64,000 bases of DNA from Brachypterus glaber (Eukaryota; Arthropoda; Insecta; Coleoptera; Kateretidae): assembly GCA_958510825.1 (NCBI GenBank), contig OY294048.1, positions 23,586,674 through 23,650,673 of the forward strand. Reading direction: 5' to 3'. Position 1 is the first letter of the stretch. Each line of letters opens with the position of its first letter. Of the stretch, positions 1 to 64,000 are shown one piece after another. The notes under the pieces were generated by a model, which saw only the letters and a program-made list of their open reading frames with translations, ran no database searches and was not told the DNA's origin. Made by a program: the position numbers and the translations under genes.

Positions 1-1740
1 AAAATTTTAGAAAATTGATTAATAACCGAAATAGGTCTGTAGTTAGTGGGTTTCGTTTTATCGCCGGATTTGTGTATTGGGGTGACGACAGATTCCTTCC
101 ACTGTGTCGGAATTTTTCCACTGGAAAAAGTGAGATTTATTATGTGAACTAGAGGTCTCGCAAAATACTCATGAAATCTTTTAATAATTGATGCAGACAC
201 CCCATCTAGCCCCGGTGATGAATTATTTTTTAGATTTGAGATATGTATTATTAATTCATTTTCGTTAACAGGAGACACAAAAAATGATTCACCTATTCTC
301 TCATCAAGCGACTCAGAAATGCCTTTTTTGTCAATTTTTTCCGCCATTTTCTTGCCTATATTTGTAAAAAAATTATTTATAAAGTTAGCCTTATCCTTTA
401 CGTTTACTATTTTTTCCCCTTCTTCATTTATTAAAATATTTATTGATTGTTGTTTCTTTTTTTTTTAATATTACAAGCGTTATTTATTGTTTGCCAAAGT
501 TTTTTACAATTATTTTTACAATTTTCTATTTTATTTTTGTAGAAGTTGTCCTTTGTAGTTCTAAGTAGCGTCTTTAAATTATTTCTATACTGTATGTATC
601 TAATTTTATTTTCAATGCATGGATTTTTTAAGAACACTCTTTTTGAGTTATCGCGTTGCCTTATTGATGTTATAAGCCCAGTGGTTATCCATTCCTTCAG
701 TTTTTTATTTTTGTTATTAATGTTTATTATTTTAGTAGAACTATCTATATATTTTTTTAATTTATTCATAATATTATCGTAAGCAATTTCTGAGTCGATT
801 GATAAGAAAACATCATCCCATGTCTCATCTTGTAAATATTTTTGTAAAACTTCAAAATCTATTTTGTTTTTTATATCTTGTTTGGTATTTATATCTGTAT
901 TTAAGTTGTTTTGTTGTTTAATAGTTAATAAGGGAGAGTTGTGATCAGTTAGAGAATTATTATAGATCATACCTGTAATATCTATTTTGTTTTTTATTGC
1001 CGAATCGCTAATCCTAATAAAAATATGATCTAGAATACTATTTTTAGACTTCGTTACCCTTGTTGGTTGGTTTATGTAAGATATAAATCCAAGATGGGAC
1101 ATGGTACATATGTAATCATTTACATCATTATCTATGTAATTAAGTAAATCATAATTTATATCCCCTAGAAAAATTTCAATTTTTTCATTGTTAAGATTTT
1201 GATAATAATTATTTATATCTGTAATAAAAGTTTGTCTGTCTGACCCGTATGCACGATATGTTCCCGTAATACCTATATTTATGTTTAAATCAGGCACAGT
1301 TACATTGGCCCTTAATAAGTTTGTTTGTGTTTGTGGACTAATTATAACATTAGCATTTAGTCTATTATTTATGTATATTATAAATCCGTCATTCTGATTA
1401 AAGCGTGAGTTGTTGTAGTGCAAAGAAAAATTATCAATATTATATATATATATATATATCAATGTTTTCAATGTTCCATGTTTCGGATAATGCTATAATA
1501 TCAAGATTTTCAGGTTTAAAGGCCTGTAAATAAACTAAAAATTCTTCAAAATTCCTATTTATACTACGTATGTTAAAATGCAGAAAATTTAAAATTCGCT
1601 TACCATTTATTTGTTGTAAACAGTCCTCGATATTATTGCAAATAATTGTATTTAATTCTTCGTTCTCCTCTATATCACTAGAAAACTCTAAACTTCCTAT
1701 TTTGGTATACAAATATGCACAATTTTTTTTTTATGTACAC
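1..1740 (-). pseudogene. LINE family A copy 1: endonuclease and start of reverse transcriptase
   Basis: This is ORF2 of a non-LTR retrotransposon of the CR1/Jockey group, read on the minus strand and cut off by the window edge. The N-terminal part (1712 down to about 1440) starts the APE-type endonuclease with HFNIRSINRNFEEF and LSETWN. The next frame (1471-440) carries FLGDINYDLL, an NQPTRV...LDHIFIR stretch and TDHNSPLL, which are the Asp and SDH-like endonuclease motifs. The frame breaks at an AT-dinucleotide run near 1441-1458 and again at an A run near 461-470. Coding then resumes to position 1 with an SPGLDGVSASIIK stretch and NYRPIS, the opening of the RT fingers. No ORF1 is seen, so the copy is 5'-truncated near 1740. 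It is closely related in protein to the copy at 10553-14779. Confidence 0.88.
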
Positions 1741-1940
1741 TAGGTTATAAACGCTAAATTTAGCTAAATAAAATATAATTTTGCTCCATAATTAAGTAGT
1801 AAATTTTTCTAAATCGTATTCGGAGTTTATTATAACCTTTTTATTGTTTATAAGTAAGATTACACTACCTTTATTTGTCCAATAATAATATATATTTATT
1901 TGCAATTAACTAATAAACATACTTGTTTTAGTGCAACAAA

Positions 1941-4822
1941 ATGATCAACTGTCAACATTGTGGAAAGTCCTTCACTCGTAAAGATAATCTTAAGAGGCAT
2001 GGAAATTGTAAAGAAGGTCTTCAGCTTTGTGAAGTTTGTTGTTCAGTTTAAAAATCTCCTAGTTCCTAACAAAGACATCAAAATAAATTCCATGGATTGA
2101 AACGAACTGCAAGTGTTCCAATTAAGATCTCTGCTGCAAAACAACTATGTTTGAGAGGTAAACAAATCAGTTTAAATCGTAAGATTTTTCAATTTATAAT
2201 ACTTCTTTTAGCGCCCTCAACTTCAGCCACATCATACTGTTCAGTTTGTCATATTCACGTAAGGAAAAATACACTTGCTGGACATAAAAAATCATTTTCT
2301 TATCGAGATAAATGTTGCAAATTTTTTTTAAGAAGGGATTGAGATTATTCAATCTGCATTTCAATATAGACTTGTAAGTTTTCGATTGAAATCAGCGGAA
2401 AATCTTGGTGTTGATATAAACAAAAATTCTAAATTCATTTCATGGTAGTTCGATTGACTCAAACCTATTTAAAAAATGAAAAGTCCTTAAAAATAAATAA
2501 GGAGCTATTTGGATCTTACGTTTTACAAACAAAGAGAAACATGAAATTAAATCTTTCAATACAAAATTTAAAGTTGTGAATGAAGCAACCAATCTTGAAG
2601 AGGTCTATAGAGAATTATGTCAAACTGTTGAAACAAAATCTAAGGAATTTTCGTAAAAAGATAGTAGTAAGTTTAACCACTCTTCTATCCCTAAATCTTC
2701 CCGACAGTAACGATTTTAAAATTAATATATTAGGAAACAATGTACCAGCACATTGGTAAAATTTCAAGACCATGATAAAAAACTCAAGGTTCGCTGGTAT
2801 ACGCTGATTTTGAAACTACCCTAAAACCTATAGATAGCTGCACGCCAACTCCAGAAAAATCATATACCTTACAAACTCATATTAATATCCCATACTTTTA
2901 CGCTTATTATATTAAATGTGATTTTGGAGAAAATTTTATCCAATCGTTAGAAACAGACTGTATAAACATTTTTGAAAAATATTTACGAAGTATTGTTCCT
3001 ATTAAACAATTAACTGAAGTGGAAGAACTAAATTTTAAAAATACCAAAAATTGCCATATTTGCGAAAAAGAGTTTGATGAAGAGAGCGTAAAACTACGGA
3101 AACTGTCATTTAACTGGTAACTTTAGGGGCGCGACTCATTCAATTTGTAATTTAAATTTTAAAATTCCACAATTTATACCAGTACTGTTTCATAATTTAA
3201 GTGGGTTTGATATTCATATGTTTATAAAAGAGTTGGCGCAAAATGAGGCAAATATTGAGGTTATACCTCAAAATGAAGAAAAATATATTTCCTTCGCGAG
3301 AAATATACCCATTACACTTAATAGTGCTGATGGAAAAACTATAACTGAAAATTTAAAAATCAGGTTTTTAAATAGTTTTAAGTCCTTTTCGGGTAGTTTG
3401 GATAAACTGAGCCAAAGTTTAAAATCCGATCAATGTTACGAAGTAAAAAAATACTTTCCTAATAATGATCAATTTGAACTGATTCGTCAAAAAGGTTTTT
3501 CCCCTATTCATATATAAATTCCTATTCAAAATTAAATGATACCAAGCTTCCTTCAAAACGAACTCAGAAATGAAAATATAACAGATAAGGATTATCAGTG
3601 GGCTTGGAAGGTGTGGAATTTATTTAAATGTAAAACTTTGGGCGAATATTCCGATATTTATCTAAAATCCGATGTTCTTCTGCTAGCCGACATATTTGAG
3701 AACTTCAGATCTGTATGTTTGGACATATATCAGTTGGACCCAGCAAATTTTTATACATCTCCAGGTCTTTCTTGGAGTGCAATGTTAAAAAAAAACTAAA
3801 GTAGAGTTAGAACTTTTGACAGATATCGATATGCTTCATTTTCTTAAAAAGGGGTGGCTTGAGCCAGTGTAGTATCAGAAAAGCAGTAGCAAATAATCAG
3901 TTAATGTCTACCTATGATCCGTCAAAACCAACATCTTTTATCACCTACCTGGATGCTACAAATTTATACGGAGCAGCCATGTCACAATTTCTTCCAGTTA
4001 ATAATTTTCAATGGTTGAATGAAGCAAAAATTAAGAATTTTTATGTAAATAAAATCAGCGAAACAAACGAATCTTGTTATATTTTAGAAGTTGACTTGGA
4101 ATATCCTAAACATTTACATAACCTTGACAATGAACTACCCTTTTGTCCAGAATCTAAAGTTGTTTCTGAATCTAAAATTCCAAAGTTAATTGCGAATCTA
4201 GAAACCAAATCACGATATATTTTACATTATAGAAACCTCAAACAAGCTCTAGCACATGGACTTAGGCTTACCAAAATTCACAGGATTTTGAGTTTCAGTC
4301 ACCATGGCTAAAGCAATATATAACTTTAACACTAAAATGCGCAATAATGCTAAATCCAAATTTGAAAAGGATTTTTTTAAATTAATGTTCAATTCAGTGT
4401 TTGGAAAAACTATGGAAAATGTAGACAAAAGGGTTAATGTTAAACTAATTACTCATTGGAAAAATATCGGTAAAAAATTAGGTGTCGAGGCTCTAATTGC
4501 CAAGCCAAATTTTAAAGACTTAAAATTTTTTTCGGAAAACTTTGTAGCAATACAAATGAATCGTCTTAAAGTTTTATACAACGAACCTGTCTATATTGGT
4601 TTTTGTATTTTGGATTTAGCAAAAACGTTTATTTATGACTTTTACTACAACTACATTAAATCCAAATATGAGGATAAGGCCATTTTACTTTACACTGACA
4701 CTGACTCGCTCCTACTGAAAAAAGCTAAGGGCATACCGGATACGGTTTCGAAAAAAGACTTATCTAAAGACGATTACAAATTAGTAGTGGAGACGGAAGG
4801 GGAAAAATGTTTCGTGAAATAA
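1941..4822 (+). pseudogene. Polinton/Maverick-type DNA polymerase B, N-terminal and central part, decayed
   Basis: These are remnants of a protein-primed family B DNA polymerase (DNA_pol_B_2 type) as encoded by Polinton/Maverick elements and related viruses. In order: a C2H2 finger at 1941-2050 (CQHCGKSFTRKDNLKRHGNC); a second finger-like stretch near 2240-2300; an exonuclease motif beginning YADFETT near 2800; a CHIC...CNLN knuckle near 3050-3150; an exonuclease II-like stretch near 3190-3220; a polymerase motif YLDATNLYGAA at 3946-3978; FNSVFGKTMENV near 4390; and the catalytic YTDTDSLLL at about 4690-4720. Many stops and frameshifts separate these blocks. A LINE tail interrupts the gene and its last segment lies at 5958-6110. 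No integrase, protease or capsid gene of a full Polinton is visible nearby, so this may be an isolated fragment. Confidence 0.85.
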
Positions 4823-4865
4823 AAACTTTTCGGTCACAGCGGTGTTCTGTGCTCAATCCTGGGAA

Positions 4866-5958
4866 GAAACCTATAGCTGAGAAAGGCATGAAAAAAATTA
4901 AGGACTGGATGGATAGTCTAAATGTTAGTAAAACGAAATTCATTACTTTTAGTTTAACAAACGCTGGACAGCCAGAAAATGAAAACTTTAAAATACACTC
5001 TGATAATTGCAACGTAAGTTGTGACTGTCCACAAATTAATAGAGTCGAATCAATAAGATATCTTGGAGTTTTAATAGATCAAAACTTAAAATGGAAAGCA
5101 CATATTAAGCAACTGACATTTAGACTGAGAAGACTGTTACCGCAATTTTATATTTTAAGAGGTTTCCTTAACAGAAATAATCTTTTATTAATTTATGACG
5201 CTTTGGCTGAGTCCGTATTACGCTACTGCATATTGGTTTGGGGTAATGCGCTTGATAATACTCTTAAGGGTTTAGAAGTAACACAAAACTTTTTATTAAA
5301 AATTATCTTTTTGAAAAAATCCACATTTTCCACAGAACTCCTCTATACTCATCAACTTCAAATTAAAAAACTCTTTATTTTTCAATTATGCTTGTGGATG
5401 TTTAAGTGTATTAATAATTTTAACACTCCTAAATATCAATACTCTACACGACTGATGATGGTCTTCAAAAAAGTATGTTTTTTTATGGACCTAAATGGTT
5501 TAACATAATACCAAAAAAATTTAAAAATTTAAAAAATAATCCACGTAAATATGAGCTTAAAAAATATATTATACGAACTGACATAAAAATATTTTACAAT
5601 TTATTAGTTTAATGTGTTCCTAAGCCGTCCCTGTATTATAAATTCCCAGTCACAGTTTTCTTGTTTATTGCATTTGCTTTAAAATGTTTTTTCGCCGGTG
5701 TTATTGAACTTTGCGTATCGAAATTCTGTACTACATATATAAAATGTACATTTCTTTTTTACTTTAAATTTTTTATACTGTATTCACTTTTTTGTTATTG
5801 TTATCTAAAACTTACATTGTCATCCTTTAAAAGAAATAATCTATGTATAATAATAAATTTTCCGCAGCACAAACCTTCCGGTTTAGGCGGATTCACATTT
5901 ATAAATATATAAAAATTGTAAATTTAAATAAATAAATAAATAAATAAAAATAAATAAA
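4866..5958 (+). mobile_element. LINE family A copy 2: 5'-truncated 3' end with (AAAT)n tail, inserted in the polymerase
   Basis: The open frame to 5508 encodes the region downstream of the RT catalytic core: a KDWMDSLNVSKTKFITFSL stretch, a cysteine cluster (CDCPQINR), YLGVLIDQNLKWKAHI and ILVWGNALDNTLKGLEVTQ. This aligns with residues of the copy at 12656-14284. The 3' UTR ends with a short TTTAGGCGGAT block near 5884, also found at 14753, followed by an AAAT-repeat tail at 5928-5958. The left boundary lies somewhere between 4823 and 4875. The fragment is flanked on both sides by pieces of the same polymerase gene, so it is an insertion. Confidence 0.83.
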
Positions 5959-6110
5959 TGAAAAAAAAACATTTACATACCGTATATGTGGAGCTGAAAA
6001 ATAAAGTGGCTCTTTCATATGCGGATGATAAGCGATTTATTATCCCGGATACTGAAAAAACACTAGCTTGGGGACACCATGATATAGAGTTATTTAAAAA
6101 AATTAAATGA
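5958..6110 (+). pseudogene. C-terminal end of the DNA polymerase B, beyond the LINE insertion
   Basis: The frame read from about 5964 gives YVELKNKVALSYADDKRF and then PDTEKTLAWGHHDIE before a stop at 6108-6110. The ALSYADDKR...LAWGH ending is the typical C-terminus of Polinton-type polymerase B proteins. It belongs to the pseudogene starting at 1941. Some sequence between its last upstream codons at 4822 and this block is missing. Confidence 0.75.
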
Positions 6111-6797
6111 TTTAAAAATAAACATTGAAGAGTATGAAGCGAAACTGAAAATGTTTTCCACATTTTCTAAGCTAAGTTTAAAAGAAAACAACATGTCCAG
6201 TTTCAGAAAAAAATAATAATAATTTGTATTTAAATAAAAAAATAAATGATAATTAATAAATTTAGTTTGTAATATTTTGACTTTTTCAATCAACAATTTT
6301 ATTTTGACTTTAAATCAAAAATTTTATTTTTAAGTAGCATGCAAAGTCGAATTTTACATTCTAGAACTCTACTCAAAGTACGACTAGCTGCTTTTACCCT
6401 TCTTTGAAAATAAAATCTATCTCGGGCATCTTGTTCCCAATCCACCCATTCTTCCCAATGGGAAATAATAGGTAATTGTAATGGGAACAAACTTCACTCT
6501 TTGCATAACTACTAATTTTCAACTTTAACTAAACCCGAACAGAACCAAAAAAACACATTTAAGCCCCCTTTCCTCCTCCCCTGGAAAAAACTTTATTTAA
6601 ATTATATTCGTCAGACCCTGGAAAAACTTTTGGACTGCCCCCGTAGACACGGGCCAGAGCTGAAAACTGGCGGAAAAGTGACGTCATCCCGTATCCCGTA
6701 ATGTAAAAATTCCCCGTATAGCTTTTCGGCTGCCTCCTGTAACAAATGGGAGGCGGAGTGAGCCAGAGCTGTCACAAACACACTACTGATTAGTAAT
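6111..6797. other. Non-coding stretch downstream of the polymerase
   Basis: No convincing gene. A 63-codon minus frame at 6299-6490 contains HWEEWVDWEQDARDRFYFQR, which I do not recognise; it could be a leftover of a Polinton-associated ORF or chance. The stretch 6600-6780 is GC-richer than its surroundings and includes two similar GGCCAGAGCT / GAGCCAGAGCT words. Confidence 0.4.
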
Positions 6798-7232
6798 GGA
6801 AATTAGTAGAATTGATTTTATTATGTAATTTCACATATTTAGAAATTGGGAACTCCTATTTATTGGTAATTCTACTTTTATTATTGGGTTTGGTTTATTT
6901 TACTTACTTATTTTTATTTGTTGGAAGATTTAATAATAAGGCTTTAAGCTACTAGAAACTGGGAATCTCTTTTAGTTGAGTTTTAATTTATTTGTAATTT
7001 AAATAATTTTTATCTTTTTTTAGGAAACTTTTTCGCTCTGGAAATTAGTAGAATTGATTTTATTATGTAATTTCACATATTTAGAAATTGGGAACTCCTA
7101 TTTATTGGTAATTCTACTTTTATTATTGGGCTTGATTTATTTTACTTACTAATTTTGTTTATTGGAAGATTTTATAATAAGACTTTGAGCTACTAGAAAC
7201 TGGGAATCTCTTTTAGTTGAGTTTTATTATGA
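6798..7232 (+). repeat. Two direct copies of a ~190-bp unit, 242 bp apart
   Basis: The unit starting GGAAATTAGTAGAATTGATT at 6798 recurs at 7040 in the same orientation and is nearly identical for about 190 bases, up to the CTCTTTTAGTTGAGTTTT block. No ORF is present. It may be part of the repeat that continues at 7326. Confidence 0.85.
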
Positions 7233-7325
7233 ATTTTAAATGAAACATGAATTGTATAGTGAATTTGGTTGGTCGTTTCCTTTTAGTTTAAAGGATTTTG
7301 TTTTAATTTATTTGAATAATTTCTA

Positions 7326-7862
7326 GGGTAATTCCAGCAAATCCTGACATGGCCGGCTTAAAATAAAATACAGATTATTATTAGCATTTATAGCCATAAT
7401 GGTAGCTTATGAAATGAATTTTCTGGTAGTAGCAATTTCATAGTCATCAAGGTGGCTGTTTCTTAAATAATTACAGTTTTATTTAGAGGTACGTGGTACG
7501 AAGACAATTCACTCCGTATTTGGCGTCAATTAACAACGCAAAAACTGTGGTTTAAACTGTGTTTTTTTTAAACTAACTATTTTTGTATTATAGATTATTT
7601 TATATATTTTCGTTGACTATACATTTTAGACGGTAAGTATACGATTTATTATTATTTTTTCTTGAAATTCTAAAAATCATCAAAAAAATGTAACGTAAGC
7701 AACAAAAAAGTATATTTTTTTGTTTTTTGACTTAATTTTTTACTTAATACTACTTTTAGATTATCTTAATTTAGTGTAATTTTTACTTAATTATGTAATT
7801 ATTTTATTTAATTTAATTTTCTATTCTCTAAAAAAAAAGTGTTAACTTTGTAACGTAAGCAA
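7326..7862 (+). repeat. Dispersed 537-bp repeat, copy 1
   Basis: This starts GGGTAATTCCAGCAAATC and ends TTTGTAACGTAAGCAA. A second copy in the same orientation and of the same length lies at 30308-30844, with scattered substitutions. The TGTAACGTAAGCAA word occurs twice inside each copy (about 7689 and at the end). There is no ORF, no clear terminal inverted repeat and no obvious target duplication, so the transposon class is unknown. Confidence 0.85.
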
Positions 7863-7965
7863 CGCGTAATATTAAGGATCGCCTATTACTTTGTTGTTAA
7901 ACTTGGATTTGCTTTAATAATTCCATAATTCCACGAATTATTAAAAAAAATAAACAAACCGAAGC

Positions 7966-8640
7966 TCCGTGGTCCAATTCTGAAAAAAAGTTGGTCAAAA
8001 CCTCATTTGCTTATTTTTGAGTGGTTTGGATCACCCATGTGTTATGAAAGAAACACATAAACAGAAATATTATTTAATGCACAGTGGGTTAAATGTCATA
8101 AAACATAAAGAAGCCAGAGTGTATTTGTCGGTTTGGTCATTGTGGAATTCGACAAATTATTAAAAATTAAAAAAACTGACTCACTATGGTCCGAATTCGG
8201 ATAAAAGTGGTCAATTTTTTATAGCATTTTTAATGTCCGCTTAAGTATGGCAATATAAAAACCATGATTTACCGCACCGTGGCCATAACATAGATTTTAC
8301 ATTTTTAAGCAGTTTTTTGCTCCAGTTCAATAAAATTATATAAAAATTAAGGCTAACGAATTAGGAAAAAAGTGGTCAAAACTCTTTGTGTGTTATGGCA
8401 TTTTTCATGTCTGCTTGAATATAGCAATATAAAAATTAAGATGATTTACCGCACAGTGGTCATAACATAGTGTTTTACATTTTTAAGCATGTTGTGCCCC
8501 AGAGTTCAATAAAATTATTTAAAACTGAAGGATAACGCACTATGGTCCGAATTAGAAAAAGTGGTCAAAACTTTTTTTTGTGTGTTATAGTATTTTTCAT
8601 GTCTGCTTGAGTATGGCAACATAAAAAATAAGCACGGTTC
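7966..8640 (+). repeat. Degenerate tandem array of ~180-bp units with CACNRTG words
   Basis: Units begin near 7966, 8178, 8352 and 8533 with GGTCCRAATT followed by AAAGTGGTCAA, and each contains TTCATGTCTGCTTGA-like and TTCAATAAAATTAT-like blocks. CACTATGGTCC, CACCGTGGCC and CACAGTGGTC recur. A related CCGCACAGTGGTCC word occurs alone at 22531-22545. No coding potential. Confidence 0.7.
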
Positions 8641-9002
8641 GCAAAAAAGGTCAAATAAAATAAAAAATTGCCCAAGAACTTTGAAAATAAAATTTGATTC
8701 CTGGCCCTTTCCTTAAATAGGAAAAGCAAAAATTAAAAAATTTCAACGACAAATTTTTTTTTATCGCACTTTTTTGTTTTGAGTATTATAAAATAGATAC
8801 ACGCTGATTTATAATTTTCCCAATTCACCAATTTTTGCTACAGTTTACTTTTTTCTGCTTAAACTTTTTACCTGTAACTCAAAAATTAAATTTTAAATAA
8901 TATCTAACAGATAGGACCCCCTTGGGGTGCCTTAAAGAGGACGAAAGCCTAAATTTTTAAATTTTCCTGGGTTTATCTTGTATGCTCTATTTATATACCA
9001 AT
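8641..9002. other. AT-rich stretch without a recognised feature
   Basis: No ORF, repeat unit or RNA gene could be recognised between the tandem array and the fold-back element that starts at 9003. Confidence 0.5.
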
Positions 9003-9196
9003 ATAAGCTATTCTAGTAGTATATTAAATATTTTTTTTTAAATAGGGGGGTTTGGGAGGTCTCGAGCCAATTTTCAGATTTTTTCTTAGAATTTTAATGT
9101 ACAAAAAATATTATAATATTATAAATATTTTCTAGATATTGTAAAAGAGTGTTTAAAATGTCGGTTTGGGGGTTAATTATTATATAATATATAATA

Positions 9197-9610
9197 ATTT
9201 TCTGGTTTGTAAAAAAACTCGGATTTTTTGGCAGGTTTTAATGCGTCACTTTATTATATGGCTAACGTTTCTCCCCTCTTTGGGGGCTTTATCAAAGCTA
9301 AAAATTATGTGAGCGTAGTTATATATATTATAAACTTGAACATTATGGAAAAGGAACCTTTTACAACATAAAAATAAATAAATATTACATTACAATATAA
9401 AAATTTTTATATTGTAATGTAATATTTATTTATTTTTATGTTGTAAAAGGTTCCTTTTCCATAATGTTCAAGTTTATAATATATATAACTACGCTCACAT
9501 AATTTTTAGCTTTGATAAAGCCCCCAAAGAGGGGAGAAACGTTAGCCATATAATAAAGTGACGCATTAAAACCTGCCAAAAAATCCGAGTTTTTTTACAA
9601 ACCAGAAAAT
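9197..9610. repeat. Near-perfect ~205-bp-arm palindrome with virtually no spacer
   Basis: The sequence from ATTTTCTGGTTTGT at 9197 is repeated as its reverse complement up to 9610, with only small indels, and turns at CAATATAAAAATTTTTATATTG near 9405. Such an arm pair can form a cruciform or, if transcribed, a long hairpin RNA. Confidence 0.9.
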
Positions 9611-10095
9611 TACATTCAAAGTTTGGCAACCTATATGGTATTTACCTACAATATATAATAATTAATATTTAATAGTAATTATATATGAAAAATTTAAAAA
9701 TTCAATAATATTTTATAACAACTCCTATATATAATTACTATTAAATATTAATTATTATTTTTTTAATGTTATAGTCCAAAAGTCCAAACCCAGCTTTAGA
9801 AAATAAAATATTTTTGCTTTTATTTTTTCTGTACTTTTATATTTCAATTTTGTTTGATACAAAATATAATTTCCACTCATTACTTTGCTTTTAATTTATT
9901 GCCTTTCCTCTGGAATTAAAAAAACCCTTCAAACCTTTCAAAAAAAAAATAGATTTGTAAAGTAAGTTTTTTCTTTTTCTTCCCGAAGTCTGATATCTCT
10001 TCTTTAAGCCGAAAGTAGAGATTTTAAAGTTTTAGGCATAATGCATTATATAAATATTATGTACGTAATTATGTATGTATAATTATTAGATATAG

Positions 10096-10252
10096 TAAGT
10101 CTCTTATAACCCTATTGAAAATGACGGGTCTGCGCGGGTATAATGTTGCATAGACCGGACTTGAGCGGGTGAATTTCATCCGCTCAAGTCCGGTTTATGC
10201 ACCATTTATACCCGCCCAGACCCGTCATTTTCAGCAAGGAAGAGACTTCTTT
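10096..10252. repeat. GC-rich hairpin (~50-bp arms) inside the fold-back element
   Basis: The arms AAAATGACGGGTCTG...GACCGGACTTGAGCGG and their reverse complement face each other around 10175. They extend outward to AAGTCTCTT / AAGAGACTT with small internal loops. It is far more GC-rich than its surroundings, so it is probably a separate nested palindromic MITE. Confidence 0.8.
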
Positions 10253-10706
10253 AACAACTTTCAGGAGAAATATAAACCAAATTTGGCACGTACGCGTACA
10301 TAATAATATTATTATTATATATCTTTTTTATATTAATATATAATAATAATATATAATATAATATATAATAATATATATTATATAATAATTAACCCCCAAA
10401 CCGACATTTTAAATACTCTTTTAAAATATCTAGAAAATATTTATAATATTATAATATTTTTTGTACATTAAAATTCTAAAAAAAAATCTGAAAATTGGCT
10501 CGAGACCCCCCAAACCCCCCAAAATATTTAATATACTACTAGAATAGCTTATCCTTCTTTTCATGTACAGATGGCGCTGGTAGAGTAGCAACATTCTGCT
10601 GAAGTGTCCTGCTAAAATAACAATTTTAATAGTGTAATAAGTGTAATTAATACAAAATCTATTGCTTAAAGTATTGTATAAGTTGTTTGTGATCAAGTTC
10701 ATCAAA

Positions 10707-11387
10707 ATGTCCCAGAGAATTACAAGGAAAACTAAGATGGCAAGTAGCGAACCTGAAATTGACTCCCGCGTAAATCTTATCAACAATAAATTAACACAAG
10801 GCATGAATTCTTTACGTGACGAATTATCCGATTTGAAAAATAAGGGCTCGAATATGAATCTAGACCCTCTTTTAAACAAAATTGATTAATTTGAGATCAC
10901 TATCAAGGATGCACTAGATGATCTGAAAACTGAAATTCAAAGTATAAAAAACAAACAAGACCAATTTATAGAGTCATATCATAAAAATATTTACTCAAAT
11001 AACTTAATTTTCTATGGTATTAATAATGCAACAAATGAAAATCTCCCAAAAGCCGTTTGTGACGTCCTGATAAAATATAAGATTATGGATAACCCCACAA
11101 CCGCAAATATCAATTACTGCTACCGAATGAATGCAAAAAATAAGGAGAAAAAAAGCAATACAATTGTCAATCGCTGGGTACGGGATCTTGTTTATAGTGA
11201 AAAGCGAAAATTAAAAGGTAGTTCCATTGTTATCGCAGAAATGCTAACAAAAATCAAAATGGACTTATTTTACGCAGTGCGAGAAAAATTTGGTGCCAAA
11301 GTGTGCTGGACATATAATGGGGACGTGTATTGTTCACATAATAACCAAAAAATAAAAATTAATAACATTGCTGATATAAGTGAGTAG
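10707..11387 (+). pseudogene. LINE A ORF1: coiled coil plus FP/L1-ORF1p-like nucleic-acid binding domain
   Basis: 226 codons in one frame from ATG at 10707 to the stop ending at 11387, broken only by TAA at 10887-10889. The N-terminal third is charged with heptad-like leucines (LINNKLTQGMNSLRDELSDL) and the next part repeats this (IKDALDDLKTEIQSIKNKQ), so a trimerising coiled coil is likely. The C-terminal half has NYCYRMN, SNTIVNRWVRDLVYSEKRKL and REKFGAKVCWTYNGDVY. That arrangement is seen in the Baculo_FP-like ORF1 proteins of insect LINEs, which bind the element RNA as chaperones. I infer the role from the family. Confidence 0.8.
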
Positions 11388-11540
11388 GCACAATGGAAGT
11401 TTGTTTTTTGTTTTTGTTTTTATTTTCAATTATTTACTAAAATATTTATGGACTCTTTAGCAAGTATGTTTATTTATAAATACATTTCTTTTTTTTCTTT
11501 CTTTATGATTAGTGTGGCTAAATAAATAAGTTTTATTTTT

Positions 11541-14534
11541 ATGAATGTAAATTTAATAAATGAAGAGGAGGAAAGGGGTTTAAATAAAACAAAAATTGTA
11601 ACGGATATACAAAAAGGTGCTGAAGTAATTCTCGCAAATAGGTTATTAAATATAATTCACTTTAATATTAGATCAATAAACAAAAATTTTAAAGAACTAA
11701 TAACAATTTTAAATTTTTTATCTTATCAAAACATAGATATTATTATTCTATCAGAAACATGGGAGGTAAAAGACACCAGAGATTTTCAAATTGATAACTT
11801 CTCCATTACATACAATAACTCAAAATTTAATCAAAATGATGGAACAATTATCTATATAAGAAATACAATAAGTTCCAATGTAGAAATTATAAAATTAAAT
11901 GACATTAACTATTTTAGAGTAACTTTTGAATTAAATAATATTTCTTTTGGTTTAACAGCTGGTTATAGACCTTGTGGCTCCGACGATAAATTATTTGTGG
12001 AAAAACTGGATGTATATTATGAACAGTTACAAAAAATTGAAATTTTTTGTGGTGATACCAATTTAGATTTATTAGATCAAAAGGATAAAACTGTAAGTAG
12101 CTATATTAATAATTTTTATGAACACGGTTTATTTGCACAAATAAATGTTCCAACTAGAATAACAAATAATAACAAACCCAGTTGTCTTGATCATTTCTTT
12201 GTAGGAGCGAAAAGCAATAAAAGTAAAAAAATATATAAACCTATCTCCCTTTGTACTAGAAACTGCTATGACTGACCACAATGCTATATTTTTAGGAATA
12301 ACTCAAACAAACTTAAAAACATTTTTTTCCCAACCTAATAATAATCCTAAATACATTGAAAAAATTAACTTTTCATTACTCAACCAAAAACTAGAAGTCG
12401 AGGACTGGTCAAATATACTAAATAATAAAAACTCAGAATCCTCGTAATTTTTTTAATTTAATAATTTTATTAAAAAAACATATTGACTTATGTACAACTA
12501 AAATAACTGTTAAAAATAATAAAAGAAATAAACTAAAGCCATGGATAACCATTGGATTAATCAACTCCATAAGGCACAGAGATAAATTAAAAAAGCGCCT
12601 ATTAAAACATTATAACGAGGATCTGAGTTTAGAGTATAAAACTTATAGAAATTTTTTGAATAATTTAATTACAGTGACGAAAAATAACTACTATAAAAAC
12701 AAATTAGATGAAGCAAAAAACAACTATAAAAAAATTTGGAAAGTAATTGACCAGGCCTCGAATAGCGAAAAAAAACACAAATGTGAGAAATATAGCATTG
12801 TGAATAAGGATGGCAGTAATATAGTAGGGGACAAAAATAAAGCCAACTTTTTTAACAAGTTTTTTATTAACGTGGGCGAAAAAATGATAAAGAACATTAA
12901 AAAAAGTAATAAAAAAATTAACTATAAAAATCAGAATTTTTCTTGTTCATTTTTTCTTAGCCCAATAATAGAAGATGAAATTAAAAAACACATTTCTAAA
13001 CTAAACAGTGGTTCAGCTTCGGGGCCTGATGGGTTTTCTGTTAAACTTATTAAATCAATCTATAAAAATATATTAAAACCCTTATGTCACATTATGAATT
13101 TAATTTTAGAATCAGGAAAAATGCCTAGAGCCATGAAGGAATCTACAGTCACCCCTATATTTAAATCGGGTAACAAAAATTTAACAACAAACTACCGACC
13201 AATTTCACTTATAAATAATTTCGCAAAGATTTTCGAGCAGTGTCTAAAGGAACGGCTCATGAATTACCTGGAAATAAATAAGATCTTAAGTGTCAAACAA
13301 TTTGGCTTTAGAAAAGATATTAGTACAGAAAATGCAGTCATTGAATTTGCGAAATCTATAATAAATAAACTAAATTTAAATAAAAAATGTTTAGCTATAT
13401 TTCTGGATCTTGCCAAGGCGTTTGACACTGTAGATCACCATATTTTATTAGATAGATTGCGGGACATCGGCATAAGAGGCACTGCACTCTCACTCTTTAA
13501 AAACTACTTGTTCGAACGTTTCCAGCGTGTAAAAATAAATAATACATTAAGTGAACCCTTAGCTGTCACCAGGGGCGTGCCCCAGGGGACAGTTATGGGT
13601 CCTATTTTGTTTTTAATATATATTAACACGATTTATAATATTTTAAATTTTTCGGGTGAGACGTTCTCTTATGCTGATGACACGGTAATAATTTTTGTAG
13701 GTAATTCATGGGTTGACGTTTTTAAATACGCAGAGGAGGGTTTAACTCAGATAAAAACTTGGTTAGATGCGAGCCTTCTTAGTCTAAACGTAGACAAAAC
13801 AACATTTCTTACTTTTTCTTTAAATTCTGCTGGTCAACCATTACAAAATAATTTAAAAATTCACCATGTAGACTGTAAATTAAATACTCAATGTGATTGC
13901 TCAATAATAAGCCGATCAACGTCTGTTAAATATCTTGGTGTTAGGGTTGACCAACATTTTAAATGGAATGAACATACACTCTACTTGCAGGATAGACTAA
14001 GAAGGACTATACACAAGTTCTACCAACTGAGAGAAATTTTAAGTACAAAATTATTAATAACGGTGTGCTCTAGCACTGGTCGAATCTTTGCTAAGGTACT
14101 GTATCTGCGTAGGGGGGGACTGCAAGATGCACACCTTCATGCTCTAGACATAACACAAAAAATGATTTTAAAAATTATATTTAGAAAACCTAGAGGGTTC
14201 TCGACTGAGCTACTGTTTAGAGAAAATAATATTTTATCAATTAGGCAACTTTATTTTTTTTCAAATAATTCTATGGTCCCATAAAAATAAAAAACAACTA
14301 TCCAGAATATACATCCATGATACCAAAGCAGCTTCTAATGTAAATTTAGCAGTGCCCTTATTTAAAAAAGCCGGTACACAAAGGTATCTTTTTTACTTTG
14401 GTCCCAAGTTATACAATACTATCCCAAATGAAATTAAGAACATAAAAAACATTCATAAATTTAAAAGAGAACTTTATACCTATATTATAATTGAAAATAA
14501 TAAATTACTGGAGTCGATTATTGATAATATTTAG
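11541..14534 (+). pseudogene. LINE A ORF2: APE endonuclease and reverse transcriptase
   Basis: The endonuclease comes first: FNIRSINKNFKEL, ILSETWEV, GDTNLDLL and PTRIT, then (after a frameshift in an A run near 12223) the catalytic TDHNAIF. A second frameshift lies near 12435. The RT core is open from 12656: SGSASGPDGFSVKLI, NYRPISLINN, QFGFRKDISTENAV, FLDLAKAFDTVDH, RGVPQGTVMGPILF and catalytic FSYADDTVII near 13670. A downstream cysteine cluster (CKLNTQCDC) and YLGVRVDQHFKW follow. A third frameshift near 14255 separates the last segment, which ends at 14534. All three frameshifts are at or near homopolymers. The RT motifs appear intact. Confidence 0.9.
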
Positions 14535-14779
14535 TGTTAATGCTCCCGTGTCTGATATTAACTCACTTAATAATAACTCTTTTTCTTTTTTTATTAAAAA
14601 TTATATATATATTTTTTTCCTCTTTTCCTCCCTTTTCATTCATTTGTTTTCCCCATTTTTTTTTATTTATCTATTTACTGATATATGTATTTAAAATAAT
14701 GTATTTATTTACTCATAGTTAAAATAGTTGATTCCGCGCACAAATTTATATTTAGGCGGATCACCATCTTAATATTAAA

Positions 14780-14979
14780 NNNNNNNNNNNNNNNNNNNNN
14801 NNNNNNNNNNNNNNNNNNNNNNNNNNNNNNNNNNNNNNNNNNNNNNNNNNNNNNNNNNNNNNNNNNNNNNNNNNNNNNNNNNNNNNNNNNNNNNNNNNNN
14901 NNNNNNNNNNNNNNNNNNNNNNNNNNNNNNNNNNNNNNNNNNNNNNNNNNNNNNNNNNNNNNNNNNNNNNNNNNNNNNN
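14780..14979. other. Assembly gap (200 N)
   Basis: Exactly 200 N. LINE A sequence enters on the left and gypsy pol sequence leaves on the right, so the LINE tail and the 5' half of the gypsy element (5' LTR, gag) are unresolved here. Confidence 1.
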
Positions 14980-14980
14980 A

Positions 14981-17900
14981 CTCCCAATCGAGACAGGAAC
15001 TGGGCTCCTCGGCTCAAATAGAGAGCCCAGCTACGGAAGCCAACCTGAAAATAGCCTTCCAGAATATGTCGATCTAAATTTACATGTAATTAAAATATGT
15101 CATACAAAATCAAACAATTTGCTTTACATTTACGATTCAAATAAACAGTTTACATTTTTAATAGATTCCGGGGCGGCTATATCATTGATCCGCCCACATA
15201 CTCTGTCAAACTTTAACCTTATGAAAGAGAACTTAATAGCCAGTGGTATTTCAAATGACCCTATATTAATTCAGCACTGTACATGGCTAAATTTAAGGCA
15301 AGATGATCCTCATAAGGTTTATGTAACAGAACTAGGTATAGATTTTGATGGTATTTTAGGATTAGATTTTTTAAAACATTATGAATGCGTAATCGATATA
15401 AATAATAGAATTCTTCATACTAATTTAAGAATATTAAAATGATTAAATATAACGAAGCCTCGTACTTTGTTGATAATACTATTATCACCAAAGCCAATAA
15501 TAAATATTTTCAGACCGGAAATAGCGTTCTTTCGCCTAAAATCCGGAATTTTACTATAAGTAACGTAAGCGGCAATGCTTCTTCGCTTAAACTTCGTAAA
15601 CCGAATTGAAGCATTTAATAAACCTTCGCGCGATTTAGAGCGAGAAGAGAAAATAAAAAAAACCTTAAATCTAGATCACTTAAACCCTGAAGAGACTGAA
15701 CTTATAACAAATATCTGCCTCGAATTTTCTGACATTTTCTACCTCGAGGGTGACCAACTGACATTCACCAACCAAATTAAACACGAAATAAGTACTGGTG
15801 ATGCCAGACCTATTTTTACAAAATCATACCGTTATCCTTATGTTCACAAAGAGGAGGTTAAAAGACAAATAAAAGAATATTTAGACCAAAACATAATTAG
15901 ACTCTCCTCCTCTCCGTGGAGCAGCCCCGTTTGGGTTGTCCCGAAAAAACTTGATTCTTCCGGCCAACAAAAATGGCGTATCGTTATAGACTACCGGAAG
16001 TTAAATGAAGTCACTATCGGAGATCGATACCCTCTACCAAATATTTCAGAATTACTCGATAAACTTGGAAAATGTACTTATTTTACGATCATGGACTTGA
16101 TCAGCGGTTTTCATCAAATAGAAATAAAACCTGAGGATATCCCAAAGACCGCCTTTACAGTTGAAAACGGACATTACAAATTCATTAGAATGGCTTTCGC
16201 CCTACTTTCCAACGCGTGATGGATCAAGTAATGTTCGGTATACAAAATGAAAGGTGCCTAGTCTATATGGACGATATAATAATATTTTCGGTTTCTCTAG
16301 AAGAACATATGGTAAGATTAGGCGAAGTACTCACACGTCTACGAACGCATAATCTTAAAGCCAGCCAAACAAATGTGAGTTCCTTAGAAAGGAAGTCTCA
16401 TACCTGGGTCACGTAATAACCCAGGACGGTGTAAAACCTAACCCTCAGAAAATTGAATGTATCGTAAAATTTCCAGCTTCCAAAAATCAAACAGAAATAA
16501 AAAGTTTCCTAGGTCTTGCGGGATACTATCGCCGATTTATCCCCAATTTTGTTAAAATAATTAAACCACTAACATTGTTATTAAAAAAAGATTGTCCTTT
16601 TAAATTCACTAACGAATGTACTGAAGCGTTCGAACGATGTAAAGAACTTCTTACTTCCACCCCTATTCTTAGATATCCTGATTTTACTGAAGTGCGTACG
16701 CCGTTGGTGCAATCCTTTCTCAAGGAGCTATTGGGAAGGACCTTCCCATAGCCTACGCATCTCGAACTCTCAATACCGCTGAAACAAATTACTCAGTGAT
16801 AGAACGGGAACTTTTGGCTATAGTATGGGCGGTAAAATACTTCCGTCCTTATCTTTATGGTACAAAATTTTAATTGGTAACAGACCACAAACCATTAACG
16901 TGGTTGTTCTCTATTAATGACCCTGGTAGCCGCCTATCGCGCTTGTGACTCAAATAAGATACAACTACGAAATAGTCTACAAACCTGGCAAAACCAATCA
17001 AAACGCGGATGCCCTTAGTAGGATACGTTCTGTCAATCACATTCAAAATTTAGACATATAATAGATATTTTTGAGGTAATGTTTTCCCCTGAAATTGAAA
17101 GTGACAATACAAAGATTATTTTTGACAATTTGTTTAATGCTCCTCCCCATTTTGCTCTCGCACACTGTATTTCTAAAGAACAAAGGCATAGCCCTAGAAT
17201 TTAAAAATAGGTTTAAAGGAATAGATTTGCTCCAAGCTCAAAATAAAGCCGTAGGCGAAGTGGCCCACCGAAGGGTCGACGACAGAAGTATATATTACTT
17301 AGTCACTAAAGAAAAATACTTCCAGAAACCAACTTATAAATCACTAATATAATCCCTTAAAAACTTAAAGTTTATTTGCGAACAAAATAATGACTTCAAT
17401 CTTGCTATACCAAAACTTGGGTGTGGCTTAGACCGCCTAAATTGGCGTATTGTCTATAATTTAATTAAAACTATATTTCAAGACGCGCGTTTTACCGTTT
17501 ATATTTACATTCAACCAGAAACGAAACGACTGACAACGAACCCTCCGATACTGAACCAGACCCTGATGCTATAAGGGAAGAGTATCGTATATTTTCAAAA
17601 TCATACACAAAAAAATCCCTTATAGACAATTCCAAATTAACTTTTAGCAATGAACAATTACTAGATAAAAAGCACAAAAATATAATAGCGTTCTTCAGAC
17701 AAAGAAATTTAGAACCAATACACGAAACCATATTAGATGACCTGGCTGATCAGGACCAATCATTTGAAACAAATACAATAAATATCGCTAATAGTGGTTC
17801 GGTAGGAAATACAGGCCACTGAACATTTGTTTAAACTATTTTATACCGACAAAATAAAATTTGAAGAAAACCAAAGTTATTATATTGAAGACGCTAGTGA

Positions 17901-19024
17901 CCTTAAAATACCCGAAATACTTAGTTTCATATTTTCGGACTTGAAATTAATTTTATTATATGTCAACGCCCAATCATTGTATCGCAATATCACGATGGGA
18001 AAAACAATCTTCATCGTGGTATTAATGAAACCTTTAGGAAAATTCGTGAAAAATACAACTGGCCTAATCTACAAAAGGACGTAGAAAAATACATCAAATC
18101 TATTGAAACATGCGCACGCTCAAAAATTAATCGTCAAAATACCGAAAGACCTTTAGTAATTACAGAAACTCCTAATACACCATTAGAGAGAATTAATATT
18201 GATCTCTTTACACTTCCAAATAAAAAATACCTTATAACTATTCGAGACGAACTTACAAAATTTGTTCAAGCATATCCAGTAAAAGATAAAACAGCTAAAG
18301 AAGTTATTCGTGTCCTTATGCGTTTCTTCCAACATTACGGAACTCCCCTCCGAATTCATACCGACAACCAGCTGATGTTTGACTTAGCGAAATTGTACGA
18401 CTTTAAATTAACCTTCAGTTCTGTGGCTCATCCACAGTCCAATGGCTCTATTGAGCGCTTCCATGCCACCCTAGCTGAAATATTAAGAGTACAAACGATA
18501 GAATTTCCTAACGAAGCCCCTTTCGAAATCTTACCTTACGCGGTTATTGCCCATAATAATAGTGTATGCACAACTACGGGTTTTACGCCACACGAGCTTT
18601 TATTTGGCCATACAGCCTCCCGACCAGCGGAAAAACTTTATAATCAACAAGAATTAATAAGTAAATACATTAGTAAATACATAACAAAATTTCTTACAAT
18701 TATAAACTTGCTTGCGGAAAAATGGAAGCAATAAAGACCAAAGCAAAAGAACGTTTTGATCAACACGTGAATCCAAATCCCGCTGAATATTCCGTTGGCC
18801 AAAAGGTCTGGCTAAGGGAATCCCAAATCGGTCATAAGCTAAAACCAAAATATCTTCGCCCTTATGTTATCGATGACATCCACCGGAACTCGGCAATAAT
18901 AAGTAACAATAATAATCGAACTAAAGTCAACTTTGACAGACTAAAAGTATACACCCCACAAGAACGGAGTCCGATAATGAATCTATTGTTGCAGATCAGC
19001 CTGGGCAATCCTGGCCATCCCTGA
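14981..19024 (+). pseudogene. pol: Ty3/gypsy pol: protease, reverse transcriptase, RNase H, integrase (broken)
   Basis: The frame is open from the gap into an aspartic protease with FLIDSGAAISLI (about 15152) and GILGLDFL, stopping at 15442. RT follows at 15575-16219 (SPWSSPVWVVPKK, WRIVIDYRKLN, FTIMDLISGFHQI). A small deletion and frameshift near 16197 precede the catalytic YMDD at about 16267. The RT connection block (SFLGLAGYYRRFIPNF, about 16503) and RNase H (about 16730-17030; TDHKPLTWL, NADALSRI) are interrupted by stops. Integrase shows a CxxS-type linker near 18110, catalytic Asp in INIDLFT, Asp in IHTDN (about 18355) and Glu in SNGSIERFH (about 18445), then a C-terminal GQKVWLRESQIG stretch to 19024. 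The whole is clearly non-functional. Organisation and the env that follows place it with errantiviruses. Confidence 0.9.
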
Positions 19025-19150
19025 GAACATGCGCATCCCAGGAACAATTTACGTTAACTCCGCTTAATAACACTTTGGGTTTGTACTATCATCACTATTA
19101 AAATTTCTAATGATAAATGGAAACTCCTGGTCTATAAAGACATTTCTCTT

Positions 19151-20877
19151 TTGCAAGTATCCTTTGAGCGTAATCAGATAATACTGAAAAACATTGATAA
19201 CCTACTAACTAAAGACTCAAACCCCCGACTAATGTACCTTTCTACCGACGTTAGATCCCATACTCATATTTTAGACAAAATTTCAGAAACTATTACAAAT
19301 AAATTTTCAGAAATCAAAGGTGACGTAAACTTTCAAAATCCTAACCTTAACCGAAATAAAAGAGGTATCTTAAACGGAATAGGCACTATTTGGAAAACTA
19401 TTACCGGCAATTTAGATGCCAGTGATGGGGAATATTACGAAAAATGTATAAACAAATTAGAAAAAGACGATCATGAAATTCAAAATCTTATGAAAAACCA
19501 AATTCTCGTAACTACTCAAACAATAAAAAACTTTAATCAGACTATACAAAGGTTGCAGATGCAGTTAAAAATTATTGAAGCCGATTTTAATAATATAAAT
19601 GATAACCAAAAATACCTTGCGGCTAAGTTAAAAATATTTACTATTTGTGAACAGTTAATAGAATCTTTCATGCACATTGATGGAGAGTTAGACAATATTT
19701 TAAATAGTATAACTTTTGCAAGATTAAAAGTTCTCCACCCTTCTATAATCCAACCCTTGGATTTATTAGATCAATTATCAAAATTTCACAAACCACTGAA
19801 AAGGGAAAACTACCCTTGCAACCCAGGTTTCAAAATATTGCTAATTTTCTTGATATTATTGAACTAGAAGCTTATCAAACTAATAATAGAATTATTTTCA
19901 TTTTATCTATCCCTGGTTGAAAACGAGTTATACAATTTATTACACCTCTACTCTTTACCTACTCCTGATCCTAGAACACTCCTTTATCATACAGTCCTTA
20001 CTTCTTCAAAATACTTAGCAGTGTCCGTAATAGGTTTTATACACGTTGCAAATATAGACAAATGCAAATCACTCTCAGCCACTGGAAATAAATTCAAAAT
20101 ATGTTACGACCTGGTAACATACCCAATCGATTCGACAGCACCCTGTGAAGCACAAATACTAAACCACCCTCTGGCACTTCCACAAAATTGCCAGGTCAGC
20201 ACTTTCAACATCGAGGATTACCCTTGGGAGCAAACACTTGGCTCCTTGTTGTATCTCACCGGATCCCGATCACCATAACCTGTACAAATACTGGTACTCA
20301 AACTTCATTTGCTACACATAACTCAATTTTAAAGCTCACGCCATCCTGTTCCGGATATGTTGGATCTACAAGAATCTTATCTACATTTGAAAGAACAAAT
20401 TACTCAGTTATTTTAAATACTCCTGAAATTCCATTTGACTGCTGTGAGGATCTTCCTGATGCAGCCAGCCTTCCAAAACTAACTCCTCTAAAAATAAATA
20501 AATTAAATTTAGACGAGTTAAACATGGCCGAACACAAATTAAATAAATATAGCGAACAACTAGATGACATGATAAATGAACAACCTTTTACTACAAAATA
20601 TCTACACTGATATACTTATATCACTATAATCATTATTATACTTCTTATTATAATCCTGATAGCCTATAAATGTCAATTTTTTAAAAGGAAAAGAGGAAGA
20701 CAGGCAATTCTCTTTAACCCTTCAAACAACGATGACCAACCACCCCCAGGACCCTCTACCAACAACAGACTTCCCCTTATAACAAGAATCACCCGCAGAC
20801 GCCCAAGTATTAGAATTACTGATGCTACCGTAGAAGAAGCTGAATTAGTACAAATCAACTCCCAAACATCCAACTAG
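19151..20877 (+). pseudogene. env: Errantivirus-type envelope gene (baculovirus F-like), broken
   Basis: The first part (19151-19867) has a basic furin-like site RNKRG at about 19357, followed by ILNGIGTIWKTITGNLDA and a coiled-coil-rich region, the fusion-subunit layout of insect errantivirus and baculovirus F proteins. After a frameshift near 19830 the ectodomain continues through cysteine-containing segments (20021-20278 in one frame, 20188-20610 in another). A stop at 20608-20610 precedes an isoleucine/leucine-rich membrane span (about 20617-20670). A basic, proline-rich cytoplasmic tail ends at TAG 20875-20877. The element could once have been infectious; this copy has several stops and frame changes. 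Confidence 0.85.
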
Positions 20878-20923
20878 CTTCACTGAAGTTGCTGTTCTTC
20901 GTTAGACCACCAACTTTCTTTAT

Positions 20924-21207
20924 GGAGGGAGCTGTTATATGCTGGCACTCCCGATTGCACAATATTGCATCATGCTTCAACACCCACAGGCGTAACCTGA
21001 TTCCCTGTACGTGCCTAAAGCTGCTGAATGGAACCAAGACTGCCGACAGCCGGCTGTCTAGCCTTCGAACCATCGGAACTGCCCTGTCAGCATTTATATT
21101 TAGTATTTAAGCTTTAGTTAAGATTTTACTGTATTCATTAATTCTTTAGCTATAGTCCATGTAACTTTGTTTAATTAATATAATTCTTTTTGACTTCCGT
21201 TACCAGA
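20924..21207 (+). repeat. Polypurine tract and 3' LTR of the gypsy element
   Basis: A purine run GGAGGGAG at 20924-20931 follows the env stop and would prime plus-strand synthesis. The LTR probably starts TGTTATATGCTGGCACTC at 20933. Its right end is uncertain, near ACTTCCGTTACC around 21207. The 5' LTR is not in the window, so the boundary cannot be confirmed by comparison. Confidence 0.6.
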
Positions 21208-21437
21208 TTTTATGGATGCCAAGTTGACCGTTAAAACTATATGAAAACTATACACTGCAGTCTACGCTAACGCCCTCTCGCCAATATACGCAAGCACTAC
21301 GCAATATACGAAAATCTATAAGGGTGGTAAATTAACGTCCATCCAATTTTATTAAAAAACGAATGAACACATTAAGAAAAACGTTTTCCTCTATTTTAAA
21401 GGCGATAGTCAATTGGCATCCGTGCTTTACCGAAATA

Positions 21438-21545
21438 GGGGACTTATGGCCCAATTCAGTGGCCCCCCAGGTCACCAGACCTAACTCCATTGGACTTTTT
21501 TTTATGGGGTACCTTAAAAAATAAAGTATATTCAACATTATTGGA
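21438..21545 (+). pseudogene. C-terminal remnant of a mariner/Tc1-like (DDE_3) transposase
   Basis: The frame gives YGPIQWPPRSPDLTPLDFFL and then WGTLKNKVY. The SPDLTPLDFFLWG box is the hallmark around the last catalytic acidic residue in many insect mariner-type transposases. Only about 35 residues are clear. A frameshift lies just upstream, and no inverted repeats could be defined. Confidence 0.75.
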
Positions 21546-22849
21546 AGAGGACAGGCGATATGTTGAACATTTATTATAATTTGTTGTATGTTACGTTGTT
21601 TTTGTATGTTACATTAAGTTTTTGTATAACTCGTATGTTGTATATTAAGTTTAAATTGTAATTGCAATATTTGTCTTAAAAGGTTGTTTTATGTTCCCAA
21701 AGATGCATATTTTTACTATATATTTTATAGTAGTAGTTTTGTATAAATTTTAAATTATTTTGGTTAATATTCTCTAATAAAACAAGGACTGCAAAAAAAT
21801 TTAAAAAACGAGTTTTTTTTTGGCTATTTTTAAAATGAACTATTGGCAAAATTGTCACATCTGTGCGATAGTTTAGCAAGGTTCAGAGAGTTAGTTAAAA
21901 TTAATATACTGTGAAAATACAGTGAAAAAAATTTGAAAAAAAAAAGTCAAAACGAAAATTTTGAAAAATGGAAAAGCAAAAATAAAGAAAGAAGTTTTGA
22001 TCTAAGTACTAACTACTATACTATAATACTATAATAAGATTAAATATAGGTTTACTATATATTTGATCTTAGTATTAGTAGGTAGTAATTATTTCCATGA
22101 CAACAGTTTATTGTTAACACTATACCAGGGTTTATCAATAAAATTAAGCATATAAATATTTATTTTTACCTTAAAGAGAGAAAGATAAATAAGATTCCCA
22201 GATCGGATATGCAAGAATTAATAAAATGCTTGCCTGCATTTAACAAACTACAAATATAGTAATCCAGTTTTTAAATAACGGATAATCAGAGTTGTGATGG
22301 CACTTAGGAACCTTTTTTAAATTAAATGCCTGAACTCAGTTTTTAATATTTTGTGGAATGTTCGATGGAAGCACATAATGAAAAGGTTGATATGCTTCTT
22401 ATGTATGCGGAATAGGGTGGTCGCGAAAATTCAAATTGAATATACGAATGCTACCTACACAAAAATTTGTTGCCCTTTAGGGTAATATGAATTATCCAAA
22501 ATATGAAGTCAATCGAAATACGTTAAGGCACCGCACAGTGGTCCTAAAGTTTTTAAACTTACCCATCTTACGAGCTTATTTAATTTTAAATCTATAAATT
22601 AGCAGATTTTGAAATCTTAAACTTTTATCAACTAAAATTGTTGCTTAATTTGTGACTATTGCGTACGTAAAATTTAAGGTGGATCACGCGGTTTAGAGTT
22701 GGCACAAGAACCTTAAACCTCAAAAATTCCATAATTTACAAGGTGTAAAAATGTTAACGTCTGAAATTGTAGACCTATATATGTATATTAATTATATTTT
22801 TATCTTTTTCACAAAACATACAATGTGTAAGAAACAACGAACACGAACT
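21546..22849. other. Non-coding AT-rich stretch
   Basis: I see no gene or RNA. At 22531-22545 there is a CCGCACAGTGGTCC word shared with the tandem array at 7966-8640. Sequence upstream of about 22850 does not match the LINE B copy that follows. Confidence 0.5.
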
Positions 22850-25570
22850 TTTTTAATACATTTTTAAGTTTAAATTCTTTTGATGTTTTGTGTATAAGCG
22901 AGCACTGGCTCACACCCACAGAGGTATCAGCTCTTAAATTGAGTAACTGGAACACTGCTGCTGTATATGCTCGACCCACCTCCATTCATGGAGGAGTTTG
23001 ATCCTGTCTAAAGACTCGTCTTATAATAAATTAAGTTTTGTTGAAAATTTAAGTATTGAAAACCATTGCGAAATTACTGGTATACATTTTACGGAAAAAA
23101 ATGTTGTCATAATTTGCGTATATCGTATACCTGATGAAAATTTTCAGTGTTTTATTGAAGTAATTGAAAAAACTTTAGATAATAATAATAATAATAAAAT
23201 AATATTTATTCGTCCACAAGAAACTAAATACAGTTTATGGAGGGACACCTCTAATTAATAGCTTAAATATTTCACATTAGGTTTGATCATTTGTTTTCTT
23301 CTTGTTTTAAGAAAATTATAATATGCGGTGATTTTAATCCTCCTTTTAATTTTCCAGATGCTAGGACAAACAAATTTCTTGATATGAGAACATATGGCTA
23401 TGAAAAAACCATTACAGACCCAACACGTGGAGCTAATTGCCTGGATAATATTTTTGTAAATTTTCCACTGGAGGAGTGCTTGAGTAGAGTTTTACCCATG
23501 GAATTTTCGGACCACTTTGCTTTAACTATAAATTTTGAAATTCCTAAAATAGGTAAAAATATTTGTAAAAAACTGTTCAGACCTATCACTAAAAGGGGTC
23601 TGAATAGTTTTCATAACATACTAGAACAACTTAATGGGGGGTTTTTGGGGGGTCCAAAGTAAATAATTCTTGCGAAACATTTATTGACAACCTTACTGAT
23701 GCTTTCAAATTATCTTTTCCTGATTAACGTTAGCAGTGGAAGGAAGCGTGAAACGGAGATCAGGTGGTTTACACCCGAGATCGAAAACATGCGGAACACT
23801 TTAAAATTTGTAAATGAGCTATATAACATACATAAAACAAACAATTTAAAATTATTTAGAAATAGATATCGTACCAGGTACAATTATGCTATAAGGAAAG
23901 CAAAGCGTGAAGCTAACGATTTATTTTTAAAAAATGCTAAAAATTTTTCTCAATCCACCTGGAGTCTCACAAATGAAAAACGTAACTTAAGTAAAAATTC
24001 TAAAAACATATCGATAGATCCAAATACCTTCAATAACTTCTTTTCATCTATTCCCCTTGAACTCAAAAAAAATATACCGGTCTGATCAAGATCCGATTGA
24101 TTTAATGAACATTAAACCACCTGAATCCAGTTTCACGCTCACGGAGGTTTTTTTCATTGAGGTCAGGGATATTATTTTGGGTTTTAAAAACAGTAAAGTA
24201 AAAGATATATATGGTCTTTCAGTACGGTTGCTAAAAAAAATGTAGACAGCCTCACTGCACCCATCACTAAGCTTGTCAATGAGTGTTTTAAGCAGGGGGT
24301 TTTTCCGGACTCGTTAAAGATTGCAAAGGTTGTTCCACTTTTTAAGAAAGGAGATAGGGAAGAGGTTTCGAATTATCGACCTATTTCCTTGTTGCCAGTA
24401 GTTTCTAAGGTGGTCGAAAAAGCACTTTATAAACGAATTTTAAGTTTTTTTGAAGAAAACAATTTATTTTCCGACAAGCAATTCGGCTTTCGGAAAAAGA
24501 AAAATACAACCAATGCAATAGCTGAATTTGTTACGCTTGTTACTAAAAAGTTTTGAGGAGGGTCATTTCTCATTATCCTCGCTTCTAGACCTAACAAAAG
24601 CGTTAAACTGCGTTGACCATCCCACTCTACTAAAAAAATTGAAAAAATATAATTTTAGTCATCTTGCTTTAAAATTTATCGAGTCTTATCTGTCAAACCG
24701 AACTCAATTTGTAGAAGTAAACGGAAAAATGTCAGGAGAAAGAGTTATCAATATAGGCGTCCCACAAGGGTCAATATTAGGGCCATTATTCTTCTTAATA
24801 TATATAAATGATTTTATTAATTGCCTTCCTTTTGCGGACTGTATTCATTTTGCTGACGATACGACAATTACAGTTAAGGGTGAAAATCTTTTTCAGGATG
24901 AAGTGGGCTGCTTTGGCGCAGTCGATCGCTTCAAACTGGTTTGCGGCGAATGGCCTGTCACTGAATGAATCAAAGACCGAGAAAATGCTGTTCACGCTAA
25001 GAAATAGAGAAGGTTTTGAGGGAGCCTCTAGTGTAAGATTCTTAGGGATACGGCGTAATTGTTTGGGGGGATTGTTCATCCAGTGATAGGGTATTCGCCA
25101 TGCAAAGAAGAGCTGTAAGAATACTTGGGGGTCTGGGATACAGGGATGAGTGCAGGGAGAAATTTATTGAACTGAAAATTCTAACAATTCCTTCTCTCTT
25201 TATTTATAACTGTCTTCTGCATGCCTATTCTGTCCAGTTTAATAACAATATCTCTAGAGGTGAAGATATACACAGGTATGACTCTCGTTCAAAAGGTGAT
25301 ATTCGTCAGAAATTTCTTAGGCTTTCAAAGTCACAAAATGGTCTGAACTACTATGGCTTCAAGTTTTTTAATAAACTTCCTCCTTCTCATCGCTCTCTTC
25401 CAGTGGCAACTATCATTAAAGGTTTTTTAATATCGAATGCTTTTTTTTCAATAGAAGAATTTTTGAATTTTAATGTTAACTCTACTCTCTCTGGGTAATT
25501 TTAATTTTATTTTATCAGTATGCATTTCTGCTTGGTTTTCAATGCTGGAGTTTTCAATAAAAAGTGTATG

Positions 25571-25600
<30 letters not shown>
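22850..25600 (+). pseudogene. LINE family B copy 1: endonuclease and reverse transcriptase, 5'-truncated and broken
   Basis: A CR1/Jockey-group ORF2 in several frames. Endonuclease: VLCISEHWLTP (about 22890), IICGDFN (23316), LDNIFVNF and FSDHFALT (about 23510). Linker: STWSLTNEKRN. RT: NYRPISLLPVVSKV (about 24370), QFGFRKKKNTTNA (24480), a frameshift near 24540, then LLDLTKALNCVDH (Asp after the Ala-Phe position replaced by Asn), GVPQGSILGPLFF and catalytic HFADDTT (about 24850). Next to RFLG near 25050 about 70 codons present in the copy at 46960-50813 are deleted. The end region AVRILGGLGYRDECR and a C-terminal frame stop at 25498. The 3' UTR ends near a TA-repeat at 25568-25602. Confidence 0.87.
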
Positions 25601-25602
<2 letters not shown>

Positions 25603-25950
25603 TTTTTTTTTTTTTTCTGTCATATACACGCCCAAATCGTATAATTGACGTCAATCAGACACCCAAATTTACGTTGTGACGCCCGACTTTGGGCGTCAGT
25701 CCGTTTAATGCGCGCAATCGACTTCTCTGGATGGTTAGAGTGTAGTACAGGTCCTAACAAAAAATATTTTTTGGCGTCACTTTGATGGGTGTTTATCTAG
25801 CTAGATACAAAAGGGGTTCGTTCAAGTGGCCACCAGGTGGCGCTGTTGCAGCAAATGTATAATACACTTTACATAATACACGTTAAACTGACACCCAGTG
25901 TATCTTCACCGTTGTGACGCCCAAAATGTATAATACACGTCAAAGAGACG
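25568..25950. repeat. TA microsatellite followed by degenerate GACGCCCA-rich array
   Basis: After the TA and T runs, degenerate short units follow: CACGCCCAAAT...ATAATTGACGTCA, GACACCCAAATT, GACGCCCGACTTTGGGCGTC, TATAATACACTT, ACACCCAGTGTAT, GACGCCCAAAATGTATAATA and GAGACGCCCAAAA. A related block in inverse orientation (GTGGGCGTCAC, ACGTCAATTATAG) lies at 42540-42620, again beside a long TA repeat. No ORF. Confidence 0.6.
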
Positions 25951-27173
25951 CCCAAAAACTGGCAACAATGTATTTAAAAAATCATTTTGGCGAGAATAGC
26001 CAAATGTCATATTCAAGGACGTATTTCTATGACTTACGTATCATTAAAATAATTATTAATAGGAATGGTAATGTATACATTATGAAGATATATTTGTGTT
26101 TTATTTTGAAGTATGCATAGCTTAATGTAAATGAGAATATAAGAAAATACATTTGGTAAGTATATTTAAGAACATAACCTAAAATATATTTTTTTTTATA
26201 TTTTATTATATGGGATTACCACCAATAAAATTCTGTTTTCAGCCCTGAAGTAAGATCCATATGGACCAATACTGGTTTTAAAACAATGACCGTTTTTCAT
26301 TATTCAGCAAGTTTCCAAAATAAAAAATTTCTATATTTTAATAAAATGGGGAACCAAAAAGTAAGTAAAATATTAAATATATGAATTCATATCGGAAAGG
26401 ATATATTTATCTTAAAGTATTGCTTAGGTATAGCTATTTGAATAAAATTATAATTTTAGATTTGGTACCATTACGTAATGGGACAATTCTTTAAAAAAGA
26501 GACTTCACCAAGGGATAATTGTCAAATCAAAGTTATCTGCATGCTGACAAAAAATGAATAAGAAAACTGCAAAACATAAACCAAGACTGCTACACCAAAG
26601 AAACATTCCAGATCCAAAAAGTAAGTACATTATCAAATATGAATAAATTTGCTACAAATATTTGCCATCAGGCTTCCAATTTATTTTTTATAATTAAAGA
26701 TTACAGTAATAACATTATCTATTCTCTACTATTTTATAACTCACCTAAGGCATTCTACCATGCATACATAAGGTTTGTTCGAGCTACACTTTTCAGCCAA
26801 CCATATACTGTATTTGTTTTTCATATAACATATATTTATTTGTTTGGCTGAAAACCTATATAATTTTCGATTTTTTTATAAAATTTATCACAAATGCTAC
26901 GAGCTATAAACTTTAAATTTGCTAAAATTTAAAACGCAAATAAAAACCAATTATAGGCTCTTAAAGGTAAACATGATTGTTATCACCATTTTTGAGGTTG
27001 TATGCCAAATTTTAACTGCGTATAAGGGAAATTTGATTGACTCAAAAAGTGACAGCACATCCCAGTAAAAACCTATTAAAAACAATAGAATTCCTAAAGT
27101 TTCCTATTATGTTTTTTTTTTAAGTCAAGTATAATTGAAGTAAATTTAAAATTTTTCCTGGTAGGTTAACATT
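25951..27173. other. Non-coding AT-rich stretch with a degraded MITE
   Basis: Two short direct repeats (CAAAAAGTAAGTA at about 26353 and AAAAAGTAAGTACATTAT at about 26617) are seen. At 26771-26866 there is a decayed copy of the TA-flanked MITE family described at 39453 (AGGTTTGTTCG...TTGGCTGAAAACCTA). No gene was recognised. Confidence 0.55.
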
Positions 27174-27178
27174 TAAGT

Positions 27179-28768
27179 CACGGTGCCCAGGAACAAAGAT
27201 TTAGTTTGACTTTCGAATAACCCAATTTTTGTTTTATAGCATTGTTACATGCTGCCTTGGGTATCGTTTTTTATTTACGAAAAAACCCCGAATATAGAGT
27301 AGGGTGCTTCTTAAAATTCGAAAATTTGGCATTTTAACCGGCCACCCGGGTGGCACCCCTTATTTTATTTTTCCCTATAAAAAAATGCTTCAGACCAAAT
27401 TTTGCAAAATCTAAAAATTCCTAGAGGTCGCTACCAGCAAAAAAGTATTTTTTTTGTAAAATGCATATATTTTTTTAAAGAATATTGGAAATACATTTTA
27501 TGAATGGATAAATTTGTATTCAAATTAATCTAGGTTAGTTGCTTAACAAAAGTTATTGTCACAGGTGGCACGGGGGTTCACGTGGCCCTAGGCATCGAAA
27601 TATCAATTTAAAAACAAAATTTTTCCAGTTTTCACTATAAATCTTACGTTGGTCTCCTTCAAATATTTTTTTTTGTTGCTTCCCACCTATATCTAGCCGA
27701 AATTAAATTAAACAAAATAATAAAAGCAAATCAAAATATTGTTGATGCAGTATTGCAGTACGTATAATTTGTGGTCCAAATGTTAACCCTCCAATACCCG
27801 CACGCATCTGACATATGCAGGAGTTACAATTTTTAAGGTTTAGATCTAACGTTGACAAATAATATTCAAACATTTTTTTTTTAATTTTTTTTTTGAATTT
27901 TTTTTTTATTTATTTGGGGAATACAATATACTATTTACTGTGAATAATATATAATGGAATGCGTAGCATTACATATCTTCACGGCTTGTTTTATACATAA
28001 TATTTAAAAAAAAAACATTTTTTTGCTTAATGCATCTGAGAGGCTCAGTGCGAGTACTAACGTAAGTTTTTTGGTGAGGGTATTGGAGGGTTAAGTTAAT
28101 ATTTTAAGGTGCTCAAAAGTTATAAGGATCAGGGTAAATTTTAACACATTTTGGACCAATTTTCGCGCTGTAAAGATCAAAAATTGTTGTTAATATAAAA
28201 ATTTAATAGTATTTCAGCTAGATATAGTTGGGGAGCAATAAAAAAATATTTGAAGGATACCAAAATATAATTTATAAGTAAAATCTTGCAAGGAAAGTGA
28301 TAAATTTTTAAATTTTTTTTTGAAAACTGTTTTTTCGATATCTAGGGAGTGGGTTATGTGACCCCCCATGAGTCATGGGCCATGACCATGACTTTTATTA
28401 AACAACTAACCTGGATTATTTTAAACTCAAACTTATAAATTTATAATATGAATTTACAATAATTAATGTTTTTTTTTTGCTGGTAGCGACCTCAATGAAT
28501 TGTTCGATTTAGGCAAAACCTGGTCTGATCATTTGTTTATAGGAGAAAATAAGATGAGGCCGGCCCGTTAAAATTTCAAGTTTTCGCATTTTAAGAAGCA
28601 CTCTACTCTATTATTAAGTTTTTTTTTTTCGTAAATAAAAAACGATCGGCCCGATGGATTTTTTTTTAAATTTGGTAAAAGTGATACCCAAGCACCATGC
28701 AACAATGCTATAAAACAAAAATTGGGTTATTCGAAAGTCAAACTAAATCTTCATTCCCGGGCACCGTG
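27179..28768. mobile_element. Fold-back element with CACGGTG ends and 5-bp target duplication (Transib-like, non-autonomous)
   Basis: The left end CACGGTGCCCAGGAAC (27179) and right end CCCGGGCACCGTG (28768) are inverted repeats flanked by the direct repeat TAAGT (27174-27178 and 28769-28773). The two halves are imperfect reverse complements over their whole length, about 750 bp each, meeting near 27960. Matching pairs include GACTTTCGAATAACCCAATT / its complement at 28716-28740, TAGCGACCTC-type blocks at 27425 and 28485, and AACCCTCCAATACCCGCAC (27784) / 28070-28095. A 5-bp duplication and CACNRTG termini match the Transib superfamily, whose ends resemble V(D)J recombination-signal heptamers. 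No transposase is present. Confidence 0.75.
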
Positions 28769-28807
28769 TAAGTATACTTATAATTTATTGCAGGAAATAA
28801 AAATTAC

Positions 28808-28893
28808 AATTCCTTCATGCGGGTTCGAACCACACATTGCTGGCGTTGCGACATAAGTACATCAGTGCCTTAGACGTCTCAGCCATGTAAGAA
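28808..28893 (-). repeat. tRNA-like sequence (SINE head or tRNA pseudogene)
   Basis: On the minus strand an A box-like ATGGCTGAGACGTCTAAGGC and a B box GTGGTTCGAACCC are spaced as in a tRNA gene, and the ends can pair imperfectly as an acceptor stem. A normal anticodon stem is not formed, so it is not a functional tRNA. It resembles tRNA-Leu/Ser types most in the D arm. Confidence 0.6.
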
Positions 28894-29168
28894 TTAAAAA
28901 GTCTTTTGTTAAACGAAAACGTATTATGTATAAATATTTAAAGTTTTTTCTATAACTGAATCATATGTTATACAATTTTAATAATACATTTATACATTAT
29001 GAAGATTTAAAGAATTATTTAATTTTTCTAGTTTAAAATTAATAGGCTTGTATTTTTCGTATAAGAAGTTTTGTATTTTTTTATTATTTTAATTTGGGTA
29101 AAATAAATAAGATTAAAAAATGTTATATTTTATTATTTATTTTTTAAAAAATTAGGACCTGTCAAAAA

Positions 29169-29726
29169 TGACGTCACCTAATTTTAGACAAAAAAGACCC
29201 CCATAGTTTGGAGTGATCCCTCAGGTAGGGTGGGTCAAAACTGACCAAAAAACATTTCTTTTGAGAAATTTAAGTTGTTTCATATAAATTAATTATATGA
29301 AAACTTATTTTAGCTAGGCAAAACCAAGCTGTAAAATATAATAAAAAACTTAAAATTAACTAAAATATTTTTAGTTAAAAATGAGCCATTCCCTTAATAA
29401 TTATTTTTTTCAGTTTTTTACCATTATTTTAAAAATTGTTAGTTATCAAAAAAAAAATAAGACAAATTCGAAATCTGGATTAAAATATATTTTATTTTTT
29501 ATCTCAAAAATATTACGTAATGGCGAAAATTGGAGATCAAATTCCTAATCACCGTACACTAGAGTGCCTTTGTGACGTTTTCTGTCAAGAATAAATGCTG
29601 TCCTTGACACTATAAATGACATGTCAGACCCCATGAGAAGATGTCTTTTTGTCGACTAGTTCTATAGTGATATAACTAGTTGCACCCAAACTCAAAAAAA
29701 AATTAGAAACACCCTAGGTGACGTCA
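29169..29726. repeat. Candidate element bounded by a 12-bp inverted repeat, abutting the recombinase-gene stop codon
   Basis: TGACGTCACCTA at 29169-29180 recurs as TAGGTGACGTCA at 29715-29726. The right end lies only 3 bases from the stop codon of the gene on the minus strand (29730-29732), so this would form its 3' UTR. No flanking duplication is clear; the assignment as a transposon is tentative. Confidence 0.4.
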
Positions 29727-29729
29727 GTT

Positions 29730-29926
29730 TTAAACTGCACCATTCTTACAGGTATTAAATATAAAAGTTTTAATTTTTAACCATTTTATTCCACGAAACT
29801 CATCTTTATGGATGTCTAAAAAATGTTCACACTCCATTTTTTTCAGTGCCTTCTTACTTTTAATATTTTCTTTAAAATATGAAAGCATAATTTTTTTTTG
29901 ATTTTCTTCCCACTTTTGTCTAGGAG
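29730..29926 (-). CDS. Exon 11 (last) of the tyrosine-recombinase gene
   Basis: The acceptor is GTTTTTTTAG at 29928-29927. It encodes a lysine-rich module PRQKWEENQKKIMLSYF, then KKMECEHFLDIH and GIKWLKIKTFIFNTCKNGAV, and the stop. Short W...C...W..IK modules of this kind end many related proteins. The exon is separated from exon 10 by an 1132-bp intron that contains the 537-bp dispersed repeat at 30308-30844. Confidence 0.78.
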
Positions 29927-32900
29927 CTAAAAAAACAATAGTTAAAAAAAGTGAGAATATGTCAATAAAAAATAAACAGGTTCCATTTTTTTACATAATA
30001 GTTATTTATATACCAAGGGACTAAACTGGCCGTTTTAGTCCCGCTGCATGACTGAAACAGGAATGCAAGGGACTAAAACAGCCACGTTTAGTCCTGAGGT
30101 ATATACACAATTTTTTGCACGACCAAACATAATTTTTACTTAATTAAAATTAAAAACCATGCGACTAAAGTCAGGTGTTTTATTTTCGTTTGGACTTTTA
30201 TCAAGATACCTGTGAATTGCGAAGTCAGTTTCAATGCTATCGCGATTTCAATTGTTTTTTAATATAGTTGACACAAATGTCAGTTCGAAAAAATGGACGA
30301 AGACGATGGGTAATTCCAGCAAATCGTGACATGGCTGGCTTGAAATAAAATACAGATTATTATTAGCATTTATAGCCATAATGGTAGCTTATAAAATGAA
30401 TTTTCTGGAAGTATCAATTTCATAGTCATCAAGGTGGCTGTTTCTTAAATAAGGATAGTTTTATTTAGCGGTACGTGGTACTTGGACAATTCACTTCGTA
30501 TTTAGCGTCATTTAACAGCGCAAAAACTGTGGTTTAAACTGTTTTTTTGTAACTAACTATTTTTCTATTATAGATTATTTTGTATACTGTCGTTTACTAT
30601 AAATTATAGGCTGTAAGTAAACGATTTATTATTTTTTTCCTTAAAATATTAAAAATCATCAACAAATTGTAACGTAAGCAACAAAAAAGTATATTTTTTG
30701 TTTTTTGACTTTATTTTTTACTTAATACTCTTCTATTTTTAGATTATCTTAATTTAGTATAATTTTTACCTAATTATGTAATTATTTTGTTTTCTTTAAT
30801 TTTTTATTGTATAAAAAAAAGTACTAACTTTGTAACGTAAGCAAGGTTGCCGTGATTTTTTTCCCTTGGGAGAAAAAAGGCAAGTTTAGTCCCACAAATG
30901 AAAGCGTAAAATTAAGTTTTAGTCTTGGTTGTGCAAAAAATTTTTTATGGCACAGCACATGTGCTGTGCTAAAATCCATTACTGCCCAAATGAAAAAAAG
31001 TGAAAAAGTTAGGACTAATGCGGGTAGTAGAAAATCACTAAAAATTTTTACAATATACCTGATTGTTTCTGAACACTGGAATTTTCCTCTTCGAAATGAA
31101 AGTGATCACTTTCACTGGGGTCGTCATTATTATTTTCATTATATCTTCTGTCATCATGTATGTCTTCTTCATTATGCTCCTCAATTGTATCCATGTCAAT
31201 ATCAATTTCTTCAAGTGATTTGTTTTTAAAGCTTGAAGCATTTCCTGATTCCATCAATTGCAAAATTTTCGATACTTTGGCAACTTGGTAGACATCTTGA
31301 GGAAGCCTAAAAATGTAATATATTTTTAATTGTAACAAAAGGTATAATTATTATCTCGTAATATTTAAGATGTTTTTGGCCTTTCACAAAAAAAAACTTT
31401 TTAATACAATACTTAAATCTAAACACTTATGGCCCAAACTTTTAACGATTATAAACGCGAAATATTTTTTAACGCGAGGTAACTTTGTCGCAAACCTTTT
31501 CCGCTTAATTAACTTACTTGTAGAACTGTTCATGGGTTTTTGACGTGTGCCCCATAAACTTCGAAAACTGTTCAATTTCATTACTTTTTAAACTCAGGAC
31601 TTGTGTTACAGTTACTATGTGTTTTCTTAGCCTATTTGATGTTAATAACTCCGGATGTTTAGCGCCACAGTCTCTGGCATATTTTCGTAGGGCCACACAT
31701 CCATCAACCCATTGACTTGAAAATGGGTAAGAAAAAAAATAAGTATTATTTTCATCATACCATGAATTCTTTGTGGTTCTTACATTATGAATCATACTAT
31801 AGTATTTCTGCAAATTTTTGGGAATTAGTATACTAACAGCTCTGCTTCCTTTGCCTATAGATGAAATTCTTTTATAATTCTTTGTTAACATCTTTTCATT
31901 TTCTGTTAAAGACTCAAGAAATTCGTTTTGAATTATGTTTGAACTATTTGTTTCATATGATTTTATATCTAGATATTGAATATCCCCTACCCTTTTTCTG
32001 TTATGCAGTATTGTAGAACAGAGTGTAGTTTCTAATAAAATCCGGAATGCATTTAGTTCTTTTGAAATACAGAGTTTTTGATATGCCTCCTCTGCTACTT
32101 TTTCGACATGATTTTTCATTTTGATTACGTCTTCAGTTATAGGTAACAGTTTAGGTTTAAAGCTGATTTTTCATTTAAATCTTTTAAGGCTAAGCTACTA
32201 ATTTCTACCCTCCATTCTGAATCGATAAGATTTTTGAAACGAACTAAGTGTTTTAACTTCGCTTCTATATCCAAAGTGGCTATTTTCTTTCGTTCTATTA
32301 ATTTTATAGCTAATGAGGTTATTTGTTTCAATGTAGTTCCAAAATGAAGTGCTAAAGACCCAGCTCCAAAAGATTTAGTTTCATTGTCATATTTCGACAT
32401 GTTTTTGACAGCTTCTATAACGTTGTCAAAATTCTCCGGTGATAATACAGATAGGATATCTGAATAGTTACCTAATTTTTTTATTTCCAAAAGAAACCGG
32501 CTGCATTCCCTTATTCGGTTTGAAATATGGTATACTTTTCTCTTGTTTTTTGAACATTTTAATAAATCTTCTGCATAGTAGATAATTATTAAATCGTTTA
32601 TGGCTGTTTCTGTAATATTATCAGGCTGCATTTTCTTGAATATTTTTTGTTTTGCTTCTAATTTATTTAATAACTCGCCATAGGTTTTTTGGCCAGCTCT
32701 ATATATTATTGACTCGCACAGTGGTCGACTTTCATCTTTTCTGTTTGCCTTATTAGCAAAACAACGATTAATATGCCGGCAAAGGTACATTTTTTTAAAA
32801 AATCCTTTGCAATGTAAACATATTGCATAATCTGTTTCTTCTACATTTTTTGCAGTCATCTTTTTAGGGATAATCTGTCCATTTAATGCATTGTCCATAT

Positions 32901-35900
32901 TACCTTCATTTCTTAATAGGGCAATACATTCCTTTCTTTCTTTACTTTTCACCTTATATGATAACAGTTCCTTAACTAGTCGCTCATTTGAATGATTTCT
33001 TTGCAAGTGTCTCACAAAATGACTATTGTTAATTTGATTTTCACAAAACTTGCATACACAGAATTTACTATTTTTGTAATCTACCTTTCTTGCACTATCT
33101 TCTTTATTAGTTGAACATTGATCCTAAAAAAATAAAAATGTAAAAAATAAAAAAAGGTTTTGTTTAAGAGCTCTCTGGGGGGGGGGATAAAATAAATACA
33201 CTTTTATTAATAAAATAATAAAATTATATTAATCGTTTTTTGCTGTTTTTGACATTTACCGTTTATTGGAAAAATAAAAACATAAAAAAGGCTTTGTTTA
33301 AGAGTTTTCCGGGGGTCAATATAATAAATAATTATTAAAATAATAAAATTATTTTAATCGTTTTTGCTGTTTTTGACATTTACCGTTAATTAGAAAAGGT
33401 TGCGATAAAGACAAAAAAATTGGGATTGTTTTTGGTAATAATTGAGCGGTAAAAGGGCCAAAAATTAAAAAAAATTGGGGGATGATCATAATATGTGTAC
33501 TACATACCTTATTAATTAAGTGATTTTCCTCAGGTAATTTATAAAAATCATTTAATTTTTTTAGCATATCGTCATTAAAAAAGTATTCTTTATTAGTTGA
33601 ACATTGATCCTAAAAAAATAAAAATGTAAAAAATAAAAAAAGGTTTTGTTTAAGAGCTCTCTGGGGGGGGGGGATAAAATAAATACACTTTTATTAATAA
33701 AATAATAAAATTATATTAATCGTTTTTTGCTGTTTTTGACATTTACCGTTTATTGGAAAAATAAAAACATAAAAAAGGCTTTGTTTAAGAGTTTTCCGGG
33801 GGTCAATATAATAAATAATTATTAAAATAATAAAATTATTTTAATCGTTTTTGCTGTTTTTGACATTTACCGTTAATTAGAAAAGGTTGCGATAAAGACA
33901 AAAAAATTGGGATTGTTTTTGGTAATAATTGAGCGGTAAAAGGGCCAAAAATTAAAAAAAATTGGGGGATGATCATAATATGTGTACTACATACCTTATT
34001 AATTAAGTGATTTTCCTCAGGTAATTTATAAAAATCATTTAATTTTTTTAGCATATCGTCATTAAAAAAGTATTCTTCCTAAAAATTACAGTATTATTTT
34101 CGAAATGACTGTTCTGAGGATATTAATCTTAATTTATCGCAGACAGTAAGTTAATTTATTTAGCTCATAATTACAAATACTAGTTATTTTTAATAAATAT
34201 ACAAATAAACTATAAAAAGCAATTTGCATTCCAGAATTAAAAACTACTAAAGTCAAGGTTATGTGGTTTTCTATTCATCGAAAAAAAGTGACAAAATTAG
34301 TATTTGATGGATACTGATATAGTAGGATTAATTTGGATGCGTTATTTTGCGAGCTATATTTTTTTACTTACATCATTAGAACTTTTTAACTCAAATAGAT
34401 AAATACCCCAGTCAGCACAGGGCTGTCCTTAGGATATCCTTATAGGATATATGGGATATCCTTAGGATATCCCAGGCTAGCCTAAGGGTATCCTGGGGCT
34501 AGCCGGTGGTGCAAAAAAAAACATTTTCAACCCTATTTTAAACCGAAAAAAAATTGTGTAAGAAAATTAAAAAATATATAGTTAAATGGAGAATTTTATA
34601 AGCTTTAAAATGATGTATCACACGACCCCCCTTTCTATTTAAAAAAATGTCCCCCATGCCCCCCTGCCCACATTTTAAGAGCTAAGTAAATCAAATATAT
34701 GCCAAAAGATAGTTTAAGTTATCTTATTTAAGAGTTCTAAATTTGAAGTCGATATCTTAACTCGTTCAAAAGTTAAGAGGGGAGGGGATTACTTTTGTAC
34801 CGCTCTGTATGTATATACCCACCTTTAAATTATTGTTAAATTCGTGATTGAGATTACAATCATATTTAGAATAAATAACCTCCTCCTCTTTGTAATTTAC
34901 GAAATCTTTATTATTTTTACTAATTGGGCTTGGTAAATCATTCTAAAAAATAAAAAACTGTAAGGAACACTGTAAAAGTATGACCTATTTGCATTTATCA
35001 ATAACAGCCACACAAAAAAAAATAATTTCAGTATCCAGATACTAGACCAACGCATTTTTATATTATCGGGGTCGCTGAAACTGAATCTGACCTCAGAATT
35101 GCTCCATCAGATCACAATTTTTTTCTACACTTAAAAACATCTGAATATAAGGAAATTTCGCACTTTTTTAAGTGTAGAAAAAAAATGTGACATGATGGAG
35201 TAATTCTAAGGTCAGATTCGGTTTCTGCGACCCCGAAAATATAAAAATGTGTTAGTCTAGCCCCGGGCACATGATTTTTTTTTATTTTTTTTGGTTGGTT
35301 GTGCAGTGCACAGTGTGCACAGCACCCAAAAAATAATTTCATGTGCCATAGCAACCAACGCATTTTATTATTTTCGGGGTCGTTGAAACCGAATCTGACC
35401 TCAGAATTGCTCCAACAGGTCACAATTTTTTTCTACACTTAAAAACATCTAAATTTAAGGAATTTTCGGAACATTTTTTTAAGTATAAAAAAATGTGATC
35501 TGATGGAGCAATTCTGAGGTCAGATTCGGTGTCAGCGACCCCGAAAATATAAAAGTGCGTTGGTCTAGCCCCTGGCAAATGATTTTTTTTTGATTTTTTT
35601 TTTGGTTGAAAAAAATATATATTTTATTTATTAAGCAAATTGTTTTGAAATTTATAACAATGTGGTTATTAATGCCTATAACTTGATTATTTTTTGCTAA
35701 TCTGAAATCCTTACATATTTTAATCCATTTTTTTTATTTATTTTTTTATTGAACTCGGTTCTTTTTTAATTTGAAATTTATTAACCAGATCTAGATTTAC
35801 AGGATTTTTGCGGGAAATCTAATACACCCAGAAAAATATTTTCCTAGCCCTAGTATAATTTAGGGTTAATTTAAAGAAAAAATAAAAATATATTACCTGT

Positions 35901-38900
35901 TCTACATCAGGTACTCGTTGCTGTTCTATGTTTTCTTCACAACCGTAGTTGTTTACTGTTAAAAATAATGAATACCTTGGCGATGAACTCTAAAATAAAA
36001 AAACTTACTAAATATAATTTATTAAATACCTGTAATTGTCCTTTTGCAATTTTAATTAATCAAAAAAATTGTTTATTCCATAAGAAAAACATTTTGCTTG
36101 GACTGTTTTCACACAATATTTGACAAAAACCCTTGATTTTTATCTTGGGTTTCTGTTGTATTAATATTGCATTTAAACAGTTTTTAATCAATTTTTTTTC
36201 ATGCAATTTTTTGATAACTCAACCCTTAAAATGATATTTTATTTTTTTCACTACTAGCTTTAGAACATACCATTATTTATCATGTTTTCAGACTGTGAAA
36301 TCAATTTTCTTCACCTATAGCAATAATAATTTTTTCTCTCCTACTAGGCGTAAATTTTATAAACAATTGATTTCTGTCACTTTTGGTGTTTCAGTTCTAT
36401 GTGCAATTTTGACAAATTAAACCCAAGAAAATAGCTTTAAATAATTTTTAATAAATATAAGTAATTATAATTATTACCAATCAATACAATAAATAATTAG
36501 CTAAATATTATAAAAAAAAAAATAAAAAAAAAACTAAATTTTTTAACGTCAGTTCAGAGTATTTATTTGAGCAAATGTCAGTAATCAAGGCTACATGATT
36601 TTTATTAAAATTTCAAGAAATATAATTTCTGTTTATAATTAACGTTATTATTTGAATAAAAATAGTTAAATAGTGCTAGTAGTGAAAAAACTAATATATA
36701 AACCACGGTAGAGAAGACTATTATAGCCCGCACTCTTAAATCCCCCGCTGCTGCGCAGATCGGAATTTAATACGCTCGGATATAAAAAATGTCTTCTCTA
36801 CCTTGGTATATAATTACTATTAATCCCTTATACTTACTACTATGTCCTCCCAGATTTCCTCTCTAGAAATAAAAGATTCATTCTAAAACAAAGGCATTTA
36901 TTTAGTTTATGATATTTTACCAATATTTATTGGTTACCCAAAAGGCTATTGACCGGGGTTTTTCTGCCTATAAATACAATATATAAATTTTTATAAATAG
37001 TTTATGATAAATATTTACTTAATTTATTTATTTAGAAAAACACTAGAAACCAATATCGAAAAAAATCACGATTATTTTAATTTACATAAAATAAAAAAAG
37101 TTGGTGTTTTTTATTTTTTTTTTTAATGAAAACACTGATGTAAATCATTTTCGATAAATTATTATGATTACACTAGGCAACACGGTTTCTTGCCCCGATT
37201 GGAGTCATGTTTTTTTACTAATTTTGGGTCGCTGAAACCGAATCTGGCCTCAGAATATTTCTATTACCTATGTTTTCTGAGAAAAATAAGATAAAAATGT
37301 TAAAAAATCATTATTTTATCCCTCTTTTGTTCTAAAATCATGGGAGACAAAAATATTCCAAGGACAAATTTGGATTCGGCAACTCAATATTAGTTAAAAA
37401 ATACCCAACTTAAAACATAGAAACTTTAAATTCATAGGTAGAATAAATAAGAATATTATGAAAAAAAAAATATATTTAAAAAAAAATGGATAATGTGACA
37501 AAACTAAGTAGGGGTGGAGGGTAAGAAGAAGGGTGCATAAGGGAACAAGCTTATTGCCACGTACTCATGCTAAAAATTGTCAAAAATCATTACTAGGGGG
37601 TCAAAAATGAACTAAAAAAATGATACGTATTATGGTTCTTATGTAATAAAGTAACATTTTTATGATGTAGAACCATTAAAAAAACAAACAAAAAATACAT
37701 AATATTTTGTTTTATAAATTATTTTTAAATTGGCATAATTGCATGTACTAAAATTTAAAAAATAAGACATTCTAAATTTTTTTTAAGGTCAAATTTGGAT
37801 TCTGCGCCTTTAAATTGATAAAAAAAATATATTTTTTGGGCTCGGGAAAAAAGTTTACACTGTGTACTTTAATTTTATATCTTTTTTATTTATTTACTTT
37901 TTAGGAACAAACTAAGCAAAATAAAAAAATATTTGTATAAATATTTTTGTAGAGAATTTTATAATCTACAAATTAAGTTCTATAAAATTAAAAAAAAAAA
38001 TGATAGTTTTGCCACAAATGAGCAATTAAGTTAACTCTGCACTTTCATTTTAACCTTTTTATTTTTTTTCGCGTACTTACTGACAGTAGATTCTTGACAT
38101 ATAGATTTCTGAATACCTCGTATTTTTTTTAATATACACTAAAATTTTCAAAATTCTACTCTTTTTTTTTAAAGATTTTGAAAAAAACGTCATTATTACC
38201 TGAACTTATATCTCAAAAATTTTAGGTGCTGGAATTTTTCTAAGGTCAGATTCGGATTCTACGTCCTCGAATTAGTAAGAAAAATTTCCTTTCCGATCGG
38301 GGCAAAAAAAAAGTTGCGATTTGTTGCCTAGTGTTATTAGCATAATAAAATATTCATTTGTGGTGTAATTTTTATATTTTAGATTTTCTCGGAAACAGTT
38401 GGTCTTTGGGTAATTTAACAAGATTACCTATTTGTATGTTTTAATTACATTTTTATAAATATTAATTGAAAAAAGCAACTCTTGTTTGCATGCCGCTTTA
38501 CTAGATATCTAAAAAAATATATCTAATTGCTCATATTATTATTATGGCCCCCCTTGGGATTCATTTGACAAAAAACTTTACAGTCTGTTTATTTTATTAT
38601 TTTTAGTAAAGAGACAACTATGAAATTTCGGTTAAAAAAATTGAAAAATTAATTAATCCCAAATTATCATTGCTTTATAATAATAAATAATATTTATTTC
38701 CCTAGGACAAATGTCAGATAACAGATTTGTTGCATTTTTATTATTGGGATTAACATTCATATATACTTACTAAGATTTCCTCTACAGAATCATTCTAAAA
38801 CAAAAGGAAGTTTTATTATTATGATAAAAACTTAACACTTTTTAGTTTTACCAGTTGCGAAGTTGAGGACAGAGCCCACAATGAATGTTGATCTTCATCA

Positions 38901-39947
38901 TAATCATCGAGATATTGGCTAATAGATTCTACAAAAAAATAAATAGGTAGATAAATAATATAAATAATTAAAGGATTGTATTTTTTTTTTAATTCATATA
39001 TTTTAGTAGTTGTTTTTGAATAATTTCCATTCAAACAATAGGTTTTAAATCCAATCTTTTGGGAAAATTACAAAAACTATTTACATAGGATTTATTATAT
39101 ATTCTTTCAAGTAAAGTTTGTTTCCCAGAATTATGTGCAAAAATGTATCAAAGTTTTTGATATTTTGATCCATATTGGTTTAAATATTAAAATAGTAGGT
39201 CTTGTCCCCAGGGGTGCTTCGAAGCGATTTTATTGGGTGGAGGGTGGAGCAAAATTTACCCAACTTTTGATTAAGAAATTTCCCACCTTATAAACCCCAA
39301 AAAATTTTAATGACTAAAAAAACGGACCTCTACAAAATTCCCAACTTTACCACGCCAACCGGCCACTTTTCCCAACTTTTTTTACCCTGAGAAAAAAAAA
39401 CTTTACCCCTGTCAGAAAATTTGTAGAAATTTCCCAACTGTACCTTTTAATAGGTTTGTTCGTTGGTGCTGCAAATACAGTATTTATTTGGTTGGCTGGA
39501 AAGTGCTCAGTGTAGTTCATTGCAGCACCAACGAACAAACCTAATTTTCCCAACTATAGTGCCAATTTCCAAACTTTGCACTACATTCTACCAACTGGAG
39601 ACACTGAATTTTCCCAACTCGAGCGTGGTTGGGGGGTGGCATCCCCCTATCCCCCATGGGAGCACCCCTGTTTGTACAGAAAACAAGTAGAATCGCGAAA
39701 TTCTAGCATACCTACTGTTATGGATACTTTTTCTGTGACTATATTGGAATAAAAACAGTTTATACCTACTACGACATTCTGGTAATATGCAGATACTTGT
39801 TTTTAATTGAGAGACCAACATCTACTTCCGGCCTTTTGGTAGAGACAATATTACTTAATAATAAATACTTTTTTTATAAACAAATAAATATTATTAATAC
39901 TTACTTTGTTGCGCTAATGCTAAAATTCTTTTAGTTCTTGAACCCAT
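29730..39947 (-). CDS. Eleven-exon gene: zinc-finger plus tyrosine-recombinase (phage-integrase fold) protein, ~879 aa
   Basis: Exons on the minus strand (5' to 3'): 39947-39905, 38928-38852, 38794-38771, 36882-36838, 35989-35897, 34942-34823, 34078-33995, 33609-33508, 33123-31518, 31306-31059, 29926-29730. Every junction has GT and AG and the phases match. One base is missing in an A run near 32167-32172 within exon 9. The product starts MGSRTKRILALAQQ, has an acidic, low-complexity N-terminus, two Cys/His fingers (CKFCENQINNSHFVRHLQR; CLHCKGFFKKMYLCRHINRC) and a C-terminal tyrosine-recombinase domain with RKRVGD, SNRLRKH and FMGHTSKTHEQFY, supplying Arg, Arg, His and Tyr. This layout resembles Crypton/YR-like proteins found in many invertebrates. 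DNA strand exchange is inferred, not shown. It may be a transposon-derived host gene or a recent pseudogene. Confidence 0.8.
30308..30844 (+). repeat. Dispersed 537-bp repeat, copy 2 (in an intron of the recombinase gene)
   Basis: Same length and orientation as 7326-7862. It seems to interrupt an imperfect fold-back sequence: TTTTTTGCACGACCAAAC at about 30114 faces GTCTTGGTTGTGCAAAAAA at about 30922, and GGGACTAAA words flank it at 30018-30100 and 30872. No duplication of the target can be defined at its ends. Confidence 0.8.
31059..31306 (-). CDS. Exon 10 of the tyrosine-recombinase gene
   Basis: The acceptor is ATTTTTAG before GCTTCC; the donor is GTATAT at 31058. It completes the Lys codon left open by exon 9 and continues LPQDVYQVAKVSKILQLMES, the helix that follows the catalytic tyrosine in this family. 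A very acidic linker (IDIDMDTIEEHNEEDIHDD) follows. It ends with one base that joins exon 11 to make an Ala codon. Confidence 0.82.
31518..33123 (-). CDS. Exon 9 of the tyrosine-recombinase gene (fingers and catalytic domain)
   Basis: The acceptor is TTTTTTTAG before GATCAATG; the donor is GTAAGT at 31517. The first frame runs to 32137 and encodes both zinc fingers and the helical core-binding region (FGAGSLALHFGTTLKQI, LKHLVRFKNLIDSEW). One missing A near 32167-32172 shifts the frame. The second frame (32119-31518) carries the catalytic half: LHNRKRVGDIQYLDI (box I Arg), ALRKYARDCGAKHPELL, RLRKHIVTVTQ (box II) and the GH...Y motif whose tyrosine falls two residues before the splice donor. 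A 1606-nt exon is one base short of the length the flanking phases require, so a sequencing indel is as likely as a mutation. Confidence 0.82.
33104..34077. repeat. Tandem duplication, two ~487-bp units
   Basis: The segment 33104-33590 recurs almost perfectly at 33591-34077; the embedded 72-codon minus frame is identical in both (33349-33567 and 33836-34054). The break lies inside coding sequence, near the start of exon 9 and in exon 7. Confidence 0.92.
33508..33609 (-). CDS. Exon 8 of the tyrosine-recombinase gene (duplicated exon)
   Basis: 34 codons with acceptor TTTTTTTAG and donor GTATGT. It starts like exon 9 (DQCSTNKE) and continues like exon 7 (YFFNDDMLKKLNDFYKLPEE), so it is a hybrid made by tandem duplication of a 487-bp segment. 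It is phase 0 at both ends, so its inclusion keeps the frame. Confidence 0.75.
33995..34078 (-). CDS. Exon 7 of the tyrosine-recombinase gene
   Basis: 28 codons (EEYFFNDDMLKKLNDFYKLP and on to HLINK), acceptor ATTTTTAG, donor GTATGT, phase 0. It is the parent copy of the duplicated exon 8. Confidence 0.75.
34405..34512. repeat. MITE-like GGATATCC-rich palindromic sequence
   Basis: It starts CCCAGTCAGCACAG and contains stacked self-complementary words (AGGATATCCT, GGGATATCC, GGCTAGCC). The terminus matches, in inverse orientation, the end CTGTGCTGTCTGGG of the element at 53829-54119. It lies in the intron between exons 6 and 7. Confidence 0.55.
34823..34942 (-). CDS. Exon 6 of the tyrosine-recombinase gene
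   Basis: 40 codons, phase 0 at both ends, acceptor TTTTTTAG and donor GTGGGT. It encodes NDLPSPISKNNKDF and then an acidic VNYKEEEVIYSKYDCN stretch, part of the low-complexity N-terminal half with no recognisable domain. Confidence 0.7.
35046..35575. repeat. Two adjacent fold-back units (~220 bp each, ~307 bp apart)
   Basis: Each unit has arms built on CTGAATCTGACCTCAGAATT and its complement around a TTTTTCTACACTTAAAAACA turn, bounded by ACCAACGCA and TGTGTTAGT or TGCGTTGGT. Unit 1 is at 35046-35264 and unit 2 at 35346-35575. Related single modules occur at 37225-37260, 37785-37810, 38245-38265 and 46205-46235. No ORF. Confidence 0.75.
35897..35989 (-). CDS. Exon 5 of the tyrosine-recombinase gene
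   Basis: 31 codons, phase 0, acceptor ATTTTAG and donor GTAATA. It encodes SSSPRYSLFLTVNNYGCEEN and then IEQQRVPDVEQ; no domain is recognised. Confidence 0.7.
36838..36882 (-). CDS. Exon 4 of the tyrosine-recombinase gene (micro-exon)
   Basis: 15 codons (NESFISREEIWEDIV), acceptor GTTTTAG and donor GTAAGT, phase 0. It resembles exon 3 (NDSVEEIL) and its flanks, so the two may be ancient duplicates. Confidence 0.65.
37171..38333. mobile_element. CACTA-like non-autonomous DNA element in an intron
   Basis: The left end CACTAGGCAACACGG and right end TTGTTGCCTAGTG are inverted repeats, extended inward by TTGCCCCGATTGGA / TCCGATCGGGGCAA. A 3-bp direct repeat TTA flanks them (37168-37170 and 38334-38336). 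CACTA termini with 3-bp duplications fit the CACTA/EnSpm group. The interior is non-coding and carries ATTTGGATTC modules related to the fold-back units at 35046. It lies between exons 3 and 4. Confidence 0.72.
38771..38794 (-). CDS. Exon 3 of the tyrosine-recombinase gene (24-nt micro-exon)
   Basis: Eight codons (NDSVEEIL) between GTTTTAG and GTAAGTAT, phase 0. It is very short but has strong splice sites and keeps the frame. Confidence 0.6.
38852..38928 (-). CDS. Exon 2 of the tyrosine-recombinase gene
   Basis: 77 nt with acceptor TTTTTTGTAG and donor GTAAAA. The first two bases complete a Lys codon with exon 1. It encodes SISQYLDDYDEDQHSLWALS and STSQL, an acidic segment with a Trp. Confidence 0.72.
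39209..39670. mobile_element. hAT-like MITE in the first intron
   Basis: CAGGGGTGCTTC at the left and GGGAGCACCCCTG at the right are inverted repeats of the hAT type. The 8 bases outside (CTTGTCCC and TTTGTACA) agree at 5 of 8 positions, an eroded 8-bp duplication. The interior is full of repeated TTCCCAACTT words and holds a nested MITE. Confidence 0.62.
39453..39541. mobile_element. 89-bp TA-flanked MITE (Tc1/mariner type), nested
   Basis: Inverted repeats GGTTTGTTCGTTGGTGCTGC / GCAGCACCAACGAACAAACC are flanked on both sides by TA (39451-39452 and 39542-39543). Related copies are at 55224-55371 and, decayed, at 26771-26866. All share an ATACAGTATTTATTTG-like core. Confidence 0.82.
39905..39947 (-). 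CDS. Exon 1 of the tyrosine-recombinase gene (start codon)
   Basis: ATG at 39947 opens MGSRTKRILALAQQ plus one base before GTAAGT. An S-R-x-K-R-I-L start is common to related arthropod proteins, which supports this ATG. The promoter should lie in the AT-rich 39948-40361 stretch; no clear TATA-initiator pair could be singled out. Confidence 0.72.
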
Positions 39948-40361
39948 TATAAATAATAGAATTAAACAAATTCAAATAACATTTATGTTACAAGCAATTA
40001 GTTTATGCTTACAACGAATCACTACCACGTGTTTATAAATTAAAACCATTTATTCTTTATCCTATGATTTAAACGTTGCTGTTCTGTGATTTAAACCGAC
40101 TGTTATTATAACGGCTTTTTAACTTAAAGCTTTGCGCAAATCACATGATTTTTTCCAAGGTCGCATTAGGACAGAGATGTACTAAAAAATATTCAAATTG
40201 TTAAAATTATTTGTTAGTTTTGTCTTTCACTTTTTTATGCTGTATAAGAGTACTTTTTCGAAAATAATTAAATTATAAGTATAAAATTTTACTAAGGTAA
40301 TACGTTATATTTTAAACGATGGCTATTTTATTTTCTCATTAAAATTTTTGTTACAAATGAT
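39948..40361. other. Upstream region of the recombinase gene
   Basis: An AT-rich non-coding stretch between the first exon and the TIR element at 40362. It should contain the promoter of the minus-strand gene. No transposon was recognised. Confidence 0.5.
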
Positions 40362-42363
40362 TTATAAAGTTTTGAAATTTTGGTTGTGAACTCCCAGTAG
40401 GAACCCAAATACAGATCCGAAGAGTTCCCTCCTCCCCGGGGGGAACTTCATTCCCTTTTCAGAAAAAAACACCCCCAAACGTGACATCATGAGTCCAGCG
40501 CCGTTTTGTATTTTGGAGTTTTTAAGGTTGTTGAAAGTGACTGTTAGTGCTTTTACAATCTGTTATTTAACTTGCAATGTTTGTTTATTTATTTATTTAT
40601 TTATTTATTTGTTTAGCGCAAATCTGCCAAAGGCTTTTTCGACCACTTATAAACTACCAAGAAGGGTAAAATTTGCTAAGCGTATTTAACTCAGCTAACA
40701 TTACAATTTTCAACCCCCCCACTCCTAAAATTTTAAAAATCCATTTTTTACCCCTACAACATAATTTAAAACTAAAATTAGGTTGCATACTCACCTAGTG
40801 ATAATAAAATTTTAAAATAAATTTTACATTCCCACTCGTCTCCCCAACACCCCCCATACACGTATAAGTCTAAGTTAACACCCCCCTATCTTTCACCCAC
40901 TTAGAATATACTTAGAAAGCTGAAATTTGGTAAACATGCTTAACTTGGCTGACAATACTTTTTATATAAAATTTAAAATGGATTTTTTAAATTTTAGGGG
41001 TGGGGGGACATAAATTTTATATAAAAAAGTATTGTCAGCCGAGTTAAGCATGTGTACCAAATTTTAGCTTTCTAAGTATATTATAAGTGGGTGAAAGAGA
41101 GAGGGGGGTTAACTTAGCCTTATACGCGTATGGGGGGTAATGAGGAGACGAGGGGGGATGTAACATTTATTGTAAAATTTTATTATCATTAAATGAGTAT
41201 GTAACCTAATTTTAGTTTTAAATAATCTAGTGTGGGCAAAAAATGGATTTTTTTAATTTTAGGGGCAGGTGTTGGGGGTAAGTATTATATAAAATGATAT
41301 TGTCAGCCGAGTTAAGCATGTGCACCAAATTTTAGCTTTTTAAGTATATTCTAAGTGGGTAAAAAAGAAAGGGGTGTTAACTTAGCCTTATACGCGTATG
41401 GGGGGTGATGGGGAGACGAGGGGGAAAGTAAAATTTATTGTAAAATTTTATTATCATTAAATGAGTATAACCTAATTTTAGTTTTAAATAATCTTGTGTG
41501 GGTAAAAATATTTTTTTTTTAATTTTAGGGTCGGGGGTTGGGGGTAGGTATTATATAAAATTGTACTGTCAGCCAAGTTAAGCATGTGTACCAAATTTTA
41601 GCTTTCTAAGTATATTCTAAGTGGGTGAAAGAGAGAGGGGTGTTAACTTAGACTTATACGCGTACGGGGGGTGATGGGGAGACGAGGGGGAATGTAAAAT
41701 TTATTGTAAAATTTTATTATCACTAGGTGAGTATGCAACCTAATTTTAGTTTTAAATTACCTTGTGGGGGTAAAAAATGGATTTTTGAAATTTTAGGGGT
41801 GGGGGGTTGGGGGGTAAGTTTTATACAAAATTGTAATATTAGCCGAGTTAAGCACGTTTAGCAAATTTTACCCTTCTAGGTAGTTTCTAAGTGGTCCAAA
41901 AAGCCTTTGGCAGATTTGCAATAAACAAATAAATAAATAAATAAATAAAAAAATAAATAAACAAACATTGCAAGTTAAATAACAGGTTGTAAAAGCACTA
42001 ACAGTTACTTTAAGCAACCTCTAAAACTCCAATATACAAAACGGCGCTGGACTCATTCTTATCTTCGAGCTGAGCTTGATGCTTATTTTCCAACGTCATA
42101 TGTGAGCGTTGGGTGGAAGATACACAAAGACCTAATAGGATAATTTTATGTAGAATTTAATGGAGAATATAATTAGTTTTTTAACATTTTCTCGTCGGAG
42201 TAACGGTTTACGAGATAAACGCAGAAAAGCACCAGGAAGTCACGTTTGGGGGTGGTTTTTTCATCAAAGGGGGATGAAGCTCCCCCCGGGAAGGTGGGAA
42301 CTCTTCGGATCTGTATTTGGGTTCCTACTGGGAGTTCACAACCAAAATTTCAAAACTTTATAA
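40362..42363. mobile_element. TIR element with (AAAT)n in both arms and an amplified ~265-bp internal unit
   Basis: Arms 40368-40690 and 41880-42357 are reverse complements starting AAGTTTTGAAATTTTGGTTG and containing GGATCTGTATTTGGGTTCCT, an AAAT/TTTA repeat and GCCAAAGGCTTTTT. The outermost TTATAA (40362-40367 / 42358-42363) could be a target duplication or part of the repeat. Inside, a unit with GTCAGCCGAGTTAAGCATGT and TTATACGCGTATGGGG is repeated near 40994, 41265, 41524 and 41795, plus one inverted copy at 40700-40990. Another array of the same unit lies at 46320-46957. No ORF. Confidence 0.78.
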
Positions 42364-42539
42364 TAGAACGTGGTATTTTCGTCTAAATTGCTTCGACTAA
42401 TAGGTATCCACTAAAAATGTCCTACCTCAATATCACGATCTCAAATTAAAATTTAATACAATTTAGCTAAGTTGATCTGGCAACACTGTTCTCTCATACA
42501 TACACTTGGGTGTGTAATTAGCATAAGTTATCGTGGTGT

Positions 42540-42618
42540 GACAATAGCACATTTTATCATATTCAGATGGGAGTGACAAGTACGTCAATTATAGTGGGCG
42601 TCACTTTGACATTAAACA

Positions 42619-42681
<63 letters not shown>
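42540..42681. repeat. GACGCCCA-type block and long TA microsatellite
   Basis: GTACGTCAATTATAGTGGGC and GTCACTTTGACATT precede about 60 bp of TA repeat (42622-42681). The same association of TA repeat with GACGCCCA words is seen at 25568-25950 in inverse orientation. Confidence 0.75.
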
Positions 42682-42683
<2 letters not shown>

Positions 42684-42978
42684 CGTTTGCTGTATATTCT
42701 TAAATAGTATAATCTTAAATAATATTTGTCAATCTTTTTAATCTATTTTAAGTTAGGTTTTAGTAAGTATTGTCCTAGATTTAATAAATTATGTAGTTAA
42801 TAACTAATTATTAAGTATTGTCTTACTTTAGTTGCTATTTAGTATATTTCTTTAATATTTTTTTTTTTATATTTGCACACACAAATAAACATTTGTTTGT
42901 TTATTTAAGTGCATTTCAGCATATTTATTGCATTTCGTTTGTCTTGTTTGTATTGTTTTTCGTTTTTCAAGCAATAAA

Positions 42979-43009
<31 letters not shown>
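42682..43009. other. Non-coding stretch ending in an ATT microsatellite
   Basis: AT-rich, with no ORF of note. An ATT trinucleotide repeat at about 42975-43008 marks the point where the LINE A fragment ends. Confidence 0.5.
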
Positions 43010-44035
43010 TATAACATCCCACACTTTCTTATAGTCATTCTTGGCATTATTTAATTCTGTTTTATAATAGCTGTTTTTTTTGTGCTGGTTATTAGCTTAT
43101 TTAATTTATTTCTGTAGGTTTTATAAGTTCTATTCAACTCTTCGCTATATTTATTAAGCAACCTTTTTTTTAAAGAATCTTATTGAATGAATTAGTCCGC
43201 TAGTGATCCATGGCTTGATTTTAAAATTTGAGTTTTTTATGGTAATATTATATTTACTTTCTTTAATGCTGTTTTTAATTATTTCTATAAATAAATTATA
43301 TGCCATCTCAGAGTCACTAGAGGTTAGGATTTTTAACCAATTTTGATTTTTTAATTTTTCATTTAAAATATTTTGGTTAATTTTGGAAAAGGTTTTGTTA
43401 GTAGAGCGTTCCGGTGTAATTTTATTTTTAGGCATAATAGAAAAAATGTAATGTAATGGTCTGTGAAATCAGTTTTAATAATTGCTGGGTAAAATTCAAT
43501 ATTATTTTTATTGATGTAATTATAGTTTCCTACAAATATGTGATCCACAGCTAATTTCAACATTGTCACCCTTTCGAAAAATTCTGTTAGGTTTATTTAT
43601 ATATTGAAAAAGACAATGATTACCTAGAAATGCTATGTAGTCATTTACATCATTGTCAGTGGTTTTTTAAAGATTGATATTGATATCTCCCGCAAATAAT
43701 TCTATATTGTTTTTTTGTAAGTGTTCATAATACGTGTTATTATTTTTTATATAGTTTTTAATTTTTTTTTGGGGACCTGTGCCAAAAGTTATATTTTGTA
43801 TGTTACAACTTAATCTTAATAAAACAGTTTAGTCGAGTTTAATTTCACTAACCGTGATGTCGATATTATTTTTTACGTAAATTATACACCCGTCATTGCG
43901 ATTAAACTTTTTGTTGTTATAGAATGCTAAAAAATTAGGAATAAAAAAGTCCTCCAAACCATCGACATTAAAAGTTTCTGTTAGAATTATGACGTCAATA
44001 TTTTCCGGTTTAAAACTTTGTATATACAGTATGAT
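43010..44035 (-). pseudogene. LINE family A copy 4: endonuclease and linker fragment
   Basis: Reading the minus strand from about 44035: FKPENIDVIILTETFNVDGL, then FNRNDGCIIYV, ELFAGDININL, NDYIAFLG and INKPNRI, the family A endonuclease in two or three frames. The linker (43435-43154) follows with SDSEMAYNLF and KPWITSGLIHSIR. It stops at an ATT repeat near 43008 before any RT sequence, so both ends are truncated. Confidence 0.83.
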
Positions 44036-44270
44036 TCATAAATAGTTTTAGAAAAAAAAACCCACATTCTCTAGACCAAACTTAAATATTTTCCGGAGAC
44101 AAAAAAAAATGTACACATTGGTTGTCGAGTTATATTTAAAAAAAAAACACCCCTTTTTAACAGCACGCCATTGAGTTGGATTGGTAAACAATCATGAATC
44201 AGTGCGATGTTGCCACACTGACATAACCTAAAAAGTAACAGAGGTGTAAGTGTGAAATTGTTAAATTTTC

Positions 44271-44720
44271 ATGTCATTTGGATTGAAAACTGTGATAGTG
44301 ACAAGAAAAACGTGGGTGCAGTGGACAAAAATAACGCAGGTGAAAAAAACTGACAGAAACCACGAAAAATCGAAACAAAACGACAAAGTGGTGTTTGAAC
44401 ATGTGATATCTGTGGATGATGTGTCAATCGACAGTACCCAGATAAGTCCCGAAAACGTTGACGAATTGGACACTAGTTTTTTGGAAGGGGCCAAGAACCT
44501 GTGGCAGAAATTGAAGAAATAGGGGAAAACGTTGAGTCACATTACCCAGCACTGTTACCTGTCTCTAGCGTTAGCATAAGTTCCAGTGTACCAGAAATTC
44601 GTAGTCCTGTTGAATCGTGTTTCTCACCTCACAACCTCCGAAAAAAATTATTTTCACATGTATTTTGCTGTGAATAGCGACCCAGTTACTGTGACAGAAG
44701 CCATGAACAGCATTAAAAAA
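44271..44720 (+). pseudogene. Unrecognised coding-like region, frame-shifted
   Basis: ATG at 44271 opens MSFGLKTVIVTRKTWVQWTK, then a polar acidic part to 44522. A different frame overlapping from about 44480 (EPVAEIEEIGENVESHYPAL, then PVSSVSISSSVPEIRSPVES) continues to a stop near 44677. The composition (more G/C, balanced residues) looks coding, but I do not recognise the protein. It could be a transposon ORF fragment or a decayed host exon. Confidence 0.35.
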
Positions 44721-45705
44721 GAATAATCGATTGAGGCTATACAGTGTGAATTGAAATGAAAAAGAAAAAAAAGTTGATGGTTGTTCAATCGGAATGGAAC
44801 TTTGCTGATGGTAATGGTCTAAGACACTATCTTTTGTACATAAATTTAGTTTTAAAGAGGAAAAATTTGGATTTCAGACTTTAAGGTATGTATAATAAAA
44901 CAAGTAAAAGGCTTTTGTATTAGTTACCAAAGTTGCTATTATGGTTATGATTGGTAATAGATTGGTTTAAATTATTTACCAATACATCTGAATGTATTGG
45001 TTACACTGACAGTTACTGTAGTAAACATAAGCTATAAGTAGTGTATTTTGTATGTTTTGTCAAGATAAATAGTCTATAGATTTTGCTCAAAATACAAGAA
45101 TTTCGTTTTAGTTTGTAAATAGAAATGATAAGATGTGGAAAACATTAGTTTATACTGCGAATGTTTAGATATAAAAAAGAAAGAAGATATTAGAAAAAGA
45201 TGTAATAATAACCAAATGCTATAACTGTCACGTTTTGACACTTTTGTTTAGACACCCCTATCAAAACAGAAAAAAATTACAGTAGAAAAAAATTGTTTCA
45301 AATTTCAAGTCTTCATGTCAAAGTGTTCTTGAAAAATTGTAGCGTAATGTTGTTTTGCTAGCTATTTGCATCTCTACATGAGCTAGATATATTGTATTTT
45401 AATAAAAATTGTTTTAAATTAGAATTAAATAAGTGTCTATATGATCTTATTTAGGCAGAAAAATTTATTGTATTTTTTTTTTGTAGTTGTTCTTGATTTT
45501 AAGTATTTTATTCTAAACCTGTTTAAAAGTTTACGTTTTTTTAAAGGTGAAGTCACTTTAGGCCAGACCCCCCACCCCCTTCGTCACTTTTCGTCACCTT
45601 TTGATCAATCCCCTCCCCCTATGGAGGTGACGTCATTCTTGAACAGCCCCTAATGGATTTCAATGATATCACAAAAAATGTATAGTAAAAAAACATTTTT
45701 AAGGA
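44721..45705. other. Non-coding stretch
   Basis: No gene recognised. Near 45545-45655 lies a C-rich block (CCAGACCCCCCACCCCCTTC, GGTGACGTCATTCTTGAACA) with a word shared by 57545-57650 (AAGAATGACGTCACC), probably a degraded MITE family. Confidence 0.45.
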
Positions 45706-45884
45706 CAAGCTTTTATTTAACTGCACTAAAAAGAAGAAAATAAGCTTTCAAGTAAACCAAACCCATCATTTTGTTACATTATACAATTTTATATCATATA
45801 AAATTGTATAATGTAACAAAATGATGGGTTTGATTTACTTGAAAGCTTATTTTCTTCTTTTTAGTGCAGTTAAATAAAAGCTTG
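45706..45884. repeat. Near-perfect 179-bp palindrome
   Basis: The left arm from CAAGCTTTTATTTAACTGCA is mirrored to TGCAGTTAAATAAAAGCTTG, turning at TTTATATCATATAAA near 45795. Only one arm mismatch was found (AAACC versus AAATC). The SINE below begins within 10 bp. Confidence 0.9.
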
Positions 45885-45890
45885 TTATAA

Positions 45891-46112
45891 CATTACATTA
45901 CATTACATGTTTGTTTAACCTCGTACTATTCTACTTAATTAAGCATCCCCTAAGTCCAGGACTTGTGTGGGCTAGTAGTAGAGGGAACCACCGGCTTATA
46001 CTGACTTTCGAACCAGGTTCTAGGGAGTGTCCGCAAATCGGCGCCAGTGAGAATCGAACTCACGATAGTAGACTTGCTATGCATACGCGCTAGCCACTAC
46101 GCTATGCCTCCC
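45891..46112 (-). mobile_element. tRNA-derived SINE with (TAATG)n tail
   Basis: On the minus strand the head reads GGGAGGCATAGCGTAGTGGC (A box within) and then GTGAGTTCGATTCTCACTGG (B box). A GC-rich body follows, and CATTA repeats on the plus strand at 45891-45908 form the 3' tail. No clear target duplication was found. Confidence 0.75.
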
Positions 46113-46319
46113 ATAATTAAAAATGTTTTTTTTTCTATAAATTTATTTTTCATTTTTTAGTCGTCAAAATTTTGTAGGATACAATCTTTATTTCAAATAG
46201 AGGCGCCGAAACTGAATCTTGCTTCAGGGCGCCGAAATGCAAAGGCCGGCCCTGTGCATTATTTAATGGTAATCCTTACATGTATATTTGTGTACATATG
46301 ATTGACTGACAGAAATTTT
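46113..46319. other. Non-coding stretch with a GAATCTTGC module
   Basis: GCGCCGAAACTGAATCTTGC at about 46202 resembles the fold-back modules at 35046-35575. AAAGGCCGGCCCTGTGCA at about 46240 looks like a hAT-type end, but no partner end was found. Confidence 0.4.
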
Positions 46320-46957
46320 GATGATTAAAAAAAAGGTCTCAAATCTAAAAAGATGTGGGTGAAAAAAGGGATTTTTTTTTTAATTTTAAGGTTGGGGAGA
46401 TTGGGGGTAAATTTTATACAAAATTGTACTGTACATCACAGATAAGCATGTGTACCGAATTTTAGCTCTCTACGTGGTGAAACAGAGAGGGGGGTAAACT
46501 TTGCCTTATACGCGTATGGGGGTGATGGGGAGATAAGGGGGATGTAAAATTTATTGTAAAATTTTGTTTTACTGGATGAGTATGTAACATAATTTTAGTT
46601 TTAGTTTTATATAAAATTTTATTGTCAACCAAGTTAGGCATGTGTACCAAATCTTACCTTTCTAAGTATATTAAATTATCTCATGTGTGAAAAAAAATGG
46701 ATTTTTTTAATTTTAGGGGTGGCGGGTTGGGGGGTAAGTTTTATATAAAATTATATTGTTAGCCGAGATAAGCATGTGTACCAAATTTAAGCTGTCTAAG
46801 TATAGTCTAAGTGGATGAAACAGAGGGGGGTTAACTTAACCTTATACGCGTATGGGGGGTTGGGGGGTAAGTTTTATATAAAATTGTATTGTCAGCCGAG
46901 TTAAGCATGTGTACCAAATTAAGTAAATTCTAAGTGTCCGAAAAAGCCTTTGGCAAA
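46320..46957 (+). repeat. Second array of the ~265-bp unit of the 40362 element
   Basis: Three imperfect units share AAGCATGTGTACC, CTTATACGCGTATGGGG and GTGTGAAAAAAAATGGATTT-type blocks with 40994-41880. The array ends at AAAAAGCCTTTGGCA, just where the LINE B 3' end joins, so it is a truncated copy. Confidence 0.75.
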
Positions 46958-47299
46958 GTCTATACACAAGTCACAAAATATTTACATACATATATATGAT
47001 CATACACATATATGCATGTACTTATACAAAATAATAGTCCAAGGGACATAAAAAAATTTAAATATTACTGTACCAAAACTAAAAGTATATAACAAAGTAT
47101 ATGACAAAAATAATTTAAAGAAAAGGGATCGATGGACCCCATGAATTGTAGGTACAATTTAAAAACTCGTTTGTTGAAAAAAAAAACATTTTTGAGCAAA
47201 AACTGTTTTATCGCATTTTTAAAACTGATCATTGGAAGACTACGAACGCAGATTGGCAGTTTATTAAAAAAAAATTAAGGCATTGTAATTTAGACCATT

Positions 47300-49816
47300 T
47301 TACGACCTACTTAACCTGTAGAAACTTGGACGTAAATTATTTTTAGCTCGAGTGTTATAATCGTGAAAGCTAGTACTTTTAGCAACATTATCCTGATTCT
47401 TGTAAGCATACAGGAGACAGTGATAAATGTATAGACACGGAAAAGTGAGAATTTTAAGTTCTATAAATTTATCCCTACATCCATCTCTATATCCCAGCCC
47501 TCCAACTATACGGACCGCCTTCCTCTGTATACCGAATATTCTGTCATTATCTGCACAGTCCCCCCAAATTGTTATGCAATAACTCAAAAGAGAATTTATT
47601 AGCTCAAAGTATGCTGTCCGCAGAACTTCCGTAGACACTGTACCCTGTAATGACCTTAAGCAGAAAACTTGTTTAGCCAGCTTTGAAGACAACATATCGG
47701 CATAAGGCTTCCAGGTAAGTACCGGATCAAGGATTACACCCAAAAACCTTACACTTGCAGCACCCTCAAAATCCATTGAATCCCTTAAGGTAAATAAAAC
47801 TCGCTCAGTTTTAGTTTCATTAAGTGAAAGGCCATTACAGGCAAACCAATTTGCAGCAATCGATTGTGTTAACACAGCCCAGTCCTGTACTTGGTTTAAG
47901 TCTTTCCCCTTTACTGTAATGGTGGTGTCGTCTGCGAAATGAATGCAATCAGCATCTTGTGGTAAAATGTTTATAAAGTCATTAACGTAAATTAAAAAAA
48001 ATAAAGGTCCCAAAATTGACCCCTGAGGGACACCAATGGTAATATTTTTTTTATTTGACATTTTACCATCCACCATTACAGTCTGGCACCTGTTAGTTAA
48101 GTAGGACTCTATTAAAATCAAAGAAACATCATTAAAATTATATTTTTTAAGTTTTTTCAACAAAGTTGGGTGGTCAACACAATCGAAAGCTTTGGTTAGA
48201 TCTAAGAGCAGAGACAGCGAGTATGTACCCTCCTCAAAACATTCAAGTGTTTGGGTCACAAGGTCAGAAAACAGCTTATTTTCTTCAAAGTACTCCAAAA
48301 TTCTTCGTGACAAAGCTTTCTCGAATATTTTTGACACAACCGGCAACAGAGAAATCGGCCGATAGTTGGCAACATCATTCTTGTCACCCTTCTTGAATAA
48401 AGGCACTACCTTGGCAACTTTTAGAGAATCAGGAAACACACCAGATTTAAAGCATTCATTTATAAGTTTTGCTATAGGTCCTGTAATGATATCAACATTA
48501 TTTTTTAGCAGTGGAACAGATAGGCCATAAATGTCCTTAGATTTACTGTTTTTTAATTTTAGAATAATGTCTCTTACTTCAATATATGTGACTTCCGACA
48601 GACTGAAACAGGTTCTGGGTGGTTTAATATCCATTAAGTCAACGGGATTTGAGTTACTCTTTGGAATATTTTTTTTGAGTTCATGAGGAATTGATGAAAA
48701 ATAATTATTAAAAGTATCTGGATCTAAAGAACTTTCATAATTTGATTTTTTATTGCGTTTTTCATTAATTAGACTCCAGGTAGATTTTGAGAGATTATTT
48801 GAGTTTTTCAAAAATGTGTTATTTGCATCTTGTTTTGCTTATTTTATGGCAAAATTGTATTTAAAACGATATTTATTACGCAGTACTTTTAAATTATTTG
48901 TTTTATATATGTTATACATTTCATTAACAAGTTTCAATCTTTCTCTCATAGCACCTAGTTCAGGTGTAAACCACTCAGCACCCGCATCACCCTGCCTAGA
49001 CTTCACATTAACTTCAGGAAAAGAAATGTTATATACATCTGTCAAATTTTCAATAAATGTGGTACAAGACTTATTTACATCTTTGCTCTCTAAAAATTGC
49101 CAACTCAAATTACCAAGCATGTTATGAAAAATATTTAAGCCCTTTTTAGTTATTGGTCTACAAATATTTGATTTAGAATTTTTACACTCACCTGTAACTT
49201 CAAGGCATAGGCTTTGTGCAAAATGATCCGAGTATTCCATGGGTATTATCTTGCTTTCATAGTCTTCCAGTGAAAAATTAAGAAAAATATTGTCAAGACA
49301 GTTATTACCCCGGGTTAAGTCAAAAATGGATTGTTCGTAACCATAGCTTTTCATAAGGTCCAAAAATCGATTTGTCCTTAAATCCAAAATATTAAAAAGG
49401 CAATTAAAATCACCACACATGATAACATTTTTAAAATTAGAACAAGCCAAAACATTTAATGCTTGTTCAATAACATTTAAGAAAATATTAAAGTCTTTGT
49501 CAGGTCGGTAAACACAGACAACAACAATGTTTTTATTCGTGAGATGTATTGCAGTTAATTCACAAATATTCTCAACACTTAATGATGTGAGTTTGTTAAA
49601 TATAGCTTCCCTAGTTAAAATCATAGTCCCTCCTCTTGAAGAAGTGCATCGAGCATAAACAGAAGCAGTACACCAGTCATGCAGGTTAAACACAGCTGCT
49701 TCATCTGGGGTTAGCCAGTGTTCAGTGAAACACAGAACATCAAAATATGTTTCACTTAAGAAAGCGTCAAGTTCATGTATTTTATTTCTTATGCACTGTA
49801 TATTGTAATGATACAA
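47300..49816 (-). pseudogene. LINE family B copy 2, ORF2: endonuclease and reverse transcriptase
   Basis: One frame throughout. Endonuclease: YNIQCIRNKIHELDAFL, VLCFTEHWLTPDE, VIMCGDFN, LDNIFLNF and YSDHFAQS. A single stop (48839-48841) lies in the linker. RT: GDKNDVANYRPISLLPVVS, LLDLTKAFDCVDHPTLL, GVPQGSILGPLFF and catalytic HFADDTTI (about 47935). In place of the QFGFRKKKNT block of the 22850 copy there is an in-frame loss of about 20 residues after LFSD, so an RT motif is missing. C-terminal RKAVRIVGGLGYRDGCRD follows. The stop at 47300-47302 is probably a Gln-to-stop change, as homologous residues continue beyond it (toward 47100) in broken frames. The 3' UTR reaches about 46960. The first codon is not ATG. 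Confidence 0.9.
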
Positions 49817-49875
49817 TGTAAATTTTTACTTGTTTTTGTTATTTAATACGTCACCTGGGTCCTGATTTGATTTTG

Positions 49876-50813
49876 TTAAACCATCTTCGTCATTTTTTTG
49901 TGGAAAAATCTTTGTATAACACCTTTAGGCCACACTTTTGAATGCATTATAAGGTCCTTATTTTCCATCGATGTAGAAATTTTGAAAGATGAGTAAGCAT
50001 CTGGGTACTTAATAGTTAGTTTTTCACATTTGATGTCCTTACATGTTTTGTTTAGAACTTTTGTTACTTTTTCGGAAGTTGTCTTAGGGTCCAATCTGGT
50101 CACATGAATAAAAGCCATATTTTGCTTCGGAACGCCTTTAAGGCCATTTTCTTCTTCGCAGGTGCCAAATATGACCTTATTTTTTGTTGTTTTCGTCCTC
50201 GTTTTTGACGTGTTTACATCGACATTTAGCGTACTCTTCTTCTTCTTTTTCTTCTTCTTCTTATTGGTCACAATTTCCCATCCGTCCTGTTCTTTTGAAC
50301 TACCAGAAATGCTATCGAGATTTGGATTGATTTCCACAAGAGTGCCGTGCTGTAATTGTATTTGCTTCTGACGGGTAGAGGTCGCAGCTTGTAGAGAGTC
50401 CACGTTGCTTTCCATAGATGGAGAGTTGTCTCTGGATGGAGCCGTTTTATTTTTGGCGAAGGAGCCTTGTACTTGTCTTAGCAATGAGATTTGTTCTTTT
50501 AAGGATGATATGTTTTGTTCTTGATTTTTAATTGTTATATCTTTTGCACTTAGTAATTTTTTAAGATATAATATTTCAATTTTGTATGCTTCGTTACTTA
50601 CAGAATTTGCAGGATTTAAATCATTATTGATGTCGCCATTTTGTACGGTATCACAGCATTTTATGTTGTTTTCATCAATTGAAATCACTTTTTTGTTATT
50701 AGTTAATATTTCGCTACATGCTTTATGCATTATTGATTTACAATTAACACACTTTGGTCCATTTCTAGCATATTTGTGGAGAAGCCACACGAAACAACAT
50801 CATCGCCGGCCAT
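49876..50813 (-). pseudogene. LINE family B copy 2, ORF1: zinc finger, coiled coil, RNA-binding domain
   Basis: ATG at 50813 (MAGDDVVS) is followed by a frameshift near 50790, after which the frame is open to 49876. A PHD-like Cys/His start (KYARNGPKCVNCKSIMHKAC) precedes a coiled coil (about 50590-50460; LYLKKLLSAKDITIKNQEQN). A lysine run (KKKKKKKKK, about 50250) follows, then a C-terminal RRM-like domain with FIHVTRLDPKTTSEKV, YPDAYSSFKI and VWPKGVIQRFF. This is the usual ORF1 architecture of many insect CR1-group LINEs; the protein coats the element RNA. Confidence 0.85.
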
Positions 50814-50829
50814 CTTGATCTTGCAGTCT

Positions 50830-51565
50830 TCAGTCCTTATTATATTATTCACAGCGCCTGCGCTAGAATAATATTATACGGTAGTTTCAAATTTTCAAAA
50901 AAAGTCAAAAATCGTCCTAGACAAAAAATTCTTGCATATAAATTTGTTTCATGAAAAAATAAGCAATTTTTGTTTTAAAATGTCCGTCCGTCCGTCTGTC
51001 TGATTTCACGTTTTTTGTAGTCACGATAACTCAAGAACGAATAATCGGATCGACTTGAAATCAAGTTCTACGAGAGGAAGAACCCTATTGTTTTTGGAAG
51101 TAATCCCCCCAAAAACGAAAAAGTTATGGGGGGTTGAACTTTTAAAAAAATCGAAAAAGGCTGAAAGGGATCTCCGATTAACGTAATTTTTTCAGGAAAA
51201 AATACTTTTACTATAAGGATAAATTTTACAAAAACAAAAAATAAAAAAAATTTGAAAAATTTTGAAATTTTTTTTCAAGTTTTTTAGAATAATTTTTTTT
51301 TTTTGTTTTTCGCAAAAAAAATGTATTAAAAAAATTAAAAATTTGTAAAAAAAAATTTTAAGTTTTTTTGAAAACTATTTCGAAAAAAATAATTTTTTCA
51401 AGTATTTGGGAAGTGCAATATACCATTTTTTAAAACCAAAATAGATGAAATTTAATATTTTAGGTAAACAAAATATTAAGACTGACCATAAACGAAATTA
51501 AAAGTCATGGATTACAAAAAATAAATCATACTTGCATTAGCCAAATAATTTAAAATAAAAATACT
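50830..51565. other. Non-coding stretch with GTCC repeat
   Basis: TGTCCGTCCGTCCGTCTGTC at about 50980 is followed by ACTCAAGAACGAATAATCGG and CGAAAAAGTTATGGGGGG. This GTCC-CTCAAGAACG combination recurs in arthropod genomes as part of mobile elements, but no ends could be defined here. Confidence 0.45.
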
Positions 51566-51579
51566 AAGACTGTCTTAGT

Positions 51580-52144
51580 AGTAGTAGTAGTAATGGTGGG
51601 GAGGTCAAGCCTGGCAACTAGACCATATGGTCCTTTTTGCCTACCCCTGTGTTACTAGTTTTTCTACTCTAACGAGGATTTTAGTTGTTGTACCCCGGGA
51701 CCTACAGTTTAGCGAGGAATCCGAACCTCGTTTTGTCGGCTTTTTTGGCTAAGTGAACGGCTTTGATCCTTAAGTTTATTGGCTGCCAGTGCACTTGGAC
51801 CGGCGCCAAACTGCTTAAGGATCATTTTCGCTTGCAGCCTTAGTACAGATCCTGGTTGCTTGGAAGTCCTTAAAGTGAGCTCTGCCAACAGACCTGACAG
51901 CTACCTTGCTGCTCCCTCTCGGTGCGCCCGGGTAGTATCACAGGTCCGAGTGCTATGCGGCATTATCCACTGCAAACCTTTTTCTGTACTGTGTGCTTAG
52001 ATCTTCGGCAGCACAAGCCGACGTGGTGGGGAAACGACGGTATTTTATTTCTGTGAAAAAGTTGTTCCACAACCGAGGATTGAACCCCGGCCTCTCGAAT
52101 ACTAGATCGAGGCGTTCACGACTGAGCTACCGCCGCCCCCCAAA
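51580..52144 (-). mobile_element. Full-length tRNA-derived SINE (~565 bp) with 14-bp target duplication
   Basis: On the minus strand the head GGCGGCGGTAGCTCAGTCGT (A box) and GGCCGGGGTTCAATCCTCGG (B box) form a tRNA-like unit at about 52073-52140. A long GC-rich body follows, ending in a short TAC-repeat tail (plus-strand GTAGTAGTAGTAGTA at 51578-51592). AAGACTGTCTTAGT is repeated on both sides (51566-51579 and 52145-52158), the mark of LINE-driven insertion. The 73-codon frame inside is not a gene. Confidence 0.88.
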
Positions 52145-52158
52145 AAGACTGTCTTAGT

Positions 52159-52581
52159 CTTAGTAAGACAAATACCTCTGATGTACCGTACTATACAGAC
52201 TCTATGGACATTAACATGAAATTCAACACTTAAAGCTTTAAAAAGAAGTATTGATTATTTAAAAATGGAATGGATCAGATGGCTTTACAGAATAAAAGCG
52301 TTTTAGAGTCTAAAATTTAGACTGAACTATGTACTGAATTAAAATATGAAAAAAACAAGTAATTAATAGAAGTGGTTCTGGGCATAATGATTTTCAGTTT
52401 TATGAGAAACTAGACTTTCTATATGGACAACATATAGACAATTACAGCTATTACACTAATGCAATCAGTAGATACAATTTAAGACAATAAAATGCTAAAA
52501 CGCAAAAATTTACCTTAAAATACTTCAAAAACAAGACTGTTTTGAAAAAAAAATTAAAAAGTTGCAAAGGACAAAGAAATA
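52159..52581. other. AT-rich stretch without recognised features
   Basis: No gene, RNA or repeat could be recognised between the SINE and the fold-back minisatellite element. Confidence 0.5.
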
Positions 52582-53828
52582 GGGTGACACACAACTCTAC
52601 TCATCACATCTCTACTCACGCACATCTCTACTCACACCGAGGGGTTTATTTATTGAAAAAATGTGTACAAGGATTGTGAGAATCAAAGGATTGTGGAAGA
52701 TTGTCAAAGATTGTAGAAAATTTGAATGAAGATTGTTAAAGATTGTGGAAAGATTTCGGATGATTGTGGAAGATTGTAGATGATTGTAAAGGATTCTGGA
52801 GGATTGCAGATGATTGTGAAAGAAGGAATTGTAAAGGATTGTAGAAGATTGTTGAATAGGTGTACAAGGATTGTCCAATAAATAAACCCCTCGACTCTCA
52901 CACATCTCTACTCATACAGAACTCAAAAACATCTCTACTCACACATATCTCTACTCACACACATCTCTACTCATTGTCATTGATTTTGACAATTATTTGA
53001 TTACAATTGTCAAGGATTGTAGAAGATTGTTGAATAGGTGTACAAGGATTGTCCAATAAATAAACCCCTCGACTCCCACACATCTCTACTCACACAGAAC
53101 TCAAAAACATCTCTACTCACACATATCTCTACTCACACACATCTCTAGTCATTGTCATTGATTTTGACAATTATTTGATTACAATTAGGATACCATGTCA
53201 GAACAAGGGGTCGTCCATAAAACACGTCACACCTTCAGGCATTTGTGACAAAGTGTTACATGGAGGAGGGGAGGAGGGGTTCGTCGAGTGTGACGTCACA
53301 CCAAACATATTATTGACCTACTCAAAATTATTTTTTTACATTCTGACAGAATTTTTTAGAATAGTTCAATTTATCTATTCATATTTTGCCGTTTGGAATT
53401 GCTTCATAGTTTTACTATACACTATGTTGAAAATTTTGCAAAAACATTAGTAATAAGTATTTTTGACAAATTGTGAATTTGCAGTGTTATATTTAATTTA
53501 AAGACATGTTACTACAAATATGCCTTTAATTGTTAATATGTTTAACGAATTCAATAAAATTCGTTTTTTTTAGTAAAATTAGAATGTGACGTCACTTTGT
53601 GACAATGTGTGACATGGGGGGGAGGGGTCTAAAATCACCTAAAAAAGTGTGACGTATTTTATGGACGACCCCCAAGGCACTAAATTTTATTCAATATTTT
53701 TTCCGTAAATCAGCTTATAAGTTTGATATTGCAAACAAATTTTATTTAATTCCCTATTACTATTAATAGTAATAAACCTTATAATAAATTTATAAACAAA
53801 CTTATAAGCCGAATGACAGAAAAAAAAT
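52582..53828. mobile_element. Fold-back minisatellite element, copy 1 (interrupted)
   Basis: It starts GGGTGACACACAACTCTACT and carries arrays of ACACATCTCTACTC. Inside are a short TIR pair GAGGGGTTTATTTATTG / CAATAAATAAACCCCTC (52637 / 52892) around a GATTGTGGAAGATTGT minisatellite, and a direct duplication of about 178 bp (52834 and 53012). The core (ACCATGTCAGAACAA...TTACTATTAATAGTAATA) matches copy 2 at 55923-56524. It is interrupted at 53209-53674 by a MITE and ends where the GGATATCC element begins at 53829. Confidence 0.72.
53209..53674. mobile_element. MITE with GGGGTCGTCCATAAA ends and 3-bp CAA duplication
   Basis: Inverted ends GGGGTCGTCCATAAAACACG / TATTTTATGGACGACCCC are flanked by CAA on both sides. 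The unoccupied site is visible in copy 2 of the host element (GGAACAAAGCA near 56135), which has one CAA. GTGACGTCAC words are subterminal. The 3-bp duplication suits PIF/Harbinger, but this is inferred from size alone. Confidence 0.78.
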
Positions 53829-54119
53829 ATATATCCAGGATATCCACAAGATATCCACTGGACATCTATTTTTTTTAACCTTCCTAAATTCATGAATATC
53901 CTGGATATCTATGATGGATATCTAATGGATATCCACGGATATACTTTAGGGAGGTTAAAAAATAGATGTCCAATGGATATCTTGTGGATATCCTGGATAT
54001 AGGCGGACATTTGGATGTCCATGGGATATCTAATGGCAGTCCAGGCTATCCACTGGATATACTCCATATCCAGAAAGTATATCCCCTGGATATCTAATAG
54101 TTATACTGTGCTGTCTGGG
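53829..54119. mobile_element. GGATATCC-rich fold-back MITE
   Basis: ATATCCAGGATATCCACAAG...AACCTTCCT (53829-53885) faces AGGGAGGTT...CTTGTGGATATCCTGGATAT (53941-54000). The right end reads ACTGTGCTGTCTGGG and matches in complement the end at 34405. Confidence 0.65.
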
Positions 54120-54134
54120 TCGGTAATGAGTAAA

Positions 54135-55393
54135 GGAACCCACACCATATTTATGTAGGTTTATACCGACACCAAGTAGACAAGTTCTGCTCCAGCAGAT
54201 TTTAAATTGAAGTTTGCGAAAAAAGTTAGTTTTTGGGATCGCCCCCCCGACCAAACAAAAAATTATAAAAACTTTTACAAAAGTGTTGAATAAACAGGTA
54301 GGAATGTATGCAAATAAGTATCGACAAGTTTAAAAGTTTAGTAAGTGTTAATTATTAGCCGTTTTACAACGTTTTGAATTTTTTTACAAAAGTACATTTT
54401 ATTATAAATGAAATCAAAATGCTGTAGTGATGTCGAAAATTCGATCACTAATGTTGTGAAGTGGTAAATAATTCGGTTATAGCCGAGCAGTTAATTATAA
54501 CTTTTATTATAACTTACTCAGTTAGGTTGGCCATCCAATCTTCTGTCATATTTAAAGTATACCCGAGCGGAGAATATACTTAACCACTTATCACTTTATT
54601 CGGGAGCGGGTATTCTAGTAAGCTGGTGCTTTGGAAACAGAGTAAAACGATTTCTTCTTAACTTAAGAATAATATATTAAATAAATGTGAATAAATTCTT
54701 CAAGAACATGAAAGATCAATTCCTACTTCTAAGTCCTACTTCTATGCAAAGCCCTTAAATTTTAATTTCCATTATATATTAGTTTTTCATTAAAAACTTC
54801 TAAATTAAAACATTCTATGTTTGAAATCCCAACTATTCGCAATCATTTTCAAATCCCAATTTATTGTCCACATTTTTCTTAGTGAAAATATTAGAACAGG
54901 TTTGTATAAGTCATTTAAATAATTTTACAAAATATTTTTCAAAGTTAATTAATATTCGTCAAAATTTCTATCAGTGTTCATACTAACAATATTTATAAGT
55001 GTCCAAAATTATTTTTATGTCTGATATTACAAGTCTCAAAATTTGAATCTTTGGCCTAGCAACATAGGACAAGTTAGAGTCAAGGATATTACTTAAAAGA
55101 GGGTCGAAATTTAAAAATAGAACATCCAAGGTTATTCACTCATGCTTTTTAAAAATCAGAGCTTACAGACTTGGCCAAAACTTGTATACTGCTTGGCCAA
55201 AACTTGTATACTTGATGTCACTAGGTTTGTTCGTTGGTGCTACACTGAACTATGTGCTTCGAGTTACACTTTTTAGCCAAGCAAATAAATACTGTATTTG
55301 TTGTATGAAAAATAAATACAGTATTTATTTTGTTGGCTGAAAATTGTAACTCGGTGCAGCACCAACAAACTTTCATAAATATGGTGTGGGTCC
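54135..55393. repeat. Possible TIR element with nested MITE
   Basis: GGAACCCACACCATATTTATG at 54135 and CATAAATATGGTGTGGGTCC at 55374-55393 are inverted repeats of about 20 bp. The interior is non-coding AT-rich DNA. A TA-flanked MITE (55224-55371) directly adjoins the right repeat. No flanking duplication was found. Confidence 0.5.
55224..55371. mobile_element. TA-flanked MITE, ~148-bp copy
   Basis: It starts GGTTTGTTCGTTGGTGCTAC after TA and ends GGTGCAGCACCAACAAAC. The longer middle includes a hairpin around AAATACTGTATTTG / AAATACAGTATTTATTT. Same family as 39453-39541. Confidence 0.78.
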
Positions 55394-55922
55394 TATCACT
55401 AGGAACACAGATATCGCTATAAAAGAATTCCTGGATCCGCCCTTGGCGTTCAATGTGTTAAATGTTTCCTACCGATATTGATGAACGTTTATTTATAATT
55501 TTGCACAAAATATAATTCGGGATATTCTAACAGAGCCTTAGTTTGACGCAGGACCCCATTCTAAGGTGAAAGTAACCCAGTAGGAACTGAGGTTGTGTGA
55601 AAAGTCTATATTCCGAACAGAACCCAATGTGCTTAAAAAAAAACGATTTAATTTATTTTTGTTTTCATGTATAAATTTTGTATGGTAATTTATATCTGTT
55701 TTTTTTGTTCGTCCATATTTTCAGATTAGGAATATCTATGTTAGGTTTTTTATAACAACTTCTATTTTTTATTTTAGGTTGTTTTTTTAGTTGGAAAAAA
55801 TATTTTACTTATTTTTGTTATATTACACCAAATAAAAAGTTTTATATTTAGTAGTCTGTATTTATTTACTATAAACAATATAAATAGCACATAAAAATTT
55901 TAAACAATAAAAAATGTGTGAT

Positions 55923-56524
55923 GGGTGACAGACATCTATACTCATCACATCTCTACTCACACACATCTCTTCTCACACATATCTTTACTCACACAAATCT
56001 CTACTCACACAAAACTACTCAACCACATCTCTACTCACACATATCTCTACTCACACATAACTCTACTCATTGTTATTAACGTCGATTAACTATGACATTT
56101 ATTTGATTGAAACAAAAAATACCATGGCGGAACAAAGCAGTAACTCAAATAATTTAATATTTTTGTTGTAAATCAGCTTGTTTACTGCAAATAAATTTTA
56201 TTAATTCCCTACTACTATTAATAGTAATAAACCTTATAATAAATTTTGTTTGCAATAAACAAACTTATAAGCTGAACTACAGAAAAATAAATTAATTTAG
56301 ATTAGTGCTTTGTTCCGCCATGAAATTCTAGTTCTACTTAAATTAATGTCAAAGTCAATCGACGTTAATGACATTGAATAGAGTTGTGTGTGAGTACAGA
56401 TATGTGTGAGTAGAGATATGTGTGAGTAGAGATGTGTTTGAGTAGAGTTGTGTGTGAGTAGAGATGTGTGTGAGTCGAGATGTGCGTGAGTAGAGATGTG
56501 ATCAGTAGAGATTTGTGTCACCCT
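55923..56524. mobile_element. Fold-back minisatellite element, copy 2 (complete)
   Basis: GGGTGACAGACATCTATACT and its partner AGAGATTTGTGTCACCC are the ends. The whole element is an imperfect palindrome turning at TTACTATTAATAGTAAT (about 56214), with ACATCTCTACTC arrays in each arm. Flanks TGTGTGAT and TGTGTTAT agree at 7 of 8 positions, suggesting an 8-bp duplication. The apparent minus ORF at 56297-56521 is repeat translation. Confidence 0.75.
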
Positions 56525-56532
56525 GTGTTATC

Positions 56533-56841
56533 ATATATTTTTCTTCTTTTTTTCTGATGGGGTTACATATACCCCACCTTAGTATTGGTGTAACATTTTT
56601 CACCATACCGACGCCATCAGAAACTAAGAAAAAAAGTTTGTATACATGTAGTTCCAAAAACCGATTCTAAGAGAATTACGGTCTCTCAAAATACACCATT
56701 TTTAAAGGTCCATTAAAAACGATTTTTGGATCTACATGTATCGGAACTTTTTTCTTAGCTTTTGGTGTAAAATTTTGGATTTTAACATTTTAGTGTTTTA
56801 CCTGGTAAATACTACATGCAAATACCATTGGCTAATAGACC
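56533..56841. other. Non-coding stretch with short inverted blocks
   Basis: CTACATGTA words and AGTTCCAAAAACCGATT / AATCG-type blocks face each other (56640-56760), perhaps a decayed fold-back element. No gene. Confidence 0.4.
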
Positions 56842-56845
56842 TTAA

Positions 56846-57326
56846 CCCCTTCACAGTGATTGTCATAGAGGCAAAAACACTTTCACATGTGTGAAACCGC
56901 TATAGTAGCATACACGATAACTTACGAACGCTTTGAGCTAGCGACTTGAAATTTGGTATGCAGATGTATTTTTATATTATATTGTACAAGTTCGTATTTC
57001 AGCTAAATCGGTTGGGGGTAAAACGGGGGTTAAATTTTTATTTTGGTCGTATTTTTTTTTATTATTAACAATAGGAGAAAAATTAAAAAACACTTAAAAG
57101 GTAAAATAAAATTGCACAAAAAGTGTAATAATATTTTTTTTAGCCCCTCCCCCTCTCCCCCAAAATGTAAAAAATTGTTTCTGGGCATAACTTTTTTTGT
57201 ATTCACAATAGAAGAAATAACTGCCTAAAAGAATGTATTATTTTTGATAGGTGATAGATAGATGTTAAAAAAATTAATTAGCACATTTTTGGCACAAAAA
57301 CTTGTTTTCACTGCACTGTGAAGGGG
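56846..57326. mobile_element. piggyBac-like MITE with TTAA target duplication
   Basis: TTAA-CCCCTTCACAGTG at the left and CACTGTGAAGGGG-TTAA at the right are perfect 13-bp inverted repeats flanked by TTAA (56842-56845 and 57327-57330). TTAA duplication with CCC-starting ends fits piggyBac; Kolobok elements also use TTAA. No transposase. The AT-rich interior includes a T run and a C-rich patch near 57140. Confidence 0.8.
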
Positions 57327-57330
57327 TTAA

Positions 57331-58989
57331 TAAGGAAACCTTGCACATTTCTGTTTTATTGGGTGCATAACATTAAAAACGTTCTCACAATTGGTGATTG
57401 CTTAAGTTAACATTTAGTACATCAAATGCTTTTTCTTTCTATCTCCTGCATATTTTCCCCAAAACTCAGCGAACTTGAACATTCTAAAAAAAATAAATTA
57501 TTATTTTCTCAAGTACGTTAAAATTCTTTCAAATCTGTATAGGTTCAAGAATGACGTCACCTACATAAGGCAGGAGTTGCTCAAAAGCTGATGAAAGGTG
57601 TACTTAAAGAGGGAAGGGGGGATTGGTGACATGATTCTTGAACAGCTCAATACTGCTATCATTAAGTTATGAAATCTTAACTGAGCCACAAAAATCAACC
57701 CCCACTGAAATAATTTTAGTAAAATATTTAAAATAAGAATCTTGTGCAGTGCCAGATTAAAGTCCTCTAATGCCCTAAGCAGAGATCAGTTGTTCTGCCT
57801 GCCTATACACAGACTCCTGCGGCATGATGATTAAAAAAAAATATGTAACAAACCTTATTTCTTCTTATAGGTGCATTCCAAGCACAGCACCTCCAATTCT
57901 TGCTGCCCTAAGCACGAGCTTATTCCGCTTACATGTTAATCCAAAAAAATCTTTTCCACAATTCTATTGTAATATTTTGATCTGTTCATTATAGAAAGAT
58001 CAATAAATTTATACTGAGATTCACAATATTCTTTGTAAAAGACTTTAAACACCCTTGCAGCTAACAAATTTTGTTTAAACCATGATGGTGCCATTTTTGA
58101 AGCACTTTTCACAAAAATTACATACTTTTTGCTTCATATTAATGGAGGATCCTCTAATTTCTTATTGGGCAAGAAAATTAACACTACACTGGTATATTCC
58201 CGTACACTATTCAGGGTGTGGGATATATCCCACATGATTATAATCACTTATATTTGGAGCATACATATTTATTTATTTATTACTGTAATGAATAATTAAA
58301 TTCGACTTCCCACATATGGATATATCCATATTAAACAAATCAGAGCCTTACTTTTCGGTTCAGGACAAGGCTTAAATGTGACATCTTCAAATCTAAAAGC
58401 CTTTAATTAGTAAACTACACATCTTTTGTTAATTTTAAAACTTCGTCTTCTTCTTCTTCTTCATTTTTTGGCTTTGTATTTTACATTTCAGCCAATTTTA
58501 AACCTACTTCTTTTTAAAATTTATGCGTCAAAAACAAATATTTGAGGTTATGGAGATTTGACAACATCGTATTAAAATTGTAGATGGCGGATGAATATCA
58601 AGGTCAAATCGAGAGCGAAATAAACATAGGCGTCGTTTTCTTAAGAATTTAGAGGGTTTTAGAAAATATTTTTTTTATCGAAAAAAAATATAGGCACTAG
58701 AAAATTCGACTACTGGGAACATAAATTGCGCATGAGCGAGTATACATGTGTCAAAGTTTTTAGTGAGCAATTTTGGTTTAAATTTGTAAAAATAGTTGAA
58801 TTTAATTGCGAAAATGTAGTTGTGAAGGAAATTGAGTAGTCGAAGCTTAGTTAGAAATAATAAGTAAGCGTTTAGGACTCGTAATTAATGAGAAATCATT
58901 AAATAAACAATAATTAATTGCATAGTGAAGTTAGCTACAATTGTTCTGAAAGCGGTTCATTAGAGTCGGTCGGAAGTTTCAATATTATA
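57331..58989. other. Non-coding stretch upstream of LINE C
   Basis: No gene recognised. It contains a GACGTCACC block (57545-57560), a self-complementary GTGGGATATATCCCAC at about 58217, and a CTT repeat near 58445. From about 58560 on, sequence may be the 5' UTR of LINE C (GTAGATGGCGGATGAATATC). Confidence 0.45.
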
Positions 58990-59025
58990 GTACATGAGAA
59001 GTAGTTCAAATGTACTACAATAAAA

Positions 59026-60089
59026 ATGGCAAGCAAATGCAGGTTATGTTGTTTGGACTTCAAACGGAATGAAAAGTTATTGATAAAGTGTAAGGCATGT
59101 AAATTTATATACCATAGCAAGTGTTTAAATTGGTCAGAAGACCAATATAATATGGTAAATACAGTGAAAGAATTAAAATATGTATGTAATTTATGAAATA
59201 CACCAAGTGTAATGAATGAAATTAGGGAATTGAAAGTTTTAATTCATAAATGTATAGAAACTATAGAAAAACAAAGTAAAATAATTAAGAACCATGAGGA
59301 GGAAAGCTATATTCAGAGGTGTTAAATAAAAATGAAGATTATATAATAGTAAAACCAAAGGACATAGAACAAAAAACTGAAATTACAAGAAATGAAATAA
59401 AACAAAAAATAAACCCTGGTACTATGGCAGTGGGTATTGAACATATGAGAAACAGCAAGAATGGGGCAATTATCATAAAATGCAGTGATAGTGAATCGAA
59501 AGAAAAAATGAAAAACAAAGTTGAGGAGGCATTAGGTGATAACTACAAAGTAGTGGATGCAGATGCAAAAAGCACCAAAGTTATTGTAAAAGGTGTGGAA
59601 TCAGACATAACAAAACAAGAAAATAATGAAATTATTAAAACTATAATTAATCAAAATGAGTTACAGATAATGGAAAATAAAATAAAAATATTAAGTAAAT
59701 GGGCGGATAAGAAAAAGTCAGACTATAATTATATTGTGGTGGAAATTGAATCAGATATTTTTAAAGAGTTTGATAAACTAGATAATATCAAAATTGGATG
59801 GAGGGTATGTAAACTAGATGAATATTATAATGTAAAAAGATGCTTCAATTGTGCAGGTTTCAACCATAAAGCAGAGAAGTGCAAGCATGAAATTTGCTGC
59901 CTGAAATGTTCAGGAAAACATAAAACGGACAAATGTAATTCTAATGTGATAAAATGTGCCAATTACAACTGGGCAGTTAATACGCTAAATTTAAAATTAA
60001 ATGTTAACCACACAGCATATGATAAAGATTGCCCAACATTCAAACGAATGGTGGAAAAGGAAATAAATAAAACAAAGTTTAATTTATAG
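59026..60089 (+). pseudogene. LINE family C ORF1: PHD finger and CCHC zinc knuckles (gag-like)
   Basis: ATG at 59026 opens MASKCRLCCLDFKRNEKLLI and continues with CKACKFIYHSKC, a C4HC3 PHD-type finger; its last cysteine pair is lost to TGA at 59194-59196. A coiled-coil-like part (IRELKVLIHKCIETIEKQ) follows. After a frameshift near 59300 the frame is open to 60089, with INPGTMAVGIEHMRNSKNG and IIKCSDSESK. Two zinc knuckles follow at about 59840-59940: CFNCAGFNHKAEKC and CLKCSGKHKTDKC. A closing NHTAYDKDCPTFKRMVEKE stretch is typical of I/R1/Jockey-group gag-like ORF1 proteins. It packages the element RNA. Confidence 0.85.
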
Positions 60090-60099
60090 CAACCAAGTT

Positions 60100-63000
60100 T
60101 TTCTAAACATGAAATAGTTTATTTTAATGCTCAGGGGTTAATAAATAATAAAATACTAATTGATGGTATGGTAAAAGAATTTGATCCAGATATATATGTG
60201 TAAGTGAGACACATATAACTGATTAAATATATGATAATGAAATTAAAATTAATGGTTATAAATGTGAAACAAACAGAACAAAAAATCCAAGAACAGGTGG
60301 TGTAAGTATATATATTAAAATTGAATATTTTGAAAAATACCTAAATGATTTGATGGTACAATAATTATAAATGGTGACTTTAACCTGGACTACAATAAGG
60401 ATGAATTTCACACTACTAAAATGAAAAATTTAATATATGAAAATGGTTTATACCAAGTGGTTAAAAGTATGACCAGAATTACACAAGGAAGTGCAACACT
60501 TATAGATTATGTTGTAACAAATAAAAAAGACTTACATACTGTAATGTAACCGACCTAAAAATTATCACCTGCAGAATGACAATCTAAGGTGGCTATGTAG
60601 TACCCCAACAAAAATACCAACAAATCTGGCCAGTGATCGATTAGTCTAGAGCGGGATCCTACTTTGTGTTTACAGAAGGTTAAAATATATATATTTGGTT
60701 CGATTTGTATTGTGTTACTTGCGTATGAAAGGAGAATTGGGGACATTTTCAATAAAACAAATAAACCCTTGTAACCAACTTTATTAAACATCAAATCAAG
60801 ATGTGTAAATTTTACATGAAATGAGATAAAAAACCAGGTATTTAAAAAAAATATAATAAAGCCAGTTACAGTTGCCTTAGGTGTTTTTTCTCTGAGAAGG
60901 AAAGTAAGCAACTAGAAAACCTTCTCTTTTTAACCACAATATAAAATAGCACCAATAAAATCAGGTATTATCTCAAACTTTTAAGCCCAACAAATTTATT
61001 GTTCGGCAGAAAACACCAAAATATTGTTTAACACGACCCAAATAACATAGTCCCTAAATCAAACCAGAAAACAGACATCGCAAAATCATTTACATGTCTG
61101 TCACGTGATTACATTTTGTAAAAAAAAAATATTGTAAAATTATTTAATGGTGAGGAAAATGTATGCCTAATTGGTTTATACAATGTTTTGCCTGTAAAAT
61201 TATTCAACAATAAAAGTATCATTTACGCCCCAATGGGGGCGGCCCCATACGAAAACATTTACACAGTAGACAAGTTAGTAAGGAAGGTAGGTACCGGCCA
61301 AGATATCTTAGTAACCGGCTAAAGATGATATTTATGACAGGGATTCAGTTAAAGTAGCTAGTTGCACAAGTTATATAAAGTGAGACATTACATATATAGG
61401 AAAATAATTAAACAGTTCAATAAAAATGGACAGAAATTTAATACGGTACATATAAATACATGGTCTCTCTTTGGAATCGGTCATGGGAGCCAAAGGCACG
61501 TTCAATGTGACCCAATAAAAATATATATAAATTTAACAGAAAAACAATCATTAAAAATATAATGAATTATAGAGACAAAAGTTTTTGGATCAGTTATAGC
61601 ATTTTTATTCATCAATTTTCATTCCGCTAATAAAATTAAAACATTGGCTAAAATAAATAAATAGACATATAAGTCTGAGATACCCGAAAACAGAAGCCGG
61701 ATAAGCCATACTCAATCTGCGTCGGATACCCTTTATGCAAATCACCTCTTTAACTGATTAATGTTAGTTTTTTTCAACAAGGCCCTTTTGCTCGGCGTAA
61801 ACGGCCCTCCATTGTTTGATGGCAACAAACACAAGTTTTTGAAATTAAAAAAAAAACAATCAGGCACAAATCCAACTCAACATTTTAAAATCATAGGTAA
61901 CTGGCACCGCTATAAAATATGTAAATGCTGGAAAAAATAAATATGTTGATAAAAACAATAAAAATAATAATTATAATTCCTGAAAAATAAACCTGAAATA
62001 CACCACAAAACAAATCACAGAAACATAAAGAAATGGGTTTTCAAAAAAATGGTAAATAGATAAATCGGTTTTAAACACATAAATATAAAAACACATTTAA
62101 ATAAGTTGTCAAACGGTAAATAAACAAATCAGATTAAAACACATATTCATAACATTGCCAGCACCTTACAAAAAAAAGACATGTAAAAATACCCCTACGA
62201 TAACCGGATACTAGGTTGAAAATAAATAAATAAAAATCAGAATACACGAAAAGTTTGAAATAATATTGGCGTTTCTAAATTCTACACTTTCAAACAATTT
62301 TACAGAGCTCAAATTCATTTGTATTAAAACAATTCAAATTTTGCTACCCACTAACCTTAAATAAATTTAGCAAGAAATAAATATTACATGTGAGTAAATA
62401 AAATTACTTGAAAGCAGAAAAATAATTTAAAAAAAACACAAAATAAATTAACGTTAAATAATTTAACATTATTCAGTTTAGCACCCATCTCTCTGGTTTT
62501 CTTAAATACAAAAGTTTTTCTCTACTATTTTATGTGGTGTTGGTTTTTGTTTAAAACTATAAGAAAACCATTGTAATTACATAAAATAAACTACTCAAAA
62601 ATTATTACCACAACAGACATGTCATTTCCCTAGCGGGAACTTCATGTCAACTTTGGCGCGCTTTTAAAACAAAGAAATCTTATCTATGAAATAAATCAGT
62701 TATAAAAAACCGTATCAAACCTCACACGTCATCATCGGTCACTAGTTCCCTCCTCATCTACAAATTTGCATGAAACGATGATTATAATTTCCTAGATAAA
62801 ATAAGCCTTTCCTAGTACAAAATAATATCTACTTCGAGACATATGACTCAAATTAATGTACTAAAAACTTTCGGAAAAATATATCATTCGAGATGCCTCA
62901 GACGCGGACCGCGTAACCAGGTGAAATTTACGTTTAAAAATATCTGAAAAATGCTTATAAAATTTATAAATGTTCACGTGTGAAATATGATAGATTTTAA

Positions 63001-64000
63001 ATAAAATAAAACCATCACAACTTATAACTAACTAAAATTAACACAAAAATCGTACCTGATTTAATTTCACTAACACACAAGACATTCTTAGCCCGTAGTC
63101 CCCGCACTCTCTCTGAAGCGACGCTCTGCAAAACCAAAACACCTCTTAACGGTGCCTCTCAGGTATCGGCCCCCGCTTTTATTCGACGCTAATCGAGATA
63201 ACAGCATTTTTGCTATGCGGAACTGTTGTCCTCTTTTTAAGTGGAATTTTGCCTGATAACATTTGACATTTAGATCAAAAACTGTTGATCTTTTAGGCCG
63301 TTAATTTTCAAAAATATTTTTGAATTTGAGATAAGGTAGGCCCTTACAATACAGAAGTTCATAACACACCAAGGATAAGTGATCATAATATTATAAGTAA
63401 TAACATTAACATGGAAAGGAAGAATATCGAAATTAGAAACGAAAGAGAAAATAGGATAATGAAGAACTACCACAAAGAAACATTTCAAAATATGTTGTTA
63501 AATTGTGAGTGGAAGAACAATATAGGAGACATCAACACAATGACAAATGATTTGACAGAAAACATAAAAACGGCCCTTGATAGAATATGTCCAGTAAAAA
63601 AAGTAATAAGCAATGTAAAGTATGACTTGATAAATGGATAAATTATGATGTGCTAGAAAGTATAAAGGAAAGAAACATATTTTATAAAAGAGCAAGTTAC
63701 ACTAATGATAATGAAGATTGGGAGTTATATAAACAGAAAAGAAACAAAGTCATTAAAGAAATAAGAAAAGCCAAAGAAACATATTATGAGGAAACTATAG
63801 AGAAGAACTGTAGAAATACAAGAAAACTGTGGAAGGAATTAAAACAAATATTACCAGGAAAAAAACAGAAGAGTGGGGAATATATTAAATTTAACAACAA
63901 TAAGGAGACAAAAGATGAGATTATAGCAGAAAAGTTCAATGTATACTTTTTAAAAAGTATAGATGAAATAGTGGATAATTTGCCAAAATTTAATGATTTG
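60100..64000 (+). pseudogene. LINE family C ORF2: endonuclease and linker, split by an insertion
   Basis: From about 60100: IVYFNAQGLINNKILIDGMV, a frameshift near the expected SETHI motif, then NPRTGGVSIYIK and an internal deletion. Next come IIINGDFNLDYNKDEF (about 60365) and ITQGSATLIDYVVTNKKDLH, ending at 60539. The frame resumes at 63349 with VHNTPRISDHNIIS (the catalytic SDH). The linker runs to the window end (LWKELKQILPG, about 63825), with a stop near 63640. The RT domain would lie beyond 64000. Family: I/R1/Jockey-like by ORF1 type and the NAQGL start. Confidence 0.83.
60540..63348. mobile_element. 2809-bp TG...CA insertion in LINE C, candidate solo LTR
   Basis: It starts TGTAATGTAACCGACC and ends GGTAGGCCCTTACA, flanked by ATAC on both sides (60536-60539 and 63349-63352). 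TG/CA termini with a 4-bp duplication are LTR features. Neither end is repeated inside, so there is no second LTR, and no retroviral gene is seen; a long solo LTR is the simplest reading. A GC-richer patch at about 62630-62660 (CCCTAGCGGGAAC, GGCGCGC) and one at 63100-63190 could be promoter parts. The 118-codon minus frame at 60555-60911 is unremarkable. Confidence 0.7.

Follow-up and report, generated by a model that had tools for sequence, protein, structure and literature searches.

The window analysed here, a 64,000-nucleotide stretch of the genome of the beetle Brachypterus glaber, carries on its minus strand, between 39947 and 29730, a gene with 11 predicted exons. All ten introns have GT-AG borders and the phases agree, which bears out the eleven phase-matched exons of a preliminary description of the same DNA. 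This layout places exon 1, with the start codon, at 39905-39947, exon 2 at 38852-38928, exon 3 at 38771-38794, exon 4 at 36838-36882, exon 5 at 35897-35989 and exon 6 at 34823-34942. Exon 7 (33995-34078) and its duplicate, exon 8 (33508-33609), are the two copies within a 487-bp tandem duplication (33100-34077) with 99% matches. Exon 9 (31518-33123), defined from open reading frames (ORFs) as well as layout, encodes two zinc fingers, a core-binding region and the catalytic domain of a tyrosine recombinase (YR); exon 10 (31059-31306) begins in the codon after the catalytic tyrosine, and exon 11 (29730-29926) provides the stop codon and a C-terminal region that is common to relatives and helical in the structure model of one of them, P0001. 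Conserved proteins match exons 1, 9, 10 and the last in order and phase. For exon 1, with its P0001-like N-terminal motif (MSERTRRILALA... in P0001), the agreement was judged by eye, whereas exon 9, exon 10 (KLPQD.YQ.AK.SK) and the last exon are backed by alignment. Relatives of exons 2-6 were not detected in seven loci of the B. glaber genome, and tblastn together with a motif scan of seven genome loci gave none for exon 1. Judged from its sequence, the window gene is a real 11-exon zinc-finger YR gene.

The joined exons amount to 2639 nucleotides, which is no multiple of three, and their translation shows stops past a frame break in exon 9. This exon is made up of two ORFs in different frames (33123-32137 and 32170-31514), with a one-base break near 32160-32180, in the overlap of the two open frames (32137-32170, minus strand). 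Thus, the protein of about 879 residues announced in the preliminary description stands as the length obtained when the break is read through, while no single frame stays open across exon 9. As the relatives P0001 and P0002 read on uninterrupted at this point, either the window copy is an ageing member of its family with a broken frame or the assembly carries a base error.

Both Cys/His fingers that had been described hold up, since their metal ligands are conserved among 73 relatives when gaps are excluded. In the first (32992-33060, minus strand) the four ligands are kept in 47/50, 50/52, 57/58 and 57/58 of the ungapped relatives, and in the second (32761-32820, minus strand), a C-x2-C ... 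H-x4-C finger, in 68/68, 66/67, 67/68 and 66/68. The catalytic residues lie at 31520-31993 on the minus strand (Arg 31993, Lys 31852, Arg 31627, His 31549 and Tyr 31522). Four catalytic positions had been claimed, and the Arg of RKRVGD, the second Arg (LRK), the His of GH and the Tyr are indeed present in the window protein and conserved in relatives; the His of RLRKH, which had been counted with them, is other than the usual box-II His. With a catalytic-type Lys (GKGSR) also present, the YR signature of Arg, Lys, Arg, His/Trp and Tyr is found entire. The window protein has Asn at what we take to be the place of the His of the box-II H-x-x-R motif, assigned by eye against the XerD and Cre motifs. 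None of the 65 relatives with a letter there (of 73; eight have gaps) has His, the letters being T (26), C (13), N (11), S (10), L (2), V (2) and R (1).

A search for the integrase fold had been suggested as a check, and predicted structures gave a match: the modelled fold is that of a YR, nearest to the Xer recombinases, and for the relative P0001, taken at full length, Foldseek ranked the integrase of Tn1549 first (E 3.3e-3). The Pfam integrase model did not match the window protein, and it matched 5 of 45 relatives, the best at 2e-5 and 24.9 bits, which is below the Pfam cut-off of 27.1 bits. Searches of Pfam, PHROGs and PDB sequences with pieces of the window gave no convincing family, a profile run against PDB sequences hit the fingers and nothing else, and DUF3504 was absent among the Pfam families listed for relatives (25 of 60 in one listing, all in another). 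The suggestion of an intron-rich YR with zinc fingers is supported, and the protein probably acts on DNA in a site-specific manner.

Relatives of the protein occur in beetles, a wasp, fish and metagenomes. The GH...Tyr motif is seen in 55 of the 73, and 23 of these 55 end exactly one residue past the Tyr; 22 of the 23 come from metagenome sources alone. Such an ending is what would be obtained if a genomic ORF were read into a splice donor like that of the window gene (..TAC AA|GTAA..). The introns therefore look like a trait of the family rather than a sign of adoption by a host. Identity between species can be high: a firefly and a mealworm protein are 80% identical over 563 positions and one of Brassicogethes and one of Phaedon 84% over 488, whereas the copies of a single species are sometimes much more divergent from one another. 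At the level of sequence this hints at transfer between species.

In the 648-Mb B. glaber genome the catalytic ORF has 45 matches at E ≤ 0.001, fragments included. In its catalytic part, the nearest relative found there shares 60-71% identity with the window copy. The closest paralogue, on contig C19, is also frame-broken, and its exons 9, 10 and 11 are split at the same places as those of the window gene; another subfamily of the genome (C4) lacks the intron after the catalytic Tyr. Over 299 codons the window and C19 copies differ at 90, 58 and 151 first, second and third codon positions, respectively, a pattern that indicates long constraint on the protein; since synonymous sites were saturated in the dN/dS comparison, the codon-position counts alone were used. 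In a tree of 33 hand-picked rows, 28 of them from 256 proteins returned by searches, the window copy pairs with C19 (100/99) and the copies of this genome fall on three separate deep branches.

A related element of 6.1 kb, with a YR frame of 938 amino acids, is present in at least four copies that are 97.8-99.4% alike, all in AT repeats. Copies with 98-99% identity lie on three large contigs (C2, C4 and C10): between C4 and C10 the identity is 99.4% over 6164 bp, and between C2 and C4 it is 98.5% over 5306 bp and 99.1% over 901 bp. The ends of a fourth copy (C10, 5.635-5.641 Mb), checked in two 1.6-kb stretches, were found where predicted (97.8% over 851 bp and 99.1% over 645 bp). This element has one long ORF, that of the YR, the remaining ORFs being of 141 amino acids or fewer, and the YR frame is open in three of the recently multiplied copies (900-938 amino acids). 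Six nucleotides differ between the 938-codon frames of C4 and C10, with one codon change synonymous and five not, as expected after recent insertion without constraint. The matches on C16, C18, C601 and C602 and on C216 and C524 gave no ends, because stretches of 15-20 kb differ little or not at all from one of these contigs to another.

The window gene itself lies within a mobile element of 17.0 kb (25604-42620, minus strand, with the 5′ side of the gene at 42620), whose ends are shared with a gene-less copy on C4, another large contig. The gene-less element matches window positions 25567-26541 at 95.5%, with tandem-repeat matches next to this segment, and 41613-42657 at 93.4%; in the alignment of the window with C4 it has no match to the YR gene region. 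It lies beside the 6.1-kb copy on that contig and has (TA)n directly at each end, and its outer flanks do not align with the window. As the ends are common to both copies and the flanks cannot be aligned, the window element must end at about 25604 and 42620. The C19 paralogue has the same 3′ end (76% over 79 bp), next to a (TA)7. The YR is the sole recognised gene within the 17.0-kb element: nine further ORFs of at least 80 amino acids, one of them around exon 2, gave no Pfam match at E ≤ 0.1 (a gene made of small exons could escape a scan of ORFs of this size), and neither reverse transcriptase (RT) nor RNase H was found inside 25604-42620. RT-like ORFs recognised by eye elsewhere in the window fall outside these limits.

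By a lenient end-to-end alignment, the window element carries an imperfect inverted repeat at its tips (3′ arm, 25617-25676; 5′ arm, 42556-42620). The arms score 47 in this alignment, a value reached by 1 of 5000 shuffles and by 4 of 17,956 real placements, two of which are at or beside the right end. By a stricter local alignment the arms are not outstanding, as 3 of 1000 shuffles reach their score, which is exceeded by at least 11 of 622 control alignments (of overlapping stretches) taken inside the window. Terminal inverted repeats were also sought in the 6.1-kb element, and none was convincing. With one mismatch allowed, TGACGCCCA occurs nine times in the 64 kb; six copies lie no more than about 350 bp from the left end (25677-25954), two are elsewhere in the window, and a seventh end copy, inverted, lies at 42595-42603, 17 bp from the right end.

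The window element is bordered by alternating TA at both ends, with (TA)n at 25567-25603 on the 3′ side (perfect from 25585) and (TA)30 at 42621-42681 on the 5′ side. The window and the other loci analysed (192,202 bases, not a random sample, as they include loci picked because they hold copies) contain 14 perfect (TA)n arrays that measure 16 bp or longer. Six insertions account for 11 of these arrays: of their 12 ends, 11 have one, which touches the element at ten ends and lies 6 bp off at one. The twelfth end, that of the C10 copy at 100 kb, has an interrupted AT repeat. Stretches of 20 kb around the C16, C216 and C19 copies contain no perfect (TA)n of 16 bp; the ends of these copies are undefined, save the one C19 end with its (TA)7.

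Taken together, these results suggest, at a probability of roughly 85%, that the window element is a spliced, zinc-finger, Crypton-like YR DNA transposon, which with its relatives inserts into AT microsatellites. In the mechanism that we infer, the fingers and the core-binding region would bind the inverted motifs at the ends, and the YR would cut with its tyrosine and join both element ends, then exchange strands with the alternating TA of a target microsatellite. YRs need short homology between recombination partners, and the target repeat would supply it. The gene-less copies would have been moved in trans. The joined ends would probably correspond to an excised circle, after the proposal made for Cryptons in PMC3212892. 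A target duplication would be unreadable within (TA)n.

One could instead suppose that the (TA)n arrays, rather than being targets, grew after insertion from the AT-rich tips of the element. Array lengths do vary among copies, and no empty site was seen in the loci examined. Against this, the C10 copy at 100 kb splits one palindromic repeat with an AT core, its outer flanks being the two halves, so the AT core is probably older than the insertion, and some outer flanks are interrupted in their own way. We therefore regard later growth of the arrays as unlikely, although it is the best of the alternatives.

It is less probable still that the YR gene is a passenger in an element moved by another enzyme. 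A Ginger2-type DDE transposase is reported in PMC10871703 to insert nimaviruses into (AT/TA)n, so that AT microsatellite targeting has been ascribed to this class, and the imperfect inverted ends of the window element might also be read in this way. The 17-kb element, however, has no Pfam match in nine further ORFs of at least 80 amino acids, the 6.1-kb element has no long ORF other than the YR, and it is this frame that has stayed open in three recently multiplied copies.

Domestication by the host, which the preliminary description proposed, was not borne out. The introns and the conventional first exon, the lack of any closer relative in the genome and the past constraint seen against C19 would fit a host gene, but such constraint is expected for a transposon as well, and introns recur among relatives. 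Moreover, the family is multicopy and recently mobile, and both the window copy and its C19 relative are frame-broken. We rejected this possibility because the gene sits in an element with defined ends common to a gene-less derivative, and give it only a very small chance. Weakest of all, the exon model might have arisen by chance from sites that resemble splice signals and surround a YR ORF without introns, as the exons without detected relatives would allow, yet the agreement of exons 1 (by eye), 9, 10 and the last with conserved proteins, the recurrence of the donor after the Tyr in 23 of 55 relatives and the shared exon splits of C19 make this hardly credible.

The case for a spliced transposon implies that neither introns nor conserved fingers prove a gene to be domesticated. 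This family of spliced recombinase transposons seems to be widespread and little described, and the findings suggest an identity for hundreds of 'uncharacterized' beetle and fish proteins. With two sets of ends, an alternating-TA target and an open 938-amino-acid relative in hand, the choice of target can be tested in vitro. A broader idea, which we offer tentatively and would not bet on, is that these transposons make up an ancient eukaryotic superfamily of YR DNA elements, separate from others. Its members would be spliced, would have two zinc fingers and a C-terminal domain, and in insects would home to AT microsatellites. The superfamily would be spread over fish and invertebrates, in fish with fusions to SET domains, would move from species to species, and might have given large DNA viruses of crustaceans their repeat-targeting recombinases.

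Among known systems, the integrases of the Tn1549/Tn916 type and Xer/Cre are predicted to have the catalytic fold in common with the window YR, and the spacing from GH to Tyr in the window family is XerD-like. Those enzymes are bacterial and are not known to have zinc fingers or introns, and they differ from the window family in the box-II His, which is missing in the latter. The DIRS, Ngaro and PAT retrotransposons, as PMC4157794 describes them, also encode a YR; the window element differs in that no RT was found inside it, and no split direct repeats came to notice there.

The animal Cryptons (CryptonA and CryptonI) are closer. As described in PMC3212892, they have a YR without RT, they occur in insects and fish, and they give rise to gene-less derivatives, all as seen here; within the window element a YR is likewise found with neither RT nor DDE enzyme, as far as Pfam recognises ORFs of at least 80 amino acids. 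By the same source animal Cryptons have no C-terminal domain, in contrast to the C-terminal helical domain of the window protein, and no terminal repeats, whereas the ends of the window element are imperfectly inverted by the lenient test and not outstanding by the stricter; their boundaries are said there to be hard to find because inverted or long direct repeats are absent. The many-exon gene and the insertion into AT microsatellites are further features on the side of the window element. Some proteins of the family may already be in Repbase under a Crypton name; the element is likened to Cryptons by its contents. A search of literature titles and abstracts found neither multi-exon zinc-finger YR transposons of beetles nor YR elements in AT microsatellites, weak evidence in both cases, as Repbase and most subscription papers were outside its scope.

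The YRs of nimaviruses endogenous to crustaceans were not named among the relatives listed by our searches, and we liken them by description. According to PMC10871703, they combine a C2H2 finger with a YR, as here, and in two viruses the YR genes are multi-exon, like the window gene. They are described there as inserting into simple repeats (telomeric TAACC) or 28S rDNA, in place of the TA repeats seen here, and as serving a large DNA virus rather than an element of 6-17 kb with one recognised gene. Of the published systems that we found, these nimavirus enzymes are the nearest parallel for the targeting of repeats.

The element (window 25604-42620) has ORFs resembling those of non-LTR retrotransposons to either side, at 22947-25498 and 47300-50799, the likeness being judged by eye. 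By the same kind of inspection, the DNA further to the left was found to hold several broken ORFs on the forward strand (2070-4822) that resemble a Polinton/virus-type, protein-primed DNA polymerase B, and also ORFs resembling those of a gypsy-type LTR element, one of them envelope-like, again on the forward strand (14756-20877), with a run of N lying close to the start of this LTR-like stretch. Tandem-repeat and alignment comparison revealed a 266-bp tandem repeat within the element and related repeats beyond it (40975-41894 and 46354-46980; repeat handles L029/L011), and relatives of this repeat are also carried by the gene-less copy on contig C4.

Elsewhere in the genome, copies of the tyrosine recombinase (YR) gene were found on contigs C16 (12.61 Mb), C18 (14.86 Mb), C601 and C602, where the surrounding 15-20 kb were 100% identical across contigs. 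Either large segments were duplicated very recently or the assembly is at fault here. By eye, a Penelope-like RT ORF was also seen in the C16 stretch.

Among the related proteins, the pairs P0004/P0024 and P0002/P0019 come from distant beetle families and share 80-84% identity, a degree of protein similarity that hints at horizontal transfer. In many fish relatives (P0066 and many among P0204-P0256) the YR is fused to a SET domain, with 20 SET-bearing entries, isoforms included, from Misgurnus anguillicaudatus among the matches listed.
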